Assembly (NCBI GenBank): GCA_030280995.1
Contig: JASXTE010000016.1
Location: 15,577,001-15,641,000, forward strand
Origin: Hemileia vastatrix
Taxonomy: Eukaryota; Basidiomycota; Pucciniomycetes; Pucciniales; Zaghouaniaceae
Reading direction: 5' to 3'
DNA: 64,000 bases
Made by a program: the position numbers and the translations under genes. Every line of letters starts with the position of its first letter. The stretch's first letter is position 1. Shown here piece by piece: positions 1 to 64,000 of the stretch. Below the pieces are notes generated by a model. The model was not told where the DNA came from and did no database searches. It saw only the letters and a program-made list of their open reading frames with translations.

Positions 1-714
1 GTTATGGTGTTGTTATTGGTATTTATTGGATGTTTATTGCTTAGTGGTGCTTATGTAGGCTTAAGCTAGGGTCACTTACTATGTCCCAGCTTATTGTCCT
101 TCATTTTTTTTCATTTTGGTATGTCTTATGTGTGTTTATTTTGTTTATTAGTGAAGTTATGGGTTTTTAGGGTTTTTAGGGTTTTCATGGGTTGTATGGG
201 TGTTTTAGGGCCTAGAAGCGGCCAGCCCGCCCCCAAGCGGCCTGCACACTCCTAAGCAGAGCCGCCTCCAAGCGGCATGGCCGCCTGGGCACTGGGGAGG
301 CGCTAAAATGCACTTTTATGCATGAAAAAGGCTGGGAAAGCTGGATTTTAGCTGGGGAATCGGTCAGGGTGGTCTGTGTGCTGGCTGTATGATGCGTGTG
401 TGGGAAGATTTATAGGGGAAGAATCTTATCTCTTGACTCATTGCCTCTCTGTTCCTCACTGTCTCATTGGCTGGTTTTTTGTTGGAATATATTACTGTTC
501 ATTTCAACTCTTTCTGGCAGTCTGTCTGGGACTATTATCTTCACTTTTAAAAAGGTCAAGAGTGTTTAATTAGAGGGTCTAGCAAACAGATCTCCAATTT
601 GCTGCAACAGGTAAATCTCACTTATTTTTCTAAAGGGACAGGGGATTTTCTCTCTGGTTTTTCTCCAACTCCCTTGGTCAAGGCCTATAGCTAGTACTAT
701 AGGATTGTCTACAA
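1..714 (+). mobile_element. Partial LTR of family A, plus orientation
   Basis: The last 150 bases are the reverse complement of the start of the A LTRs at 22318, 41051, 49185 and 62631, and it ends in ATTGTCTACA at 714. Its 5' part lies before the window. The base after 714 does not begin a TGGCGCC primer-binding site, so it is a solo LTR or the 3' LTR of a plus-strand element. It contains a GC-rich block (about 215-300) with GCCGC/GCGGC hairpin arms, as other A LTRs do. Confidence 0.8.
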
Positions 715-1214
715 CGTGTGAGAAATAAAAATACAGAGTTAACACCACCTAATACAAGGGTGTGAGAAAAAGAAACTAAATAAAGAGTGTATATGAAATA
801 ATAAAGAATATACTAAATAGTGCGTTAATAAAAGATATTATTTTATTTTAAATAAAAATTTAAATCCCTTGGTCCGTCACACTTAGTACAAAAAAATTTG
901 ATTTAAAATGTTGATTCAACAAAATTTAAATAAAGGAATTTGAAAAGTTATTTTCTTTTTATATTTTTATATTTTTAATACTATTTTTATTCCCTCTCAT
1001 CTGCATTATTGAGCACGGTGTTAGGGAAAAAATGTATGTGACAGTTACTTATTTTTTATTAATTATTTACATTACTTATTGTACTTAGCTAGTTAGTTGT
1101 AAGTAATACATAAGTAGTTTGTAAATAATTAATTATTAATAAGGATTAAAAGGTGTGGCTTCATCTCAGTAAGATAATTAAATATTTTACTGGGTAAGTC
1201 TAGTAGCCTGGCTG
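715..1214 (-). repeat. Degenerate LTR-like segment related to family B
   Basis: This is an AT-rich stretch with no coding potential. It ends in GCCTGGCTGACA, which matches the terminus of the B LTRs at 7349 and 60812 in the same orientation. Homology to antisense gene 1 of element A begins immediately after it, so it appears to have cut the left end of element A1. The other terminus is not recognisable. It could instead be a different LTR family sharing the terminus. Confidence 0.35.
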
Positions 1215-1705
1215 ACAACTTATTTCAGACCTGGTTCATTGTCCTCTTCAACATCTTCTTCTTCTCCACAACCTGATCCACCTTCCACCAGCACCAAAAT
1301 ATTCAGACCATCCATTCTGATCCCAAGACTAGTCAACAAGTTACACACTTCAAAAAAGAGTTCCAAACCCGCTACAAACACTAGCTCTTCCATCCTTGGT
1401 CCTTCTGATGGTAAGCTCAATACTTCTTCATACTGAAATTCAATCTGACAAATTTACAGTTCATTTCCATTCAGACAGTGATGATGACAATTTGGGAACT
1501 ATTAAAGAACCCCCACCTAATCCATTGCCCATCATCAAAGATAACTTCCAACAACATTCTTCTCAAAAGAAGCATCACATCCTATATTACTTTTAATCCA
1601 CTCCTTCTAGGAACCCACAGACCTTGAAAAAGGAAGAACCTCATCCACAAGTTCAAATCCAATGCTGAACATTTTGTTACATCTCTTGATTCTTTTCTAA
1701 ATACT
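1215..1705 (+). pseudogene. Antisense gene 1 of element A1 (5'-truncated)
   Basis: This is the homologue of the A2 gene at 42173-42813. It keeps the Ser/Thr/Pro-rich stretch with TSTK and RPSIL, and the block reading IKDNFQQHSSQKKH, which matches IKAKFQQHTSQQKQ in A2. The N-terminal cysteine cluster has been removed by the upstream LTR-like insertion, and the frame is broken at least twice. The strand is opposite to gag-pol of the same element. The function is not known; the A2 copy suggests a Zn2Cys6-type protein. Confidence 0.55.
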
Positions 1706-1770
1706 TCTTGCCTAAAAATTTTGATTTAAAAATAAAAAATAAAAAAATCCTTATTTTAATGTCTTGGGGG

Positions 1771-2176
1771 ACTAATCCTTAGTTTTAAGTCTTTGGGGAC
1801 TAACAGCCCTCATTTTATAGTCTTGGGGGACTCTAAAACCCTCAGTTTATTGTCATGGGGGACTCAAAACGTGAATCAAAAAGAGAGAACCAGAGATAAA
1901 AACATTAAGGACCAAAGAAACAAACTAACATTCTGGGGTAACTGTTCTACAGAGCAGCCAGCTCATCAGTTACCCCCACACTTGCCTTAGCAAAATTCAG
2001 AGACTCCCCCTTGGATTCCCTCTGCCAGAATCACACCAAATCCATATTATCAGTTTATAGTCCTGAAGGACTCAACCAACAACCATCCTTAGTTTATAGT
2101 CTTGGGGGACTGTAACATTTCTCAGTTTAATGTCTTGATGGACTGCCAGTGTTCAGTTTAAAGTCTTGATGAACTA
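1771..2176 (+). repeat. Hairpin-motif array (family 1), element A1
   Basis: There are about seven copies of a 20-22 base unit of the form CAGTTTA-N-AGTC-TTGGGG-GACT, for example near 1776, 1813, 1842, 2056, 2094, 2126 and 2156. The four bases on each side of the 6-base loop are complementary in most copies. The array lies between the two antisense genes, directly upstream of a TATA-like box. The same unit recurs in A2, in C and inside pol coding sequence. Confidence 0.8.
1935..1976. repeat. Family 2 hairpin (GGGGTAACTG/CAGTTACCCC)
   Basis: A perfect 10-bp stem encloses a loop with a second stem, GAGC-AGCCA-GCTC. It is one of seven copies of this structure in the window, all in the 3' region of elements A and C. 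Confidence 0.75.
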
Positions 2177-2189
2177 ACCCCATTTTGCA

Positions 2190-2195
2190 TATAAG
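2190..2195 (+). promoter_or_regulatory. TATA-like box of antisense gene 2 (A1)
   Basis: TATAAG lies about 135 bases upstream of the ATG at 2328 and directly after the family 1 hairpin array. The A2 copy has CATAAAATA at the equivalent place (about 43386). The position fits a core promoter reading on the plus strand, opposite to gag-pol. Confidence 0.4.
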
Positions 2196-2327
2196 GGTGG
2201 AGCCACCTCCATGCACAGTGCTCCACAGCCAACCTGCTGAACTTCCACTCTTTCTTCATTATCTACACATCAATGACAAAATTTTCATTTATCTCTTTTC
2301 TCTTCATTATTTTTCCTTCACAGATAA

Positions 2328-3879
2328 TGGCTGAATCTCCAGACTTTGACCCATTGGACCTTCCCTGTTTCACTGCTCCAAAGGACTTTGCTTGTAAACA
2401 GTTCATCCACATGTGCAGGCCATGTACCTTCGCTCTTCCTACTCCTCAAGCTGAATTCTATAACAGAGCCTGTGATTCTTGCAACTCTAAAAATTAAAAG
2501 ATGTGACAGAGACCCCAACTATCCAATATCTCTGCCTTCACCTTCACACAAATATATTTCCAGATCTCCTACCAGGTCACCAGAGCTCGGGCCTTCTACT
2601 TCTTTATCTTTTGCTCCTTCCAGAAGATCACACCATTCTATTCCCAAAACACTCACTAAAAGACTTGCTTTATCTTCTCAAGAATCTGCTTTTATTTCAG
2701 CAAATTTGGCCAAATCAGCTTCAAAATCAGCTCCCAGGCTGCTAGACGGCATCCAGGCGGCCCTCCCGCCTTGCCAGAAAGCAAAAATCAGGCTCAAAAC
2801 TCCAAAATTCAGCCAGATAACAGCCAAAATACACCATTAAACACCAAAAACTCTACACAAACACCTCCTAGTGCTCCCAGAGAAATGGGTACACACCAAA
2901 TATTTTCCCCAGACAAACCCAAAAATTTCAACAACTCTAGAAAACCTGCCAGAGGACCTTCTGATAACACTAGAGCACGCAACACTGTTTCCAAACAAAA
3001 ATCTCCAGTTACTATAAGAAAAACTAACAACACCACTCCTCTGGCCGCCAATTATTCCTATGATGGTTCCCTTTCTTCTAGATCTTCATCTAGCAAATCA
3101 CAATCAGCTTCCAGGTCACCTTCTCCTGATCCTTCCTTCAACAACCCTGGTTCTCCACCACCAGTGTCCAACCCACCTGAGCCAAGAAATATTAATATCC
3201 ATAACAACAACAGCAGCCCTGATTCTCCAACCAAGCCACAGGAATGCCCTTCTTCTCCTTCATTGTCTCAACACCATTTAGAGAGTGATCATGAGAATCC
3301 ATACCACTATCTGATTGATCCTCCTTTAACATCCATTCATCTTTCTTCAACAGCTCAAATCCTGGCCGCTTACAAATTTGATGAGCTTCCAATATGTAAG
3401 TACCAAATTAATAAATCAATTTTCTTTAACAGAGAAAAATTACTGATCTCATTCTTCTGTGTAGTTGGAATCCCGCCTCCTAAAACTACAATTGGGATTG
3501 GCCAGCTTCTAGAAACTACCTTAAGGCTAGATTACACCAACATAAAACAACACCTAAGCATGATTTTTCAAAAATGCTTAAGGCCTTTGCCCTCCACGGT
3601 CCGTGGAATGAATTTGAAAAGAATCTGAGGAAAAAGCCCCTTGATGACCACTGGAAGATGTCTAGAATAATCAAGCACACCTTCCAACACTCAATCCCTG
3701 CTTCTTCCACTTCTTCCAAAAAATTACCTTCCACTCCGTCACCTGACCATTACAATCCATATACTCTTTCCAGCCCCCTACACCCCAAAAAACACAGTTC
3801 TTCTTCCAATTCTAACAAAAATCAAAAATGCCACCATAATCCAGACCAAAACACAGAGGCTTCTTCTTCCAGACATTAA
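2328..3879 (+). pseudogene. Antisense gene 2 of element A1 (Zn2Cys6-like, spliced, frameshifted)
   Basis: The start ATG at 2328 aligns with that of the A2 copy (43525). The N-terminus is cysteine-rich (ACKQFIHMCRPC, then ACDSC), but one cluster cysteine is Phe here. A 1-nt frameshift near 2495 follows, then a long Ser/Pro/Asn-rich region, including an open stretch from 2771 to the intron. A probable intron runs from GTAAGT at 3396 to TAG at 3464, and splicing gives a frame matching the A2 exon 2. A second frameshift near 3575 precedes the conserved domain beginning MLKAFALHGP and containing DHWKMSRIIKHT. It is opposite to gag-pol and lies between pol and the 3' LTR. Function is inferred only; a zinc-cluster DNA-binding protein is the best guess. 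Confidence 0.65.
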
Positions 3880-4570
3880 AATAAACAAGAAAGAAATTAA
3901 TAAGTCAATAAATAGAGAGAAAAAAAATAATTAACAGAAATATATATAAAAAAATTTGTTTTATTTTTATTTTTACTTTATTTATTTATTTATTTTATTT
4001 TATTTTTTTATTTTATTTTATTTTTTATTATTATTTTTTTAAACTACTAACATACTAAAAAACTTAAAAATAAATAACAAAATTAACCAAAAATATGAGA
4101 GCTGAAAAATTATAATGAAATGAGAATAATAATAAGAAAAGAAAAATGATAGTTACAAATGGTATCCCCCAGACAATTGATGAGCTGATCCTCTGATACC
4201 TTACCCACATCCAAGTGCACCTTGATGTGGATACATTGTTCAATAATTTTTAAATGAATTGAAAGAAAAAATAAAGATGAAATAATTAGAAACTGAGAGA
4301 ATAATAAGAGAAAGAAAGAAAATAGCATTTCCCGGCCAATTGATGATCCTTTCCCAACCAATGCTTTCCCACATCCAGGTGACCCTGATGTGGTAACACC
4401 ATATAATATAATTTTGTGATTTTTCCCTCTTTATATCCTAACAACTCCCATAAAAAATTAAAAGAAAAAAAGAGAAATAGAAAATGATCTAAAACTACTA
4501 TCTAACTATAGATAAAAAATTTAAAGTAAAGAGAAAGTCCAGCTCCATAGAAAGTCCATTCCAAGGAAAT

Positions 4571-4625
4571 GATCACTGGGTGGGCTCCCTCCAATAAGTA
4601 AAAATGATGGGAGACCACCAGTGAT
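4571..4625. repeat. Long hairpin GATCACTGG...CCAGTGATC
   Basis: The arms GATCACTGG and CCAGTGATC extend inward through TGG/CCA and CTCCC/GGGAG with one bulge and one mismatch, giving about 17 pairs around an AT-rich loop. Equivalent structures occur at 45679-45734 (A2) and about 26145-26203 (C, right arm decayed). Confidence 0.75.
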
Positions 4626-4767
4626 CCACCACCAAACCAAATAGACAAAAGAAGCCTGTCCCAAGCCAGTAAGCCAGTTTAAAGTCATAAGGGACTTGAA
4701 ACCTGAATAAAAAAAACCAGAACTAGGATTCAACTAGATAAACAAAAATACTTGAAACAGATATTAT

Positions 4768-4809
4768 GGGGTAACTTTTCCACAGAGCAGCCAGCTCAGC
4801 AGTTACCCC
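4768..4809. repeat. Family 2 hairpin
   Basis: GGGGTAACT pairs with AGTTACCCC around the conserved AGAGCAGCCAGCTC loop. This is the second copy in A1. Confidence 0.7.
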
Positions 4810-5025
4810 CACACTTGCCAAAATATAATCTAGAAGCCACCCTGGTTACCTTCTAACAAAACACAAAATCCAACACATTAAACCAAAACCAATAAGAGTG
4901 AAGAGTCTGGAGCTTGAAGAACAAAAGACTTTCCAGTTTAAAGTCATAGAAAACTAAAACCTGTGAAGAAAAACCAATACTAGGGTTCAACCAAATTAAG
5001 AGAAGGGGTTGGAAACAGACAATCT

Positions 5026-5066
5026 GGGGTAACTGTTGATAGATAAGCCAGCCCATCAGTCACCCC
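5026..5066. repeat. Family 2 hairpin
   Basis: GGGGTAACTG faces CAGTCACCCC with one A-C mismatch. The loop contains AGCCAGCCC. This is the third copy in A1, near the pol stop codon. Confidence 0.65.
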
Positions 5067-5201
5067 CACACTTTCCTAAATAAAATCTAGAAGCCCCACC
5101 CATGGGTACCTTTTAACAAAAAGTTTCCAACAAAACAGATGCACAGCGTCACCAAAATCAAAAATTTAAAGAATGGCCCATAGTTTATCCTTATTGCAGA
5201 G

Positions 5202-5380
5202 TCAATCTTCTTCACTTTTTGTGCCTTTAAGATAAAATCTCTTCACCTGATCTGCAGCCACTCTCTTCTTTAAGACTGCACCATCTAACTCCTCCAAAAC
5301 ATAAGAACCTCCAGACACCTGAGATCTGACTCTGTAAGGTTTATTCCATCTGTCAGCAAACATCTTTCCCCACTGACTCT
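5202..5380 (-). pseudogene. C-terminal end of pol (integrase tail), element A1
   Basis: The reading begins at ESQWGKMFADRWN and ends at the stop at 5202. It is the last part of integrase and aligns with the ends of C pol (26847) and A2 pol (46312). The rest of the gene continues at 15828, because a B LTR was inserted here with the 5-bp target duplication CCAAA at 5381-5385 and 15828-15832. Confidence 0.85.
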
Positions 5381-5385
5381 CCAAA

Positions 5386-6212
5386 TGTCAGCCAGGCTAT
5401 ACCAGGAGCCCAGTAAATGATATGTTAATTTATTGGACCTGAAAGAGGGCATAAGAATTGTATTTTATGTATATAAATTAATATTTTATTGCATAATAAA
5501 ATTATATAAGTATCTTATTAAATATAAGTGTTATATTAATTTTATTGTTATATAAATTTTTTATACATTTAAATTAAGCATAATATATTTTATATTCTAC
5601 AAATAATGGCGCATTTTTATGTATTTAATAATTATAAACTAATAATTAATTAATTACAAACATATATTATAATTATATATGTAAAATTGACTTATAATGT
5701 AATTAAATTAATTAATTAAATTTATATATTAAATAAAACTTCTTATATTATTAAAAAATAATATTGGGCGCTTATTTTGACCCTTAATTGTGTCAGAAAA
5801 ATTATTAAATAAATTATAACATTTATTTAATAATATAGTATTAAAATCCCCACTTTAAATTACAAATATCATTAAATTAATTATATGTTTTATTTAAACT
5901 AATTATTGAATTAATTACATAGTTAAAGCAATTAATTAAAATTGCTTTAAGCTGGATTAAATTTATTATATGAATTTTTGGCATGAAAATGATTTTATTT
6001 GTTTTACTAAAACCCTTTACATGTCACTATAATGTCTGTTTTGAATTATTTTACTCCTTGTTCTCATGTTTCAGACTTACTTTGTTACTAATTATTTTAA
6101 TTAAGTGTTTTGGGAATTCATGGTGGGAAAATGGTTAATTACTCACGGGGTTTAGTTAATTGTTTCATATTTTTCTCTTAATATCCATGTTTCATTTCTA
6201 CTCTTTTATATT
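5386..6212 (+). mobile_element. Solo LTR of family B, left part
   Basis: It begins TGTCAGCCAGGCTAT directly after the duplicated CCAAA. It is a plus-oriented, AT-rich LTR that is interrupted at ATATT (6208-6212) by the full-length B element and resumes at 15376. It is more diverged than the LTRs of the nested element, so it is older. Confidence 0.85.
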
Positions 6213-7349
6213 TGTCGGTCAGTCGTCTAGAAGAGGTAAGAAAAATAGGAGAAAAAGGAGGAGAGAAGGAGGAGGACAAGGGAAGATAAAGAAATAAATC
6301 AAAAATATATATTTAATTTATTTGAGAGGGAAACAACGGTGAGCAATTTTGAGAGGTGACAAAAACTTAGATTTTATTAACAATAATATTATTAAATGTA
6401 AGGGTTCTGCGCGGCAAACTCTTTTAATTACTATCAGACTTAAAGCAACCTTTAATTTGTTGTATAGAATTTTAATTAGATTTGTATTACTAATAAAAAA
6501 ATATAAACGTAATAAAATGGTTATTTAATTTGTTGAGTGTGTAATAAGTGATGAGGCTACAGGGGATTATCCAAGCCCCTTTTATAGGCAATGGGTCCTC
6601 TGAAGCACTACTATCTTTGTAAATACAATGATTAGAATGGAATAAAACAAATATATCAAAAGAGTAAATGAAACATAACAATATAGAGAAAAACATGAAA
6701 CAAATAATTAAAACCCCAATTAAGAATCCAATTTCCCCGCCATTAATTCCCAAATCAGTAAGTGACAATAGTGAATAACTAAACAAGATTGGAAACATAG
6801 GAACTATGAAAAAAATAATTCCAAACAGATGGTAAATTCTGATTAAAGGACATTTTAAGTGAAACAAAAAATAATTTGACGCAACAAAACAAGCAATTAA
6901 TCTCAATTTAGTCCAAATTAATTTATTTGTTTTTTTCTAACACAATTAAGGGTCAAAAGAAGCGTCATTAATTATTGTTTAGTATCATATGAGAGGTATT
7001 ATTTAATATATAAATTTAAGTAATTAATTTAAATATATTATAAATCAATTTTACACTTATAATTATAATATCTGTTTTTCAATTAATTAAATATAAATTT
7101 ATAATTATTAAATACATAAAAATGCGCCATTATTTGTAGAATATATTATATTATGCTCAATTTAATTGTATATAAAAATATATATAACCAATAAATTTAA
7201 TGTAACACTTGTATATAATAAAATTCTTATATAATTTCATTATGCAATAAAATATTAAGTTATATTCATTAAATACAAGTCTTACCCACTCTTTAAGGTT
7301 TTATAATTTATATATCATTTACTGGACTCCTGGAATAGCCTGGCTGACA
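6213..7349 (-). repeat. 3' LTR of element B
   Basis: On the minus strand it runs from TGTCAGCCAGGCT to GACTGACCGACA. It has a TATAAAA box at 6580-6586. It is the partner of 14238-15375. Confidence 0.92.
6580..6586 (-). promoter_or_regulatory. TATA box in LTR B
   Basis: TATAAAA followed by GGGGCTTGG is conserved in all B LTR copies (also 14606-14612 and 52589-52595 on the minus strand, and 15444-15450 on the plus strand). It is the likely U3 core promoter. Confidence 0.6.
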
Positions 7350-7361
7350 CTCCCTCACTCT
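7350..7361 (-). other. Polypurine tract of element B
   Basis: AGAGTGAGGGAG on the minus strand directly abuts the 3' LTR start TGTCAGCC. This is the expected site for plus-strand DNA priming. Confidence 0.7.
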
Positions 7362-7383
7362 AAAAAAACAATAAAAAAAAATG

Positions 7384-8346
7384 CTAAGATTTTTTCTTTT
7401 TGTATTTTTTCAACAGAGCAGGCAGATTTGAAATTTCCTTGCCAGGTATCCATGCATCATGTTCAGATGATTTGTTCTTATATCTCAATAAATATTCAGT
7501 ACCTCTTTCAGAAGTGCTAATTCTATCATTGAGAATTTTATCAATTTCTGCTGTTTCTGTGACTTCCTGAGGGTTCTTCTTAGGTCTTCCTCTTCTTTTT
7601 GGAAATAAGTCACTGTTGGAAGTATAAGGTTTAAGCAAAGAAATGGGAAAGACAGGATGTTTCCTATCATATGGAGAATACAATACAACTTCTACTGCAT
7701 TATCACCAACCATTCTTTTAACAACAAATGGTCCTACAAAAGGATCTTTTAATTTGTGGTTACCCTGTAAATTGAAATGGACAGTAGAGATCAACACTTC
7801 ATCACCCTTGTTAAATGTGTATTTTTTATGGGATTTATCCCATCTTTTCTTTTCATATTCAAATGCTTTATCAATACAACTTTGAGCATGTTTTCTGCAT
7901 AGCTGTTGCATTTGCATAAAAGATTTTACACCAGGGTGTAGTTCCAACTTAGGTAATTTATTATTGAGAATCTGAGCAGGAGTGTTTGGGACATATCCTA
8001 ACCAAAGCTCAAAAGGCTTTTTCTCAGTGACAGAATGAACAGTGCTATTATATGCAAATTCAAGACCAGGCAAAAGAGTGACCCAATCACGAGTAAATCT
8101 GTCATTGTCTTTATATTCTAAACCAAAGGCACAATACCTTCTAATCATATCTTCCAGAGTTTGAATCATTCTTTCAGCTAGACCATCAGTCTGAGGATGG
8201 TGAGCTGTAGACAATTTTAACTCACAGCCACAAATATCCATCAAAGAGGTCCAAAACACAGAAGTGAATTTTGGATCCCTATCAGAGATAATGGCTTTTG
8301 GAAAACCAATAATATTAAACATGTAAGACCACCATAAGAAAGCTAA
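7384..8346 (-). pseudogene. Integrase C-terminal half plus chromodomain, element B
   Basis: This is in the same frame as the 1734-residue polyprotein upstream, separated from it only by a TAA at 8347-8349. The eight codons after the stop lead into FNIIGFPKAIISDRDPKF. It holds the second catalytic Asp (SDRD) and the Glu of PQTDGLAERM with the usual DD35E spacing, followed by the integrase core end. The C-terminal chromodomain starts near ETAEIDKILNDR and runs to YKKKKS; such domains direct chromovirus integration toward marked chromatin. Without readthrough of the TAA the integrase of this copy is split between its first and second catalytic residues. Confidence 0.85.
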
Positions 8347-11300
8347 TTATTTGGTGGATACATCTTTGTGGGTTGGAATAAATTTGCACATTTTTGTGAA
8401 TCTATCCACTATTACCCAACAAGAGTTAAAGCTGTCTTTACCTGCAACAGGAAGACCAGTGACAAGATCCATATTAATGATTTGCCAGGGAGCACTAGGT
8501 GCTTCAATATGTTGTAATAATCCTGCTCTCTTACCTGTTAACCTTTTAGATTTTTGGCAGGAATCACAAGATTCAACATATAATTTTGTGTCTTCAGACA
8601 TATTAGCCCACCATGCAGTGTTTTTGATTCTAATCAATGTTTTTTCAAGATCAAAATGACCAGCTAATATGTCATCATGACAAAGTTTGAGGATAGTTTC
8701 TTTCATTGAAGGAGGAATAACAATTACATTGGTAAGCTTCCTTCTATAATATATATAACCATCTTCAATAGAAAATTTTCCTTTATTTAAAGCATTTTGA
8801 TACTTTGCAGGAAGAGTTTTTATTAATGCTTGAATTGAAGCATTCTTAGGATCATTCAAAATAGTAACTAATTTATTTAAATCAGAATCTTTATCATATG
8901 AATCCAGTATTAACTGTAATAACTCTTCTTCTATATCAACTATAAATATACCATGTATATGAACAGTATCATCTTCAGGTACATAAGCAGGATTTGAGTC
9001 ATTATTTGGCAGAGGCAATCTGGAGAGCATATCAACATTAGAGTGAACATTTCCAGCTCTATGGATAATAGTCATCCTTCCTCTGTATTCTTGAACAGCA
9101 AGTTGCCACCTGAACATATGTCTGTTAGGTGTCTTGAGGTTTAAGAGAGACTTCACAGCACTACAGTCAGTTACCAACTCAAATTTTTGGTCATCCAAGT
9201 AGTAATGAAGTTTCTCCAGAGCCCAAACAACTGCTAAGCACTCCAATTGAGTGGCACCATATTTCAATTCACTATTTCTTAAGGTTCTTGAAATATAACA
9301 AATTACAACCTCTGAGGATTTATCATTAATAATTTGCTTTTGGTGAAAGGCAGCACCCAGACCAATAAAGCTAGCATCTGTATAAAGTACAAATGGCTTG
9401 TTAAAATCTGGAAGAGCCAATATAGGGGCTGTCATTAAGCAACTTTTCAATGTATTAAAAGCTTTCTGACAGTCATTATTCCAGAGAAAAGCAACATCTT
9501 TTCTGGTTAGTTTTGTAAGAGGCAAGGCTATGACCTGATAATTTTTAATATATTGTCTATAATAGCTACACATACCCAAAAAACTTTGAATTTCTCTTAC
9601 AGAAGTTGGTGCTTTCACATTTTGAATGGCAGCAACTTTATTATGGTCTACACAAATTTGTAAGCCTGACACAACATGGCCAAGGACTTTCAAAGATTGA
9701 AAACCAAATTTACACTTTTTTAAAGATAAGGTCATATTGATTTCATCCATTTTTTTGAAAACTCTATTCAAGTGAATCATATGTTCATCAAAAGTTTTAG
9801 AAAAAACAATAATATCATCAATATAAACCATGAGCCAACCTTCAATAATTTCTTGATGGAAAGTGTTATCCCTGACCTTCTGGAAAACTGAAGGAGCATT
9901 TTTAGGGCCAAATGGCATCCTAACATACTTATATATTCCCATATGAGTAGCAATAAGCAAAAAATTTTGAGAATTTTTCTCAACTGGAACTTGATGATAA
10001 CCTTTATTACCATCCAGACAACTAATAAATTTTGCACCTTGCAAGGTAGCATGTATTGAATTAATTCTGGGTAAAGGATAAATATCATCAACAGTATAAG
10101 TATTTAAAGCTCTGTAATCTCCACATAATCTAGCTTTATCTTTTTCATAAGAAATTAAGACTGGGGAGATGACACAATATTTCGGGGTGACATCCACTTT
10201 CTCAATGATATTCATTTTCAATAATGTTTCAATATTATCTTCAATATCTTTTCTTTTTGATGGAGAAGCAGGATATGGTTTTTTCTTAAGGGTAGGAGGA
10301 ATATCACTCAAATTACAGGATAAGGTAATCTTCATTTCTTCCTGAACAATTCCCAAGACATGAGACCCATGAGCAAAAGCCATAGGGAAAGACGTAATAG
10401 AGGCAACAATAGAATCTTTTTGTTCACAAGTCAACTGATCACCAAAAGAAGCAGTATTTATTTCATGTAATAAATCATCCATTTCAGTTGTTGTTCTACC
10501 TTTACACTGGATCAGTGAGTTACAAGATTTCAACAAATGCCCAGAAGGTCTAGGAGAAGAAATTTTGAATTTTCTTTTCCCATTCATTCCTAAGGTAAAG
10601 CAATTATTTGCTGGGTCCAGTTTCACACCAAACATGGTTAAAATATCATTTCCCATAATAAACCAATTGCTCAAATTATCATTTTTCATGACAAAAAACT
10701 CACAAATAGCTCTGACAAAACCACCATTATATTTGAAAAATACAGAGGTTTTGTATTTGCCAATAGGAAATAAGGTAGAACCATACCCTCTCCATTTTTC
10801 AGAAGTTATAGGCAATAATTTACTCAAATATTCCTTATCCACTGAAGCCAAAGCTTTTTCAGATACTACACTTACTCCAGCACCAGAATCAAGAACTACA
10901 TCAACATTTTTACCATTAATGATAACAGGTGCCTTTAAAGGGGATATAGGAATAGAATTGTTAGTAATATCTTTAATTATCTCAGCATTTTCTACTGAAG
11001 ATAAATTCAATATACAATCTTCAGATATATTATTTAAATAATGGACATCATGTTCCAACATTAAAACATCTTTAACAGATTCATTGTCATAGGAGATATT
11101 ACTTTCACAGTCACTGGAAGAATTATTGACATCAAGTTCAACTTCATCAGTGTCTTCATTTTGTTCAACAAGATGAATTTTCTTGTCACAAATATGACCC
11201 TTCTGCCACGGTTTGTTACATTTATAACAAGTATTTGTTGCATATTTTTTAGGTGCAACTGGGGCAGAGGGTTTGCCAGATTTTTCTGGGAGCTTTATAG

Positions 11301-13551
11301 AAGGTTTATTCTGATCATTATAAGATTTACTAAGGTAATTCTTTGGTTCATATCTATGGTTGAGTAGTACTTCATTACAGATATTAATGAAAGAAGAATT
11401 TTCCCTTACATGCTCAGTTCTAGCAACAATCAAATCTCTAAGAGAATTTGGTAATTTATACAAGATTCTATCTCTCCAAATATCATAATCCAACTTTGGA
11501 TCAATTGCTCTAAGGATTTTAGTTATTTTCATCAGAAAAACAATGGGCTTTTCAACAGAGGAGGATACATATCTAGTATTCTCATACAGTCTCTGCTGAG
11601 CTAACCTGAATTTTGAACCACCAAACTGATTCTCAATCAAGGATTTCCAATCATTCCATGTATAATGATTGTTATCTAAGAGGACAGATTCATACCACAT
11701 CAAGGCTACATTGGAAAATAAAGAAATTAGCTTAGAAACAATTTCCTCATTAGGTAGTTTATAAGATCTCTTTAAATTATCAATTCTCTGGATAAAGTGT
11801 TGCCAATCAGAGGAAGAATCACCATCAAAGGTAGGATATTGGTCTAACTTAGGCCAATTTTTCTGACTACTGGGATGGTCCACTTTTTGGTTTGAATTAT
11901 TCATTATTAATAATTCCTGAAGTTTAGCCAGGTGTTCAGAAATTTCATTATTTACAGAAACAGCTGGTGCATGACCATCACAAGATTTTTTGCTAGTAGC
12001 AAAAGATTTTACAGACTCATTGTCAGTTTGTTTAATGGTTGAAATATGAGGAAGAAAGGATGAACTTTGCTCAGGTCTTTTCCCTTTATTTTTATGCAGC
12101 TTATTTACAGAAATCTCATTTAATTCATTATTGGTGTTTAAGGTTGAGAACTTTTCCTGTAGGTCAGACACATAGTTTCTTATTCTTGGAATTTCAGACA
12201 TCTGGTCATTTACTTTTGCAAGAGATAGAACATTTCTGTCCTCAGAAACTGAGTGTTTGGTACTTAGTGCATGGAAATCATTTTTTAGCTTCTTAAACTC
12301 ATTTTGCAGAGATTTTATTTCATTTTTAAATGAATAATTTTCCTCAATAAGGGGTTTCAATTCACTCAAGGTCTTATGTAGACTGATATTTCTATCTGAG
12401 ATAGCTCTATGGTCACTTCTTATTTGTTTTTGTTGACTAAGAAAAATATTCAAGGTTACTTTGATTTTTAAATAAGCTGTATCTTGTACAGAATAACTCA
12501 TTTTACATTGCAAGTTTAAATTATTTAATCTATCATTTTCATGGATTAACACATCTCTCACATGTTTGTTTTTCACAATATTAAAATCAAGGGTATCTTT
12601 CAATATTTCCTCAGAAGTTTTTTCAATTAAGGTATAGATTTCAGGGGGAACAGAATCATTTTTAATTGCAAGAGAGGGATTAAGTAAAGATGTAGAAGTT
12701 AAATGTAAAGGTTCATCAAATGACAATTTCCTAATTACATCAATAGGGCAACTAGTTACAGGAAGCTGTCTTTTAACAGGTTTAACTGTTCTTTCACCAT
12801 GTTCAATAATATTACCTGCAGAAGAAGATTTATTAGAAAACATACCCAAGTAACTATCAACCAAATTACTTACCATGGCAGAGGAGGAAACTTCCCCTGG
12901 GACTGGGTTTGGGATTGTGCTTGGGCCTTCTTTCTCCTGCCTTGTTGGTAGGGATGAGGAGGTGGATGGAAATTGGGTGTTCTGGATGGGCCAGGCTGAT
13001 GATGAGGAGGGTGTTGCACATTCTGTTGGTAGTGACTCATTAGATAATCCCATTTCCATTGTTCTACTTCCATAGTATTTGGATTTTGGATGGTTGAGCT
13101 GGGTGGCTGTGAAGGTTGAGCCTGAAATTGAGGCTGATTGGGAGGCAACTGAGGAGGGGCCTGGGCCTGAATCTGGTTCCTGAGTTCTTGGACCTGATCC
13201 CACAATGTGTCTACCTTTGCTTTGTACGTCATATTTTCTGTCTTCAACTCTTTTATATGACTGGATAGGTTGCTGATTTGTTGTGGCAGAGGAAGCTTTT
13301 TTATTTTGAAGCCTTTTGGAAGACCTTCTTGAGGCACTAGAGGCTTTACTTCCTTCTGTGGTACTGGGGGAAGGGGGTTTGGTTTGTTTGCATTTCCTGT
13401 CACTTCCACATCCTGCAGTATGTGAATTTTTTGTGTTAGTATAAGATTTTTTATGACCAACTTTAGAAGAACTTACAGTGTCAGCATCATATTCAATTTC
13501 TATTTCATCCACTTGCATGTTATCCATTTTTTCTGCCAAATTGTTGGACAT
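8347..13551 (-). CDS. Gag-Pol polyprotein of chromovirus B
   Basis: A single frame of 1734 residues. A Ser/Thr-rich N-terminal region (about 1-220) and coiled-coil-rich segments (about 300-480) precede a Ty3-type capsid region (about 575-740, starting near WPKLDQYPTFDGD). A CCHC-like knuckle CYKCNKPWQKGHIC lies near 775. Retropepsin with DSGAG is near 888. Reverse transcriptase spans about 1110-1290 with the YIDD active site near 1243. RNase H (DASFIGLG) is near 1391. The integrase HHCC zinc region (CDSCQKS) is near 1664 and the first catalytic Asp (NMDLV) near 1692. It ends at a TAA inside integrase, and the same frame continues to 7384. Gag and Pol share one frame, so no frameshift is needed. 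Confidence 0.92.
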   Translation of the reverse strand: MSNNLAEKMDNMQVDEIEIEYDADTVSSSKVGHKKSYTNTKNSHTAGCGSDRKCKQTKPPSPSTTEGSKASSASRRSSKRLQNKKASSATTNQQPIQSYKRVEDRKYDVQSKGRHIVGSGPRTQEPDSGPGPSSVASQSASISGSTFTATQLNHPKSKYYGSRTMEMGLSNESLPTECATPSSSSAWPIQNTQFPSTSSSLPTRQEKEGPSTIPNPVPGEVSSSAMVSNLVDSYLGMFSNKSSSAGNIIEHGERTVKPVKRQLPVTSCPIDVIRKLSFDEPLHLTSTSLLNPSLAIKNDSVPPEIYTLIEKTSEEILKDTLDFNIVKNKHVRDVLIHENDRLNNLNLQCKMSYSVQDTAYLKIKVTLNIFLSQQKQIRSDHRAISDRNISLHKTLSELKPLIEENYSFKNEIKSLQNEFKKLKNDFHALSTKHSVSEDRNVLSLAKVNDQMSEIPRIRNYVSDLQEKFSTLNTNNELNEISVNKLHKNKGKRPEQSSSFLPHISTIKQTDNESVKSFATSKKSCDGHAPAVSVNNEISEHLAKLQELLIMNNSNQKVDHPSSQKNWPKLDQYPTFDGDSSSDWQHFIQRIDNLKRSYKLPNEEIVSKLISLFSNVALMWYESVLLDNNHYTWNDWKSLIENQFGGSKFRLAQQRLYENTRYVSSSVEKPIVFLMKITKILRAIDPKLDYDIWRDRILYKLPNSLRDLIVARTEHVRENSSFINICNEVLLNHRYEPKNYLSKSYNDQNKPSIKLPEKSGKPSAPVAPKKYATNTCYKCNKPWQKGHICDKKIHLVEQNEDTDEVELDVNNSSSDCESNISYDNESVKDVLMLEHDVHYLNNISEDCILNLSSVENAEIIKDITNNSIPISPLKAPVIINGKNVDVVLDSGAGVSVVSEKALASVDKEYLSKLLPITSEKWRGYGSTLFPIGKYKTSVFFKYNGGFVRAICEFFVMKNDNLSNWFIMGNDILTMFGVKLDPANNCFTLGMNGKRKFKISSPRPSGHLLKSCNSLIQCKGRTTTEMDDLLHEINTASFGDQLTCEQKDSIVASITSFPMAFAHGSHVLGIVQEEMKITLSCNLSDIPPTLKKKPYPASPSKRKDIEDNIETLLKMNIIEKVDVTPKYCVISPVLISYEKDKARLCGDYRALNTYTVDDIYPLPRINSIHATLQGAKFISCLDGNKGYHQVPVEKNSQNFLLIATHMGIYKYVRMPFGPKNAPSVFQKVRDNTFHQEIIEGWLMVYIDDIIVFSKTFDEHMIHLNRVFKKMDEINMTLSLKKCKFGFQSLKVLGHVVSGLQICVDHNKVAAIQNVKAPTSVREIQSFLGMCSYYRQYIKNYQVIALPLTKLTRKDVAFLWNNDCQKAFNTLKSCLMTAPILALPDFNKPFVLYTDASFIGLGAAFHQKQIINDKSSEVVICYISRTLRNSELKYGATQLECLAVVWALEKLHYYLDDQKFELVTDCSAVKSLLNLKTPNRHMFRWQLAVQEYRGRMTIIHRAGNVHSNVDMLSRLPLPNNDSNPAYVPEDDTVHIHGIFIVDIEEELLQLILDSYDKDSDLNKLVTILNDPKNASIQALIKTLPAKYQNALNKGKFSIEDGYIYYRRKLTNVIVIPPSMKETILKLCHDDILAGHFDLEKTLIRIKNTAWWANMSEDTKLYVESCDSCQKSKRLTGKRAGLLQHIEAPSAPWQIINMDLVTGLPVAGKDSFNSCWVIVDRFTKMCKFIPTHKDVSTK
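12870..13460 (-). CDS. Overlapping alternative-frame ORF in the Gag region of B
   Basis: This 196-codon frame lies inside gag-pol in another frame. It does not look random: it has a heptad-like helical segment (ISNLSSHIKELKTENMTYKA onward), a Pro/Gln-rich stretch and a basic segment (GRRKKAQ). The main frame over the same bases is low-complexity Ser/Thr-rich. The ORF ends in TGGTAAGT, so its stop coincides with a consensus 5' splice site. It may be a real alternative Gag frame, a splice-joined exon, or a chance ORF imposed by composition. Confidence 0.4.
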   Translation of the reverse strand: MVIKNLILTQKIHILQDVEVTGNANKPNPLPPVPQKEVKPLVPQEGLPKGFKIKKLPLPQQISNLSSHIKELKTENMTYKAKVDTLWDQVQELRNQIQAQAPPQLPPNQPQFQAQPSQPPSSTIQNPNTMEVEQWKWDYLMSHYQQNVQHPPHHQPGPSRTPNFHPPPHPYQQGRRKKAQAQSQTQSQGKFPPLPW

Positions 13552-14237
13552 ATTAGTGGGAAGATTTTAATTTACTTATTATTTATTAAAAAAAAATAAT
13601 AAAGGTTAGTCAATAATTGCTCCAAATAATAATAAAAATTTTTTTTTAATTAAATTATAGAAAAAATAATTTTCAATATAGAGTAATAAAAAAATTAATT
13701 TTTAAAAAAAAAATGGATTGCAAGGTTAAATTGGGAATAACAATCTAGTTAATTCAACCAATTAATTACCAATATTAAATATGGCAATATATTTGGGACT
13801 AAGCACAATGTACTTTTAAGTCAACCAAAATTAACAATAATTAATAATAAAGAAAATTAAATTAATAATTCAATTTGTATTAATAAAAAATGTCAATTCT
13901 TCTAGGACTAAGAGGATTTAACACTCTATAATGGTCAACTAGGAAAAAAAAATTTAAAAATTGAACACTTACACTCAGTGAATCAGCAATTAAGCCACAA
14001 TCACTGTTATTGCAATAAAAATATAGTAATATGAGTGAGAGGCGCAAAGGTGAACTTACTATAGTGATCTAAAAATCACTTCAAAATAATATAAAAATTA
14101 ATAATATATAAACCTAAGATGTCGAACCCAAGTTCGAAACACAGTCGCGGCAAAATTTTTGTTTTGCTAGGTGGTCCTTGCGTTTTGTCATTTGTCACCA
14201 GGCTCAATCGTCGTCTTCGTTTGGAAAGGTCCCCAGT
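13552..14237 (-). other. Untranslated leader of element B
   Basis: This is an AT-rich region between the 5' LTR and the gag ATG. A possible primer-binding site (TGGGGACCTTTCC) starts two bases inside the LTR at 14235. I could not match it to a specific tRNA. No other gene is seen. Confidence 0.6.
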
Positions 14238-15375
14238 TGTTGGTCAGTCGTCTAGAAGAGGTAAGAAAAATAGGAGAAAAAGGAGGAGAGAAGGAGGAGG
14301 ACAAGGGAAGATAAAGAAATAAATCAAAAATATATATTTAATTTATTTGAGAGGGAAACAACGGTGAGCAATTTTGAGAGGTGACAAAAACTTAGATTTT
14401 ATTAACAATAATATTATTAAATGTAAGGGTTCTGCGTGGCAAACTCTTTTAATTACTATCAGACTTAAAGCAACCTTTAATTTGTTGTATAGAATTTTAA
14501 TTAGATTTGTATTACTAATAAAAAAAATATAAACGTAATAAAATGGTTATTTAATTTGTTGAGTGTGTAATAAGTGATGAGGCTACAGGGGATTATCCAA
14601 GCCCCTTTTATAGGCAATGGGTCCTCTGAAGCGCTACTATCTTTGTAAATACAATGATTAGAATGGAATAAAACAAATATATCAAAAGAGTAAATGAAGC
14701 ATAACAATATAGAGAAAAACATGAAACAAATAATTAAAACCCCAATTAAGAATCCAATTTCCCCGCCATTAATTCCCAAATCAGTAAGTGACAATAGTGA
14801 ATAACTAAACAAGATTGGAAACATAGGAACTATGAGAAATATAATTCCAAACAGATGGTACATTCTGATTAAAGGACATTTTAAGTGAAACAAAAAATAA
14901 TTTGATGCAACAAAACAAGCAATTAATCTCAATTTAGTCCAAATTAATTTATTTGTTTTTTTCTAACACAATTAAGGGTCAAAAGAAGCGTCATTAATTA
15001 TTGTTTAGTATCATATGAGAGGTATTATTTAATAAATAAATTCAAGTAATTAATTTAAATATATTATAAATCAATTTTACACTTATAATTATAATATATG
15101 TTTTTCAATTAATTAAATATAAATTTATAATTATTAAATACATAAAAATGCGCCATTATTTGTAGAATATATTATATTATGCTCAATTTAATTGTATACA
15201 AAAATATATATAACCAATAAATTTAATGTAACACTTGTATATAATAAAATTCTTATATAATTTCATTATGCAATAAAATATTAAGTTATATTCATTAAAT
15301 ACAAGTCTTACCCACTCTTTAAGGTTTTATAGTTTATATATCATTTACTGGACTCCTGGAATAGCTTGGCTGACA
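14238..15375 (-). repeat. 5' LTR of element B
   Basis: This is the partner of 6213-7349. The outer end GGCTGACA is followed by the duplicated ATATT. A TATA box lies at 14606-14612. The stretch around 15092-15096 (TAATA) is the intact equivalent of the site where Harbinger element D2 inserted in another copy. Confidence 0.92.
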
Positions 15376-15827
15376 ATATTCTTGTTTTATCTTATTACTA
15401 TTTTGTATTTACTGATTTGTGGCGCTTCAGAGGTCCCTTGGTCTATAAAAGGGCCTTGGGTAATCCCCTTTAACCCATCACTTATTACACTCACATTTTT
15501 ATTACATATTTAGATATTATACAAATTATTATTATTTTTATTAGTCTCATAGTTCTATAATAAATTTTAATAAATTTCTACGTTTTCTCTAAGTCTAATA
15601 ATACATATAAGTGTTTCCGCACATTGAGAATTAAACCCTTACTTAAAATCAATATATTATAATTTAAAATAACCCTCACTTTTTCTGTCAAGTCCAAGAA
15701 TTCCTTGTTGCTTTGGTTCTCTTAAAATCAACTACAAATTTTTTTATTACTTTACTTTTTCCCTATCTCCTCCTCTTCCTCTCCATTCTCCATTGTTTTC
15801 CTCCTTCTTCTAGACGAGCGGCTGATA
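15376..15827 (+). mobile_element. Solo LTR of family B, right part
   Basis: This continues the plus-oriented LTR begun at 5386, after the nested element. It carries its own TATAAAA at 15444-15450 and ends in a diverged GGCTGATA before the second CCAAA duplication (15828-15832). Confidence 0.85.
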
Positions 15828-18800
15828 CCAAACTTCCATTACACACCAAAACCAAACAACCAGGTTTCAAGGGATTCCTGAGTCTATGAGCCAACTTCTT
15901 GTCCCAGTATCTGACTGATTGATTTCTCATCTTCATCATTCTAGAGTATGCCTTCTCTTGAAATTCTTCTCTACATTTTAACTGTTGCATCCTGGCACAG
16001 AGCAAATCTTCTGTTGAGCATACATCATCCCAATCAATTCAAAAATAAGAGACAGCTTCCAAATCAACCGGTAGAACAGCTTTCTGCCCAAAAATTAATT
16101 CATAAGGAGAATGGCCAGTTTTCCTTTTTAAAGCCTCCCTATCAGCAAATAACACCAAGGGTAAATAATGCCTCCATTTTTTAGCACTATCTCCACACAT
16201 CTTCACCAAAGAATTTTTGATAACTTGATGGCCTCTTTCAACCATGCCTTCAGCTTCAGGATAATAAGGTGTAGCCACTTTGACTTTAAAACCAATACTT
16301 ACCACAGCTTTTTTAAATTCAGCTCCAAACTCTGGCCCACCATCAACAGCCACCAACTTCATCAACCCATACCTGAATACCCATTCTTTCTTCAAAATTT
16401 CTGCCATATTTTTGGCAGTCAAATTTACGAGAGGCACTGCCTCAACCCAACCAGACAAATAATCCCTGGCCAAAATAAAGTATTTATACCTGTGCTCTTT
16501 GATATGGTAGCATCCAAACTGAATCTTCCAAACACAGTGGTTTCACAAGTAGCACGGCCAAGCTCTTTAGGTTTCAAGTGACTTCTTCTTTGACATTCTT
16601 CACAAGATTGAACCCAACCCTGCACATCCAACTTCATACCTGGCCACCAAAATCTGTCTGCTACTCTTCTATAAGTCTCCCCAAAGCCTCTATGACCAAG
16701 TTCTTCATGCAAAGACTTCAAAACCAATTCTTAACCCTTCTTCTGAATCACCACCACTTGAGGATTTGGATGTCTCCTCCTCATAAACCTCCTTCCTGAC
16801 ACATAAAAGCCAGGACTCTTCTTCTTGATTGCCACCCAATTATCATCATCACAAGTATCTGGCCTTTCTAAGGTTAAAAGATATTCAACCATAATAAAAT
16901 AAAACCCAATCTGACCCCAGGTCTCATCTTCAAAATCTAACAAAACAATATCCAAGGGTACAACCCTGTCATCAAAATCTCCAGTGTACACATGAGCAAC
17001 ATGACCAGCTCATCCAAAACACCAATCCCTAAACTTTGGCACCTCCTTTTTCTTCCACTGAATCTTGAGAGAATCCAGTTCACCAACAAAAACACCATTC
17101 TCCAATTTTGAGCCATCCCAAAAAAAGGCCCCATCTTCATCAGCAAAAACATCCTGATCACCAGGATCAAGATCAGAACCATCCAGTTTAACCTCTTGGT
17201 GGAGGCTAGAACAATCATCCAGTTTAGCCTCTTGGGGGAGGAGAGAAAAATCTTCAAAACCCTTTGGGCTGGCCCTAAACACTGGAACATCTTCATCAAA
17301 TTCTTCAGAATCAGAATCATCATCTGTGGGTGGTCTTCTTGATAATCCATCTGGCATTGTAAAAGTCTTACCTGGCTTGTGCACCAGGTCAAAAGAAAAA
17401 TGTTGAATAAATGCCACTCACCTAGTCATTGGAGCATTTGGAAGACTAGGTGTGTTTATCATTTGAACCAGAGATTTAGCATCGACCTGAAGCTCAAAAT
17501 GCTGCCCCCACAAAACGGTTTGTAGCTACTTTAAAATTTTTACTACACCACACCATTCCAACATTAGCTGAGAATACCTATATTCCACCTCATTAAAAAC
17601 TACAGAATCATACCTTACAGGCTTGAACTTCCCAGCTTTATCTTCCTGAGAAAAAACAGCACCAGCAGAAATATAACTTGAGTCCACCTCCAGAAAAACT
17701 TTTCCAGCTTCCCTTCTATAATCCAAATTGTGAAGAATAATATCTTCATCTACCACCTTCTTCAGTTTCTGAAATAATTCTTCACACTCTTAATTCCATA
17801 CCCACTCTGCATCTTTCCTGGTCATCCTTTTCAAGGGTGAAGCCAACAAAGAATAATCTTTAATTAAAATCCTGATGTACACAAAAACTCCAAAATATCC
17901 CCTAACTTCAGTAGTATTTTTGGGCCTTGGCCATGACTGAATTTTATTGATTTTCTTCTTTGCCATTATCCTTCCATCATTACATACAACATGAATCAGG
18001 ATTTACAGAGCAGGAACACAAAAACAGAACTTTGACCCAGAAAGGGTCAAACCAGCCTCTTCAACTCTAAACACTACTCTCTCTAGAGTAATTGCATATT
18101 CCAAAACAAATCTCCTTATTCCTGGATTCTCCTTCAGAACTTCATTTCCATAATCAGTGGAGGGTCCTTTAATTCTAACATCATCAATAAAAATACCAGC
18201 ATGAGTCAGAACCTCATCCTGTAAAATCCAAGCCATTTGAGCTTGATATACTGCTAATGAAATAGTTGCTCCTTTATGCAACCTAGTAAGCTGAAATCTT
18301 CCCAAAGGAGTCTCAAACATTGTGAGTGTCCATGAATCATTTTGAAGTTCCCTTTCATCATAACTGCCCATAATATCTCCCAAACCATAACATACCCTTC
18401 CAGCAAAAGCTTCCACAAAGTCCTCCGCACTTGGTGGCATCCCCATATCCTTGATAGTGACTCTATTCAAGGCCCTAAGATAATGCACCACCCTCAACTC
18501 TCCATTCTGTTTCTTAACACAAAAAACTGGACTTGAGTAACTTGAAGTTGATTGTTCATACAATCCTCTCCTGACTCTCTCCCTAACAATCTCCACAAAA
18601 TCATCTCTAATAGCAGCTGGTATTGGAATAGGTTTGATTTTCTAAGGATCATTACAAACCACAGGAATCAAGTAAGCTTCCCCAAAAGAGTGTTTCAACA
18701 CACCCCTTTCCTCTTCAACAAATGCCACCTCTTTCTCCCTGAGCACAATAACGTGCAACAACAACTTCCTTTCCTTATCAGACAACCACCCATCAAGACC

Positions 18801-19877
18801 AAAATTAACAACTTTCAACCTTTCCACAGTCACCTGAGAGGTTTTCACAAAATCAGGAGGATTCTTCACCAGTGGAGTACAGTACAGATCTCTTGATAAC
18901 AAAGGCCTCTTCAAAGGAGGATTCAAACCCACAGGCATAGGCTCATTGACAGACCTAATCTTCTGTGCTACCTTCTTATATTTTACGGCTCCACCTTCAA
19001 CTTGAGGGATCTTCAGAAAGTCTTCACCACCAGACCTGGAATAAAAAACAAGGGTTTCCCCATTGCTCACATGTGTGGCCTAGGTAATATTTTTGAAAGG
19101 TTTATAAGAAACCCTAGCGGTGCACAATTGGGAGGACTTTCTTTAAGACCCCAATCTCACCACTCCACAGCTTTTCTGCAATTCCACATCTTCATCCTCT
19201 CTTCCATCTTCCAAATATTCAAATCTTGATTCATCTTCTAAATCACATCTTCTAAAATTATGAAGCTTATCCTCATGCCGGAGGCCCAAAAATTGATCAT
19301 GACGATCTTCTTTCTTTAAAAATTCTTCCAGTTTAATCTCATGCTGGAGGCCCAAAAATTGATCTTGATGATCTTTACAAAAATAGTTCTTTTCTTCTTT
19401 TTTTAATTATCATCAGATTTTTTTCTTGCTTCTCCTCAGTTATCTTGAGATTTTTATCTTATTTTCTTGAGTTTTCTTCCATCCTACAAAAATAACCTGG
19501 GGTTTCCCCAATGCTCACAGAATGGGCCAAGGTAATGTTTTTGAAAGGCGTAGAAGAAATCCAAGTGGTGCACAATTGGGAGGACTTACTTTTAGACCCC
19601 AATCTCACTGCTCCAAAACTTTTCCGCATATCTTTCAATAAAGATATATAACCAATCTTCATTTTTGAACTTGAATTAAATATAATTGAAAATCTTAAGA
19701 GAGAACAGATACTTGATAAAAAACAAGAAGAATACTTGCAGAGAAAAGAAACATTAAAAAGTGAAAGTTGAAAATCCACTTGGTATATCTCCAAAGGAGC
19801 TGACCAACTACAACCTGGGATTTTCTCATCTTGGGGAGAGGTTGTAGCACTAGGGCAATCAGCCCTCATCATCTAAA
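15828..19877 (-). pseudogene. Pol pseudogene of element A1
   Basis: A broken pol reads from the gag-pol junction toward 15828 and continues at 5380. Recognisable pieces are the RT (LRVV..LRALNRVTIKD, and FIDD changed to IDDVRIKG), RNase H (VDSSYISAGAVFSQ), the integrase zinc region (LHEELGHRG with CEEC), the second catalytic Asp (VAVDGGPEFG) and the Glu (EGMVERGHQ). Several frameshifts and stops separate them. The linkers carry family 1 hairpin units in frame, read as LHQEVKL and LPQEAKL near 17190 and 17225, and as LRHEDKL and LQHEIKL near 19260 and 19330. Confidence 0.85.
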
Positions 19878-22226
19878 AAAGACAGACTCTCACTAGAGCC
19901 TGAGCCACACTCCAAAAAACCAGAGGCAGAACCCACTTCTTTTATTCTCCTACAACAATCCATGCACTGGCGCATTGAAGACAAGCCTGGCCTGGTCTCC
20001 CAACCATCATCTCCAGGAGATGACAACCTCATGTGAAGCCTCCTTTCATCTTCACTGTTCAACTCCAAACAGATTCCCATGTCAAACTTATAACCAATCA
20101 TTTACTGGTAATCCATCAAGAATGGTCCACCCAAAACAGCTTTCACATTACCTTTGGCAATGTAAAAATGAACCTTTCTGGAGGCTCCATCAACATCCAG
20201 CTTTACAAATTTGGCTGTCCCAATCAACTCAGTGAGATGGCCACCAATTCCTGTCTTGATGGGGAGGCCCAGATGAGTAGCCTCAAACAAATAAATTAGG
20301 CTAATCTGAGAACCTGAATCCACCAATTCCCTAGCCTCCCTTCCATTCAGAGTGACATTGACATAACCAAGAGTTGCAGAAAAATGAGCTTCCAACTGGT
20401 CACCAAACTTCTCAGCAGAATTGCAAATGTATTCCACCTTCCCAGAAGGAACCCTTCTTCTGGTCAAAAATTTTTCTTGCCTATCAGCCAGCCCAGGACT
20501 GATAGCATACAATTCCCCATAAGAAAGGGAAACCTGACCCTGATTCATTCTTTCTAGGACCAAGTACATAACATTAGATTGAACAGAAACTACTGGCCTC
20601 TAAAAGTGAGCCCTTGGCTTCACTACCTTAGTGCTAGAAATCTCCTGAGTACCAGAACCACCAAAAGATTTTCCATCCACAGGAATCAAACCAGATCCCT
20701 AACCAGCCCCTCTAACTCCAGCAGGCTTTGGCAATGAAGCCAAAGGGACATCCTCCTCTGAGTCAGAATCAACATCCATGGCATTGGCTCACCATTCATG
20801 CCCAATGCCCCAAACCTGGGGGGGGCCATATCAGCAATCCCCTTCTGCATCTTGTACAGCTCCTCTTTGCTGTACCTCTTCCTAGCTGCACTCAGCTTAG
20901 GATCCACCTTTGAAGCATTTAAATTTGGTTGGGCCTGAGAACTGCTCTTAGGCCTTCCCACCTTCACTGCTTCCACATCATAAACACCAGTCAAGCATTC
21001 TCCACTTGACTGTCCACAACAGGAATACAAATCCAAACCACCAAAGAAAGTAGAAAAAGAGACCTTATTGACCTCCTTCCTCTTTCCCTTGACATCTTTA
21101 TCTGCCTTAGCAGAATACTTCCCCTGATCAGGGACCTCCTCAAACCTTGGCCTCCTCTTATTGAGACCATTTCTTCTCCTGACCAAATCAACAGGAGCCT
21201 GCTCCTCACTGGGCTTTACAAATGAACCATCAGGGAATTTGAACACCCTGCTGTCAAACACCACCTTTCCTTCTGACACATCCCTGTTCAATGCCCAACA
21301 ATCATTGGACTTGTGCCCCCTCCTGCTTCAAGAAGAGCAGAACCAAGGATCACTCCTACCAGCCCTCCTGTCAAAATCTCTAGGCTGAGAAGGAGCCCTA
21401 TTGACCTTCTTAGCCTCCTGAAAAAAAATATGTAGCTGTTTTATCAGATCAGCCAACTGCTCTACCACTGGGTCCTTCTCCTGCTTGGGAACCTCCACCA
21501 TATTTTTCTCTTCCTTCTTTACCCTACTCTCCTCTTCAGCCAAAGCCTCACTAACCTTTCTGAAATACTTGGAAAACCCCTCTTGATAGGTGTCCAAAGC
21601 CAACAAATTCAAATGGGCCTCCACAGCCTCATTCACCTTGTCCAAGGAAGGCAACTTCTGGTCCCCATTAGAAAGAGTCTTCATCAAGTATTTCCTTGAA
21701 AACTCCTTCAACACATCCATTCTGACATCTCTAGCCAGGGTAGACTGAAAAAAATCTTTGGCAGCATTTTCATGTGCCAGCTCCTCCACTTTCACCAAAT
21801 ATTTTACCACAGGATAAAATGAAGCAGAAACTTCCTGTTAATGGGTAAGTTACCAACTCCACCATAATAGTTCCATTCACTGACAACCTTGTTCAGATCC
21901 ACTATAGTAAACCTGACACCCCATCTATCTACCATCTCTCTGCACAGCAACTTCCAATCCCTCTTCTTGTAGCCAGACATGGCCACAACCTCCTTCACCA
22001 CTGCCCTATCACCAATTAAGAAAATGATCTGCTTCACCATTTCCAGGTAAGAAGCACCATCCACACCAGCAGCAGCTTCATATTTCTCCAGAAACAACTT
22101 CACATCTTCCCCATTAAACTTGGTACCATCCCAAGTTTTAATCCTCACACTTTCCCTAACCATCACAGCAGGAGGACCTTCCCCTCCACTGACAGTCACC
22201 ACAGGAATAGATGAACCAGAAGCCAT
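19859..22226 (-). pseudogene. Gag-protease pseudogene of element A1
   Basis: It starts at the ATG of MASGSSIPVV at 22226. Gag is frameshifted near 21807. A stop replaces a zinc-knuckle cysteine near 21328 (CSS-stop-SRRGHKSNDC), and another break lies near 20690. The retropepsin domain with LVDSGSQ is at about 20102-20569. The frame ends at TGA (19859-19861) just past a TTTTTTA heptamer (19874-19880). Relative to C and A2 one base is missing after the heptamer, so the -1 frame is closed in this copy. Confidence 0.85.
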
Positions 22227-22296
22227 TATTCCAACCAAAATCACCAGAAAAGACCAACCAAAGACAACAGAGATTCCAAAGAACTAGCAGGTCCTA

Positions 22297-22313
22297 CCCC
22301 ACTTTGGGCGCCA
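22297..22313 (-). other. Primer-binding site of element A1
   Basis: TGGCGCCCAAAGTGGGG lies four bases inside the LTR end. It matches the 3' end of tRNA-Lys(CUU) with one difference and is the same site as in A2 and C. Confidence 0.7.
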
Positions 22314-22317
22314 GAAA

Positions 22318-23264
22318 TGTAGACAATCCTATAGTACTAGCTATAGGCCTTGACCAAGGGAGTTGGAGAAAAACCAGAGAGAAAATCCCCTGTCCCTTTA
22401 GAAAAATATAAGTGAGACTTACCTGCTGCAGTAAATAGGTTCCTGTTGTTAAAGCCCCTTTTCCAATACACTTGACTGCCTGATCAGCAAAGAAAGTAGT
22501 CTCCAGACAGACTACCAAACCAAAAAACTGAAATGTAGACCAATGTCCACACCAGAGAAAGTAATGATACTTGATGTAGGTTGCAAATCCACACCAGAGA
22601 CAGCAATAATACTTGATATAGTTTTCAAGACTACACCAGAGAAAAAAGTTGCCAAAGTTGAGTTAAATGAAGAACTAACCTTGCAACAAACACAGCCAAT
22701 TGTGGGCAAAAAACAGTGAAAACTGAGTGAGGAACAAGGATATCACCTCCAGATGGTTGTATGATAATTAAGGTTTCCCCAAACTGTCTTATTCACTATA
22801 TACACACAGACCACTATCTAAGAGCCCATGAACACCAACAAATTTGGCATTTCTGAGCGCCAAATTACATAAAACCCCTCTAGAAACGCTTCCCAGCCTT
22901 CTAGCACCAAGGCGGGCAGTCTGCCCCACTTTGGGAGGCTCACTTGAGGCGGCAGGACTGCCCTGAAGCCAGAAAACCACCGAAAACCTCCAAAGACACA
23001 CAAAATACTTAGAAAAATAAACTACGACTACTAAAACCTTTAAAACACATAATTAAGCTACAACAACATTGAGACATGAAACATAGAGAAAAATTAGCCC
23101 ATTCCAATGGTACTAAGAACTTAACCCTAAGACTTAAGGTTAGCCTGTAAAATGGGAAAAACAAAATTAAACAGCTATCTTTTAAAATGAAAAATGAGAA
23201 ATAATCCCTTAAATACTTAGAATATGAAAAATGTCACAAGACATAAAATATAGAGAAAAACCGG
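22318..23264 (-). repeat. 5' LTR of element A1, inner part
   Basis: It starts TGTAGACAATCC on the plus strand. It contains three tandem copies of a unit around CCACACCAGAGA (22545-22650) and a GC-rich hairpin block near 22910-22970. Element C interrupts it at 23265 and the LTR resumes at 34733. Confidence 0.88.
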
Positions 23265-24360
23265 TATAGTAAGGTAAACTCTTACAGTCGCCTTGCTGTA
23301 AGCAGAATCCGGAGGAGATATGTGGATTTAGCTGAAAACCCCGTCCTTCCAATAAAAATAACAAAATGGGAATTCTAAATCACTAAGCTAACCAATCTAC
23401 TTGGATCTGATTGATGAAAATAATGAAACTCTAAAATATTTAACGCTTATTGAGATTAAAAGAAAGTGGCTGTTGAGAAAGAAATACTGATAACAACAAT
23501 TAAGGTGTACCAGTGAATGATCTGTAAAGATTGACTTTTATGTTTTTATAATATTTTAAATTTATATGAGACAGCAATAATCAAGTCCCAGCAATGAAGA
23601 CCTTTCTAAAGATACCCTGTATGAAGTGTGATTTAAATTGTTGAATTGTATTTCTAAGATGTTATGTAAAAAATAATAATGTTATAAGGGTATTACAAGT
23701 TATTTTAATTTGTTGAGTAATAAAAAATGAGACTGTGGTGGTTAATGATTAAGCTCTATGATGTGTCCCCCCCTCAATTTCGAGTTTGAGAAGCGCTTAA
23801 GTATTCCTAGTCACGTGCCTAAGTTTTCCCCTCCAGAGCTCTTCCAGAGTCAATCCGGAGCCCGTACGGAGTCCGTACGGAGTCCGTCCGGACTTCCGGA
23901 CTCAATTAGAACCTTAAAACTATAATAAAAAATCTAGAAAAATTACACATAATAGAGCTACTTCCCCTTTACATACCAAACTAATTTTCGTAGTCTGCGC
24001 AGCTCTAATTACCCCGTGAAAATTCATCAAAGTTAAGTAATTTCTGAAAACGTAAATATTTCTATAAAACTTTGAAATTCATTTAAAAATATAAGAAAAA
24101 TAGTAAAAATTCTGGGAAAATTTACCAAGGTTCTTGAGTGACTCGACTTAATATTTATAAATTTTTCACCCGTAAAAATAAGTTTTCTCCGTAAAATAAA
24201 TTGTTTTCGTGTAGGCATTCACTCGTGACCAATTTCTTCATATTTAAAACTCAAATAAATTAAATAAAACCCTTTTATAAAAAATAATAACGCCAATCTT
24301 GCACGCCGTAATAACTCCATTTACATATTTAGGTGCCGTACTAAACTTTAGGCTACCACA
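23265..24360 (-). repeat. 3' LTR of element C
   Basis: On the minus strand it runs from TGTGGTAGCC to CTTACTATA. It contains a repeated GTACGGAGTCC unit near 23865-23890. It is the partner of 33637-34732. Confidence 0.92.
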
Positions 24361-24370
24361 TCCTCCCTCC
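24361..24370 (-). other. Polypurine tract of element C
   Basis: GGAGGGAGGA on the minus strand abuts the LTR start TGTGGT. It is identical to the A2 tract at 42125-42134. Confidence 0.7.
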
Positions 24371-25024
24371 AATCGAGAATGTCCCCATTCTTATAACTTT
24401 GCATAAGTGGTTGAGCAATTCCAAAAGAATTATCTTTTCTAATAAAATAATTTGATAAATTTGTTTTAGCTGGTCTTCTTTTAAATCTTTATAATAAAAA
24501 CGTTGTTTCTTTTTCTCTGGCTTGATATAACATAAAATAAAATAAAATAAATCTTGTGATGATTCCACTACTGAGAGCAAGGTTTGAATCCCTTCAGACT
24601 CCCATATACCAGTCTTCCTTCTTGTCACAGCATTGAGAGAGTGGATCTTCCTATGAGCCGAATACTCCTGATTCCAACCTCATAGGGCCCCCCACTGAGC
24701 CGAATTCTATGATTCCAATCTCGCCATAAGGTCCTCCAAGCTTCACACCAAAAAAAATGGCCTAACTATGAGGCACTAAAAAAAATCATTCCCTAAAATC
24801 CAACTACCATCCTAACTTCTGATTCCTTCATCACAATTTTCAAACTTTGCTATACAGCAAACCCATAAAATACTTTTGCCAGGCTTCCAATAATAATTTT
24901 AACTTTAGACCATGTTAAAGCGCCACAAATTTTACCTAATTAACCATTATGCTTTCTTTAGAATCATCACCACCTAAAATTTTAACCTCCTAAAGCTATC
25001 AGCACCCAATTCCAGAAATAATTG

Positions 25025-25690
25025 AATAACCAGTTTAGAGTCTTAGTGGACAGTGATAAATTAAAAGATTGAATTGAGTTATCCAAACAAGATTGACATT
25101 CCAGTTTAAAGTCTTGGTGGACCAAACATATAATCGATTGCCAGTTTATGGTCTTGGTGGACCAAAGATCGTTTAAGTGCATAAATATCTTGATATATTC
25201 CTAAGTAAGGCCTAGGCTTGACCAAAGATTGAATAAATTTGATAATCCAGTTTAATGTCATAGTGGACCAAACATTTGATCGACAAGTAATCCAGTATAA
25301 GGCCATAGTGGTCCAATGAATGTTGAATTATCCTGCAGATATTAATTTTCCAGTTTAAAGTCATAGTGGACTAAACAATGAATGAACTACCAGTTTAAAG
25401 TCATGGTGGACCAAACATTTAATCCATAAGAAATCCAGTTTAAGGTCATGGTGGACCCAACAGCTTGATAACAGTCCAGTTTAAGGTCTTGGTGGACCTA
25501 ACATTTGATAACACTCCAGTTTAAGGTCTTGGTGGACAGCTCCGAAATTCGTATAAAACCCTTAAGGAAAGTCTTGAACAGTAGCCAGTTTAAAGTCTTG
25601 GAGGACTAACAGATCCAAAATACGTATAAAAAAACCTTAAAGAACTTCTTGAAAAGTAGCCAGTTTAAATTCTTGGAGGACTAACAGATA
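25025..25690. repeat. Hairpin-motif array (family 1), element C
   Basis: About 14 units of CCAGTTTA-N-GTC-TTGGTG-GAC are spaced by roughly 30-60 unrelated bases. The stems vary in a paired way: AGTC/GACT near 25353 and 25577, GGTC/GACC near 25142, 25434 and 25474. The spacers are not conserved, so this is not a simple tandem duplication. Confidence 0.82.
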
Positions 25691-26011
25691 TCTTGAAGTA
25701 AAATCCCATTGGTATTGAGTTCTCCTAGACCCTGTTTCCTGTCTAAACTAAATGAATAAAACTAAAAAGAATGAAAACTGAAAAAAATAAAACTAAGAAA
25801 TATAATAATAATTTTGATTTAATTAATAAATTTTAATTTTAATTTTAATTTTAATTTTTTTTTTTTTGAATTTAAAATAAAAGATTTTAGAAAAGATAGT
25901 TTTGAAATAAAAGTTAAAATTTAATTTTAAAGAAAGATAAATGAATGTGAAAAGAAAGATAAAAAAAGTACTAAAAAAAATTTTTTAAATAAAATTTTAA
26001 AAGATGCCCCC

Positions 26012-26029
26012 CGGCCATTTGATGAGCCG
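26012..26029. repeat. Hairpin with loop CATTTGATGA
   Basis: Stem CGGC/GCCG. The counterparts in A2 have CAGC/GCTG (45262-45279) and GGC/GCC (45458-45473) around CAATTGATGA, so one pair has changed on both sides. Confidence 0.6.
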
Positions 26030-26420
26030 TACCCTCGACATCATACCCACATCCAAGTGCAACTTGATGTGGTTACACAATTTTGAGAAATTGAAAAGAA
26101 AAGAAAATAAATGAAAGTTTTTGGAAGATAATTTTTATAATGATGATCACTGGGTGGGCTCCCTCCAATTTATAAAAATGATTAGAGACCACCAGTGAGC
26201 ATCACCTTTACAATAATTCATAATATATATTAAAGAAAAGAAATCACAATCTAACATAAAAAAATCAAAAACAAAATAAAATAAAAAAAATCTTGAATCC
26301 GGCGTTGAGAGCGGTGTCTCTTGATTCGTTCCAGTTTATAGTCTTAGTGGACTTCCTAAAATTAAAAGACAAAGCCAGGATTCAACTAGAAACAGGGAAA
26401 ATTTTGGAAACAAACATTAT

Positions 26421-26461
26421 GGGGTAATTGTGTATAGAGCAGCCAGCCCATCAATTACCCC
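26421..26461. repeat. Family 2 hairpin in element C
   Basis: GGGGTAATTG pairs with CAATTACCCC. In most A copies the stem is GGGGTAACTG/CAGTTACCCC, so one pair changed on both sides (C-G to T-A). Confidence 0.75.
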
Positions 26462-26846
26462 CACACTTGCCAATATTAAATTAAGAAGGTTCCCCTGTGA
26501 ACACTTCTTCCAATAAATTTTAAAAAATTTTCCAACACTATCTTCACCCATATTTTAAGAATTTTGAATTTTGAAAATTTTCAAAGAAGGTTTTCTTGCA
26601 TTTCATTATTTTACATCACAGTTTCGTCGCCCATAAGCAGTGTAACTACAGTTAAGTATTTTGATAAAAAGAAGATAGTTTATCCTCGTTGCGGAGGAAT
26701 CCATAAAATTTCGTAGATATCATAGTTTATCCTCGTTGCGGAGGAATCCATAAAATTTGATAAATGTCATTAAAATTGTAGTTTATCCTCATTTCGGAGT
26801 TATCCAAATAATTTCATAAATGTCATAGTTTATCCTCATTTCGGAG

Positions 26847-29099
26847 TTAGACTTCGGCACTCCTGGTGCCTCTAGGATAGAACCGTTTCACTTGATCGGC
26901 CGCTACCCTCTTCTTCAATACTACTCCATCCAACTCTTCTAGCACATATGAACCGCCGGAAACTTGCTCCTTGATTTTATACGGTCCATTCCACCTATCT
27001 GCAAACATTTTTCCCCACTGACTTTCCAAACTCCTATTATACACCAGGACCATATCTCCTGGGTTCAAAGGTTTCCTTAATCGATGTGCCAACCGCTCAT
27101 CCCAATATCTAACTGATTGATTTTGGATCTTCATCATCCGCGAATATGCCTTTTCTAAATATTCTTCTTTCTTTTCTAGCTGCATCATTCTTGCACACAA
27201 TAATTCTTCAGTAGTTTTGACCGTGTCCCAGTCAACTCCAAGATATGATTCAGCTTCTAAATCAACCGGTAAAACTGCTTTCTGTCCAAAAACAAGTTCA
27301 TAAGGTGAAAATCCGGTCGTCCTTTTGGCAGTGATTCGATCAGCAAATAAAACTAAAGGTAAATAGTGCCTCCACTTTTCGGCACTTGTCCCACACATTT
27401 TAACTAAATCATCCTTGATAACTTGATGCCCTCTTTCAACCATGCCTTCAGCTTCAGGATAATATGGGGTTGCTACCCTAACCTTTGATCCAACTTTTAA
27501 TACGGCCTCTTTAAACTCTGTCCCAAATTCAGGACCTCCATCTACCGTTACCAACTTCATCACCCCATACCTATATACCCAATTATTCAAAAAAAATTCT
27601 GCCACATTTTTGGCAGTTAAATTAATAAGAGGCGCTGCCTCTACCCAACCAGATAAATCATCTCTGGCCACAATTAAATATTTATACCGTCCCTCTTTTA
27701 TATGAACGGCATCTAAACTAACTCTTCCAAAGAGCGTATATTCACCGGTCGCGCGTCCAGGTTCTTTTGGCCTTAAATAACTTTGTCTTTGACATTCTTC
27801 GCATGACTGAACCCACTGTTTAACAGCCATCTTCATGCCAGGCCACCAAAATCGATCAGAAATTCTTCTAAATGTTTCTCCAACGCCTCTATGCCCTAGA
27901 TCTTCATGCAGTGATTTCAAAACTAATTCTTGCCCCTTCTGTTGAGTTATAACTACTTGAGGATTTGGATACTTTCTCCTCATTAAACATCGACCAGATA
28001 GGTAAAACGTAGATGACTTCCTCTTGATAGCCACCCATTCATCGTCTTCACAATCTTCTGGCCTTTCTAAAGTCAACAAATATTTGACTAACAAAAAATA
28101 AAAACCAGTCTGACCCCAGACTTCATCTTGAAAATCGATTAATATAACATCAATAGGGACTTCTCTATCACCAATATCACCTGCACATGAATGAGCCAAT
28201 AATTGTTGACCCCTAAATAAATCTTTAATTGAGCTATGTCGACGTTTTTCTTCTGAACCTTTGGATCCTTCGAAAACCGTATTTGAAAATACCTCTTTCT
28301 CTTTATCCACCCTTTTATTTAAATTCTCTAATTCTCCAACATATACACCATTCCTTAATTTACTACTATCCCACACTACCAATCCATTTTCCTCTACATA
28401 CACCACATCTTCTTCTACCTCCTCTCTGCCGAATTTATCTACACCTTTTCCAACACCTTTATTAACATAAAAACTATTTTCCAGTTTATCCTCTTGGTGG
28501 AGGTCATCATCATCGTAATCTAAACACAATAGTCCTGCCAGTTTAACCTCATGGGGGAGGTATGGAAAGTCTTCAGCTCCTTTAGTGCTGGCTTTGATAA
28601 TAGGTATATCTTCATCGAACTCTTCTGAGTCTGAATCTTCTTCAGTGGGTGGTCTCCTTGATAAACCATCTGGCATAGTAAAAGTTTTGCCAGGCTTATG
28701 AATTAAATCAAACGAAAAATGTTGAATAAAAGCTACCCATCTCGTCATGGGTGCGTTCGGTAAACTTGGGGAATTAATCATCTGGATTAACGATTTCGCA
28801 TCCACTTGCAACTCAAAATGTTGCCCCCACAAAATATGCTGAAGTTTCTTCAGTATTTTTGCCACACCACATAATTCCAATTTTGGTTGAGAATATCTTG
28901 ATTCGACCTCAGTAAATACTACAGATTCATACCTAACTGGCCTGATGTAACCAGCTTTATCCATCTGAGACAAAACCGCCCCAGCTGCAACCTGACTTGA
29001 ATCAACTGCTAAATAAATTCTGCCAGCATCTTTTCCATAATCCAACTTGTGCAGGACTAAATCCTTCCCTACAACCTCCTTCAACTTCACAAACGCCTT
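26847..29099 (-). CDS. RNase H-integrase part of pol, element C
   Basis: An open frame of about 750 codons continues the RT frame after a TAG (29100-29102). It contains RNase H (VDSSQVAAGAVLSQ near residue 30), an acidic linker with the in-frame hairpin peptides LPHEVKL and LHQEDKL, the integrase zinc region (LHEDLGHRG near 395, CEECQR), and the catalytic residues in SLDAVH (near 460), VTVDGGPEFG (near 517) and EGMVERGHQ (near 553). The Asp-Glu spacing is one residue shorter than the usual DD35E. A C-terminal domain ends in ADQVKRFYPRGT. No chromodomain is apparent, unlike element B. Confidence 0.88.
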   Translation of the reverse strand, partial: KAFVKLKEVVGKDLVLHKLDYGKDAGRIYLAVDSSQVAAGAVLSQMDKAGYIRPVRYESVVFTEVESRYSQPKLELCGVAKILKKLQHILWGQHFELQVDAKSLIQMINSPSLPNAPMTRWVAFIQHFSFDLIHKPGKTFTMPDGLSRRPPTEEDSDSEEFDEDIPIIKASTKGAEDFPYLPHEVKLAGLLCLDYDDDDLHQEDKLENSFYVNKGVGKGVDKFGREEVEEDVVYVEENGLVVWDSSKLRNGVYVGELENLNKRVDKEKEVFSNTVFEGSKGSEEKRRHSSIKDLFRGQQLLAHSCAGDIGDREVPIDVILIDFQDEVWGQTGFYFLLVKYLLTLERPEDCEDDEWVAIKRKSSTFYLSGRCLMRRKYPNPQVVITQQKGQELVLKSLHEDLGHRGVGETFRRISDRFWWPGMKMAVKQWVQSCEECQRQSYLRPKEPGRATGEYTLFGRVSLDAVHIKEGRYKYLIVARDDLSGWVEAAPLINLTAKNVAEFFLNNWVYRYGVMKLVTVDGGPEFGTEFKEAVLKVGSKVRVATPYYPEAEGMVERGHQVIKDDLVKMCGTSAEKWRHYLPLVLFADRITAKRTTGFSPYELVFGQKAVLPVDLEAESYLGVDWDTVKTTEELLCARMMQLEKKEEYLEKAYSRMMKIQNQSVRYWDERLAHRLRKPLNPGDMVLVYNRSLESQWGKMFADRWNGPYKIKEQVSGGSYVLEELDGVVLKKRVAADQVKRFYPRGTRSAEV

Positions 29100-30857
29100 C
29101 TAACACTCTTCATCCCACTCCCAGTCTGCATCCTTTCTCGTTAACCGTCTCAATGGAGCTGCCAATGAAGAAAAGTCCTTGATAAACATTCTAACATATA
29201 CGCAAACACCTAAAAACCCTCTAACTTCGGTCGTATTCTTGGGTCTTGGCCAGGACTGAATTTTGTTAACTTTCTTCTTGGACATAATTCTACCCTCTCT
29301 ACATACCACATGGCCTAATATTTCTAAAGCTGGCACACAACATAAAAATTTTGAACCTGAAATAGTTAAACCAGCCTCTTCAATTCGAAACAAGATTCTT
29401 TCTAAAGTAATTGCAAACTCCCAAATGAATTTGCGTATCCCGGGATTCTCTTCCAACACCTGGTTATCATAGTCGGTTGTTGGTCCCTTAATTACTCCAT
29501 CATCTATAAAGATTCCAGCATATTGTGGAATTTCGTCTTGAAGGATCCAAGCCATCTGAGCTTGATAAACTGCAACCGAATTTGTTGCTCCTTGAGGTAA
29601 TCTTGTTAACTGTAAACGTCCTAGTGGCGTATCTAATGTAGTGAGAGGCCTTGAGTCCGGATGTAACTCTCTCTCATCATATCCACCCATAATATCTCCC
29701 AATCCATAACACACTCTCCCTGCAAACGCTTCAACAAACTCCTCAGCACTAGGCGGTATCCCAGCATCCTTTATTGTAACCCTATTTAATTCCCTAAGAT
29801 CATGAACAACTCTAAGCTTGCCATTCGGTTTCTTGATACAAAATACCGGACTAGAATAACTTGATGTTGATTGCTCATACAGTCCAGTGCGTATCCGTTC
29901 TCTGACAACTTCAATATAAGCTTCTTCCAATGCAGCCGGAATAGGAATCGGTTTCTGCTGCCACGGTTCATGACATACCACAGGAATCTTGTAAGGCTCC
30001 CCATAGGAATGCTGCAACACACCCCTCTCCTCTTCTACAAAAGCAATGGCCTTCTCTCGCTTGACCATCACATCCAACAACAACATCTTCTCTTCTCCAG
30101 ACAACCAACCATCAGGTCCAAAATTAACAACACCCAGTCTCTCAAAAGTGATTCTTGACGTCTCCGAAAATTCAGGCGGATTCTTTACCAAGGGACTTTC
30201 ATAAGGATCTCTTGATAACCTTGGTCTTCTCAAAGGTGGATTTAATTCAGCAGGTAGCGGCTCATTAATAGGTCGAACTTTATTTGCTACTTTCTTATAT
30301 TTGGCTGCGTCCACATCTAAATTAACTTGAGGTAAAACATCGCCATTAAAACTTTCATCAAATGAATCTTCTTCATCGTCAGAATCGGAATAAGAAAAAT
30401 TAGAAAAATATTTTATTTCTTTTTTAAATTTTACCCTTTTCTCCTTTCCCTCGTCTAATTTATAAACAGATTTTCCAACACCTTTGCTTCCCTTATCCAA
30501 CAGTAAATCACCCGTAAAGAAAGTCGGCAGTTTAACCTCTTGCTGGAGGACCAAAATAGAAGGAGATAATTGCAGTTTAACCTCTTGCTGGAGGTCACAA
30601 AACATACCCTTCCAATTTTTATCCAACCTAATTTGGCCCATGTTGCCTTTTTTACCATTTTTAAATTTAATAGAAAAACAGGGTAAATTTAATAAACATA
30701 TAGAAAAGTCCAAAACGTATTTGCACTCCAAAGTAATATTAACAGAAAATAATTGAGAATACACTTGAATTATCTCCAAGTGAGCTGACCTATTGCAATC
30801 CGGGATCTCATCCTGAGGAGAGATTACAACATTTGAGCGATCAGCCCCTGCTACCCC
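29100..30857 (-). pseudogene. RT part of pol, element C (ends at premature TAG)
   Basis: This frame overlaps the gag end and is open upstream through the gag stop, so it is entered by a -1 shift at 30857-30863. The N-terminal linker carries two family 1 units read as LQQEVKL (30526 and 30570 region). The reverse transcriptase has HDLRELNRVTIKDAG, LGDIMGGYDE and the active site FIDDG near 29505, then PLRRLTRKDADWEWDEEC before TAG at 29100-29102. Downstream KAFVKLKEVVG continues in the same frame, so the stop probably arose from a Gln codon (CAG to TAG). Confidence 0.87.
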
Positions 30858-33460
30858 AAAAAATGAGGGCTTTCATCCCTTTCCAACAAACATAATTTGC
30901 CAGAAGCCGTCCGTTTTATATGCCGCTTCTTGGTGCAAACACAACACTGGCACAGTGTAGTAATCCCTGGCCGTGTTTCCCAACCTTCATCTCCAGGAGG
31001 CGCTAACCGCATATGTAACCTCCGCATATCTTCACCAGTGATCTCCAAACTAATCCCCATGCCAGCTTGATACCCTATCCTGGCCTCAAAATCCATCAAA
31101 AAAGGACCACCAAGAACAGTTTTGACTGCTCCTCTGGCCACATAAAAGTGAACCTTACCAACCGATCCACCAATGCCTAACCTGAAATGCTCAGCTGTGC
31201 CCATTAGCTCTGTTGCATGACCTCCAATACCTCTGAGGTTTCCCCCAGTTCCACTTTTAATTGGCAAGCCTATACTTGCCGCTTGCTCCAATGAAATTAA
31301 ATTAATTTGAGACCCTGAATCAACCAAGGCCTTTACTTCTTTACCATTTAGAGTTACCACCAGGTAACCCAGGGGAGCGGAAAAATGTGTATCTACATCT
31401 TCCCCAAACTTTTCAACATTTTCACAAATATATTCCACCTCTCCAGTGGAAACCCGACGCCTCGTCAAATGCTTCTTTTGCTTTTCAGCAAGCGCCGGAC
31501 TAATCGTAAATAACTCCCCCAAAGATAAGGGAATCTGAAGTTGATTCACCCTATTCAAAACTGCGTCCATCGCATTAGCTTGACCGGAAACTACTGGCTG
31601 CTCATACTGGACCTTTGATTTAACAACCTTGGCCCTGGGTACCTCTTGAGGTCCAACCGAGCCATCTTCACCCCCCATTATAACATCTTCACTTTCTATA
31701 ACCCTAACTCCGTCACCAGCTTCTTGCACTAATCCTGATCCGTCGCTAGTCCTTCTTACTCCCTCCATTGGGATGGGACCGCTAAAACTTGGTCTGGGTA
31801 GAGACGCCAACGGTACGTCCTCCTCAGAATCCGAATCATCCTCTGGCATAGGCTCACCATTTAAATCAAACTTGCCATAACTAGGGGGCCCCATATCAGC
31901 AATCCCCTTCTGCATTTTATATAATTCGTCCTTAGAGTAAGGGTTCAATTTGTTGGCGGCAGTTTGAGCACTAGAAATCTTGTCCTTAGAGTAAGGGTTC
32001 ACTTTGTTATTGGCCTTGCCAGGATTAGCCCTCAATTGGCTCTGAATGCTACTTTTCGCCTTAGTAGCGGCTGCTCTTCTAGCAGCATTAACATCATATT
32101 CGCCAGCCATACAGCTACCCTCCACCTGGGCAACCGTCGCCAGCTCTAAACCACCAAAAGAAGTAGAAAATGTGGCTTTACTGACCTCTTTCTCCTTGCC
32201 CTTGTCAGCTTTACCACCATTACCATTACCATTTTTGCCACTTTTGGCATTAACATCTTCATCCGTCACCTCTTCAAATCTGGCTCTCCTTTCAGCCGTT
32301 AAACTTCTTCTGACCAAATCAGAAGGAGACTGTCCATCACTGGGCTTGATGAACGAACCATTGGGAAATTTATAAACTTTACCATCAAATAAAACTCGCC
32401 CAGCATCCATATCCTTATCAAGAGCAAAACAAACTGTTGCTCTGTGCCCTCTCCTATTACAATAGGAGCACACCTTTGGCTCATCATAGCCACCTCTATA
32501 TCCATTACCACCATTCCCACCATTTCTCCCATTGCCTGGGAAGCGGTTACCGTTGTTATTGCCATTATAATTTTGACGTTCATAACCTCTAGACTGATAA
32601 GAAGTCGACGTCAACGAAGAAGCGATTGGGGCCTTATTGGCCTTCTGGGTTTCTTGAACAAATATTTTTAATTGTTTAGTTAAATCGGCCAGGTGATCGA
32701 CCATCTTATTATCCACATTACCCTCAACTTTAGCAGCAGGTAATCCCATTTGAGCCTTCTTGGCCTCCTGGGCTTTGACCATAATATCGTTATTTTTGGC
32801 CAAAACCTCGCCAACCTTGCTAACATATTGAGTGCAAGACTCTTGATATTTGTCCAACGCCAATAACTTGAGATGGGCCTGAATGTTCTCTTTGATAACC
32901 TCCAGAGCCAGCAGTTTCTGCTCACCATTAGGCAGTTCCTTCATCAAATCTTTTCTTGAAAGATCCTTCAAGATGTCCATTCGAATATCCCTACTGCATG
33001 CTGTCCAAAACAAATCTTTTGCTTGGTTCTCATGCACTAACTCGTCCACCAGTATGAGATATTCCACCACTTCATCAAACTGAACACAGAGCTTTTTGAA
33101 GTCAGCCATAGAAGAAACACCACCTTTTGCTTGCCAGTCTCCAACAATTTTATTGAGGTCCATCATAGTAAACCTAACACCCCATCTATCAACCATAGCT
33201 TTAGAAAGCTTAACCCAATCCTTGTCCTTGAATGCCTGCATAGCAATAACCTCTTTTTCCACCTCCCTATCAGCAATAAAAAACCTAACTTGCTTCACCA
33301 TGTCCACATGAGAAGCACCATCAACAGCAGCAGAAGCTTCATACCTGCTAATGAACCATTTAACCTCCTCCCCATCAAACTTTGGGCCATCCCAAGAAAC
33401 AATTCTAACTGAGGGAGTAAGAGGGTTAGATGATCCAGAAGCAACAGCAGAAGAAGACAT
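30851..33460 (-). CDS. Gag-protease polyprotein, element C
   Basis: 869 codons with no break. The capsid-like N-terminus (SVRIVSWDGPKFDGEEVKWF) is followed by helical Gag, a Gly/Asn-rich stretch, and a canonical CX2CX4HX4C knuckle CSYCNRRGHRATVC near residue 330. A duplicated peptide reads NPYSKD (31935-32000 region). Retropepsin with ALVDSGSQ is near 712. A Cys-rich tail (CQCCVC) precedes the end HFLG-stop. It ends at TAG (30851-30853), four codons into the overlap with pol. The start was chosen as the ATG of MSSSAVASGS, about 160 bases after the PBS. Confidence 0.92.
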   Translation of the reverse strand: MSSSAVASGSSNPLTPSVRIVSWDGPKFDGEEVKWFISRYEASAAVDGASHVDMVKQVRFFIADREVEKEVIAMQAFKDKDWVKLSKAMVDRWGVRFTMMDLNKIVGDWQAKGGVSSMADFKKLCVQFDEVVEYLILVDELVHENQAKDLFWTACSRDIRMDILKDLSRKDLMKELPNGEQKLLALEVIKENIQAHLKLLALDKYQESCTQYVSKVGEVLAKNNDIMVKAQEAKKAQMGLPAAKVEGNVDNKMVDHLADLTKQLKIFVQETQKANKAPIASSLTSTSYQSRGYERQNYNGNNNGNRFPGNGRNGGNGGNGYRGGYDEPKVCSYCNRRGHRATVCFALDKDMDAGRVLFDGKVYKFPNGSFIKPSDGQSPSDLVRRSLTAERRARFEEVTDEDVNAKSGKNGNGNGGKADKGKEKEVSKATFSTSFGGLELATVAQVEGSCMAGEYDVNAARRAAATKAKSSIQSQLRANPGKANNKVNPYSKDKISSAQTAANKLNPYSKDELYKMQKGIADMGPPSYGKFDLNGEPMPEDDSDSEEDVPLASLPRPSFSGPIPMEGVRRTSDGSGLVQEAGDGVRVIESEDVIMGGEDGSVGPQEVPRAKVVKSKVQYEQPVVSGQANAMDAVLNRVNQLQIPLSLGELFTISPALAEKQKKHLTRRRVSTGEVEYICENVEKFGEDVDTHFSAPLGYLVVTLNGKEVKALVDSGSQINLISLEQAASIGLPIKSGTGGNLRGIGGHATELMGTAEHFRLGIGGSVGKVHFYVARGAVKTVLGGPFLMDFEARIGYQAGMGISLEITGEDMRRLHMRLAPPGDEGWETRPGITTLCQCCVCTKKRHIKRTASGKLCLLERDESPHFLG
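30857..30863 (-). promoter_or_regulatory. Probable -1 ribosomal frameshift site
   Basis: The minus strand reads CAT TTT TTG GGG TAG in the gag frame, which places T TTT TTG in the exact X XXY YYZ phase. The -1 frame is open from here into pol, whereas the 0 frame stops two codons after the heptamer. The A1 homologue has T TTT TTA at the same place; A2 has a decayed TTCTTTA. Confidence 0.7.
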
Positions 33461-33617
33461 CCCAATAAGTAATGAAAAGCGTTAACAATCGATAAAATAA
33501 CAAGCCTCTTGCAGGCCAATAACAAAAATCCAATTAGAGTCCCAGAAAATAAGCCTCTTGCAGGCTAATAACGTTCTTGATCCAAGTAAGTCTTTAAAGA
33601 AAGCTAGAGAAATCGTA

Positions 33618-33634
33618 CCCCACGTTGGGCGCCA
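33618..33634 (-). other. Primer-binding site of element C
   Basis: TGGCGCCCAACGTGGGG lies two bases inside the 5' LTR. It is complementary to the 3' end of tRNA-Lys(CUU), the primer type known from some retroviruses. Confidence 0.75.
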
Positions 33635-33636
33635 AC

Positions 33637-34732
33637 TATAGTAAGGTAAACTCTTACAGTCGCCTTGCTGTGAGCAGAATCCGGAGGAGATATGTGGATT
33701 TAGCTGAAAACCCCGTCCTTCCAATAAAAATAACAAAATGGGAATTCTAAATCACTAAGCTAACCAATCTACTTGGATCTGATTGATGAAAATAATGAAA
33801 CTCTAAAATATTTAACGCTTATTGAGATTAAAAGAAAGTGGCTGTTGAGAAAGAAATACTGATAACAACAATTAAGGTGTACCAGTGAATGATCTGTAAA
33901 GATTGACTTTTATGTTTTTATAATATTTTAAATTTATATGAGACAGCAATAATCAAGTCCCAGCGATGAAGACCTTTCTAAAGATACCCTGTATGAAGTG
34001 TGATTTAAATTGTTGAATTGTATTTCTAAGATGTTATGTAAAAAATAATAATGTTATAAGGGTATTACAAGTTATTTTAATTTGTTGAGTAATAAAAAAT
34101 GAGACTGTGGTGGTTAATGATTAAGCTGTATGATGTGTCCCCCCCTCAATTTCGAGTTTGAGAAGCGCTTAAGTATTCCTAGTCACGTGCCTAAGTTTTC
34201 CCCTCCAGAGCTCTTCCAGAGTCAATCCGGAGCCCGTACGGAGTCCGTACGGAGTCCGTCTGGACTTTCGAACTCAATTAGAACCTTAAAACTATAATAA
34301 AAAATCTAGAAACATTACACATAATAGAGGTACTTCCCCTTTACATACCAAACTAATTTTCGTAGTCTGCGCAGCTCTAATTACCCCGTGAAAATTCATC
34401 AAAGTTAAGTAATTTCTGAAAACGTAAATATTTCTATAAAACTTTGAAATTCATTTAAAAATATAAGAAAAATAGTAAAAATTCTGGGAAAATTTCCCAA
34501 GGTTCTTGAGTGACTCGACTTAATACTTATAAATTTTTCACCCGTAAAAATAAGTTTTCTCTGTAAAATAAATTGTTTTCGTGTAGGCATTCGCTCGTGA
34601 CCAATTTCTTCATATTTAAAACTCAAATAAATTAAATAAAACCCTTTTATAAAAAATAATAACGCCAATCTTGCACGCCGTAATAACTCCATTTACATAT
34701 TTAGGTGCCGTACTAAACTTTAGGCTACCACA
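33637..34732 (-). repeat. 5' LTR of element C
   Basis: This is the partner of 23265-24360 and has the same length. It starts TGTGGTAGCC on the minus strand at 34732. Confidence 0.92.
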
Positions 34733-34889
34733 CTGGGGCTATCCAATGGTAATACCCGAATCCGCGCAGTCCCAATACTTGTTGAATAATTCCAGAAAAA
34801 CACCCAATTATTAAACAATGCCATTTAAGACATATCAAAACAACACCAAACAGACCAACAAAGGGCTCTGCCAATGTTGGAAGACCACA
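34733..34889 (-). repeat. 5' LTR of element A1, outer part
   Basis: This completes the A LTR begun at 22318. It ends TTGGAAGACCACA, the same terminus as the A2 LTRs. Confidence 0.85.
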
Positions 34890-35932
34890 ATGTATTATTT
34901 TTTATTCAGTAAAAGAAAAAAAACTCTAAGATATCTTAATTTCTAAAAAATCTTTTATTGCAATAAATACATACAATTTTTGAAAATTAAATATCTTAGC
35001 TTTGATAGAACTTAGATTAAAATCTCAATGACAACCTATTCATGACTGTGGCTCAACCTTATTTAAACTTTGAGAAGTTCTTTTAATTTCTTAAAATTTA
35101 AAAAAAAGTTATTATAATGTATATTTAATTATAATCTTTTATCAAAAATATTTTTTCTACATGATATGAATTTTTAGGAAGAAATAAAAAAAATTTCAAA
35201 TAGCTATCATTTTATCTTCAATTATTATAGAAAAATTTTCCTTTAAAATGATAGACTGAAAAAAATTCTACAGCTATGTTTATATTACTATAATATCTTA
35301 AAATAGTTTCCAGAGTTCCTATTGATACTCAATATACTTTAATGAATGAAAAAATCTCTTTAAAATAAAAATATTGCACTTCTTTCTTAGTAACACATTC
35401 TTTTTTATAGATCTATATGTTTAAGTTTAAACAAATTCCAATGCATAAAAATAGAAGTTTTTAAAATATAAACATAAAATTTTTTTCAAAAATTTTAGTT
35501 TAAACTAAATTTAACTTATGAACTTGTTTTTCTGCTTTAATCTTTTCTGAGAATTCATAATACTCTCAGTTGAAATTAATTTAATAAAAAATTAACTTTT
35601 CATGTATTGAATTTTGATACTTAAAACATTTAAGAAGTTTATATAGTATTTTTTTCTACAAAGTATCAAATTTATTGACTCATTAAATGTCTAAGATAAT
35701 TTATCTTTACCCATAGGTTCTATTATCTTATTCCAAATAGATAATTGAAAAACAATTAACCTATATTTATAACATGAGGAGAATGTGAAATTTTAAAACT
35801 ACAAAATTATCTTGTAAATTTATTTCTCTTATAAACCAAGAGTTTGATCCTCTAAAACTTTAAATAATAAAATTTGAGTAAAAAAGCTGTTTTATTTCTA
35901 CATGTATTTTAAAGTATTCTAATAGGGGGTAT
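34890..35932. other. AT-rich spacer with no recognised feature
   Basis: The base composition is strongly A/T with many homopolymer runs, and there is no frame of significant length. It lies between the 5' LTR of A1 and the left end of D1. It may be old transposon relics or host intergenic DNA. Confidence 0.6.
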
Positions 35933-36008
35933 AAATGTTCAGGGATCAGCAATTAGGAATCAAGAACTTTTTATCCCAGGATAAGACATTTTTAATTGCA
36001 GAATATTC

Positions 36009-36038
36009 TTATCCACTAGCCCCAGGGCTAGTGGATAA
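36009..36038. repeat. Perfect 14-bp palindrome near the D1 terminus
   Basis: TTATCCACTAGCCC and GGGCTAGTGGATAA are separated by two bases. D2 has an equivalent subterminal palindrome (AAATCCGCACTT/AAGTGCGGATTT) at about 53113-53140. These are plausible transposase-binding structures. Confidence 0.7.
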
Positions 36039-36384
36039 GGAATCCACAATATTGCATTATCCTGCCTCTTATACCCCAATTTCCGTTCCTAATTCCTGAT
36101 CTCAAACTCATCACATCCATGATAGATTTTGAAGAAAGTCACATGACTTATAATTTCTGTTTCCATCCTTAAGTCTTTTTACGCTCTATGATACTTAATT
36201 TTGGTGTCAAACACATCTAATTGTTTCTCATCCTTATGTGTCTCTTCACTGTATGATACTTAATTTTGGTGGCAAACACATACCATTTTTTTATCTACAC
36301 ACCTCATCTGCTCATTTGGTGGAAAATTTCCACTTCCCACTCATCACCTTAACCTTCAACCATCAACCTTTTCTACAGACAATA

Positions 36385-37634
36385 ATGAAGCAACTCTCTA
36401 CTAGCAAGAAGCTTCACACAGCTATAAATGCTATCACTTTAGTTTTAGCCGCTGACTCTGATTATGACTCTGGTTTGGAAGACACTTTATCTTATATGTC
36501 TTATCTTTCCAAAAAGTGTTACATCATACCAAGGAGGCCAAATCTTTATCATGATCCCAGATATGAACTCTGCTCCATTCTCAACATTCCTCAACTAAAC
36601 TTCAATTGATTATTTTGAACTTCTCCCAATTCTTTTTCCAAACTTTCTCAACTCATCTCCAATTACCAGATCTTCCATAATAATTCCCATAAAATCAGTG
36701 TGATCCTTCCTTTCAACTTTCTGTTGCACTATGTTGCTTTGGCTCAAATGGAAAAGGTGCTGCTGTAAGACGTTTAGATAATATCTTTACCATAGGAGAT
36801 GTTACTTTCATATTATACACCAAGTTCTGCATGATTGCTATCCTTTCTCTCAAGTCTCAAAAACTTGCTTGGCCAACTCCAGAAAAGCAACTTGAATCCT
36901 CTCAATTAATGCAAGCCAAAGGTCTTCCTGGATGTGTAGGTTTTGTTGATGGTACAACTATACCTTTGAGTCATAAGCCTGCTTATGATAGAAACCATTA
37001 TTTTGATTGCAAAAAAAGACTTCTTTGTAATATTCTCCAACTTCACATCTTTCATAAACTAACTTTTTATCATCTTTGTAGATACTCAATTTCCATTCAA
37101 CTTGTCTGTGACGTCAACAAAAAGTTTATTTCTTTTCATAGTGGCTCCCCCAGCTCATGTCATGACTCTTCCTTTTTCCAAAGAATGAGGATTTCTCAAA
37201 TTCCTGACTCATACTTTGACAAATCTCAGTACCTCCTTTCATACTCTGCATATGCAAGTGGAAAGTACATTATACCTGCTTTCCAAGTTGCAACCTTAGA
37301 AAATGACCCCTAAACCACCCCTTAATTATCACCTTGCCCAATCAAGAGTATGGATTGAACTTGCTATTGGGATTTTATAAGGAAGATTTTCTAGTCTCCA
37401 AGAACTCAGAATCCAATTTCAAAAAAAATGGAAATAAAAGCTGCAAATCATTGGATAATGACTTGTGTTATACTCCACAATATCCTAGCTGATTTAAAGA
37501 AGTGGAATGATCTTTATGAAGAAGAGGATCCTGAACCAGCACCGGCTCTCTCCTCCCTTGAATCACAAAACATTAATTCAACTGGAATAAGCTCTGTCAT
37601 TATTCCAATCACCCTCCACCATTTTGACACATAA
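36385..37634 (+). pseudogene. Harbinger DDE transposase, D1 (broken)
   Basis: This is the homologue of the D2 transposase. The start MKQLSTSKKLH aligns with the D2 start and is followed by an acidic stretch and YLSKKCYIIPRRP. Stops and frameshifts follow from 36608. The catalytic-core pieces are readable: GCVGFVDGTTIPLSHKPA (first Asp), GSPSSCHDSSFF (second Asp), and the region of the Glu around 37350 in a broken frame. An intron equivalent to that of D2 lies near 37020-37082. The C-terminus (MTCVILHNILADL to ITLHHFDT) is conserved. The copy is inactive. Confidence 0.82.
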
Positions 37635-38459
37635 CCCTTTTATTTTTTTGTTTTTATACTCACTAAATTTCTACTTTGTATACTCTATTCACTTGGCTTG
37701 GTATTTTTCTTTGTTTCATATTCATTTTTTTTGGAATTTACGGTGAATATCTATTTTTTGGATGGCTCATTGCTTTTCTTTCACCAGCTCAAAATGACAT
37801 CACATATTTTCTGAAATGGCATAATTTCTCACTTTTTTTATTCATCCATAATATCCTTTTCCTCTTCTCCTCCAACATCCCTCAAACAATTTAATTGCAT
37901 TTTTTTTCTCATCTCATCTCTCCAGGTAAGTCATTTTATTCTTTTTTATTGATTTTTTGATTACTAATTATAATTTTTTTTGTTTTTTTTCTATTATTTT
38001 TTATTTTTTATATGTAAATTTTTTTGTAAGTGGTTATTTTTTATTTCAATGGCAAAATTAACCTTTTTTTCTCTCCCTCTTTACTTACTTTTTTAGCTTT
38101 ATCACCCTACTCTTCATCCCTCCTTAGCATGGTCATTATCCCCCTTTCCCCTATTTCACTTTTTTTTGGCTGCATTTTATTAAAACACATACATTGCAAA
38201 TTTTTTATGCATTTCACTTACTCCATATTTAATTTCCCCACAATTTGAAGATCAATCTTTCTCACTCTATTTTTCCTACTTTTCAATCAAGGTAAGTTTC
38301 ATCTCATTTTTTTCATGCCTATATGATATTTCATTCCTTTTATGAAGATTTCATACTTAAATAGATGTATGAATCTTATCTGGATAACAGTTAACTTATT
38401 AAACTCCTTTTTTTCTCATCTTCATTACCATTTTTCAAGTTTTTGTAAAATTTTTAAAA

Positions 38460-39010
38460 TCAGACTAGAAATTAGGGTTAGGTTTATTTGAATCCAATTT
38501 TCTTTTTTTTGAATATGCTCCTGAAGTCTACCTTTCATTTCCCACAAACAGATTTGAATTTGATTCAGTGGTTGCTGAAATATTGACCTTTAAAGTTTAT
38601 CCTTTTTTTCCCAATTTATATATTTATTTCATTTTTTTATGTAACAAATTAGGGTTAGGTTTATTTAAACCACATGTCCTTTAACTGAAGATTCTACTAA
38701 AGCCTATCTTTAATTTCCCATAAACAGGTTTGAATTAGGTTCAGTGGTTGCTGTGACTTTGACCTTTGAAGTTAAGCCTTTTTTTTTAATTTCACTTATC
38801 TTATTTCACTTTTTTATATTTCATAATTAAAGAATAAGGATTCTGAAACTCTTATCTGACTATCATCTAGGATTTTATCTTCCTCTTTTTAGAATTTTCA
38901 TCATCACTGTTCAATTTTTTGTGCAAATTTGAAAAGTAGACTCAGAATTAGGGTTAGGTTTATTTGAATTAACTGTCCATTTAGCTGAAGATACTTTAAG
39001 GTTATATAAA
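38460..39010 (+). repeat. Three diverged tandem units beginning AATTAGGGTTAGG
   Basis: Starts are near 38470, 38645 and 38948. Each has AATTAGGGTTAGGTTTATTT followed by variable sequence, and the first two share TTGAATT..GATTCAGTGGTTGCTG. The two TTAGGG words resemble telomere repeats but do not extend further. Confidence 0.65.
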
Positions 39011-39689
39011 CAAACTAAATTTTGTGAGTTTTTTTTACTGATTTATTTTTTTGCTTTTTGACACAAATTTTTTTGTTCAGAGAAAAAATGCAATTTTTTT
39101 TTTGGTTTAATTTTTCAATTATATTTTTTTTATCATTTTTTTCAAGGATATTTGGAACCTTTGGCACTTTTCTGGCTATTTTTGGAGAGCAGAATTTTGG
39201 TATTCAAATATTCAAAATAACCTGACAACTAAAGCAACAACTGGCATAGAATCCTGTGAGTAATTCACACATTTTGGATGTTCATTTCAAATAAATAGGG
39301 AGCTGGTCAATAGGATTTTTAAGGTAAGAGAAAAAGGTGAGGTAAAACAAAAAACATTACGTAGAAAGAGAAAGTATGGAATGTAATATAGTTTATCAAC
39401 TTTTATTTTTATTTCATGAATTAACATTTTACATGTCATATATGTTAATCTACTACCTAAATTAATGAGCCATCAGCCGTGTGTTTAATAAAAGTAATCA
39501 TGAGGAAATATGTTTTTCTCATGTGGTTCATGTATACATTTGTGTTTAATTTCATTGAATGTGGTCACAGACAATTTAAACTTATATCTATACTTGAATT
39601 TTCATTAATTTAGGTTTGTTAATTATCTTATAAGACTTGTTTTCATGTTAATTTAGGCAATGAACATAAATTTTGGAAATCTATGCCCC

Positions 39690-39905
39690 TACTTCAATAA
39701 AACACTGGGGAGGGTATTGCCATTTTTTTTTTCATATGTTTTATTCTGACTTAGAAAAAAAATAGTGATCCCCACTCCCTGTTATTATAAAACACAGGGG
39801 AAGCTATTGCCATTTTCTTTCATAAATTTTTTTCTGACTTATAAAAAAATGGTGATCCCCAACCCCTATTATGATTAATAGCAGGGGAGGGTATTGTCAA
39901 AAAAA
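39690..39905 (+). repeat. Tandem repeat with GGGGAGGGTATTGCCA core, D1
   Basis: Three units of about 100 bases each carry an ACAGGGGA-like core and GTGATCCCCA. D2 has two related units at 58500-58680 in the same place, between the plus-strand gene and the accessory gene. Confidence 0.65.
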
Positions 39906-40066
39906 ATGAGGGACACTCTAAAGTTTAGGAGAGGGGATTGCTATCAGTTCACCCCTAGACTTCCTATGGTGAATCTTTCAAATCTCAGTGAGGAGTGTGT
40001 GCCAAGGATTGATTATTAGTTTTAATGAATTCTATCAAGAAAACTTTGTAAACAAAATAAAAAAAA

Positions 40067-41050
40067 CTAGTTATCAAAAATCTTCATTATAGGATCGATT
40101 TCCTCAATAGATTTATTAGCTTTTAAACAATCTCTCAAGAAATCTTTCTTTATTAAACCATTTTCAAGTTGATATTGAGTTTCATTTGATCCAATAGGAA
40201 ATCTTACTCAAGATCCTTCTCCTCTTTCTTTATCTTTATTTTATTCTCCTCCAACTCATGTGCTCTCTCTTCCCTCTTCATAGAAAGATTGAATTTTTTC
40301 CCTCATCAATTCTTTTACCCTCCCATTCCTCTGTAAAGAAAGCTCAAATTTCTTTTTCCTCCATTTCTTGTGCCCTATCATCTCTTTGTAGCAAGAGCTC
40401 ATATTGTTTCTTTTGAAATTTGAGATTATCTCTTGCAACTTCAACTTTACCTAGGGTGAAAAGGAATATTAACAAAGTAAAATAAATCTCACTTAATTAT
40501 TAAGAGGTATGCTATCACTTACCAGATTCAAGTTTCTCCAGAAAATCATAAATGGAAGAAAAAGGGGTTTGGGAAAAACTATCTCTTTTTTGCTTTCTAT
40601 GACTGTTGAAATTCAAAGTAGTTGATGGTCTTTGCTTTATTTTGGAGGTAACATTTTTCTCTTCATCATTGATGCTAGCTTCAGACTCACTTGCTTGAGG
40701 AAACTGGGTTTGTTAATTAGTATTTTTAGAAATAAAAAAAATAAAACAACTAGACAAGAAATAAAAGCTTACTGGAGTGGGATCATGTTGGTTTATATCA
40801 CCATTAGGATCTATTGGAAATCTATCTAGGTTTGTTGAATATAGAACAGGGGATGCCTGAGTGGAGGAAGAGGATAGGAAAATATTTCTTTTGACATCAT
40901 GTTTGGAGATAGCATCTTCACCATCCAACATGTTGGCAGGATTAACATCAGCTCGCTCTCAAAAAATAGAATCCATCTCTTGAATGTATGGACATAGCAA
41001 ATCAAGTTTATCATCTATGGATTTTATGCCTTTACTGATATCAATGTCGG
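40067..41050 (-). pseudogene. Accessory (Myb/trihelix-like) gene of D1, 3' part
   Basis: The reading from 41050 is DIDISKGIKSIDDKLDLLCP, which aligns with the end of the DNA-binding domain of the D2 protein (58845-60159). A stop lies near 40960. Introns are suggested by GTAAGC at 40772 and CAG at 40704, and by GTAAGT near 40522. The C-terminal coiled-coil region (VARDNLKFQKKQYELLL) has further breaks. It ends at TAG 40067-40069, equivalent to the D2 end at 58845. Element A2 separates it from the 5' part at 63684. Confidence 0.72.
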
Positions 41051-42124
41051 TGTAGACAATCCTATAGTACTAGCTATAGGCCTTGACCAAGGGAGTTGGA
41101 GAAAAACCAGAGAGAAAATCCCCTGTCCCTTTAGAAAAATAGAGTGAGATTTACTTGCTAAAGTAAGTTGGTTCCTGTTTTGCTAAAGCTCCTGTTTAAC
41201 ACACTTGACTGCTTGATGAGCCAAGAAAGTAGTCCCCAGATAGACTACCAGACCAAAGAACTGAAATGTAGAACAAAGTCCACACCAGAGACAGCAAAGA
41301 TACTTGATGTAGGCTGCAAATCCACACCAGAGACAGCAATAATACTTGCTATAGCTTGCAAGACTATAACAGAGAAAACAGTTGCCAAAGTTAAGTTAAA
41401 TGAAGAACTCACTTGCAACAAACACAGCCAATTGTGGCCAGAAAACAGTGAAAACTGAGTGAGGAACAATGATATCACCTCCGGATGGTTGTATGATGAT
41501 TAAGGTTGCCCCAAACTGTCTTATTCACTATGTACACACAGACCACTAACTAAGAGCCCATGCGCACCCACCAATCTGGCGCCTGTACCTGCCAAATTGC
41601 ATAAAAAACCCTACTGAAGCACTCCCCAACCTCCTAAAACAGAGGCGGGCGGGCGGCCCGACGTCGGAGATGCCGCCTGAAGCCAGAAAACCAATAAAAA
41701 CCACTAATCTACTTAGAAAAATCAGCTACAACTACTAAAACCTTTAAAACACGGAATTTCACTATAACAACATTGTGACATGAAATATAGAGAAAAATTA
41801 GCTCTATCCAATGGTACTAAGCACTTAACCCTAAGACTTAAGGTTAGCCCGTAAAACACGAAAAACAAAATTAAAAAGCAATCTGTTATAAACGAAAAAT
41901 GAGGAAATGACCCCTTAAAACTCAGAATATAAAAAATGTCTACAAGACATAAAAGATAGAGAAAAACCAGGGCTATCCAATGATAGTACCCACATACCCG
42001 CAGACCCAATATCCACGGAATAAAACCAGAGAAATACCCAATTCCTTAACAGATGTCAATTAAGACATGCACAAACAGCATCAAATCCCACAACAAAGGC
42101 CCCTGCCAATGTTGGAAGACCACA
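41051..42124 (-). repeat. 3' LTR of element A2
   Basis: On the plus strand it begins TGTAGACAATCC and ends GAAGACCACA. It has two tandem CCACACCAGAGACAGCAA units (41278-41350) and a GC-rich palindromic block with GACGTC (41640-41685). Confidence 0.92.
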
Positions 42125-42134
42125 TCCTCCCTCC
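42125..42134 (-). other. Polypurine tract of element A2
   Basis: GGAGGGAGGA on the minus strand is adjacent to the 3' LTR. Confidence 0.7.
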
Positions 42135-42172
42135 AATTGAGAATGTCCGCATTCTTTCTTCATCCAACCACC

Positions 42173-42813
42173 ATGTTTAACCTTCTTCCCAAATCTGCCT
42201 CTGAAATGGGTCCCTGCCAATACTGCATTGACAATAATTTAATCTGCACCATGACACCACCTGTCCATCCATACAGAACATCCTACGATGTCTGCCAATC
42301 TAGAAAGAAGACCTGCCACAGACCTGGTCCACTTTCTTCTGCAACAGATTCACCTCCACCTCAACCTGGTCCTTCTTCTACCAGCACCAAAAGATCTAGG
42401 CCATCCATCCTGATACGCATATTAATCAAATAGCTCCACCCTTCCCAGAAGAGTGCCACAACCCATAAAACAACTAGTTCCACCATCCCTGGTCCATCTG
42501 ATGGTAAAGAACATTCATTTCTTCCTTCAACTTTAAAACTGATGACTTCTCAGTTCCTCCATCTTCTGATAGTGATGATAACAATGTAGGATCCATTGCA
42601 CCACCAACACCAATGCACTTGCCCACTATCAAGGCCAAGTTCCAACAACACACATCTCAACAGAAACAACTTCTGCTTCACTACTTCCAATCCACTCCTG
42701 CTAGAGATCCACAGGACATTGAGAAAAGAAGACACCTCATTCACCAGTTCAAGGCTAATTCTGAACACTTCATTTCATCTCTTGATTCCCTCTGTATTTC
42801 CACTAGTACTTGA
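42173..42813 (+). pseudogene. Antisense gene 1 of element A2 (Zn2Cys6-like)
   Basis: Antisense to gag-pol, starting about 50 bases inside the 3' LTR boundary. The N-terminus has GPCQYCIDNNLICTM (C-X2-C-X6-C), twelve residues, then YDVCQSRKKTCHRPG. This is the second half of a C-X2-C-X6-C cluster with the first Cys replaced by Tyr (TAC, one transition from TGC). Pro/Ser-rich sequence and a C-terminal stretch (IKAKFQQHTSQQKQ to HLIHQFKANSEHF) follow. A stop near 42433 and a frame change separate the parts. The basic residues after the second cluster half fit a fungal Zn2Cys6 DNA-binding domain. Its role in the element is unknown. Confidence 0.6.
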
Positions 42814-42861
42814 GTTTGATTCAGAAAAGAAAATTTGACCACACCCTCTATAGGATGTAAC

Positions 42862-43375
42862 CAAAAACAACCCTCAGTTTTAAGTCTTGGGGGACCATCC
42901 TCATTTTATAGTCTTGGGGGACTCAAAAACCCTCAGTTTAAAGTCTTGGGGGACTCAAAAACCCAAATCATAAACTCAGAACCAGAGATCAACCACATTA
43001 AGACAAAGAGAAAAAATTAACATTCTGGGGTAATTTTAAATAGAGCTGCCAGCCCATCAATTACCCCCAAACTTTCCTTTTCTAAATTCAGAGGCTCCCC
43101 CTGTGGATACCCTCCACCAATATTTCAAAACCAATTCCAACAATAAAAACTTTTCCCTCAGTTTATAGTCTTGGGGGACTTACAACCCTCAGTTTAAAGT
43201 CTTGTGGGACTAAAACAGTGTTCAGTTTAAAGTCTTGATGGACTATCTTGATAAAATCTTGAAAACAGCCAGTTTAAAGTCTTGGAGGACTAACAGAAAC
43301 CAGATTTCAGTTTAAAGTCTTGATGGACTGATCTTGATACCATAAATTTTTCAGTTTAAAGTCTTGATGGACTGA
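42862..43375 (+). repeat. Hairpin-motif array (family 1), element A2
   Basis: About nine units of CAGTTTAAAGTCTTGGGGGA type lie at roughly 42870, 42900, 42935, 43158, 43190, 43222, 43268, 43308 and 43350, with one family 2 hairpin (43027-43067) among them. The array lies between antisense genes 1 and 2, as in A1. Confidence 0.8.
43027..43067. repeat. Family 2 hairpin
   Basis: GGGGTAATT pairs with AATTACCCC and has the AGAGCTGCCAGCCC loop. It carries the same stem variant as the copy in C. Confidence 0.7.
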
Positions 43376-43524
43376 CGGAATTTTGCATAAAATAGACGCA
43401 GCCAATTTCATGCGGAACACCTCTACAGCCAACCTGCTGAACTTCCACCTTCACTTCATCATCTACCCATCACTGACAAAAATCTCCTCCTATCCCTTTT
43501 CATCATCTTTTCTCACCACAGATC

Positions 43525-45084
43525 ATGGCTGGATCTCCTGATGTTAACCCTTCTACTCACCCTTGCTTCACTGCTCCCAAGGACTATGCCTGCAAACAGT
43601 GCATCCACATGTGCAGACGTTGCACATTCACTCTTCCAACTCCTGAAGCCAAATTCTACAACATGGCTTGTGATTCTTGCTATTCCAAAAAGAAAAGATG
43701 TGACAGAGATGCCAACTACCCTATTCCTCCTCCTTCACCTTCTCATAAATACATCTCCAGATCCCCTACCAGATCCCCAGAGCTTGGTCCTTCCTCTTCC
43801 TGTTTATCTTCAGCACCTTCCAGAAGATCCAGAAGCTCCGCTTCCAGAACTCTTCCTAAAAGACCAGCCTTAGCTTCCCAAGAAACTGCTTTTATCTCCA
43901 CTAAATTAGCTCCAAAAGCTTCAAGATCAACTCCCAGGCTTCTAGACCGCGTCCAGGCGGCCCGGCCGACGTCGGGCGGCCTGCCCGCCTCACCAAAAAG
44001 TGAAAATCAGGGCCAAAACCTCCAAAAACAGCCAAATTCATCCAGAGAACAACAACAACTCAACCCAACCACCTCCTACTACTCCCAGAGCAATTCAATC
44101 AATTCTTCCAAGGTCCAAAAGCACCAAAACTTCCCAGATTTCTAAGAGACCTGCCAGAGAACCCCAAGAAGAAACCAGAACACCACACACTGTACCCCAA
44201 GAACAACTTTGTCCCCAACTAAGACAAAGAAACTACACCTCTCCTCTGTCAGCCAACTAATCTTCTGACAGCTCCATCTCTTCAAAAGCTCAATCCAGAA
44301 GAAATCAATCTGCTTCCAAATCCCCCTCTCCTGCTCCATCCTTTAACAACCCTGGTACTCCATCACCAGAAACTCCTCCAGCTGAATCCAACAGAAATAA
44401 GAACCACAACAACAGCAACAATCCCACTGCTCCAACTAAGCCCCAGGAACATCAGCCTCCTAGTTCACCTTCTCAAAATATTTCAGAGGAAGAGCATGAG
44501 AATCCATATCTTTCCCTGGTTGATCCACCCACTATGACCATTACAAAATTGTCAGAGATCCAAATTCCAGCTTCTTACAAATTTGATGAGCTTCCAATCT
44601 TTAAGTACCAAATTAATTATCCCCTTTCTTCAACAAAAATAATTACTGATCCAATTCTTCTTGTCTAGTTGGAACCCCTCCTCCAAAATCTATTATTGGA
44701 GTTTGCCAACCTCTTGAAACTTCTTTGAGCCTGGATTATGGAGACATGAAGAAACACCTAAGCACCATGTGTTCCAACATGCTAAAAGCCTTTGCCCTCC
44801 ATGGACCTTTGAATGACTTTGAAAAATCCCTGAGAAAGCGCCTGTTGGACAACCACTGGAAAATGTCTAGGATCATTAAGCACACCCTCCAGCACTCCAT
44901 TCCTGCCTTTTCTTCTTCCTCCTCTGAACTTCCCTCTAATCAAATTCCTGACCATTACAATCCCTATCATCTCTCCAGCAGAATGCACTTCAAGGAACAC
45001 AGTGCTTCCCACAATCCCAACAAAAAACAAAAACGTCATCACAATCCGGACCAGCCTCCAGAAGCTTCATCATCCAGAAAATGA
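43525..45084 (+). pseudogene. Antisense gene 2 of element A2 (Zn2Cys6-like, spliced)
   Basis: The ATG at 43525 follows a CATAAAATA box (about 43386). Cysteines at residues 23, 26, 33, 49, 52 and 59 give C-X2-C-X6-C-X15-C-X2-C-X6-C, the fungal Zn2Cys6 pattern with a linker longer than usual. ACDSCYSKKKRCDRD closely resembles the basic half of that domain. An SR/SP-rich middle region (SRSPTRSPELGPS) follows, with a frameshift near 44130 and a stop near 44259. The intron acceptor TCTAG ends at 44668; the donor seen in A1 as GTAAGT is TTAAGT here. Exon 2 (44669-45084) encodes a conserved domain, MLKAFALHGPLNDFEK to HWKMSRIIKHTLQHSIPA, shared with A1. It is probably a transcription-factor-like accessory protein; the function is not demonstrated. 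Confidence 0.68.
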
Positions 45085-45261
45085 GCTCCTGCAAAAGATT
45101 AGAAACATAATAATAATATAAAACAAATAATAAAAATAATTTCAGAATTTTTTTTTTTTTTTTTACCAATATACTAAAATAAAAAATTAATAAATAAAAT
45201 GAAATGAAATAACATAAATGAAATAAAATAAAATATAAAAGATAATACAAATGGTATCCCC

Positions 45262-45279
45262 CAGCCAATTGATGAGCTG
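45262..45279. repeat. Hairpin with loop CAATTGATGA
   Basis: Stem CAGC/GCTG. An outer GGTATC/GATACC pair of arms (45254-45292 region) encloses it. Confidence 0.6.
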
Positions 45280-45678
45280 ATCCCCTGATACCTTACCCAC
45301 ATCCAAGTGCACCTTGATGTGGATACACAATTAATTCTTTTAAATGGTTAACAGAAAACAAAATTCAAAAAATTTAGAAATTCAGAAGATAATAAAAATA
45401 ATGAAACACAGAAACACATGAAATAAATAATAAATAAAAAAGAAAATAGTATTTCCCGGCCAATTGATGAGCCTTTCCCCACCAATGCTTGCTCACATCC
45501 AGGTGACCCTGATGTGGTAACACCCTATATTTTTGATTTTATAATTTTAAACAACCCCCATAAAAAAATTTAAAGAAAATAATCTAAAACTGCTATCTAG
45601 AAAAAAACATAACTGCAAAATCAAAGACAGTCCAGCTCCATAGATGGTCCAATAAGGGAAAGTCCGATCCATAGAAAT

Positions 45679-45734
45679 GATCACTGGGTGGGCTCCCTCC
45701 AATAAGTAAAAATGATGGGAGACCACCAGTGATC
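45679..45734. repeat. Long hairpin GATCACTGG...CCAGTGATC
   Basis: Same structure as 4571-4625, with about 17 pairs, one bulged G and one mismatch. Confidence 0.75.
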
Positions 45735-45872
45735 CACCACCAATCTGAAAGAACCAAAGATAAAGAAGCCAGTCTCAAACCAGTTTAAAGTCAAAGTGGA
45801 CTTGAAACCTGAATAATAAACAACAGAACTAGAATTCAACTAGGAAAAACAAAGATTTGAAACAGACATTCT

Positions 45873-45914
45873 GGGGTAACTGTTCTACAGAGCAGCCAGC
45901 TCATCAGTTACCCC
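45873..45914. repeat. Family 2 hairpin
   Basis: A perfect GGGGTAACTG/CAGTTACCCC stem. The inner stem is GAGC-AGCCA-GCTC. Confidence 0.75.
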
Positions 45915-46134
45915 CACACTTGCCAAAATAAAATCTAGAAGCCCCCCCTGGGTACCTTCTAACAAAAATACAACATCCAACACAAAAAAACCCAAACCAA
46001 TAAACAGTGAAGAGTCCAGCACATGAAAACCAAAGGAAATTCCAGTTTAAAGTCATAGAGGACTAAAACCTGTAAAAAGAAACCAATACTAGGGTTCAAC
46101 CAAATTAAGAGAAAGGGTTGGAAACAGACAATCT

Positions 46135-46175
46135 GGGGTAACTGTTGATAGGGCAGCCAGCCCATCAGTCACCCC
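46135..46175. repeat. Family 2 hairpin
   Basis: The outer stem has one mismatch. The inner stem is GGGC-AGCCA-GCCC, a paired change from GAGC/GCTC in other copies. Confidence 0.7.
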
Positions 46176-46311
46176 CACACTTGCCAAGAAAAAATCTAGA
46201 GGCCCCACCCATGGGTACCCTCTAACAAAAGTTTCCAACAATCAGATGCATAGCATCACCACAAAAAAACCAATATTAAAGAATGGTCCGTAGTTTATCC
46301 TCATTGCAGAG

Positions 46312-49184
46312 TCAATCTTCTTCATGCCTAGTGCCTCTGGGATAAAACCTCTTCACTTGGTCTGCAGCCACCCTATTTTTCAAGACTGCACCATCCAACT
46401 CTTCCAAAACATAAGAACCTCCAGACGCCTGAGATCTGACTCTGTAAGGTCCATTCCATCTGTCAGCAAACATTTTCCCCACTGACTCTCCAAACTTCTA
46501 TTATACACCAAAACCAAACAACCAGGTTTAAAGGGATTCCTGAGTCTATGAGCCAACTTCTTGTCCCAGTACCTGACTGATTGATTCCTAATCTTCATCA
46601 TTCTAGAGTATGCCTTCTCTTGACATTCCTCTCTACATTCCAACTGTTGCATCCTGGCACAGAGCAAATCTTCTGTTGAGTGCACATCATCCCAATCAAT
46701 TCCAAGATAAGAGACAGCTTCCAAGTCCACTGGTAGAACGGCTTTCTGACCAAACATTAACTCATAAGGATAATAGCCAGTTGTCCTCTTCACAGTGACC
46801 CTATCAGCAAATAACACCAAGGGTAAATAATGCCTCCACTTTTCAGCACTATCTCCACACATCTTCACTAAAGCATTCTTGATAACTTGATGGCCTCTTT
46901 CAACCATGCCTTCAGCTTCAGGATAATAAGGTGTAGCCACTCTAACTTCAGAACCAACACTAGCCACAGCTTTTTTAAATTTGGCACCAAACTCTGGCTC
47001 ACCATCAACAGTGACCAACTTCATCACCCCATACCTATAAATCCACTCCTTCTTCAAAAAATCTGCCACATTCTTGGAAGTCAAATTAACCAGAGGCACT
47101 GCCTCAACCCAACCAGACAAATCATCCCTAGCAACAATCAAGTATTTATACCTGCCCTCTTTAATATGGACAGCATCCATACTGACCCTTCCAAAAACAG
47201 TTGATTCACCAGTAGCACGGCCAACCTCTTTAGGTTTCAAGTGAATTCTTCTTTGACATTCTTCACAAGATTGAACCCAACCCTGCACAGCCAACTTTAT
47301 ACCTGGCCACCAAAATCTGTCTGCTACTCTTCTATAATTCTCCCCAAAGCCTCTATGACCAAGGTCTTCATGCAAAGACTTCAACACAAGTTCTTGACCC
47401 TTCTTCTGAGTCACCACCACTTGAGGATTAGGATGCCTTCTCCTCATCAACCTTCTTCCTGACACATAAAATCCAGGACTCTTCTTCTTGATTGCTAACC
47501 AAGTATCATCATCACAACTATCTGGCCTCTCCAAGGTCAACAGATGTTCCACCACAATAAAATAAAACCCAGACTGACCCCAGGTCTCATCTTCAAAATC
47601 CAACAACACCACATACAAGGGTACAATTCTTTCATCAAAATCACCAGTATGAACATGAGCCAATTGAGCAGCCCAACCAGGACACCAATTCTTAAATTTT
47701 GGCACGTCCTTCTCTTTCCACTGAACCTTGTGAGAATCCAGTTCACTAACAAAAACACCCTTTTCCAATTTTGAGCTGTCCCAAACAACAACTCCATCTT
47801 CATCAAAAAAAACATCCTGATCACCAGAATCAAGATCAGCTCCAGCCCGTTTAGCCTCTTGGGGGAGGTCAGAAAAATATTCAGCACCCTTTGTGCTGGC
47901 CCTAACCACTGGAAAATCTTTATCAAACTCTTCAGCCTCAGAATCTTCATCTGTAGGTGGCCTCCTTGATAATCCATCAGGCATAGTAAAAGTTTTACCT
48001 GGTTTGTGTACCAGGTCAAAAGAAAATTTTTTAATAAATGCCACCCGCCTAGTCATTGGAGCATTTGGAAGACTAGGTGTATTGATCATCTGAACCAAAG
48101 ATTTTGCATCCACCTACAGCTCAAAATGCTGCCCCCACAAAACCGTCTGCAGCTTCTTTAAAATTTTAGCTACACCACACAATTCCAACTTAGGCTGAGA
48201 ATACCTAGATTCCACCTCATTAAACACCACAGACTCATATCTTACTGGCCTGACCCTCCCATTCTTATCCTCCTGAGAAAAACAGCACAAGCAGCAATAT
48301 AACTTGAGTCCACTTCCAGATGAATTTTTCCAGCACCAACACCATAATCCAACTTGTGAAGAACAATATCCTCACCAACAACCTTTTTCAACTTCTGAAA
48401 AGCCTCTTCACACTCTTCAGTCAATTCCCAATTTGCATCTTTTCTGGTCAACCTCCTTAAAGGTGAATCCAACAAAGAAAAATCCTTAATAAAAATCCTG
48501 ACATATACACATACACCCCAAAATCCCCTGAGTCAGTAGTATTTTTAGGCCTTGGCCATGACTGGATTTTATTAATCTTCTTCTTTGCCATAATCCTTGC
48601 CTCTTTACATACCACATGACCCAGAATTTCCAAAGCAGGAACACAACAACAGAATTTTGACCCTGAAATGGTCAAACCAGCCTCTTCAATCCTAAACAAC
48701 ACTCTCTCTAGAGTTATTGCATATTTCCACACAAACCTCCTTATTCCAGGGTTCTTTGCTAACACCTCATCACCATAATCAGTGGATGGTCCTTTAATTC
48801 CAACATCATCAATAAAAATACCAGCATGAGTCAGAACCTCATCCTGTAAAATCCAAGCCATTTGAGCTTGATATACTGCTAATGAAATAGTTGCTCCTTG
48901 ATGCAACCTAGTAAGCTTAAATCTTCCCAAAGGAGTCTCAATCATTGTGAGTGTCCATGAATCATTGTGAAGTTCCCTTTCATCATAACCGCCCATAATA
49001 TCTCCCAAACCATAACACACCCTTCCAGCAAAAGCTTCAACAAAATCCTCTGCACTTGGTGGCATCCCAGCGTCCTTGATAGTGACTCTATTCAAGGCTC
49101 TAAGATCATGAAACACCCGCAACTTTCCATTATGCTTCTTTACACAGAAAACCGGACTTGAGTAGCTGGAAGTTGATTGTTCAT
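46312..49184 (-). pseudogene. Pol of element A2, RT-RNase H-integrase part
   Basis: RT is readable from about 49145 (VFHDLRALNRVTIKDAG, LGDIMGGYDE, FIDDVGIKG), with a frameshift near 48520. RNase H (VDSSYIAACAVF) breaks near 48275. A TAG at 48114-48116 (HFEL-stop-VDAKSL) probably derives from CAG. Integrase is then open to near 46460, with LHEDLGHRG, CEECQR, SMDAVH, VTVDGEPEFG (catalytic Asp kept, following Gly changed to Glu) and EGMVERGHQ. It ends at TGA 46312-46314. An in-frame LPQEAKR unit lies near 47850. A solo A LTR splits it upstream. Confidence 0.86.
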
Positions 49185-50247
49185 TGTAGACAATCCTATA
49201 GTACTAGCTATAGGCCTTGACCAAGGGAGTTGGATAAAAACCAGAGAGAAAATCCCCTGTCCCTTTAGAAAAATAGAGTGAGATTTACTTGCTAAAGTAA
49301 GTTGGTTCCTGTTTTGCTAAAGCCCCTTTTTAACACACTTGACTGCTTGATGAGCCAAGAAAGTAGTCCCCAGATAGACTACCAGACCAAAGAACTGAAA
49401 TGTAGAACAAAGTCTACACCAGAGACAGCAAAGATACTTGATGTAGGCTGCAAATCCACACCAGAGACAGCAATAATATTTGCTATAGCTTGCAAGACTA
49501 TAACAGAGAAAACAGTTGCCAAAGTTAAGTTAAATGAAGAACTCACTTGCAACAAACACAGCAGATTGTGTCCAGAAAACAGTGAAAACTGAGTGAGGAA
49601 CAATGAGATCACCTCCTGATGGTTGTATGATGATTAAGGTTGCCCCAAACTGTCTTATTCACTATGTACACACAGACCACTAACTAAGAGCCCATGCGCA
49701 CCCACCAATCTGGTGCCTGTATGCATAAAAAACCCTCCTGGAGCGCTCCCCAACCTCCTATAACAGAGGCAGACGGGCCGCCTGAAGCGGCCCGGCCTCC
49801 CTGAAGCCAGAAAACCAATAAAAACCACTAATCTACTTAAAAAAATCAGCTACAACTACTAAAACCTTTAAAACACGGAATTTCACTATAACAACATTGT
49901 GACATGAAATATAGAGAAAAATTAGCTCTATCCAATGGTACTAAGCACTTAACACTAAGACATAAGGTTAGCCCGTAAAACACGAAAAACAAAATTAAAA
50001 ATCAATCTTTTATAAATGAAAAATGAGGAAATGACCCCTTAAAACTCAGAATATGAAAAATGTCTTCAGGGCATAAAATATAGAGAAAAACCAGGGCTAT
50101 CCAATGATAGTACCCACATACCCGCAGACCCAATATCCACGGAATAAACCAGAAAAATACCAAATTCCTTAACAGATGTCAATTAAGACATGCACAAACA
50201 GCGCCAAATCACACAACAAAGGCCCCTGCCAATGTTGGAAGACCACA
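49185..50247 (-). mobile_element. Solo LTR of family A inside A2 pol
   Basis: A full A LTR with both termini (TGTAGACAATCC to GAAGACCACA) and no internal sequence, presumably left by LTR recombination. It interrupts the RT N-terminus, with flanks TCAT (49181-49184) and TCGT (50248-50251). The intact sequence is seen in A1 near 18550. It contains the palindrome GGGCCGC-CTGAA-GCGGCCC (about 49771-49789). Confidence 0.88.
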
Positions 50248-51566
50248 TCGTATAACCCAGTCCTGAATCTTTCCCTAACAATCTCTACAAAATCCTCTCT
50301 AATAGTGGCTGGAATCGGAATAGGTTTGATTTGCCAAGGTTCATGACAAACCACAGGAATCAAGTAAGGCTCCCCACAAGAGTGCTTCAATACACCCCTT
50401 TCCTCCTCAAAAAACGCCACAGCTTTTTCCCTTAGCACAATAACGTGCAACAACAACTTCTTTTCTTCTTCAGACAACCACCCATAAGGACCAAAATTAA
50501 CAACTTTCAACCTTTGGAAAGTCACCCTAGCCGTCTCTACAAATTCTGGAGGATTCTTCACCAAAGGAGTACAGTACGGATTTCTTGACAAAGGAGGTCT
50601 CTTCAAGGACGGATTCAAACCCATAGGCATAGGCTCATTGACAGGCCTAATCTTCTGCACTACCTTCTTATACTTTGCCGCTCCACCTTCAACTTGAGGG
50701 ATCTTCAGGAAATCTTCAGCACCAGACCTGGAACAAAAACCAAGGGTTTCCCCATTGCTCAAATGTGTGGCCAAGGTAATATTTTTGAAAGGTGTAGAAG
50801 AAACCCTAGTGGTGCACAATTGGGAGGACTTACTTTTACACCCCAATCTCACCACTCCAAAACTTTTCCGCAATTCCACATCTTCATCCTCACTTCCAAC
50901 TTCCAATTCTTCAAATCTTGATTCATCTTCTGAATCACATCTTCTAAAATTATGCAGTTTATCCTCATGCTGGAGGCCCAAAAATTGATCTTGATGATCT
51001 TCTCTCTTCATAATTTTCTGCAGTTTAACCTCATGCTGGAGGCCCAAAAATAGATCTTGACGATCTTCACAAAAATATTTTGCATCTTCTTTCTTCATTA
51101 TTTTCAGATTTTTTTCTTGATTTTCATGAATTAATTTGAAATTTTTATCTTATTTTCTTGAGTTTTCTTCCATCCTACAAAAATAACCTGGGGTTTCCCC
51201 AATGCTCACAGAATGGGCCAAGGTAATGTTTTTGAAAGGCGTAGAAGAAATCCAAGTGGTGCACAATTGGGAGGACTTACTTTTAGACCCCAATCTCACT
51301 GCTCCAAAACTTTTCTGCATATCTTTTAATAAAGATATATAACCAATCTTCTTCCTTGAACTTTAATTAAAAATAATTAAGAATCTTGAGAGAGAACAGA
51401 GACTTGATAAAAAACTTGATGAATACTTGCAGAGAAGACAAAAATTAAAAAGAGAAAGTTGAAAATCCACTTGGTATATCTCCAAGGGAGCTGACCTACT
51501 ATAACCTGGGATTTCCTCATCTTGGGGAGAGGTTGCATCACTAGGGTGATCAGCCCTTATTACTCT
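50248..51566 (-). pseudogene. Pol of element A2, N-terminal part
   Basis: From the gag-pol junction the -1 frame is open and reads to SPQDEEIPGYSRSAPLEIYQ, matching C. After breaks near 51360, the frame from 51098 carries LQHEVKL and LQHEDKL units, then the linker preceding RT (VNEPMPMGLNPSLKRPPLSR). RT begins just before the LTR insertion at 50248. Confidence 0.8.
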
Positions 51567-52218
51567 AAAGAAGACAGACTCTCAATAGAGCCTGAGCCGC
51601 ACTCCAAAAAACCAGGGGCAGCACCCACTTCCTTCCTTCTCCTGCAGAAGTCCATGCACTGGCACATTGAAGATAAACCAGGCCTGGTTTCCCAACCATC
51701 CTCTCCAGGGGATGATAACCTCATGTGAAGTCTCCTTTCATCTTCACCAGTCAACTCCAAACTGATTCCCAAATCAATTTGATAACCAATTCTTGCCTGA
51801 AAATCCATCAAAAACGCCCCACCCAAAACTGCTTTTACATTATCTTTATCAATGTAAAAATGAACCTTCCCTGAGGCTCCTCCAACATCTAAATTCACAA
51901 ACTCTGAAGTTCCAACCAATTCAGTGACATGGCAAATGATCCCTCTCAAATTGCCACTAATACCAGTTTTGATGGGGAGGCCCATATGAGTTGCCTCAAA
52001 CAAAGAAATCAGGTTTATCTGAGAACCTGAATCCACCAATTCCCTTGCCTCCCTGCCATTCAGAGTGACATTGACATATCCCAGAGGAGCAGAAAAATGA
52101 GTTTCCGACCCCTCACCAAACTTTTCAGCAGAATCACAAATGTATTCTACCTCACCAGAAGAAACTCTTCTCCTGGTCAACAACTTTTTCTGACTATCAG
52201 CCAACCCTGGACTGATAG
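51560..52218 (-). pseudogene. Protease end of gag-pro, element A2
   Basis: This continues the gag-pro frame interrupted by the B LTR. Retropepsin with ELVDSGSQINLISL is near 52040, followed by VKAVLGGAFLMDFQAR. The Cys tail has CQCMDFC and the frame ends SLSSLE-stop at 51560. The frameshift heptamer is changed to TTCTTTA here. The duplicated target GATAG is at 52214-52218. Confidence 0.85.
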
Positions 52219-53062
52219 TCTCTGTCAGTCGTCTAGAAGAGATAAGAGAAGAGGGAAGAAAAGAGAGGAGGACAAGAAGGAAATAGTAATTTAGAAATAA
52301 AAGAAATAAAAACAAATGAAATTATTTAATTTATTTGAGAGAAAGCAACGACGAGTGATTTGAGAGGTGACACCAAATTGGTTTTATTAATATTAATATT
52401 ATTTAAGTAAGAGTTCTGCGGGGCAAACACTATGATTACTATCAGACTTAAGGCAACCTTTAAATTGTTATTTAGAATTTTTAATTAGAATTTAATACTA
52501 ATAAAAATAATAATAAGCGTAATAAAATTATCTTTAAATTGTTGAGTGTGTAATAAGTGATGAGGCTACAGGGGATTATCCAAGGCCCTTTTATAGGCAA
52601 TGGGTCCTCTGAAGCGCCACTATATTTGTAAATAGAATAACTATAATAGGATAAAACAAGTATTTCAAAGAGTAAGTGAAACATAACAATGTAGAGAAAA
52701 ATATGAAACAAATAATTAAAATCCCAATTAAGAATCCAATTTTCCCGCCATTAATTCCCAAATCAGTAAGTAAAAATAGTGAATAACTAAACAAGCCTGG
52801 AACATAGAACCTATGAGAAAAATCATTCAAAACAGATAGTACAGTCTGATTTAAGGATTTTTAAGTGAAACAAAAATATTCTGACGCAACAAATATGTAA
52901 TTTATTTCAATTCAGTATTAATTAATTTTTTCTGACACAATTATAGGTCAAAAGAAGCGTCATTATTTATTGTTTAATATTATAAAAAATGATATTTAAT
53001 ATATAAATAAAATTAATTAATTTAATTATATTATAAGTAAATTTTACACTTATAATTATAAT

Positions 53063-53094
53063 AGGGGGTGTCAGTTCTGGCAAATCCGCACTTA
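53063..53094 (+). repeat. Left terminal inverted repeat of D2
   Basis: AGGGGGTGTCAGTTCTGGCA continues to CCGCACTTA. It matches the complement of 60499-60530. Further AAATCCGCACTT copies follow at about 53097, 53115 and 53209. Confidence 0.9.
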
Positions 53095-53370
53095 CAAATC
53101 CGCACTTAAATTTGACCAAATCCGCACTTAAATAAGTGCGGATTTCCAAAACACACTAGCCCCAATACTGGTGGATTTCAAAATGAAATAAGTCACTTAT
53201 TTCACTCAAATCCGCACTTTCTCAACCAAAAGTGCTGATTTCACCATCAAGTCCCATTTCACTGATTTGTCAGCATCATCCCATTCATACGCAGCACTCC
53301 GCAGCATAACACTTCATAACTCAAAACATCGTACATCACTTACATCTTAATATCATATCATATAAGAGTC

Positions 53371-54630
53371 ATGCCTTCCTCACTTTCAAATCATGATAAA
53401 TTACATAAAGCAATGACTTTCATGGCGCTTGAACTGCTCTTGGACTCTGATTCCGATTCTGATCTAGAAGAAGATTTTGTCGTTTTATCAAAAATGGCCA
53501 GGAAACGTTACCTTCTTCCCAGAAAGCCTCAAGTACTTCATACCCCCAAGTACACCATCCAAACACTTCTTAACCTATCTACACCCAGTTTTAGACAGCT
53601 GTTCAGGACTTCTCAGGAATGTTACCTTAAATTGCTTGAGCTTATTCAGGATCATCCCATATTTCACAATAATTCTCAAAAAGAACAATGACATCCTTCA
53701 ATTCAATTGGCCATCACACTATGTCGTTTGGGTTCAAATGGTAATGGAGCCGCTTTGAAACGTTTAGAAAATGTCTTTGATTTAGGGTATGGTTCAGTTA
53801 ACACTTATACCAAACGATGTATCACTGCCATCAACTCCTTGGAATCTCAACTTCTCACCTGGCCAACAAAAGAAGAGCGACTTGAATCATCTCAGGTTAT
53901 GCAAGCAGAGGGCTTTCCAGGATGTATTGGTTTTGTTGATGGTACTACTATTCCTTTGAGCCAGAAACCTGCTCAAGGTGGAAACAATTACTTTGACCGT
54001 AAAAAGAGGTAGATTATTTTTAACTCCTTTCATCCTCCTTGAAACTAACACAAACAAATATATCTTCTTTATAGATATTCAATTAACGTTCAGCTTATAT
54101 GTGACGTAAACAAAAAATTTATATCATTCTTCGCTGGCTATCCTGGCTCATGTCATGACTCCTATGTCTTCCAAAGAATGCATATTTCAAATGAACCTGA
54201 AAAATTCTTTGATGAAAATCAGTATCTTCTTGCAGATTCTGCTTATGTGAATGGAAAGTATGTACTTCCTGCTTTTCGGGGAGCAGCTTCAGAAGACAGT
54301 CAAAATGCCAAATTCAACAATCATTTGGCAAAGTCAAGAGTCCGTATTGAACATTCTATTGGAATCTTGAAAGGCCGTTTTTCTAGTTTAAGGGAATTAA
54401 GAAGTCCTCTTAGAAATAAATCTGAAATGGAGGCGGTGATCAACTGGATTCTGTGTTGCACTATACTTCATAACCTACTTGCTGACCTCAAAGATCAATG
54501 GTTAGAGCTGTATGAAGATGAACAAGTTGATTCACCTCCGACTATATCCAACACTTCTATTTCTCAATCAACTAGTATAAGGGCGAAAATCCTTCCAATA
54601 ACACTCCAACATTTTTCAACGCAATTTTAA
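53371..54630 (+). pseudogene. Harbinger DDE transposase of D2 (one in-frame TGA)
   Basis: Exon 1 is 53371-54008 and exon 2 is 54075-54630, joined across a 66-base GTAGAT...TATAG intron that restores RKKRYSINVQ. The result is 397 codons with a single TGA at 53689-53691, probably from CGA. The N-terminal acidic and helical region is followed by GFVDGTTIPLSQKPA (Asp about 190), GSCHDSYVFQRM (Asp about 241) and RVRIEHSIGILKGRF (Glu about 305), the catalytic triad of the PIF/Harbinger DDE family. The C-terminus is CTILHNLLADL. Apart from the TGA the gene looks functional. D1 carries a more decayed relative. Confidence 0.88.
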
Positions 54631-54799
54631 TTTTTTTCTCTTTCTCTTCAAATTATCAATTTGCATGTATTATTCACTGAGAATGGTAAATTTTTTTGCA
54701 TATTTTTTTGGTTTTTGAATTTGCTGTTAAAGTCTTATTTTTTTTTCTCTCTGTGTTTTCTTTCATCAACTCAACATGAAATCGCATATTTTCAGCAAA

Positions 54800-55685
54800 C
54801 ACCACGCAATATAGGGGGAGGACTTGCTAGCAAGTCCGCAACTTGAAGTCAGATGGAAATCAGATGGAACTCAGACTGAAGTAATACTGAACTTTCACTT
54901 GAAGTATCACACAAATAACAATGGATCTATATTGAAAACATAGTGAAAGTGTGAGGATAACTGAATGGAAGCCAGAAAAAATCATTCCATGAGTCTACTC
55001 AATGCAAAGTATTTTTTGAAACAGCTTATTAAAATAATACTTTATTAAATTAATTTGATCAATAAAAATTGATTGACAATATTGCAATTCTTAAATACAA
55101 TAATTTTATTAAAAAATTTCAGATTACATATAAAAAAAATCAGTGACTTTTTCTATTACTTACAACTGTTTTTACAGAATTGAAAACTATGTTTCAGCTA
55201 ATATTTTATGGAAGTGAACTCTGTTCTTCGCCCGAAGAACAGAGTTCATCCTCCTATTTTCACACTCTGTTTGCACCAATCTCCATCCCTTTCAATTCTA
55301 TCAACACATGCTTGTCTTCCCTTCCCATGCCTTTCACTATCCTCCCAGCCCCATTGTATGCCATCCTCTTTTGATCCCCATTTCACCCATCTCAACCTCT
55401 CCCAGACCCTTTTCTTCATTTAAAATGCCTCGGAACCCTTAATCTTCCCTTCCAACTCTTTCCCAACCTTTTCGCTACCCCATACACCCTTCCTCACCCC
55501 TCTCTCCAGCCTTTCCAGCCCTTGTAGCCCCATTTGTGTTCACATGAGCTTCAAGGTGTGTTCAAAGTAAATTCAATACTTCTTCATGATGGTTTCATCA
55601 CTTCCTCAATGTGTGCTCAAAAAGATATGAATTAGGGTTCAAGGTTGCGGACTTGCTAGCAAGTCCGCCCCCCATATTGCGTGGT
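54800..55685. mobile_element. MITE-like insertion inside D2
   Basis: An 886-base segment without a gene has inverted ends of about 45 bases (CACCACGCAATAT, then GGGGG, then GGACTTGCTAGCAAGTCCGC and CAACTTGAA). AAA flanks both sides. Each end contains the perfect 18-bp palindrome GGACTTGCTAGCAAGTCC. D1 lacks it at the equivalent place. The GGGGG near the end suggests mobilisation by the same transposase family. Confidence 0.7.
55215..55248. repeat. Perfect 16-bp palindrome inside the MITE-like insertion
   Basis: TGAACTCTGTTCTTCG and CGAAGAACAGAGTTCA are separated by CC. As RNA this would be a very stable hairpin. Confidence 0.8.
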
Positions 55686-55806
55686 GAAACGCATATTTTT
55701 TCAGTCACTCTCTTTTTTTTCTTCACTCATATCCGTTTTCTCCTCTCTTCCTACATCACTCAATCAATTTCACTTATATTTCTTTTTTCTCAACTCATCT
55801 CTCCAG

Positions 55807-56879
55807 GTAAGTCATTTTATTCTTTTTACTTAATTTTTTGCTAATTTTTTGCTAATTTTTTTTTTTTTTTGGTTTTTTGGTTTTTTTTTTTTTGTTTTTT
55901 TTTTGTAAGTGGTTGTTTTTAAATTTATAGGTAAAATTAACCCCTTTTTTTTCTCTCTCTTTCTCTCCCTCTTTTCTCTCTTTATCCCCCCTTGGCCTGG
56001 TCTTTTTCCCACCTTTACCCTCTCCTTGGAATGGATACATCCCCCTTTTCCCCCCTTTGGCTGCCTTATTCCCCCCTCCTTGGCTCACTCTAACCTCCCT
56101 TTTCTCCCTCTTTGGTCTCATCTCTCCCTTTCTCCCCCTTCTTGGTCTCCTCATATCTTCCCCTCATTCCACTCCACCCCCCACCAAATCCCCCAAATCC
56201 TCCCTCCAAATCCCCACCAAACCCGCCTCTAACCCCCCCTCCAAACCCCCCCTCCAAACCCCCCCTCCAAACCCCCCCTCCAAACCCCCCTCCTATCCCC
56301 CTCAAAACTCCCCCAAATCCTCCCTCATATACCTCCTACCCCCCCCTTAACCTTCACTTAACAATTCTTTAACAAATCGTTAAGTTATTGAACGATTGCA
56401 GCTAATCGTTCATTAACTTGACGATTCATTAGCGAATCATTAAGTTAATGAACGATTAGCAGCTATTGTTCATTAACTTAACGATTCGCTAACGAATTGT
56501 TAAGTAAGTTGGAGGAGAGGTTAGGGGGGTTTAGAGGGACGTATTGGGGGGTTTCAAGGGGGATTTGGAGGGGGGTTAGAGGGGGTTTGGAGGGGGTGAA
56601 AGGAGGTGGATTGAAGGGGGTGTTTGGGGGGGTTGCAGGGGGTTTGGAGGGTGATTTGCAGGGGGGTTTGGAGGGGGATTTGGAGGGGGGTTTGGAGGGG
56701 ATTTGGAGGTGGTTTTGAAGGGGGGATTTGGGGGATTTGGGGGATTTGGTGGGGGGTGGAGGGGGGGTTTTCCTAGGGTTTTTGGGAGGTGGGAGAGGGC
56801 TTTGGAGAGGGGAATTTAGGGGAATGGGGAAGTGTTATAAAAAATTTAACAGTTTATTGATTTTTTTTTTAATTTTAGA
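55807..56879 (+). other. Putative 5' UTR intron of the D2 oxygenase gene
   Basis: The donor CTCCAG-GTAAGT is conserved in D1 (37926). A pyrimidine-rich acceptor, TTAATTTTAG, ends at 56879, about 100 bases before the oxygenase ATG. If used, the intron would remove the whole foldback repeat. The inference is from consensus and conservation only. Confidence 0.4.
56100..56800. repeat. C-rich/G-rich foldback with palindromic centre
   Basis: The left arm (about 56100-56350) is built of CCCCCCTCCAAA units. The right arm (about 56510-56800) is its inverted counterpart with GGGGGGTTTGGA units; for example GGATTTGGTGGGGGGTGGAG near 56735 mirrors 56173-56192. The centre (56355-56510) is itself an imperfect palindrome with repeated TTAACGATTC and AACGATTAGC words. 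The G-strand can form G-quadruplexes. No credible gene lies here. Confidence 0.85.
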
Positions 56880-56976
56880 GAAAAATATTCATTAAGTTCA
56901 AGTGAAATAAAAAAAATTCTCATTAGTCTTTTGAGGAATTTTTATTTTTTAATTTAAATTAAGTGAGTTTTTTTTA

Positions 56977-58197
56977 ATGTATAATTTTGGGTGTTTGAAA
57001 AGTAACAAATTTTTAAGTAGAAAAATACATGACTTTAACTTCAGATTCCCACTTACCTCACTCTCATCATCTTTAAATTCAGCTTCTTTTCAATCATCAT
57101 CTAAAACATTGTCAAAAAATGAACAGTATCGAAATAAAAGAAATTATAAAATAAAAATTCACTTGGATCAATTATTTGGCCATATTTCAAAAATCAAGTA
57201 CTATAAAACTAAAGTTGAAAGAAAAAAAAAATATTCGAAAACGTTACCTGAAAATATACATTATTTAACTGAAACTGGAGGTGATGAAGTTAAAGCTGTT
57301 ATTAATAATACTTTCAAACCTCAATTTATTTACGAAAACCATTCTTTTAATGGTTTAAAAGATGATTCATTTAATCAACTCTGCGATCTCATCATAACAC
57401 TCTATCAAATGGCTTTGGTTCGCTTATCTTTAAGGAATAAGAATTTGTTGGGTGGAATCATGATTGGAATTGGATGGAGACCAGGATTTGTTAAAGGTTT
57501 TTCTCTTGGTATGTTTAAAGATTTTTCTGGATTTTTTAATATCATTTTACTGAATTTAATTCAAATAGGCATATATTCTTTACTCAGATCTTTATCTAAA
57601 GCTGAATTAGATAATGATTTTCGAAAATGGAATACTTTACCTTCATTTAATTCATTTATTGCTCTTCGACTTAAAAAACTCTTCAATAAAGCTTTTGAAA
57701 AAAATCATGAAGTTGCTACGAGATTTGGAATACCAAACTGGTGCGACTCTGAATGGGAAGATATTAGCAGTGATTATCTAATGTTTTCAAATGTTATAAT
57801 CACTCATTCTGGATTTCATAATCGAATTCACACCGACTCAAATGATGCCAATTACCTCACTTATGGAATTTTCACATATATTCATCCTATCACTGGACAA
57901 CCTATTCCATCACCTGCTAAAATTAAAGGACATGGATTATATTTCCCGGATCATAGATGTATAATCAATTTTGGATTAGGAAATGGAATCATTGAAACAG
58001 TTTGGAATTCTTCTTACAATAATCACCAAACCACAAAGGCTCCTCCAGGTTTGGAATCTTGTCAAGACTTCACGCATTTTGGTTGCTCTTTCCAGATCAG
58101 TCAAAAGTTAATCCAACGAATAAACAAGTTAAAAAAAGAAGAAAAAGGTAATAAATTTAAACATTCTTTAGGTAGATCTAAAAAGTATGGGGATTAG
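56977..58197 (+). CDS. TET/JBP-like 2OG-Fe(II) oxygenase carried by D2
   Basis: 406 residues with no break. The N-terminal 200 residues are basic and of unknown function. The C-terminal half has the double-stranded beta-helix signature: FHNRIHTDSND supplies the HxD iron ligands (H285, D287), GHGLYFPDHRCIINFGLG follows, and NNHQTTKAPPG supplies the distal His (H350) with a basic residue nearby for 2-oxoglutarate. This matches the fungal Tet-like family that oxidises methyl-pyrimidines. The proteins of this family in basidiomycetes are known to travel with KDZ transposons; here the carrier is Harbinger-like. The exact start is uncertain because upstream splicing is likely. Frame and active-site residues are intact, so it may be functional. 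Confidence 0.8.
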   Translation: MYNFGCLKSNKFLSRKIHDFNFRFPLTSLSSSLNSASFQSSSKTLSKNEQYRNKRNYKIKIHLDQLFGHISKIKYYKTKVERKKKYSKTLPENIHYLTETGGDEVKAVINNTFKPQFIYENHSFNGLKDDSFNQLCDLIITLYQMALVRLSLRNKNLLGGIMIGIGWRPGFVKGFSLGMFKDFSGFFNIILLNLIQIGIYSLLRSLSKAELDNDFRKWNTLPSFNSFIALRLKKLFNKAFEKNHEVATRFGIPNWCDSEWEDISSDYLMFSNVIITHSGFHNRIHTDSNDANYLTYGIFTYIHPITGQPIPSPAKIKGHGLYFPDHRCIINFGLGNGIIETVWNSSYNNHQTTKAPPGLESCQDFTHFGCSFQISQKLIQRINKLKKEEKGNKFKHSLGRSKKYGD

Positions 58198-58499
58198 TAG
58201 AGTCACCAAATATTTAATATTCTTCCATAAATTTTTAATAAATAAATATGATATTTCAATTTATGAAATTAAAGTAATGGGCCCACGACCTTGTGTTGTA
58301 TAAATGGTAATCATGATAACATTAATTTGTTTCATGGGGTTCCTCTAGCCTATACCTGTGGAAAGTCCCAAACCTAGTTTCTAGACTTGATCTGCATTTT
58401 GGCTTAAGGAATTGTCATTACTTTAAAAGTAGTATACTTGACATATCTTATTTATATATTAATTAATTTATGTAATTATATTAAATTTTGATGACTTTC

Positions 58500-58680
58500 A
58501 CCCTTTACTTCAATAAAATGCAGGGGAGGGTATTGCCAATTTTTTAAATCTGACATGTGAAATTGATGACTTAGAAAAATTTGGTGGTACCCACCCCTTG
58601 TTTCAATAAAATGCAGGGGAGGGCATTGCCAATTTTTTAAATCTGACATGTGAAATTGATGACTTAGAAAAATTTAGATA
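58500..58680 (+). repeat. Tandem repeat with GCAGGGGAGGG core, D2
   Basis: Two units of about 100 bases carry TTCAATAAAATGCAGGGGAG, then ATTGCCAATTTTTTAAATCT and GACTTAGAAAAATTT. They are related to 39690-39905 in D1. They sit between the converging oxygenase and accessory genes. Confidence 0.7.
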
Positions 58681-58844
58681 AGCAAACTTATTGACTAGAA
58701 AGTAAAGATAGAAAATTTTTATTATACATTCAAATTTTTGTTAAAAATAACGTACTATATTCTTTTCCTTTTATAAGTCAGCATATAAGAAAATATTACC
58801 AAAAAGAAATCAAACAAAATTAAATTAACTAGAAAAACAAATTA

Positions 58845-60159
58845 TCAATTGAAAAGGTCAAGTAATTTTTTAATGTCCTCATAAGATTGGCCATTTTTAA
58901 CACATTCCATAATGAAATCTTTTTTTTTAAAACTCTCTTGTTTTTCCAATTCACAAGTAGCCATTTCTCTTTGAAATTGACGGTCATTTACTCTTTCCAT
59001 CTGCTCTACCTCAATTTTTTTTTCTTCCAAATCTAAGGCTTGCTGATCTTTCCTTAGCATATGATCAAACTTCATCTTCTCAAAGTCAAGGGCATTATTT
59101 GCAATAGTTGATTTCGCTGAGAAAATTAAATTGAAATAAATAAGCAAATGAGTTAATGATTAAGATATATAGTAAACAAAACTTACTTATATCTTTTTTT
59201 TCAAAATAATCCTCAAGGGAGCCAAATGAGCTTGTTGAAGTATTACCACGTTTTAATAGATGGTTCAAGTTCATTGAAGTTGAGGCTCGACGCTTTAGTT
59301 TGGAGTTTGAACAAGAGGCTTCAGGAAGTTCTTCTAAAGCAGCTTCTAAAGAGGTATTCACATTTCCAGAATTGAGATAATTTAATGGAGATTGAGTTTG
59401 AGTAGGAGGAGACTAGAAAGAAAGAGAAATTCAGAGAAGAATTGAAGAAAAAACAAAAAGTAAACATACATTTAAATTTTGGGCCTCTGAGGATTCAGAT
59501 CTTCTGCGATATAATTGTTCTGCTTGATAGTTGGGATCATCTTCAGCTGAACTATGGTTAGAAGGTGGAGGGGATTGATCTTCTTCAAGTAAAGGTGTGT
59601 TGGGAGGATTATAGGAAGGTTTGGATCCAGAAGGTATATGCTTAGTAGTATCGTGTAGAAATCAAGGGTTTACATCAACTTGGGTGCCAAAAAGATTATC
59701 CATTTCCTCATAGAAAGGACACATGACATTGAGCTTTTCGGAAACAGTAGTAATTCCAATCTCCAAATCATCATCGTCAATACCAAAGCCAGTTTCATTT
59801 ACAGCATGATGAGTCTTTTTATATTTTGAATGGTAACTCTTAAATCTCTCCTTCATTTGTTTAGGATTGATATCGATTCTCCCCCTTGTTTTCTTCCTTA
59901 CTTCATTGGCCATCAACAAGTAGCCATTAACCTTTGAAGAAGGTGGACGTCCAATACGAGTGGACTTTTCACATCCAAAACATGCTTCAAAATTTGATTT
60001 TATTTTAAGGAAGTTGATTATGATGAGATAATCATCCTTTTTAAGCTGACCTGAACCTGCCTTTGATTTTTCAGGTGTAGGGCTTGCTTTACAAGGAGAC
60101 TTTTGTGACAAAGCAGATTTTTGAGTTACCTTTTGAGATTTGGAATGTCTGGGAGGCAT
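58845..60159 (-). pseudogene. Myb/trihelix-like accessory gene of D2 (one in-frame TGA)
   Basis: Three exons: 60159-59470, 59412-59187 and 59116-58845. Donors are GTATGT and GTAAGT, acceptors are CTAG and TCAG, and the frame is kept through all junctions. The N-terminus is basic and Lys/Ser-rich. A DNA-binding-type domain follows (KKDDYLIIINFLKIKSNF, IGRPPSSKVNGYLLMANEVR, MKERFKSYHSKYKKTHH), as in the second protein of Harbinger elements. A TGA after VDVNP (about 59663) probably comes from CGA, because the frame continues to the intron. The last exon is a charged coiled coil (LEEKKIEVEQMERVNDRQFQ). D1 carries a decayed relative. Confidence 0.8.
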
Positions 60160-60498
60160 TATGAAACTGGCACATAACAAGAAAAAAGATTAAAAAGTAA
60201 AAGAAATAAGTAAAAAAGAATGTAAACATGCCTGGTCAAAATATTGAAAATGTCAGGAAGGGGTGTGTGCCGAGGATTGATGGGTAGGTAGCGAGGAAGG
60301 TCAGTGTGTCACATGTTACAGGGATGGGGTAAGAAAGGAAGGGATGTTTTGTGGCCAAAATGTGGTTGTGAAAAAAAACGGGAAAAAAGTGCTGATTTGA
60401 GGTCATAACTGACACCCTTTTTTGAAATAAGTGACTTCTTTGCAAAATTTAAGTGCTGATTTGTAAGTGCTGATTTGGTTTGAAATCCGCACTTAATT

Positions 60499-60530
60499 TA
60501 AGTGCGGATTTGCCAGAACTGACACCCCCT
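60499..60530 (-). repeat. Right terminal inverted repeat of D2
   Basis: The complement of 53063-53094, preceded by more copies of the AAGTGC(G/T)GATTT motif. Confidence 0.9.
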
Positions 60531-60812
60531 AATATATGTTTTTAATTAATTAAATATAAATTTATAATTATTAAATACATAAAAAATGCGCCATTATTTG
60601 TAGAATATAATATATTATGTTAAATTTAAATGTATAAAAAATTTATATAACCAATAAAATTAATATAACACTTATATGTAATAAAATACTTATATAATTT
60701 TATAATGCAATAAAATATTAATTTATATACATTAAATACAATTCTTACCCCCTCTTTCAGGTCTTATAAGTTAAATATCATTTACTGGACTCCTGGAATA
60801 GCCTGGCTGACA

Positions 60813-62539
60813 GATAGCATACAATTCCCCATAAGATAGGGAAACCTGACCCTGATTCATCCTTTCCAGGACAGAGTCCATAAAATTAGCTTGACCAGAC
60901 ACTACTGGCCTCTCAAAGTGAGCTCTTTGATTCACCACCTTGGTCCTAGAAGCTTCTTGAGGACCAGCACCACCAACAGAATTACCATTAACAGGAACCA
61001 AACCAGATCCCTCACCAGAACCTCTGACTCCAGCAGGCTTTGAGAATGAAGCCAAAGGAACATCCTCCTCAGAGTCAGAATCCATCTCCATTGGCATTGG
61101 CTCACCATTCATGTCCAATTTGCCAAAACTAGGGGGGCCCATATCAGCCATACCCTTCTGCATTTTGTACAGCTCCTCTTTGCTGTACCTCTTCCTAGCT
61201 GCACTCAGCTTATGATCCACCTTTGAAGAATTTGGCTTTGGTTGGGCCTGAGAACTGCTCTTAGGCCTTCCCACCTTTCCCGCTTCCACATCATAAACAC
61301 CAGCCAAGCATTCACCACTTGACTGTCCACCACAAGAATACAACTCCAAACCACCAAAGAAAATAGAAAAAGAGACCTTATTAACCTCCTTTTTCTTTCC
61401 CTTGCCATCCTCATTCTCCTTACCAGAAGACTTCCGTTGATCAGGAATCTCCTCAAACCTTGGCCTCCTTTGATTGAGACCTCCCCTTCTCCTGACCAAA
61501 TAAACAGGAGCCTGCCCCTCACTGGGCTTAATAAAAGAACCATCAGGGAGCTTGAAAACCCTGCCATCAAATTCCACCTTTCCTTCAGACACATCTCTGT
61601 TCAATGCCCAACAATCATTGGACCTGTTCCCCCTCCTGCTGCAAAAAGAGCAGACCCAAGGATCACTCCTACCAGCCCTCCTATCAAATTCTCTAGGTTG
61701 AGAAGGTGCCGTATTGACCTTCTTAGCCTCCTGAACAAAAATATGCAGCTGCTTTGTAGTATCAGCCAACTGCTCCACCATTGGGTCCCTCTCCTGTTTG
61801 GGAACCTGCACCAAATTTTTCTCCTCCTTCTTCTCCCTAACTTCCTCTTCAGCCAAAGCCTCACTGACTTTCTGACATACTTGGCACACCCCTCCTGATA
61901 GGTGTCCACAGCCAATAACTTCAAATGGGCCTCAACAGCCTCCTTCACCTTATCCAAGGCAGGCAACTTCTTGTCCCCATTAGAAAGAGTCTTCATCAAT
62001 TCCTTTCTTATTAACTCCTTCAACATATCCATCCTGAGATATCTAGCCAGGGCAGACCAAAAAACATCTTTGCAAGCATTTTCATGTGCCAGCTCCTTCA
62101 CTTCCACCAAGTATTCCACCACAGGATCAAACTGTAGCAGAAACTTCCTGTAACTATGTAAGTTACCAACACCACCATAAGATTGCCATTCACTGACAAC
62201 CTTGTTCAGATCCACCATAGTGAACCTGACACCCCATCTATCCACCATTTCCCTACAAAACAATTTCCAATACCTCTTCTTGTAGCCAGACATGGCCACA
62301 ATCTCCTTCTCCACTGACCTATCACCAATGAAGAAGATAATCTGCTTCACCATGTCCAGGTAGGAAGCACCATCCACTCCAGCAGGAGTTTCATACTTCT
62401 CTAGAAACCACTTGACATCCTCCCCATTAAAATTGGTGCCATCCCAAGTTTTAATCCTCACACACTCCCTAGCCATCACAGAAGGAGGACCATCCCCCCC
62501 ACTGAAAGTCACCACAGGAATAGCAGAACCAGAAGCCAT
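60813..62539 (-). pseudogene. Gag part of gag-pro, element A2
   Basis: It starts at the ATG of MASGSAIPVV (62539), about 70 bases after the PBS. Capsid-like Gag (VRIKTWDGTNFNGEDVKWFL) runs to a frameshift near 61885. The next frame holds a knuckle CSFCSRRGNRSNDC, where the usual His is Asn, then acidic linkers (DSDSEEDVPLAS) and the start of the protease region (SLSYGELYAI), where the B LTR interrupts. The gene continues at 52218. Confidence 0.86.
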
Positions 62540-62609
62540 TCTTCCAGTCCAAAACACCAAAAAGAGCCAACCAAAGAAAACAGAGATTCCAAAGAACTAG
62601 CAAGTTCTA

Positions 62610-62626
62610 CCCCACGTTGGGCGCCA
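62610..62626 (-). other. Primer-binding site of element A2
   Basis: TGGCGCCCAACGTGGGG, four bases inside the 5' LTR. Identical to the PBS of C. Confidence 0.75.
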
Positions 62627-62630
62627 GAAA

Positions 62631-63683
62631 TGTAGACAATCCTATAGTACCAGCTATAGGCCTTGACCAAGGGAGTTGGAGAAAAACCAGAGAGAAAATC
62701 CCCTGTCCCTTTAGAAAAATAGAGTGAGACTTACTTGCTAAAGTAAGTTGGTTCCTGTTTTGCTAAAGCTCCTGTTTAACACACTTGACTGCTTGATGAG
62801 CCAAGAAAGTAGTCCCCAGATAGACTACCAGACCAAAGAACTGAAATATAGAACAAAGTCCACACCAGAGACAGCAAAGATAATTGATGTAGGCTGCAAA
62901 TCCACACCAGAGACAGCAATAATATTTGCTATATCTTGCAAGACTATAACAGAGAAAACAGTTGCCAAAGTTAAGTTAAATGAAGAACTCACTTGCAACA
63001 AACACAGCCAATTGTGGCCAGAAAACAGTGAAAACTGAGTGAGGAACAATGATATCACCTCCAGATGGTTGTATGATGATTAAGGTTGCCCCAAACTGTC
63101 TTATTCACTATGTACACACAGACCACTAACTAAGAGCCCATGCGCACCCACCAATCTGGCGCCTGTACCCGCCAAATTGCATAAAAAACCCTCCTGAAGC
63201 GCTCCCCAAATGCCGCCTGAAGCGGCCCGGCCTCCCTGAAGTCAGAAAACCAACAAAAACCACTAATCTACTTAAAAAAATTAGCTACAACTACTAAAAC
63301 CTTTAAAACACAGAATTTCACTATAACAACATTGTGACATGAAATATAGAGAAAAATTAGCTCTATCCAATGGTACTAAGCACTTAACCCTAAGACTTAA
63401 GGTTAGCCCGTAAAATGCGAAAAACAAAATTAAACAGCAATCTATTATAAATGAAAAATGAGGAAATGACCCCTTAAAACGCAGAATATAAAAAATGTCT
63501 TCAAGACATAAAATATAGAGAAAAACCAGAGCTATCCAATGATAGTACCCACTTACTCACAGACCCAATATTCACGGAATAAAACTAGAAAAATACCCAA
63601 TTCCTTAACATATGTCAATTAAGACATGCACAAACAGCACCAAATCCCACAAAAAAGGCCCCTGCCAATGTTGGAAGACCACA
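62631..63683 (-). repeat. 5' LTR of element A2
   Basis: This is the partner of 41051-42124, about 20 bases shorter because part of the GC-rich block is missing (GCCGC-CTGAA-GCGGC remains near 63211-63225). Confidence 0.92.
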
Positions 63684-64000
63684 TAGGTAATACCAAAACC
63701 AGTAGAAAATGAAAGTGTCTTTGCCTTCTTGTATTTGGCTTGGTAATTCTATAGACCTTCATCATATGTTTAGGCAAAAGATCAATCCTTCCCTTTGTCT
63801 TATTTTGTAATTCATTGGCCATTAGATGACAGCCATTAACTTTTGATGCAGGGGGCTGTCCTACTTTATATGCATTCTCAGTACCAAAACTAGAAACATA
63901 ATTAGTTTTCATTTTTAGCCAGTTGATAAGTATGAGATGATCATCTTTTTTTAGTTGAACAGTCTTTTATTTCTTAGCTGAGAAGGGGAAAGAGGGAGTA
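63684..64000 (-). pseudogene. Accessory (Myb/trihelix-like) gene of D1, 5' part
   Basis: On the minus strand it reads LKKDDHLILINWLKMKTNYV, VGQPPASKVNGCHLMANELQ, GRIDLLPKHM and, after a frame change, STGFGIT at the A2 insertion point. It aligns with the D2 protein and joins the part at 40067-41050. A TAA near 63970 and the frame change show that it is inactive. It continues beyond the window. Confidence 0.75.

What the first reader, a model, noticed from the sequence alone, without database searches (positions are those of the whole stretch)
42173..45084. Two Zn2Cys6-type genes antisense to gag-pol in the A-family Ty3/gypsy elements
Between pol and the 3' LTR, on the opposite strand, gene 2 has C-X2-C-X6-C-X15-C-X2-C-X6-C, the fungal zinc-cluster pattern, with ACDSCYSKKKRCDRD. 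Gene 1 has the same layout with one Cys changed to Tyr. Gene 2 is shared by two diverged copies (A1 and A2), including an intron and a C-terminal domain (HWKMSRIIKHT). Antisense accessory genes exist in some plant elements and deltaretroviruses. I know of no Zn2Cys6 example in a fungal retrotransposon.
Basis: partly seen in the sequence, partly recalled or inferred. Interest (0 to 1): 0.88.

Follow-up and report, generated by a model that had tools for sequence, protein, structure and literature searches.

The report
Antisense zinc-cluster genes in a rust retrotransposon
Two decayed copies of a jumping element, likely from a rust fungus, carry on the strand opposite to their core genes a pair of genes whose changes between copies show selection for protein, most clearly in the second gene, and which are predicted to make zinc-holding proteins that likely bind a repeated DNA motif lying between them.

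Summary
Between pol and the 3' LTR of a Ty3/gypsy element (A1), two genes lie antisense to gag-pol; a second copy (A2) has them at the same place. Gene 2 evolves as protein: dN/dS 0.16 (0.10-0.24) over 272 codons, no stops in those pieces, against 0.26-0.30 for pol. Gene 1's second exon gives 0.23. Both have predicted introns, which the antisense position would let survive retrotransposition. All four gene copies are broken, and A3, the youngest of the three elements, has neither gene. The six-Cys pattern is real, but its halves appear in reverse Zn2Cys6 order and Pfam stays below cut-off: Zn2Cys6-like, not a proven member. New here: four-fold sites of gene 2 differ three times as often as those of pol and gag (48/89 against 56/314, p 1e-10), so the antisense block likely has an older history; and 31 copies of a 21-base motif, readable as inverted GTC-N6-GAC half-sites, lie around the genes and, alone, in A3. 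Likely a self-encoded regulator with its own operator array (inferred, untested). Antisense accessory genes are known in Retand, Grande and Boty.

The parts
41051..42124 (-). 3' LTR of A1 (TGTAGAC...GACCACA on the plus strand), polypurine-like tract just inside; gene 1's first ATG lies 49 bases further in
   Evidence: (against the 5' LTR 62631-63683, 48 of 1054 sites differ)
42173..42503 (+). gene 1 exon 1 in A1; alternative ATG 42206; Cys/Tyr cluster 42215-42316; in-frame TAG at 42431
   Evidence: dN/dS of the aligned part 42320-42500 is 0.43 (0.20-1.05)
42504..42553 (+). gene 1 intron (predicted), 50 bases; A2 1411-1459, 49 bases
   Evidence: GT...AG in both copies; exon 2 frame agrees with splicing
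42554..42813 (+). gene 1 exon 2 (charged C-terminal part)
   Evidence: dN/dS 0.23 (0.11-0.41) for 83 codons, 1 stop in A2
42875..43372 (+). array of 9 copies of CAGTTTAAAGTCTTGGNGGAC between gene 1 and gene 2
43386..43395 (+). TATA-like CATAAAATAG (A2: CATATAAGGG) 13 bases after the last array copy
   Evidence: sequence only
43525..43950 (+). gene 2 N-terminal part from ATG; six-Cys cluster 43591-43701, then Ser/Pro/basic linker
   Evidence: dN/dS 0.10 (55 codons) and 0.22 (81 codons), no stops
44060..44600 (+). gene 2 middle part, low complexity, other raw frame; A1 stop at 44258
   Evidence: dN/dS 0.63 (0.42-0.93) for 180 codons
44601..44668 (+). gene 2 intron (predicted), 68 bases; donor lost in A1
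44669..45084 (+). gene 2 exon 2, C-terminal domain with HWKMSRIIKHT
   Evidence: dN/dS 0.25 (32 codons) and 0.11 (104 codons), no stops
1226..1725 (+). A2 gene 1, 5' part missing, intron 1411-1459 (predicted)
1752..2174 (+). A2 array, 7 copies
2327..3879 (+). A2 gene 2 with predicted intron 3396-3464; broken by frameshifts and a lost Cys
25031..25681 (+). A3 array, 11 copies, without either gene
   Evidence: none of 5 gene pieces matches inside A3 at E 1 or less
45177..46370 (-). conserved non-coding hairpin block between the antisense genes and pol
   Evidence: 208 of 1136 sites differ from A2

Best explanation
A Ty3/gypsy element carries, antisense to gag-pol, a pair of genes with predicted introns whose sequence changes show selection for protein, and these proteins would likely act in the nucleus as zinc-cluster regulators that bind a repeated 21-base motif beside the genes. 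Shown: the antisense genes, codon-level selection (strong for gene 2, weaker for gene 1), splice-like introns, the six-Cys pattern, the motif array, and much higher silent divergence of gene 2 than of gag and pol. Follows from the life cycle of LTR elements: introns in antisense genes are not spliced out of the genomic RNA, so they can persist through retrotransposition. Inferred: zinc binding, dimerisation, the reading of the motif as inverted GTC-N6-GAC half-sites, binding of the array (which ends 13 bases before a TATA-like box of gene 2, so gene 2 may control itself), an older history of the antisense block, and a use to the element such as control of its own transcription. A3, with the array and no gene, would be a cis-only user or would have lost the genes.
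For: Codon-level selection on the plus strand: gene 2 pooled 272 codons dN/dS 0.16 (0.10-0.24), 0 stops in either copy in those pieces; pol 0.30 and 0.26, where 4 of 539 and 2 of 239 codons are stops in A2 and were skipped. Positions 1/2/3 differ at 51, 38 and 120 of 272, chi-square p 5e-17, while the spacer shows no phase effect, p 0.92. Spacer control: dN/dS 0.74-1.23 over all six frames. The minus frames that share the signal contain stops in both copies. Gene 1 exon 2: 0.23. Cys pattern in 2 of 631 ORFs; the two clusters align at 34-38% identity, E 0.013-0.067. Half-motifs: gene 2's second half matches Zn_clus positions 2-16 (E 8e-4), gene 1's first half positions 16-34 (E 0.006). Array: 32 sites, all plus strand, chance 0.02; in 31 of them GTC and GAC are kept in 30-31 of 31 at distance 6, while four of the six places between are at 0.52-0.77.
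Against: No transcript, zinc or binding data. All four gene copies are broken: A1 gene 1 has a stop; A1 gene 2 has a stop, a lost splice donor and a frame break; A2 gene 1 is truncated with a stop and small deletions; A2 gene 2 has frameshifts and Cys2 replaced by Phe. Gene 1 lacks one Cys. Pfam stays below cut-off; the other half of each cluster (gene 2 first, gene 1 second) and the A2 piece match Zn_clus not at all. A3, the youngest, has no such genes. Only two copies were compared. Gene 1 exon 1 (0.43, 0.20-1.05) does not exclude neutrality; the middle of gene 2 is weak (0.63, 0.42-0.93). The dyad reading is my choice: the motif's left arm CAGTTTA is about as conserved (0.90-1.00) as GTC and GAC, sites were picked by likeness to the whole motif, and outside the arrays GTC-N6-GAC (7 sites) is no commoner than other spacings (2-9). 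No relative of gene 2 in two protein searches. Structure models are poor (mean pLDDT 54.6 and 58.7), and the cluster model matches no solved structure at E 0.001.
Confidence: 0.45

Rival explanations
1. Antisense accessory proteins with another nuclear task (import of the pre-integration complex, RNA export, particle function), the array being an unrelated RNA or packaging feature.
For: Plant antisense ORFs are discussed in these terms, with nuclear localisation for Grande (PMC7264820). The array lies next to conserved hairpins, and single motif copies precede hairpin units at 45781, 46043, 4675 and 26332. A3 has the array without the genes. Outside the arrays the GTC-N6-GAC core is not in excess.
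Against: GTC and GAC are kept at fixed distance while four of six places between vary. A Cys cluster with a basic half points to DNA binding.
Confidence: 0.3
2. Host genes captured by the element; the selection seen was on the host gene before capture, not in the element.
For: Introns are typical of host genes. Silent divergence of gene 2 is about three times that of gag-pol. All copies here are broken and A3 lacks them.
Against: Both copies hold the same pair in the same order, with the same array between, between the same LTR side and hairpin block, so two separate captures are unlikely. A single capture followed by neutral life in the element would not give dN/dS 0.16 at such divergence.
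Confidence: 0.13
3. The antisense transcript matters as RNA (dsRNA or silencing), the frames being incidental.
For: Proposed for antisense transcripts of other elements (PMC7264820).
Against: Codon-phase constraint and no stops in 272 codons of both copies.
Confidence: 0.04
4. Real antisense proteins, but the Cys pattern is not a zinc cluster.
For: Cys2 is Phe in A2, Cys4 is Tyr in gene 1, Pfam is below cut-off and two of four half-motifs match nothing of the family.
Against: Gene 1 keeps five of six places; A2 keeps four, with the sixth beyond its frame break; only 2 of 631 ORFs match the pattern, and they are these two.
Confidence: 0.08

Closest known systems
Plant Retand / Grande / RIRE2 antisense ORFs (aORF-3R)
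   Same: [quoted passage not shown] in Retand also tandem-repeat arrays in that space in about half of the clusters, and a domain predicted to bind DNA (PMC11963269 abstract and passages; PMC7264820 sections).
   Different: Plant elements; TRP28 (PF04195) domain, which none of 7 antisense-gene pieces matches at E 1 or less. 'zinc' and 'intron' occur 0 times in the main text of the Retand paper.
Boty antisense gene brtn (Botrytis)
   Same: Fungal element with an antisense gene between pol and 3' LTR (named in PMC7264820; passage and reference in PMC8365987, where brtn belongs to BcGypsy1).
   Different: One gene named; sequence not at hand, so no comparison made. The original paper was not read.
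HTLV-1 HBZ (deltaretrovirus antisense gene)
   Same: Antisense nuclear regulator made from the 3' end of a retroelement. HBZ itself is recalled; antisense genes and an antisense 3' LTR promoter of HTLV are named in PMC11963269 and PMC7264820.
   Different: HBZ is a bZIP protein (recalled); here a Cys cluster, two genes, and for gene 2 a TATA-like box of its own.
Fungal Zn2Cys6 transcription factors (Gal4 type, PF00172)
   Same: Six Cys in two C-X2-C-X6-C halves; basic ACDSCYSKKKRCDRD half; sites with inverted trinucleotides at fixed spacing (site type recalled).
   Different: Halves apparently in reverse order, linker 15 (12 in gene 1), below the Pfam cut-off, supposed half-site GTC rather than CGG (CGG recalled).

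Membership tests
Ty3/gypsy LTR retrotransposon (carrier) | protease-RT-RNase H-integrase order between LTRs | tested here: met
   A3: aspartyl protease in the upstream frame, RVT_1 (42.3 bits, cut-off 29.6), then RT_RNaseH, Integrase_H2C2, rve (30.5, cut-off 32.6). A1: RVT_1 33.5, Integrase_H2C2 56.2, rve 36.2. LTR pairs. The A1 gag frame 61604-62596 matches no Pfam family at 0.01.
Ty3/gypsy LTR retrotransposon (carrier) | primer binding site and polypurine tract | tested here: inconclusive
   TGGCGCC site beside the 5' LTR and a purine tract beside the 3' LTR seen by eye in A1 and A3; not matched to a tRNA.
Zn2Cys6 (PF00172) | Pfam gathering score 21 bits | tested here: not met
   19.9 (gene 2 second half), 17.1 (gene 1 first half), 16.4 (80-residue gene 2 piece), 15.0 (gene 1); no match for gene 2 first half, gene 1 second half and the A2 piece.
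Zn2Cys6 (PF00172) | six Cys, C-X2-C-X6-C-X5-12-C-X2-C-X6-9-C (spacing recalled) | tested here: not met
   Halves fit; linker is 15 in gene 2 of A1; gene 1 has Tyr at Cys4; A2 has Phe at Cys2.
Zn2Cys6 (PF00172) | basic half first | tested here: not met
   Basic half comes second; gene 2's second half matches the profile's start and gene 1's first half the profile's end.
Zn2Cys6 (PF00172) | two zinc ions bound, DNA binding | not testable with these tools
   No biochemistry; model too poor.
[quoted passage not shown]
   A1 and A2; dN/dS 0.16 for gene 2. A3 lacks it.
Retand TRP28 (PF04195) | TRP28 domain in the antisense ORF | tested here: not met
   No match at E 1 or less for 7 antisense-gene pieces.
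Boty brtn | sequence homology to brtn | not tested
   brtn sequence not available here.

The most novel reading that the evidence does not exclude
A retrotransposon that encodes its own pair of zinc-cluster transcription regulators on the opposite strand, together with their operator array, as a cassette that is passed between element lineages by recombination, while gene-less relatives such as A3 keep only the operators and use the regulators of others.
Probability: 0.25. Interest if true: 0.85.

Novelty: new variant of a known kind. Interest (0 to 1): 0.62.

Why it matters
The review read here (PMC7264820) says that the roles of antisense accessory genes of LTR elements are undetermined. A pair with a recognisable Cys cluster, strong protein-level selection on gene 2 and an adjacent motif array makes one function (a self-encoded transcription regulator with its own operators) directly testable. 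The unequal silent divergence suggests that such antisense blocks can pass between element lineages.

Tried and rejected
Host genome: the genome search was asked ten times and never answered, so further copies could not be counted. Protein relatives of gene 2: none at E 1 or less (exon 1 piece, 282 candidates by words, longer reading, 4408 candidates); the length limits exclude full-length relatives. Pol of A3 has 598 relatives; of the 120 listed, 12 bear an organism name, 7 of them rust fungi (Puccinia, Austropuccinia), the others Phenoliferia, Tilletia (2), Rhodonia and a bacterial MAG: this is how the host order was guessed. IMG/VR scans with pol and with the gene 2 C-terminal domain: no relatives. 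Motif scan of IMG/VR: 3 single matches, about what I roughly estimate by chance; not followed. Genome contigs: one distant pol relative at 35% identity (L001), not used. Phage records: no match to pol. Rfam: one weak miRNA match over the array, 26.5 bits against a cut-off of 57.3, taken as chance. Structure models too poor to use. Idea that gene 2's frame break at 43950-44060 is an intron: by eye no GT...AG shared by both copies; left open. Idea that the minus strand codes there: stops in both copies.

The mosaic reading rests on 4-fold sites (48/89 against 45/248 in pol and 11/66 in gag) and on windowed divergence: 0.19-0.38 up to 45199, then mostly 0.04-0.23, but with one window of 0.37 (84 aligned sites) at 45320. 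Against it: the gene 2 intron differs at only 11 of 67 sites and the spacer at 108 of 434, less than the third positions (120 of 272), although gene 1's intron differs at 23 of 49.

Full report
What was checked. The window holds three related Ty3/gypsy elements with gag-pol on the minus strand. A1 runs from its 3' LTR at 41051-42124 to its 5' LTR at 62631-63683 and is interrupted by a lone LTR (49185-50248) and a large insert (about 52219-60809). A2 runs from about 1226 into an LTR at 22318, interrupted at 5386-15817. A3 (about 23263-34735) sits inside A2's 5' LTR, whose remainder resumes at about 34736. LTR pairs differ at 48 of 1054 sites in A1 and 12 of 1096 in A3. Pfam finds protease, RT, RNase H and integrase domains in A3 and RT and integrase domains in A1. 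Pol of A3 has 598 relatives; of the 120 listed, 12 bear an organism name and 7 of these are rusts (Puccinia coronata, P. striiformis, Austropuccinia psidii). The host is therefore likely a rust; its species is unknown.

The antisense genes. On the plus strand, between the 3' LTR and pol, A1 holds gene 1 (42173-42813) and gene 2 (43525-45084); A2 holds the same pair in the same order, gene 1 lacking its 5' part. Each gene has a predicted phase-1 intron. Gene 1: 42504-42553 in A1 and 1411-1459 in A2, both GT...AG. Gene 2: 3396-3464 in A2 with GTAAGT...TAG; 44601-44668 in A1 with the donor lost. In both genes the intron lengths differ by one base between copies while the downstream frame stays coding, as splicing would require. 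Because the genomic RNA is read from the other strand, such introns would not be removed in the retrotransposition cycle.

Selection. I compared A1 with A2 codon by codon. Gene 2 N-terminal piece: dN/dS 0.10 (55 codons); next piece 0.22 (81); C-terminal pieces 0.25 (32) and 0.11 (104); pooled 272 codons 0.16 (bootstrap 0.10-0.24), no stop in either copy. The low-complexity middle, left out of the pool, gives 0.63 (0.42-0.93, 180 codons, one stop in A1). Gene 1 exon 2 gives 0.23 (0.11-0.41, one stop in A2); the aligned part of exon 1 gives 0.43 (0.20-1.05, one stop in A1), not distinct from 1. Pol gives 0.30 and 0.26 (4 of 539 and 2 of 239 codons are stops in A2 and were skipped). The spacer gives 0.74-1.23 over six frames. 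Third positions of gene 2 differ at 120 of 272 against 51 and 38 for first and second (chi-square p 5e-17, spacer p 0.92). The minus frames that share the signal contain stops in both copies. So the antisense strand was coding and was kept as protein for much of the time since the two copies' genes parted.

An older block. At four-fold sites gene 2 differs at 48 of 89, pol at 45 of 248, gag at 11 of 66 (gene 2 against pol plus gag, Fisher p 1e-10). LTRs differ at 13-14% and the hairpin block next to pol at 18%. Windowed divergence is 0.19-0.38 up to 45199 and mostly 0.04-0.23 after it, with one window of 0.37 at 45320. The simplest reading is that the antisense block of A1 and A2 parted long before their gag, pol and LTRs, that is, recombination between element lineages. 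Against it, the gene 2 intron differs at only 11 of 67 sites and the spacer at 108 of 434; gene 1's intron differs at 23 of 49.

The Cys cluster. Gene 2 of A1 has two C-X2-C-X6-C halves 15 residues apart; gene 1 has them 12 apart with Tyr at the fourth place. Only these 2 of 631 ORFs match such a pattern, and 0 in 40 random windows. Searched as pieces, the second half of gene 2 matches Zn_clus positions 2-16 (E 8e-4) and the first half of gene 1 matches positions 16-34 (E 0.006), which suggests halves in the reverse of the Gal4 order; the other half of each gene and the A2 piece match nothing of the family. No piece reaches the Pfam cut-off. A2's cluster has lost a Cys and its frame. I therefore call it Zn2Cys6-like, with reversed halves, and do not file it as a member.

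The array. CAGTTTAAAGTCTTGGKGGAC occurs 32 times within 3 mismatches, all on the plus strand, chance 0.02. One (17184, in A2 pol) was dropped. The other 31 lie in the pol-3'LTR space: 11 in A1, 8 in A2, 12 in A3. GTC and GAC are kept in 30-31 of 31 at a fixed distance of 6, while four of the six places between vary (0.52-0.77). Two cautions: the sites were chosen by likeness to the whole motif, and its left arm CAGTTTA is about as conserved (0.90-1.00), so the dyad is a reading, not a result. GTC-N6-GAC occurs 37 times, 30 inside arrays; the 7 outside are no more than for other spacings (2-9), although 5 of the 7 are two sites repeated in LTR copies. In A1 and A2 the array ends 13 bases before a TATA-like box and 153 bases before the gene 2 ATG. 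Zn2Cys6 dimers are known to bind inverted trinucleotides at fixed spacing (recalled), which is why I take the array as the likely target; nothing here shows binding.

What is against it. All four gene copies are broken, and A3, the youngest of the three, has the array but no trace of the genes: none of 5 gene pieces matches inside A3 at E 1 or less. Since the genes flank the array in A1 and A2, A3 needs two losses or A1/A2 two gains. Gene 2's frame does not run through 43950-44060 in either copy, so its unity as one gene is inferred. Structure models were poor. The host genome could not be searched.

Known relatives. [quoted passage not shown] PMC11963269, abstract and passages; PMC8365987, passages). 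Retand also combines antisense genes of predicted DNA-binding kind with repeat arrays, so the overall design is a known kind. The listings of my nine paper searches (titles and abstract starts, most lists capped) showed no paper on a zinc-cluster gene in a retrotransposon; the library lacks most subscription journals. Verdict: real, selected antisense genes, a new variant of a known kind; the regulator-operator mechanism is the best guess and untested.

Noticed in passing
43020-43115, 45860-45945, 46120-46212, 1925-2015, 4756-4840, 5010-5100, 26408-26495: A hairpin GGGGTAACTG...CAGTTACCCC recurs 7 times across the three elements; one pair changes on both sides (C-G to U-A in 2 of 7), one from A-U to G-U (2 of 7), and three of the 14 predicted pairs are broken in 1-2 copies.
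   Followed up: partly
45240-45530, 4155-4405, 25990-26080: A second recurrent hairpin, CCACATCAAGGTGCACTTGGATGTGG on the minus strand, 5 copies, two of 16 predicted pairs with changes on both sides in 2 of 5 copies and three pairs broken in 1-2 copies. A third inverted repeat, CACTGGTGG...CCACCCAGTG (45665-45750, 4560-4640, 26130-26210), is kept in all three elements (not folded).
   Followed up: partly
42055, 50178, 63614 and 23882, 34254: Each of the three A1-type LTR copies and each A3 LTR holds one GTC-N6-GAC core with a dyad extended by further bases (ATGTC/GACAT in A1-type, AGTC/GACT in A3); by number not above chance.
   Followed up: partly
53659-54793, 56953-58197: The large insert in A1 holds a DDE transposase frame (DDE_Tnp_4, E 4.5e-26), related to one at 36670-37811, and a TET-like 2OG-Fe(II) oxygenase frame (PF20515, E 1.5e-30).
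   Followed up: partly
6212-15375: A different LTR element (LTRs 6212-7349 and 14237-15375, 98.7% alike) with a 1739-aa frame and a chromodomain at its end (PF00385), no antisense genes noticed, lying inside A2.
   Followed up: no
29100-29102: A3, with 98.9% identical LTRs, has one in-frame TAG between its RT and RNase H/integrase frames.
   Followed up: no
43960-43995, 41640-41680, 210-290: GC-rich patches with GGCGGCC or similar words recur in the 3' LTR and inside gene 2 of A1 and near the window start, in an otherwise AT-rich window (36% GC); origin unknown.
   Followed up: no
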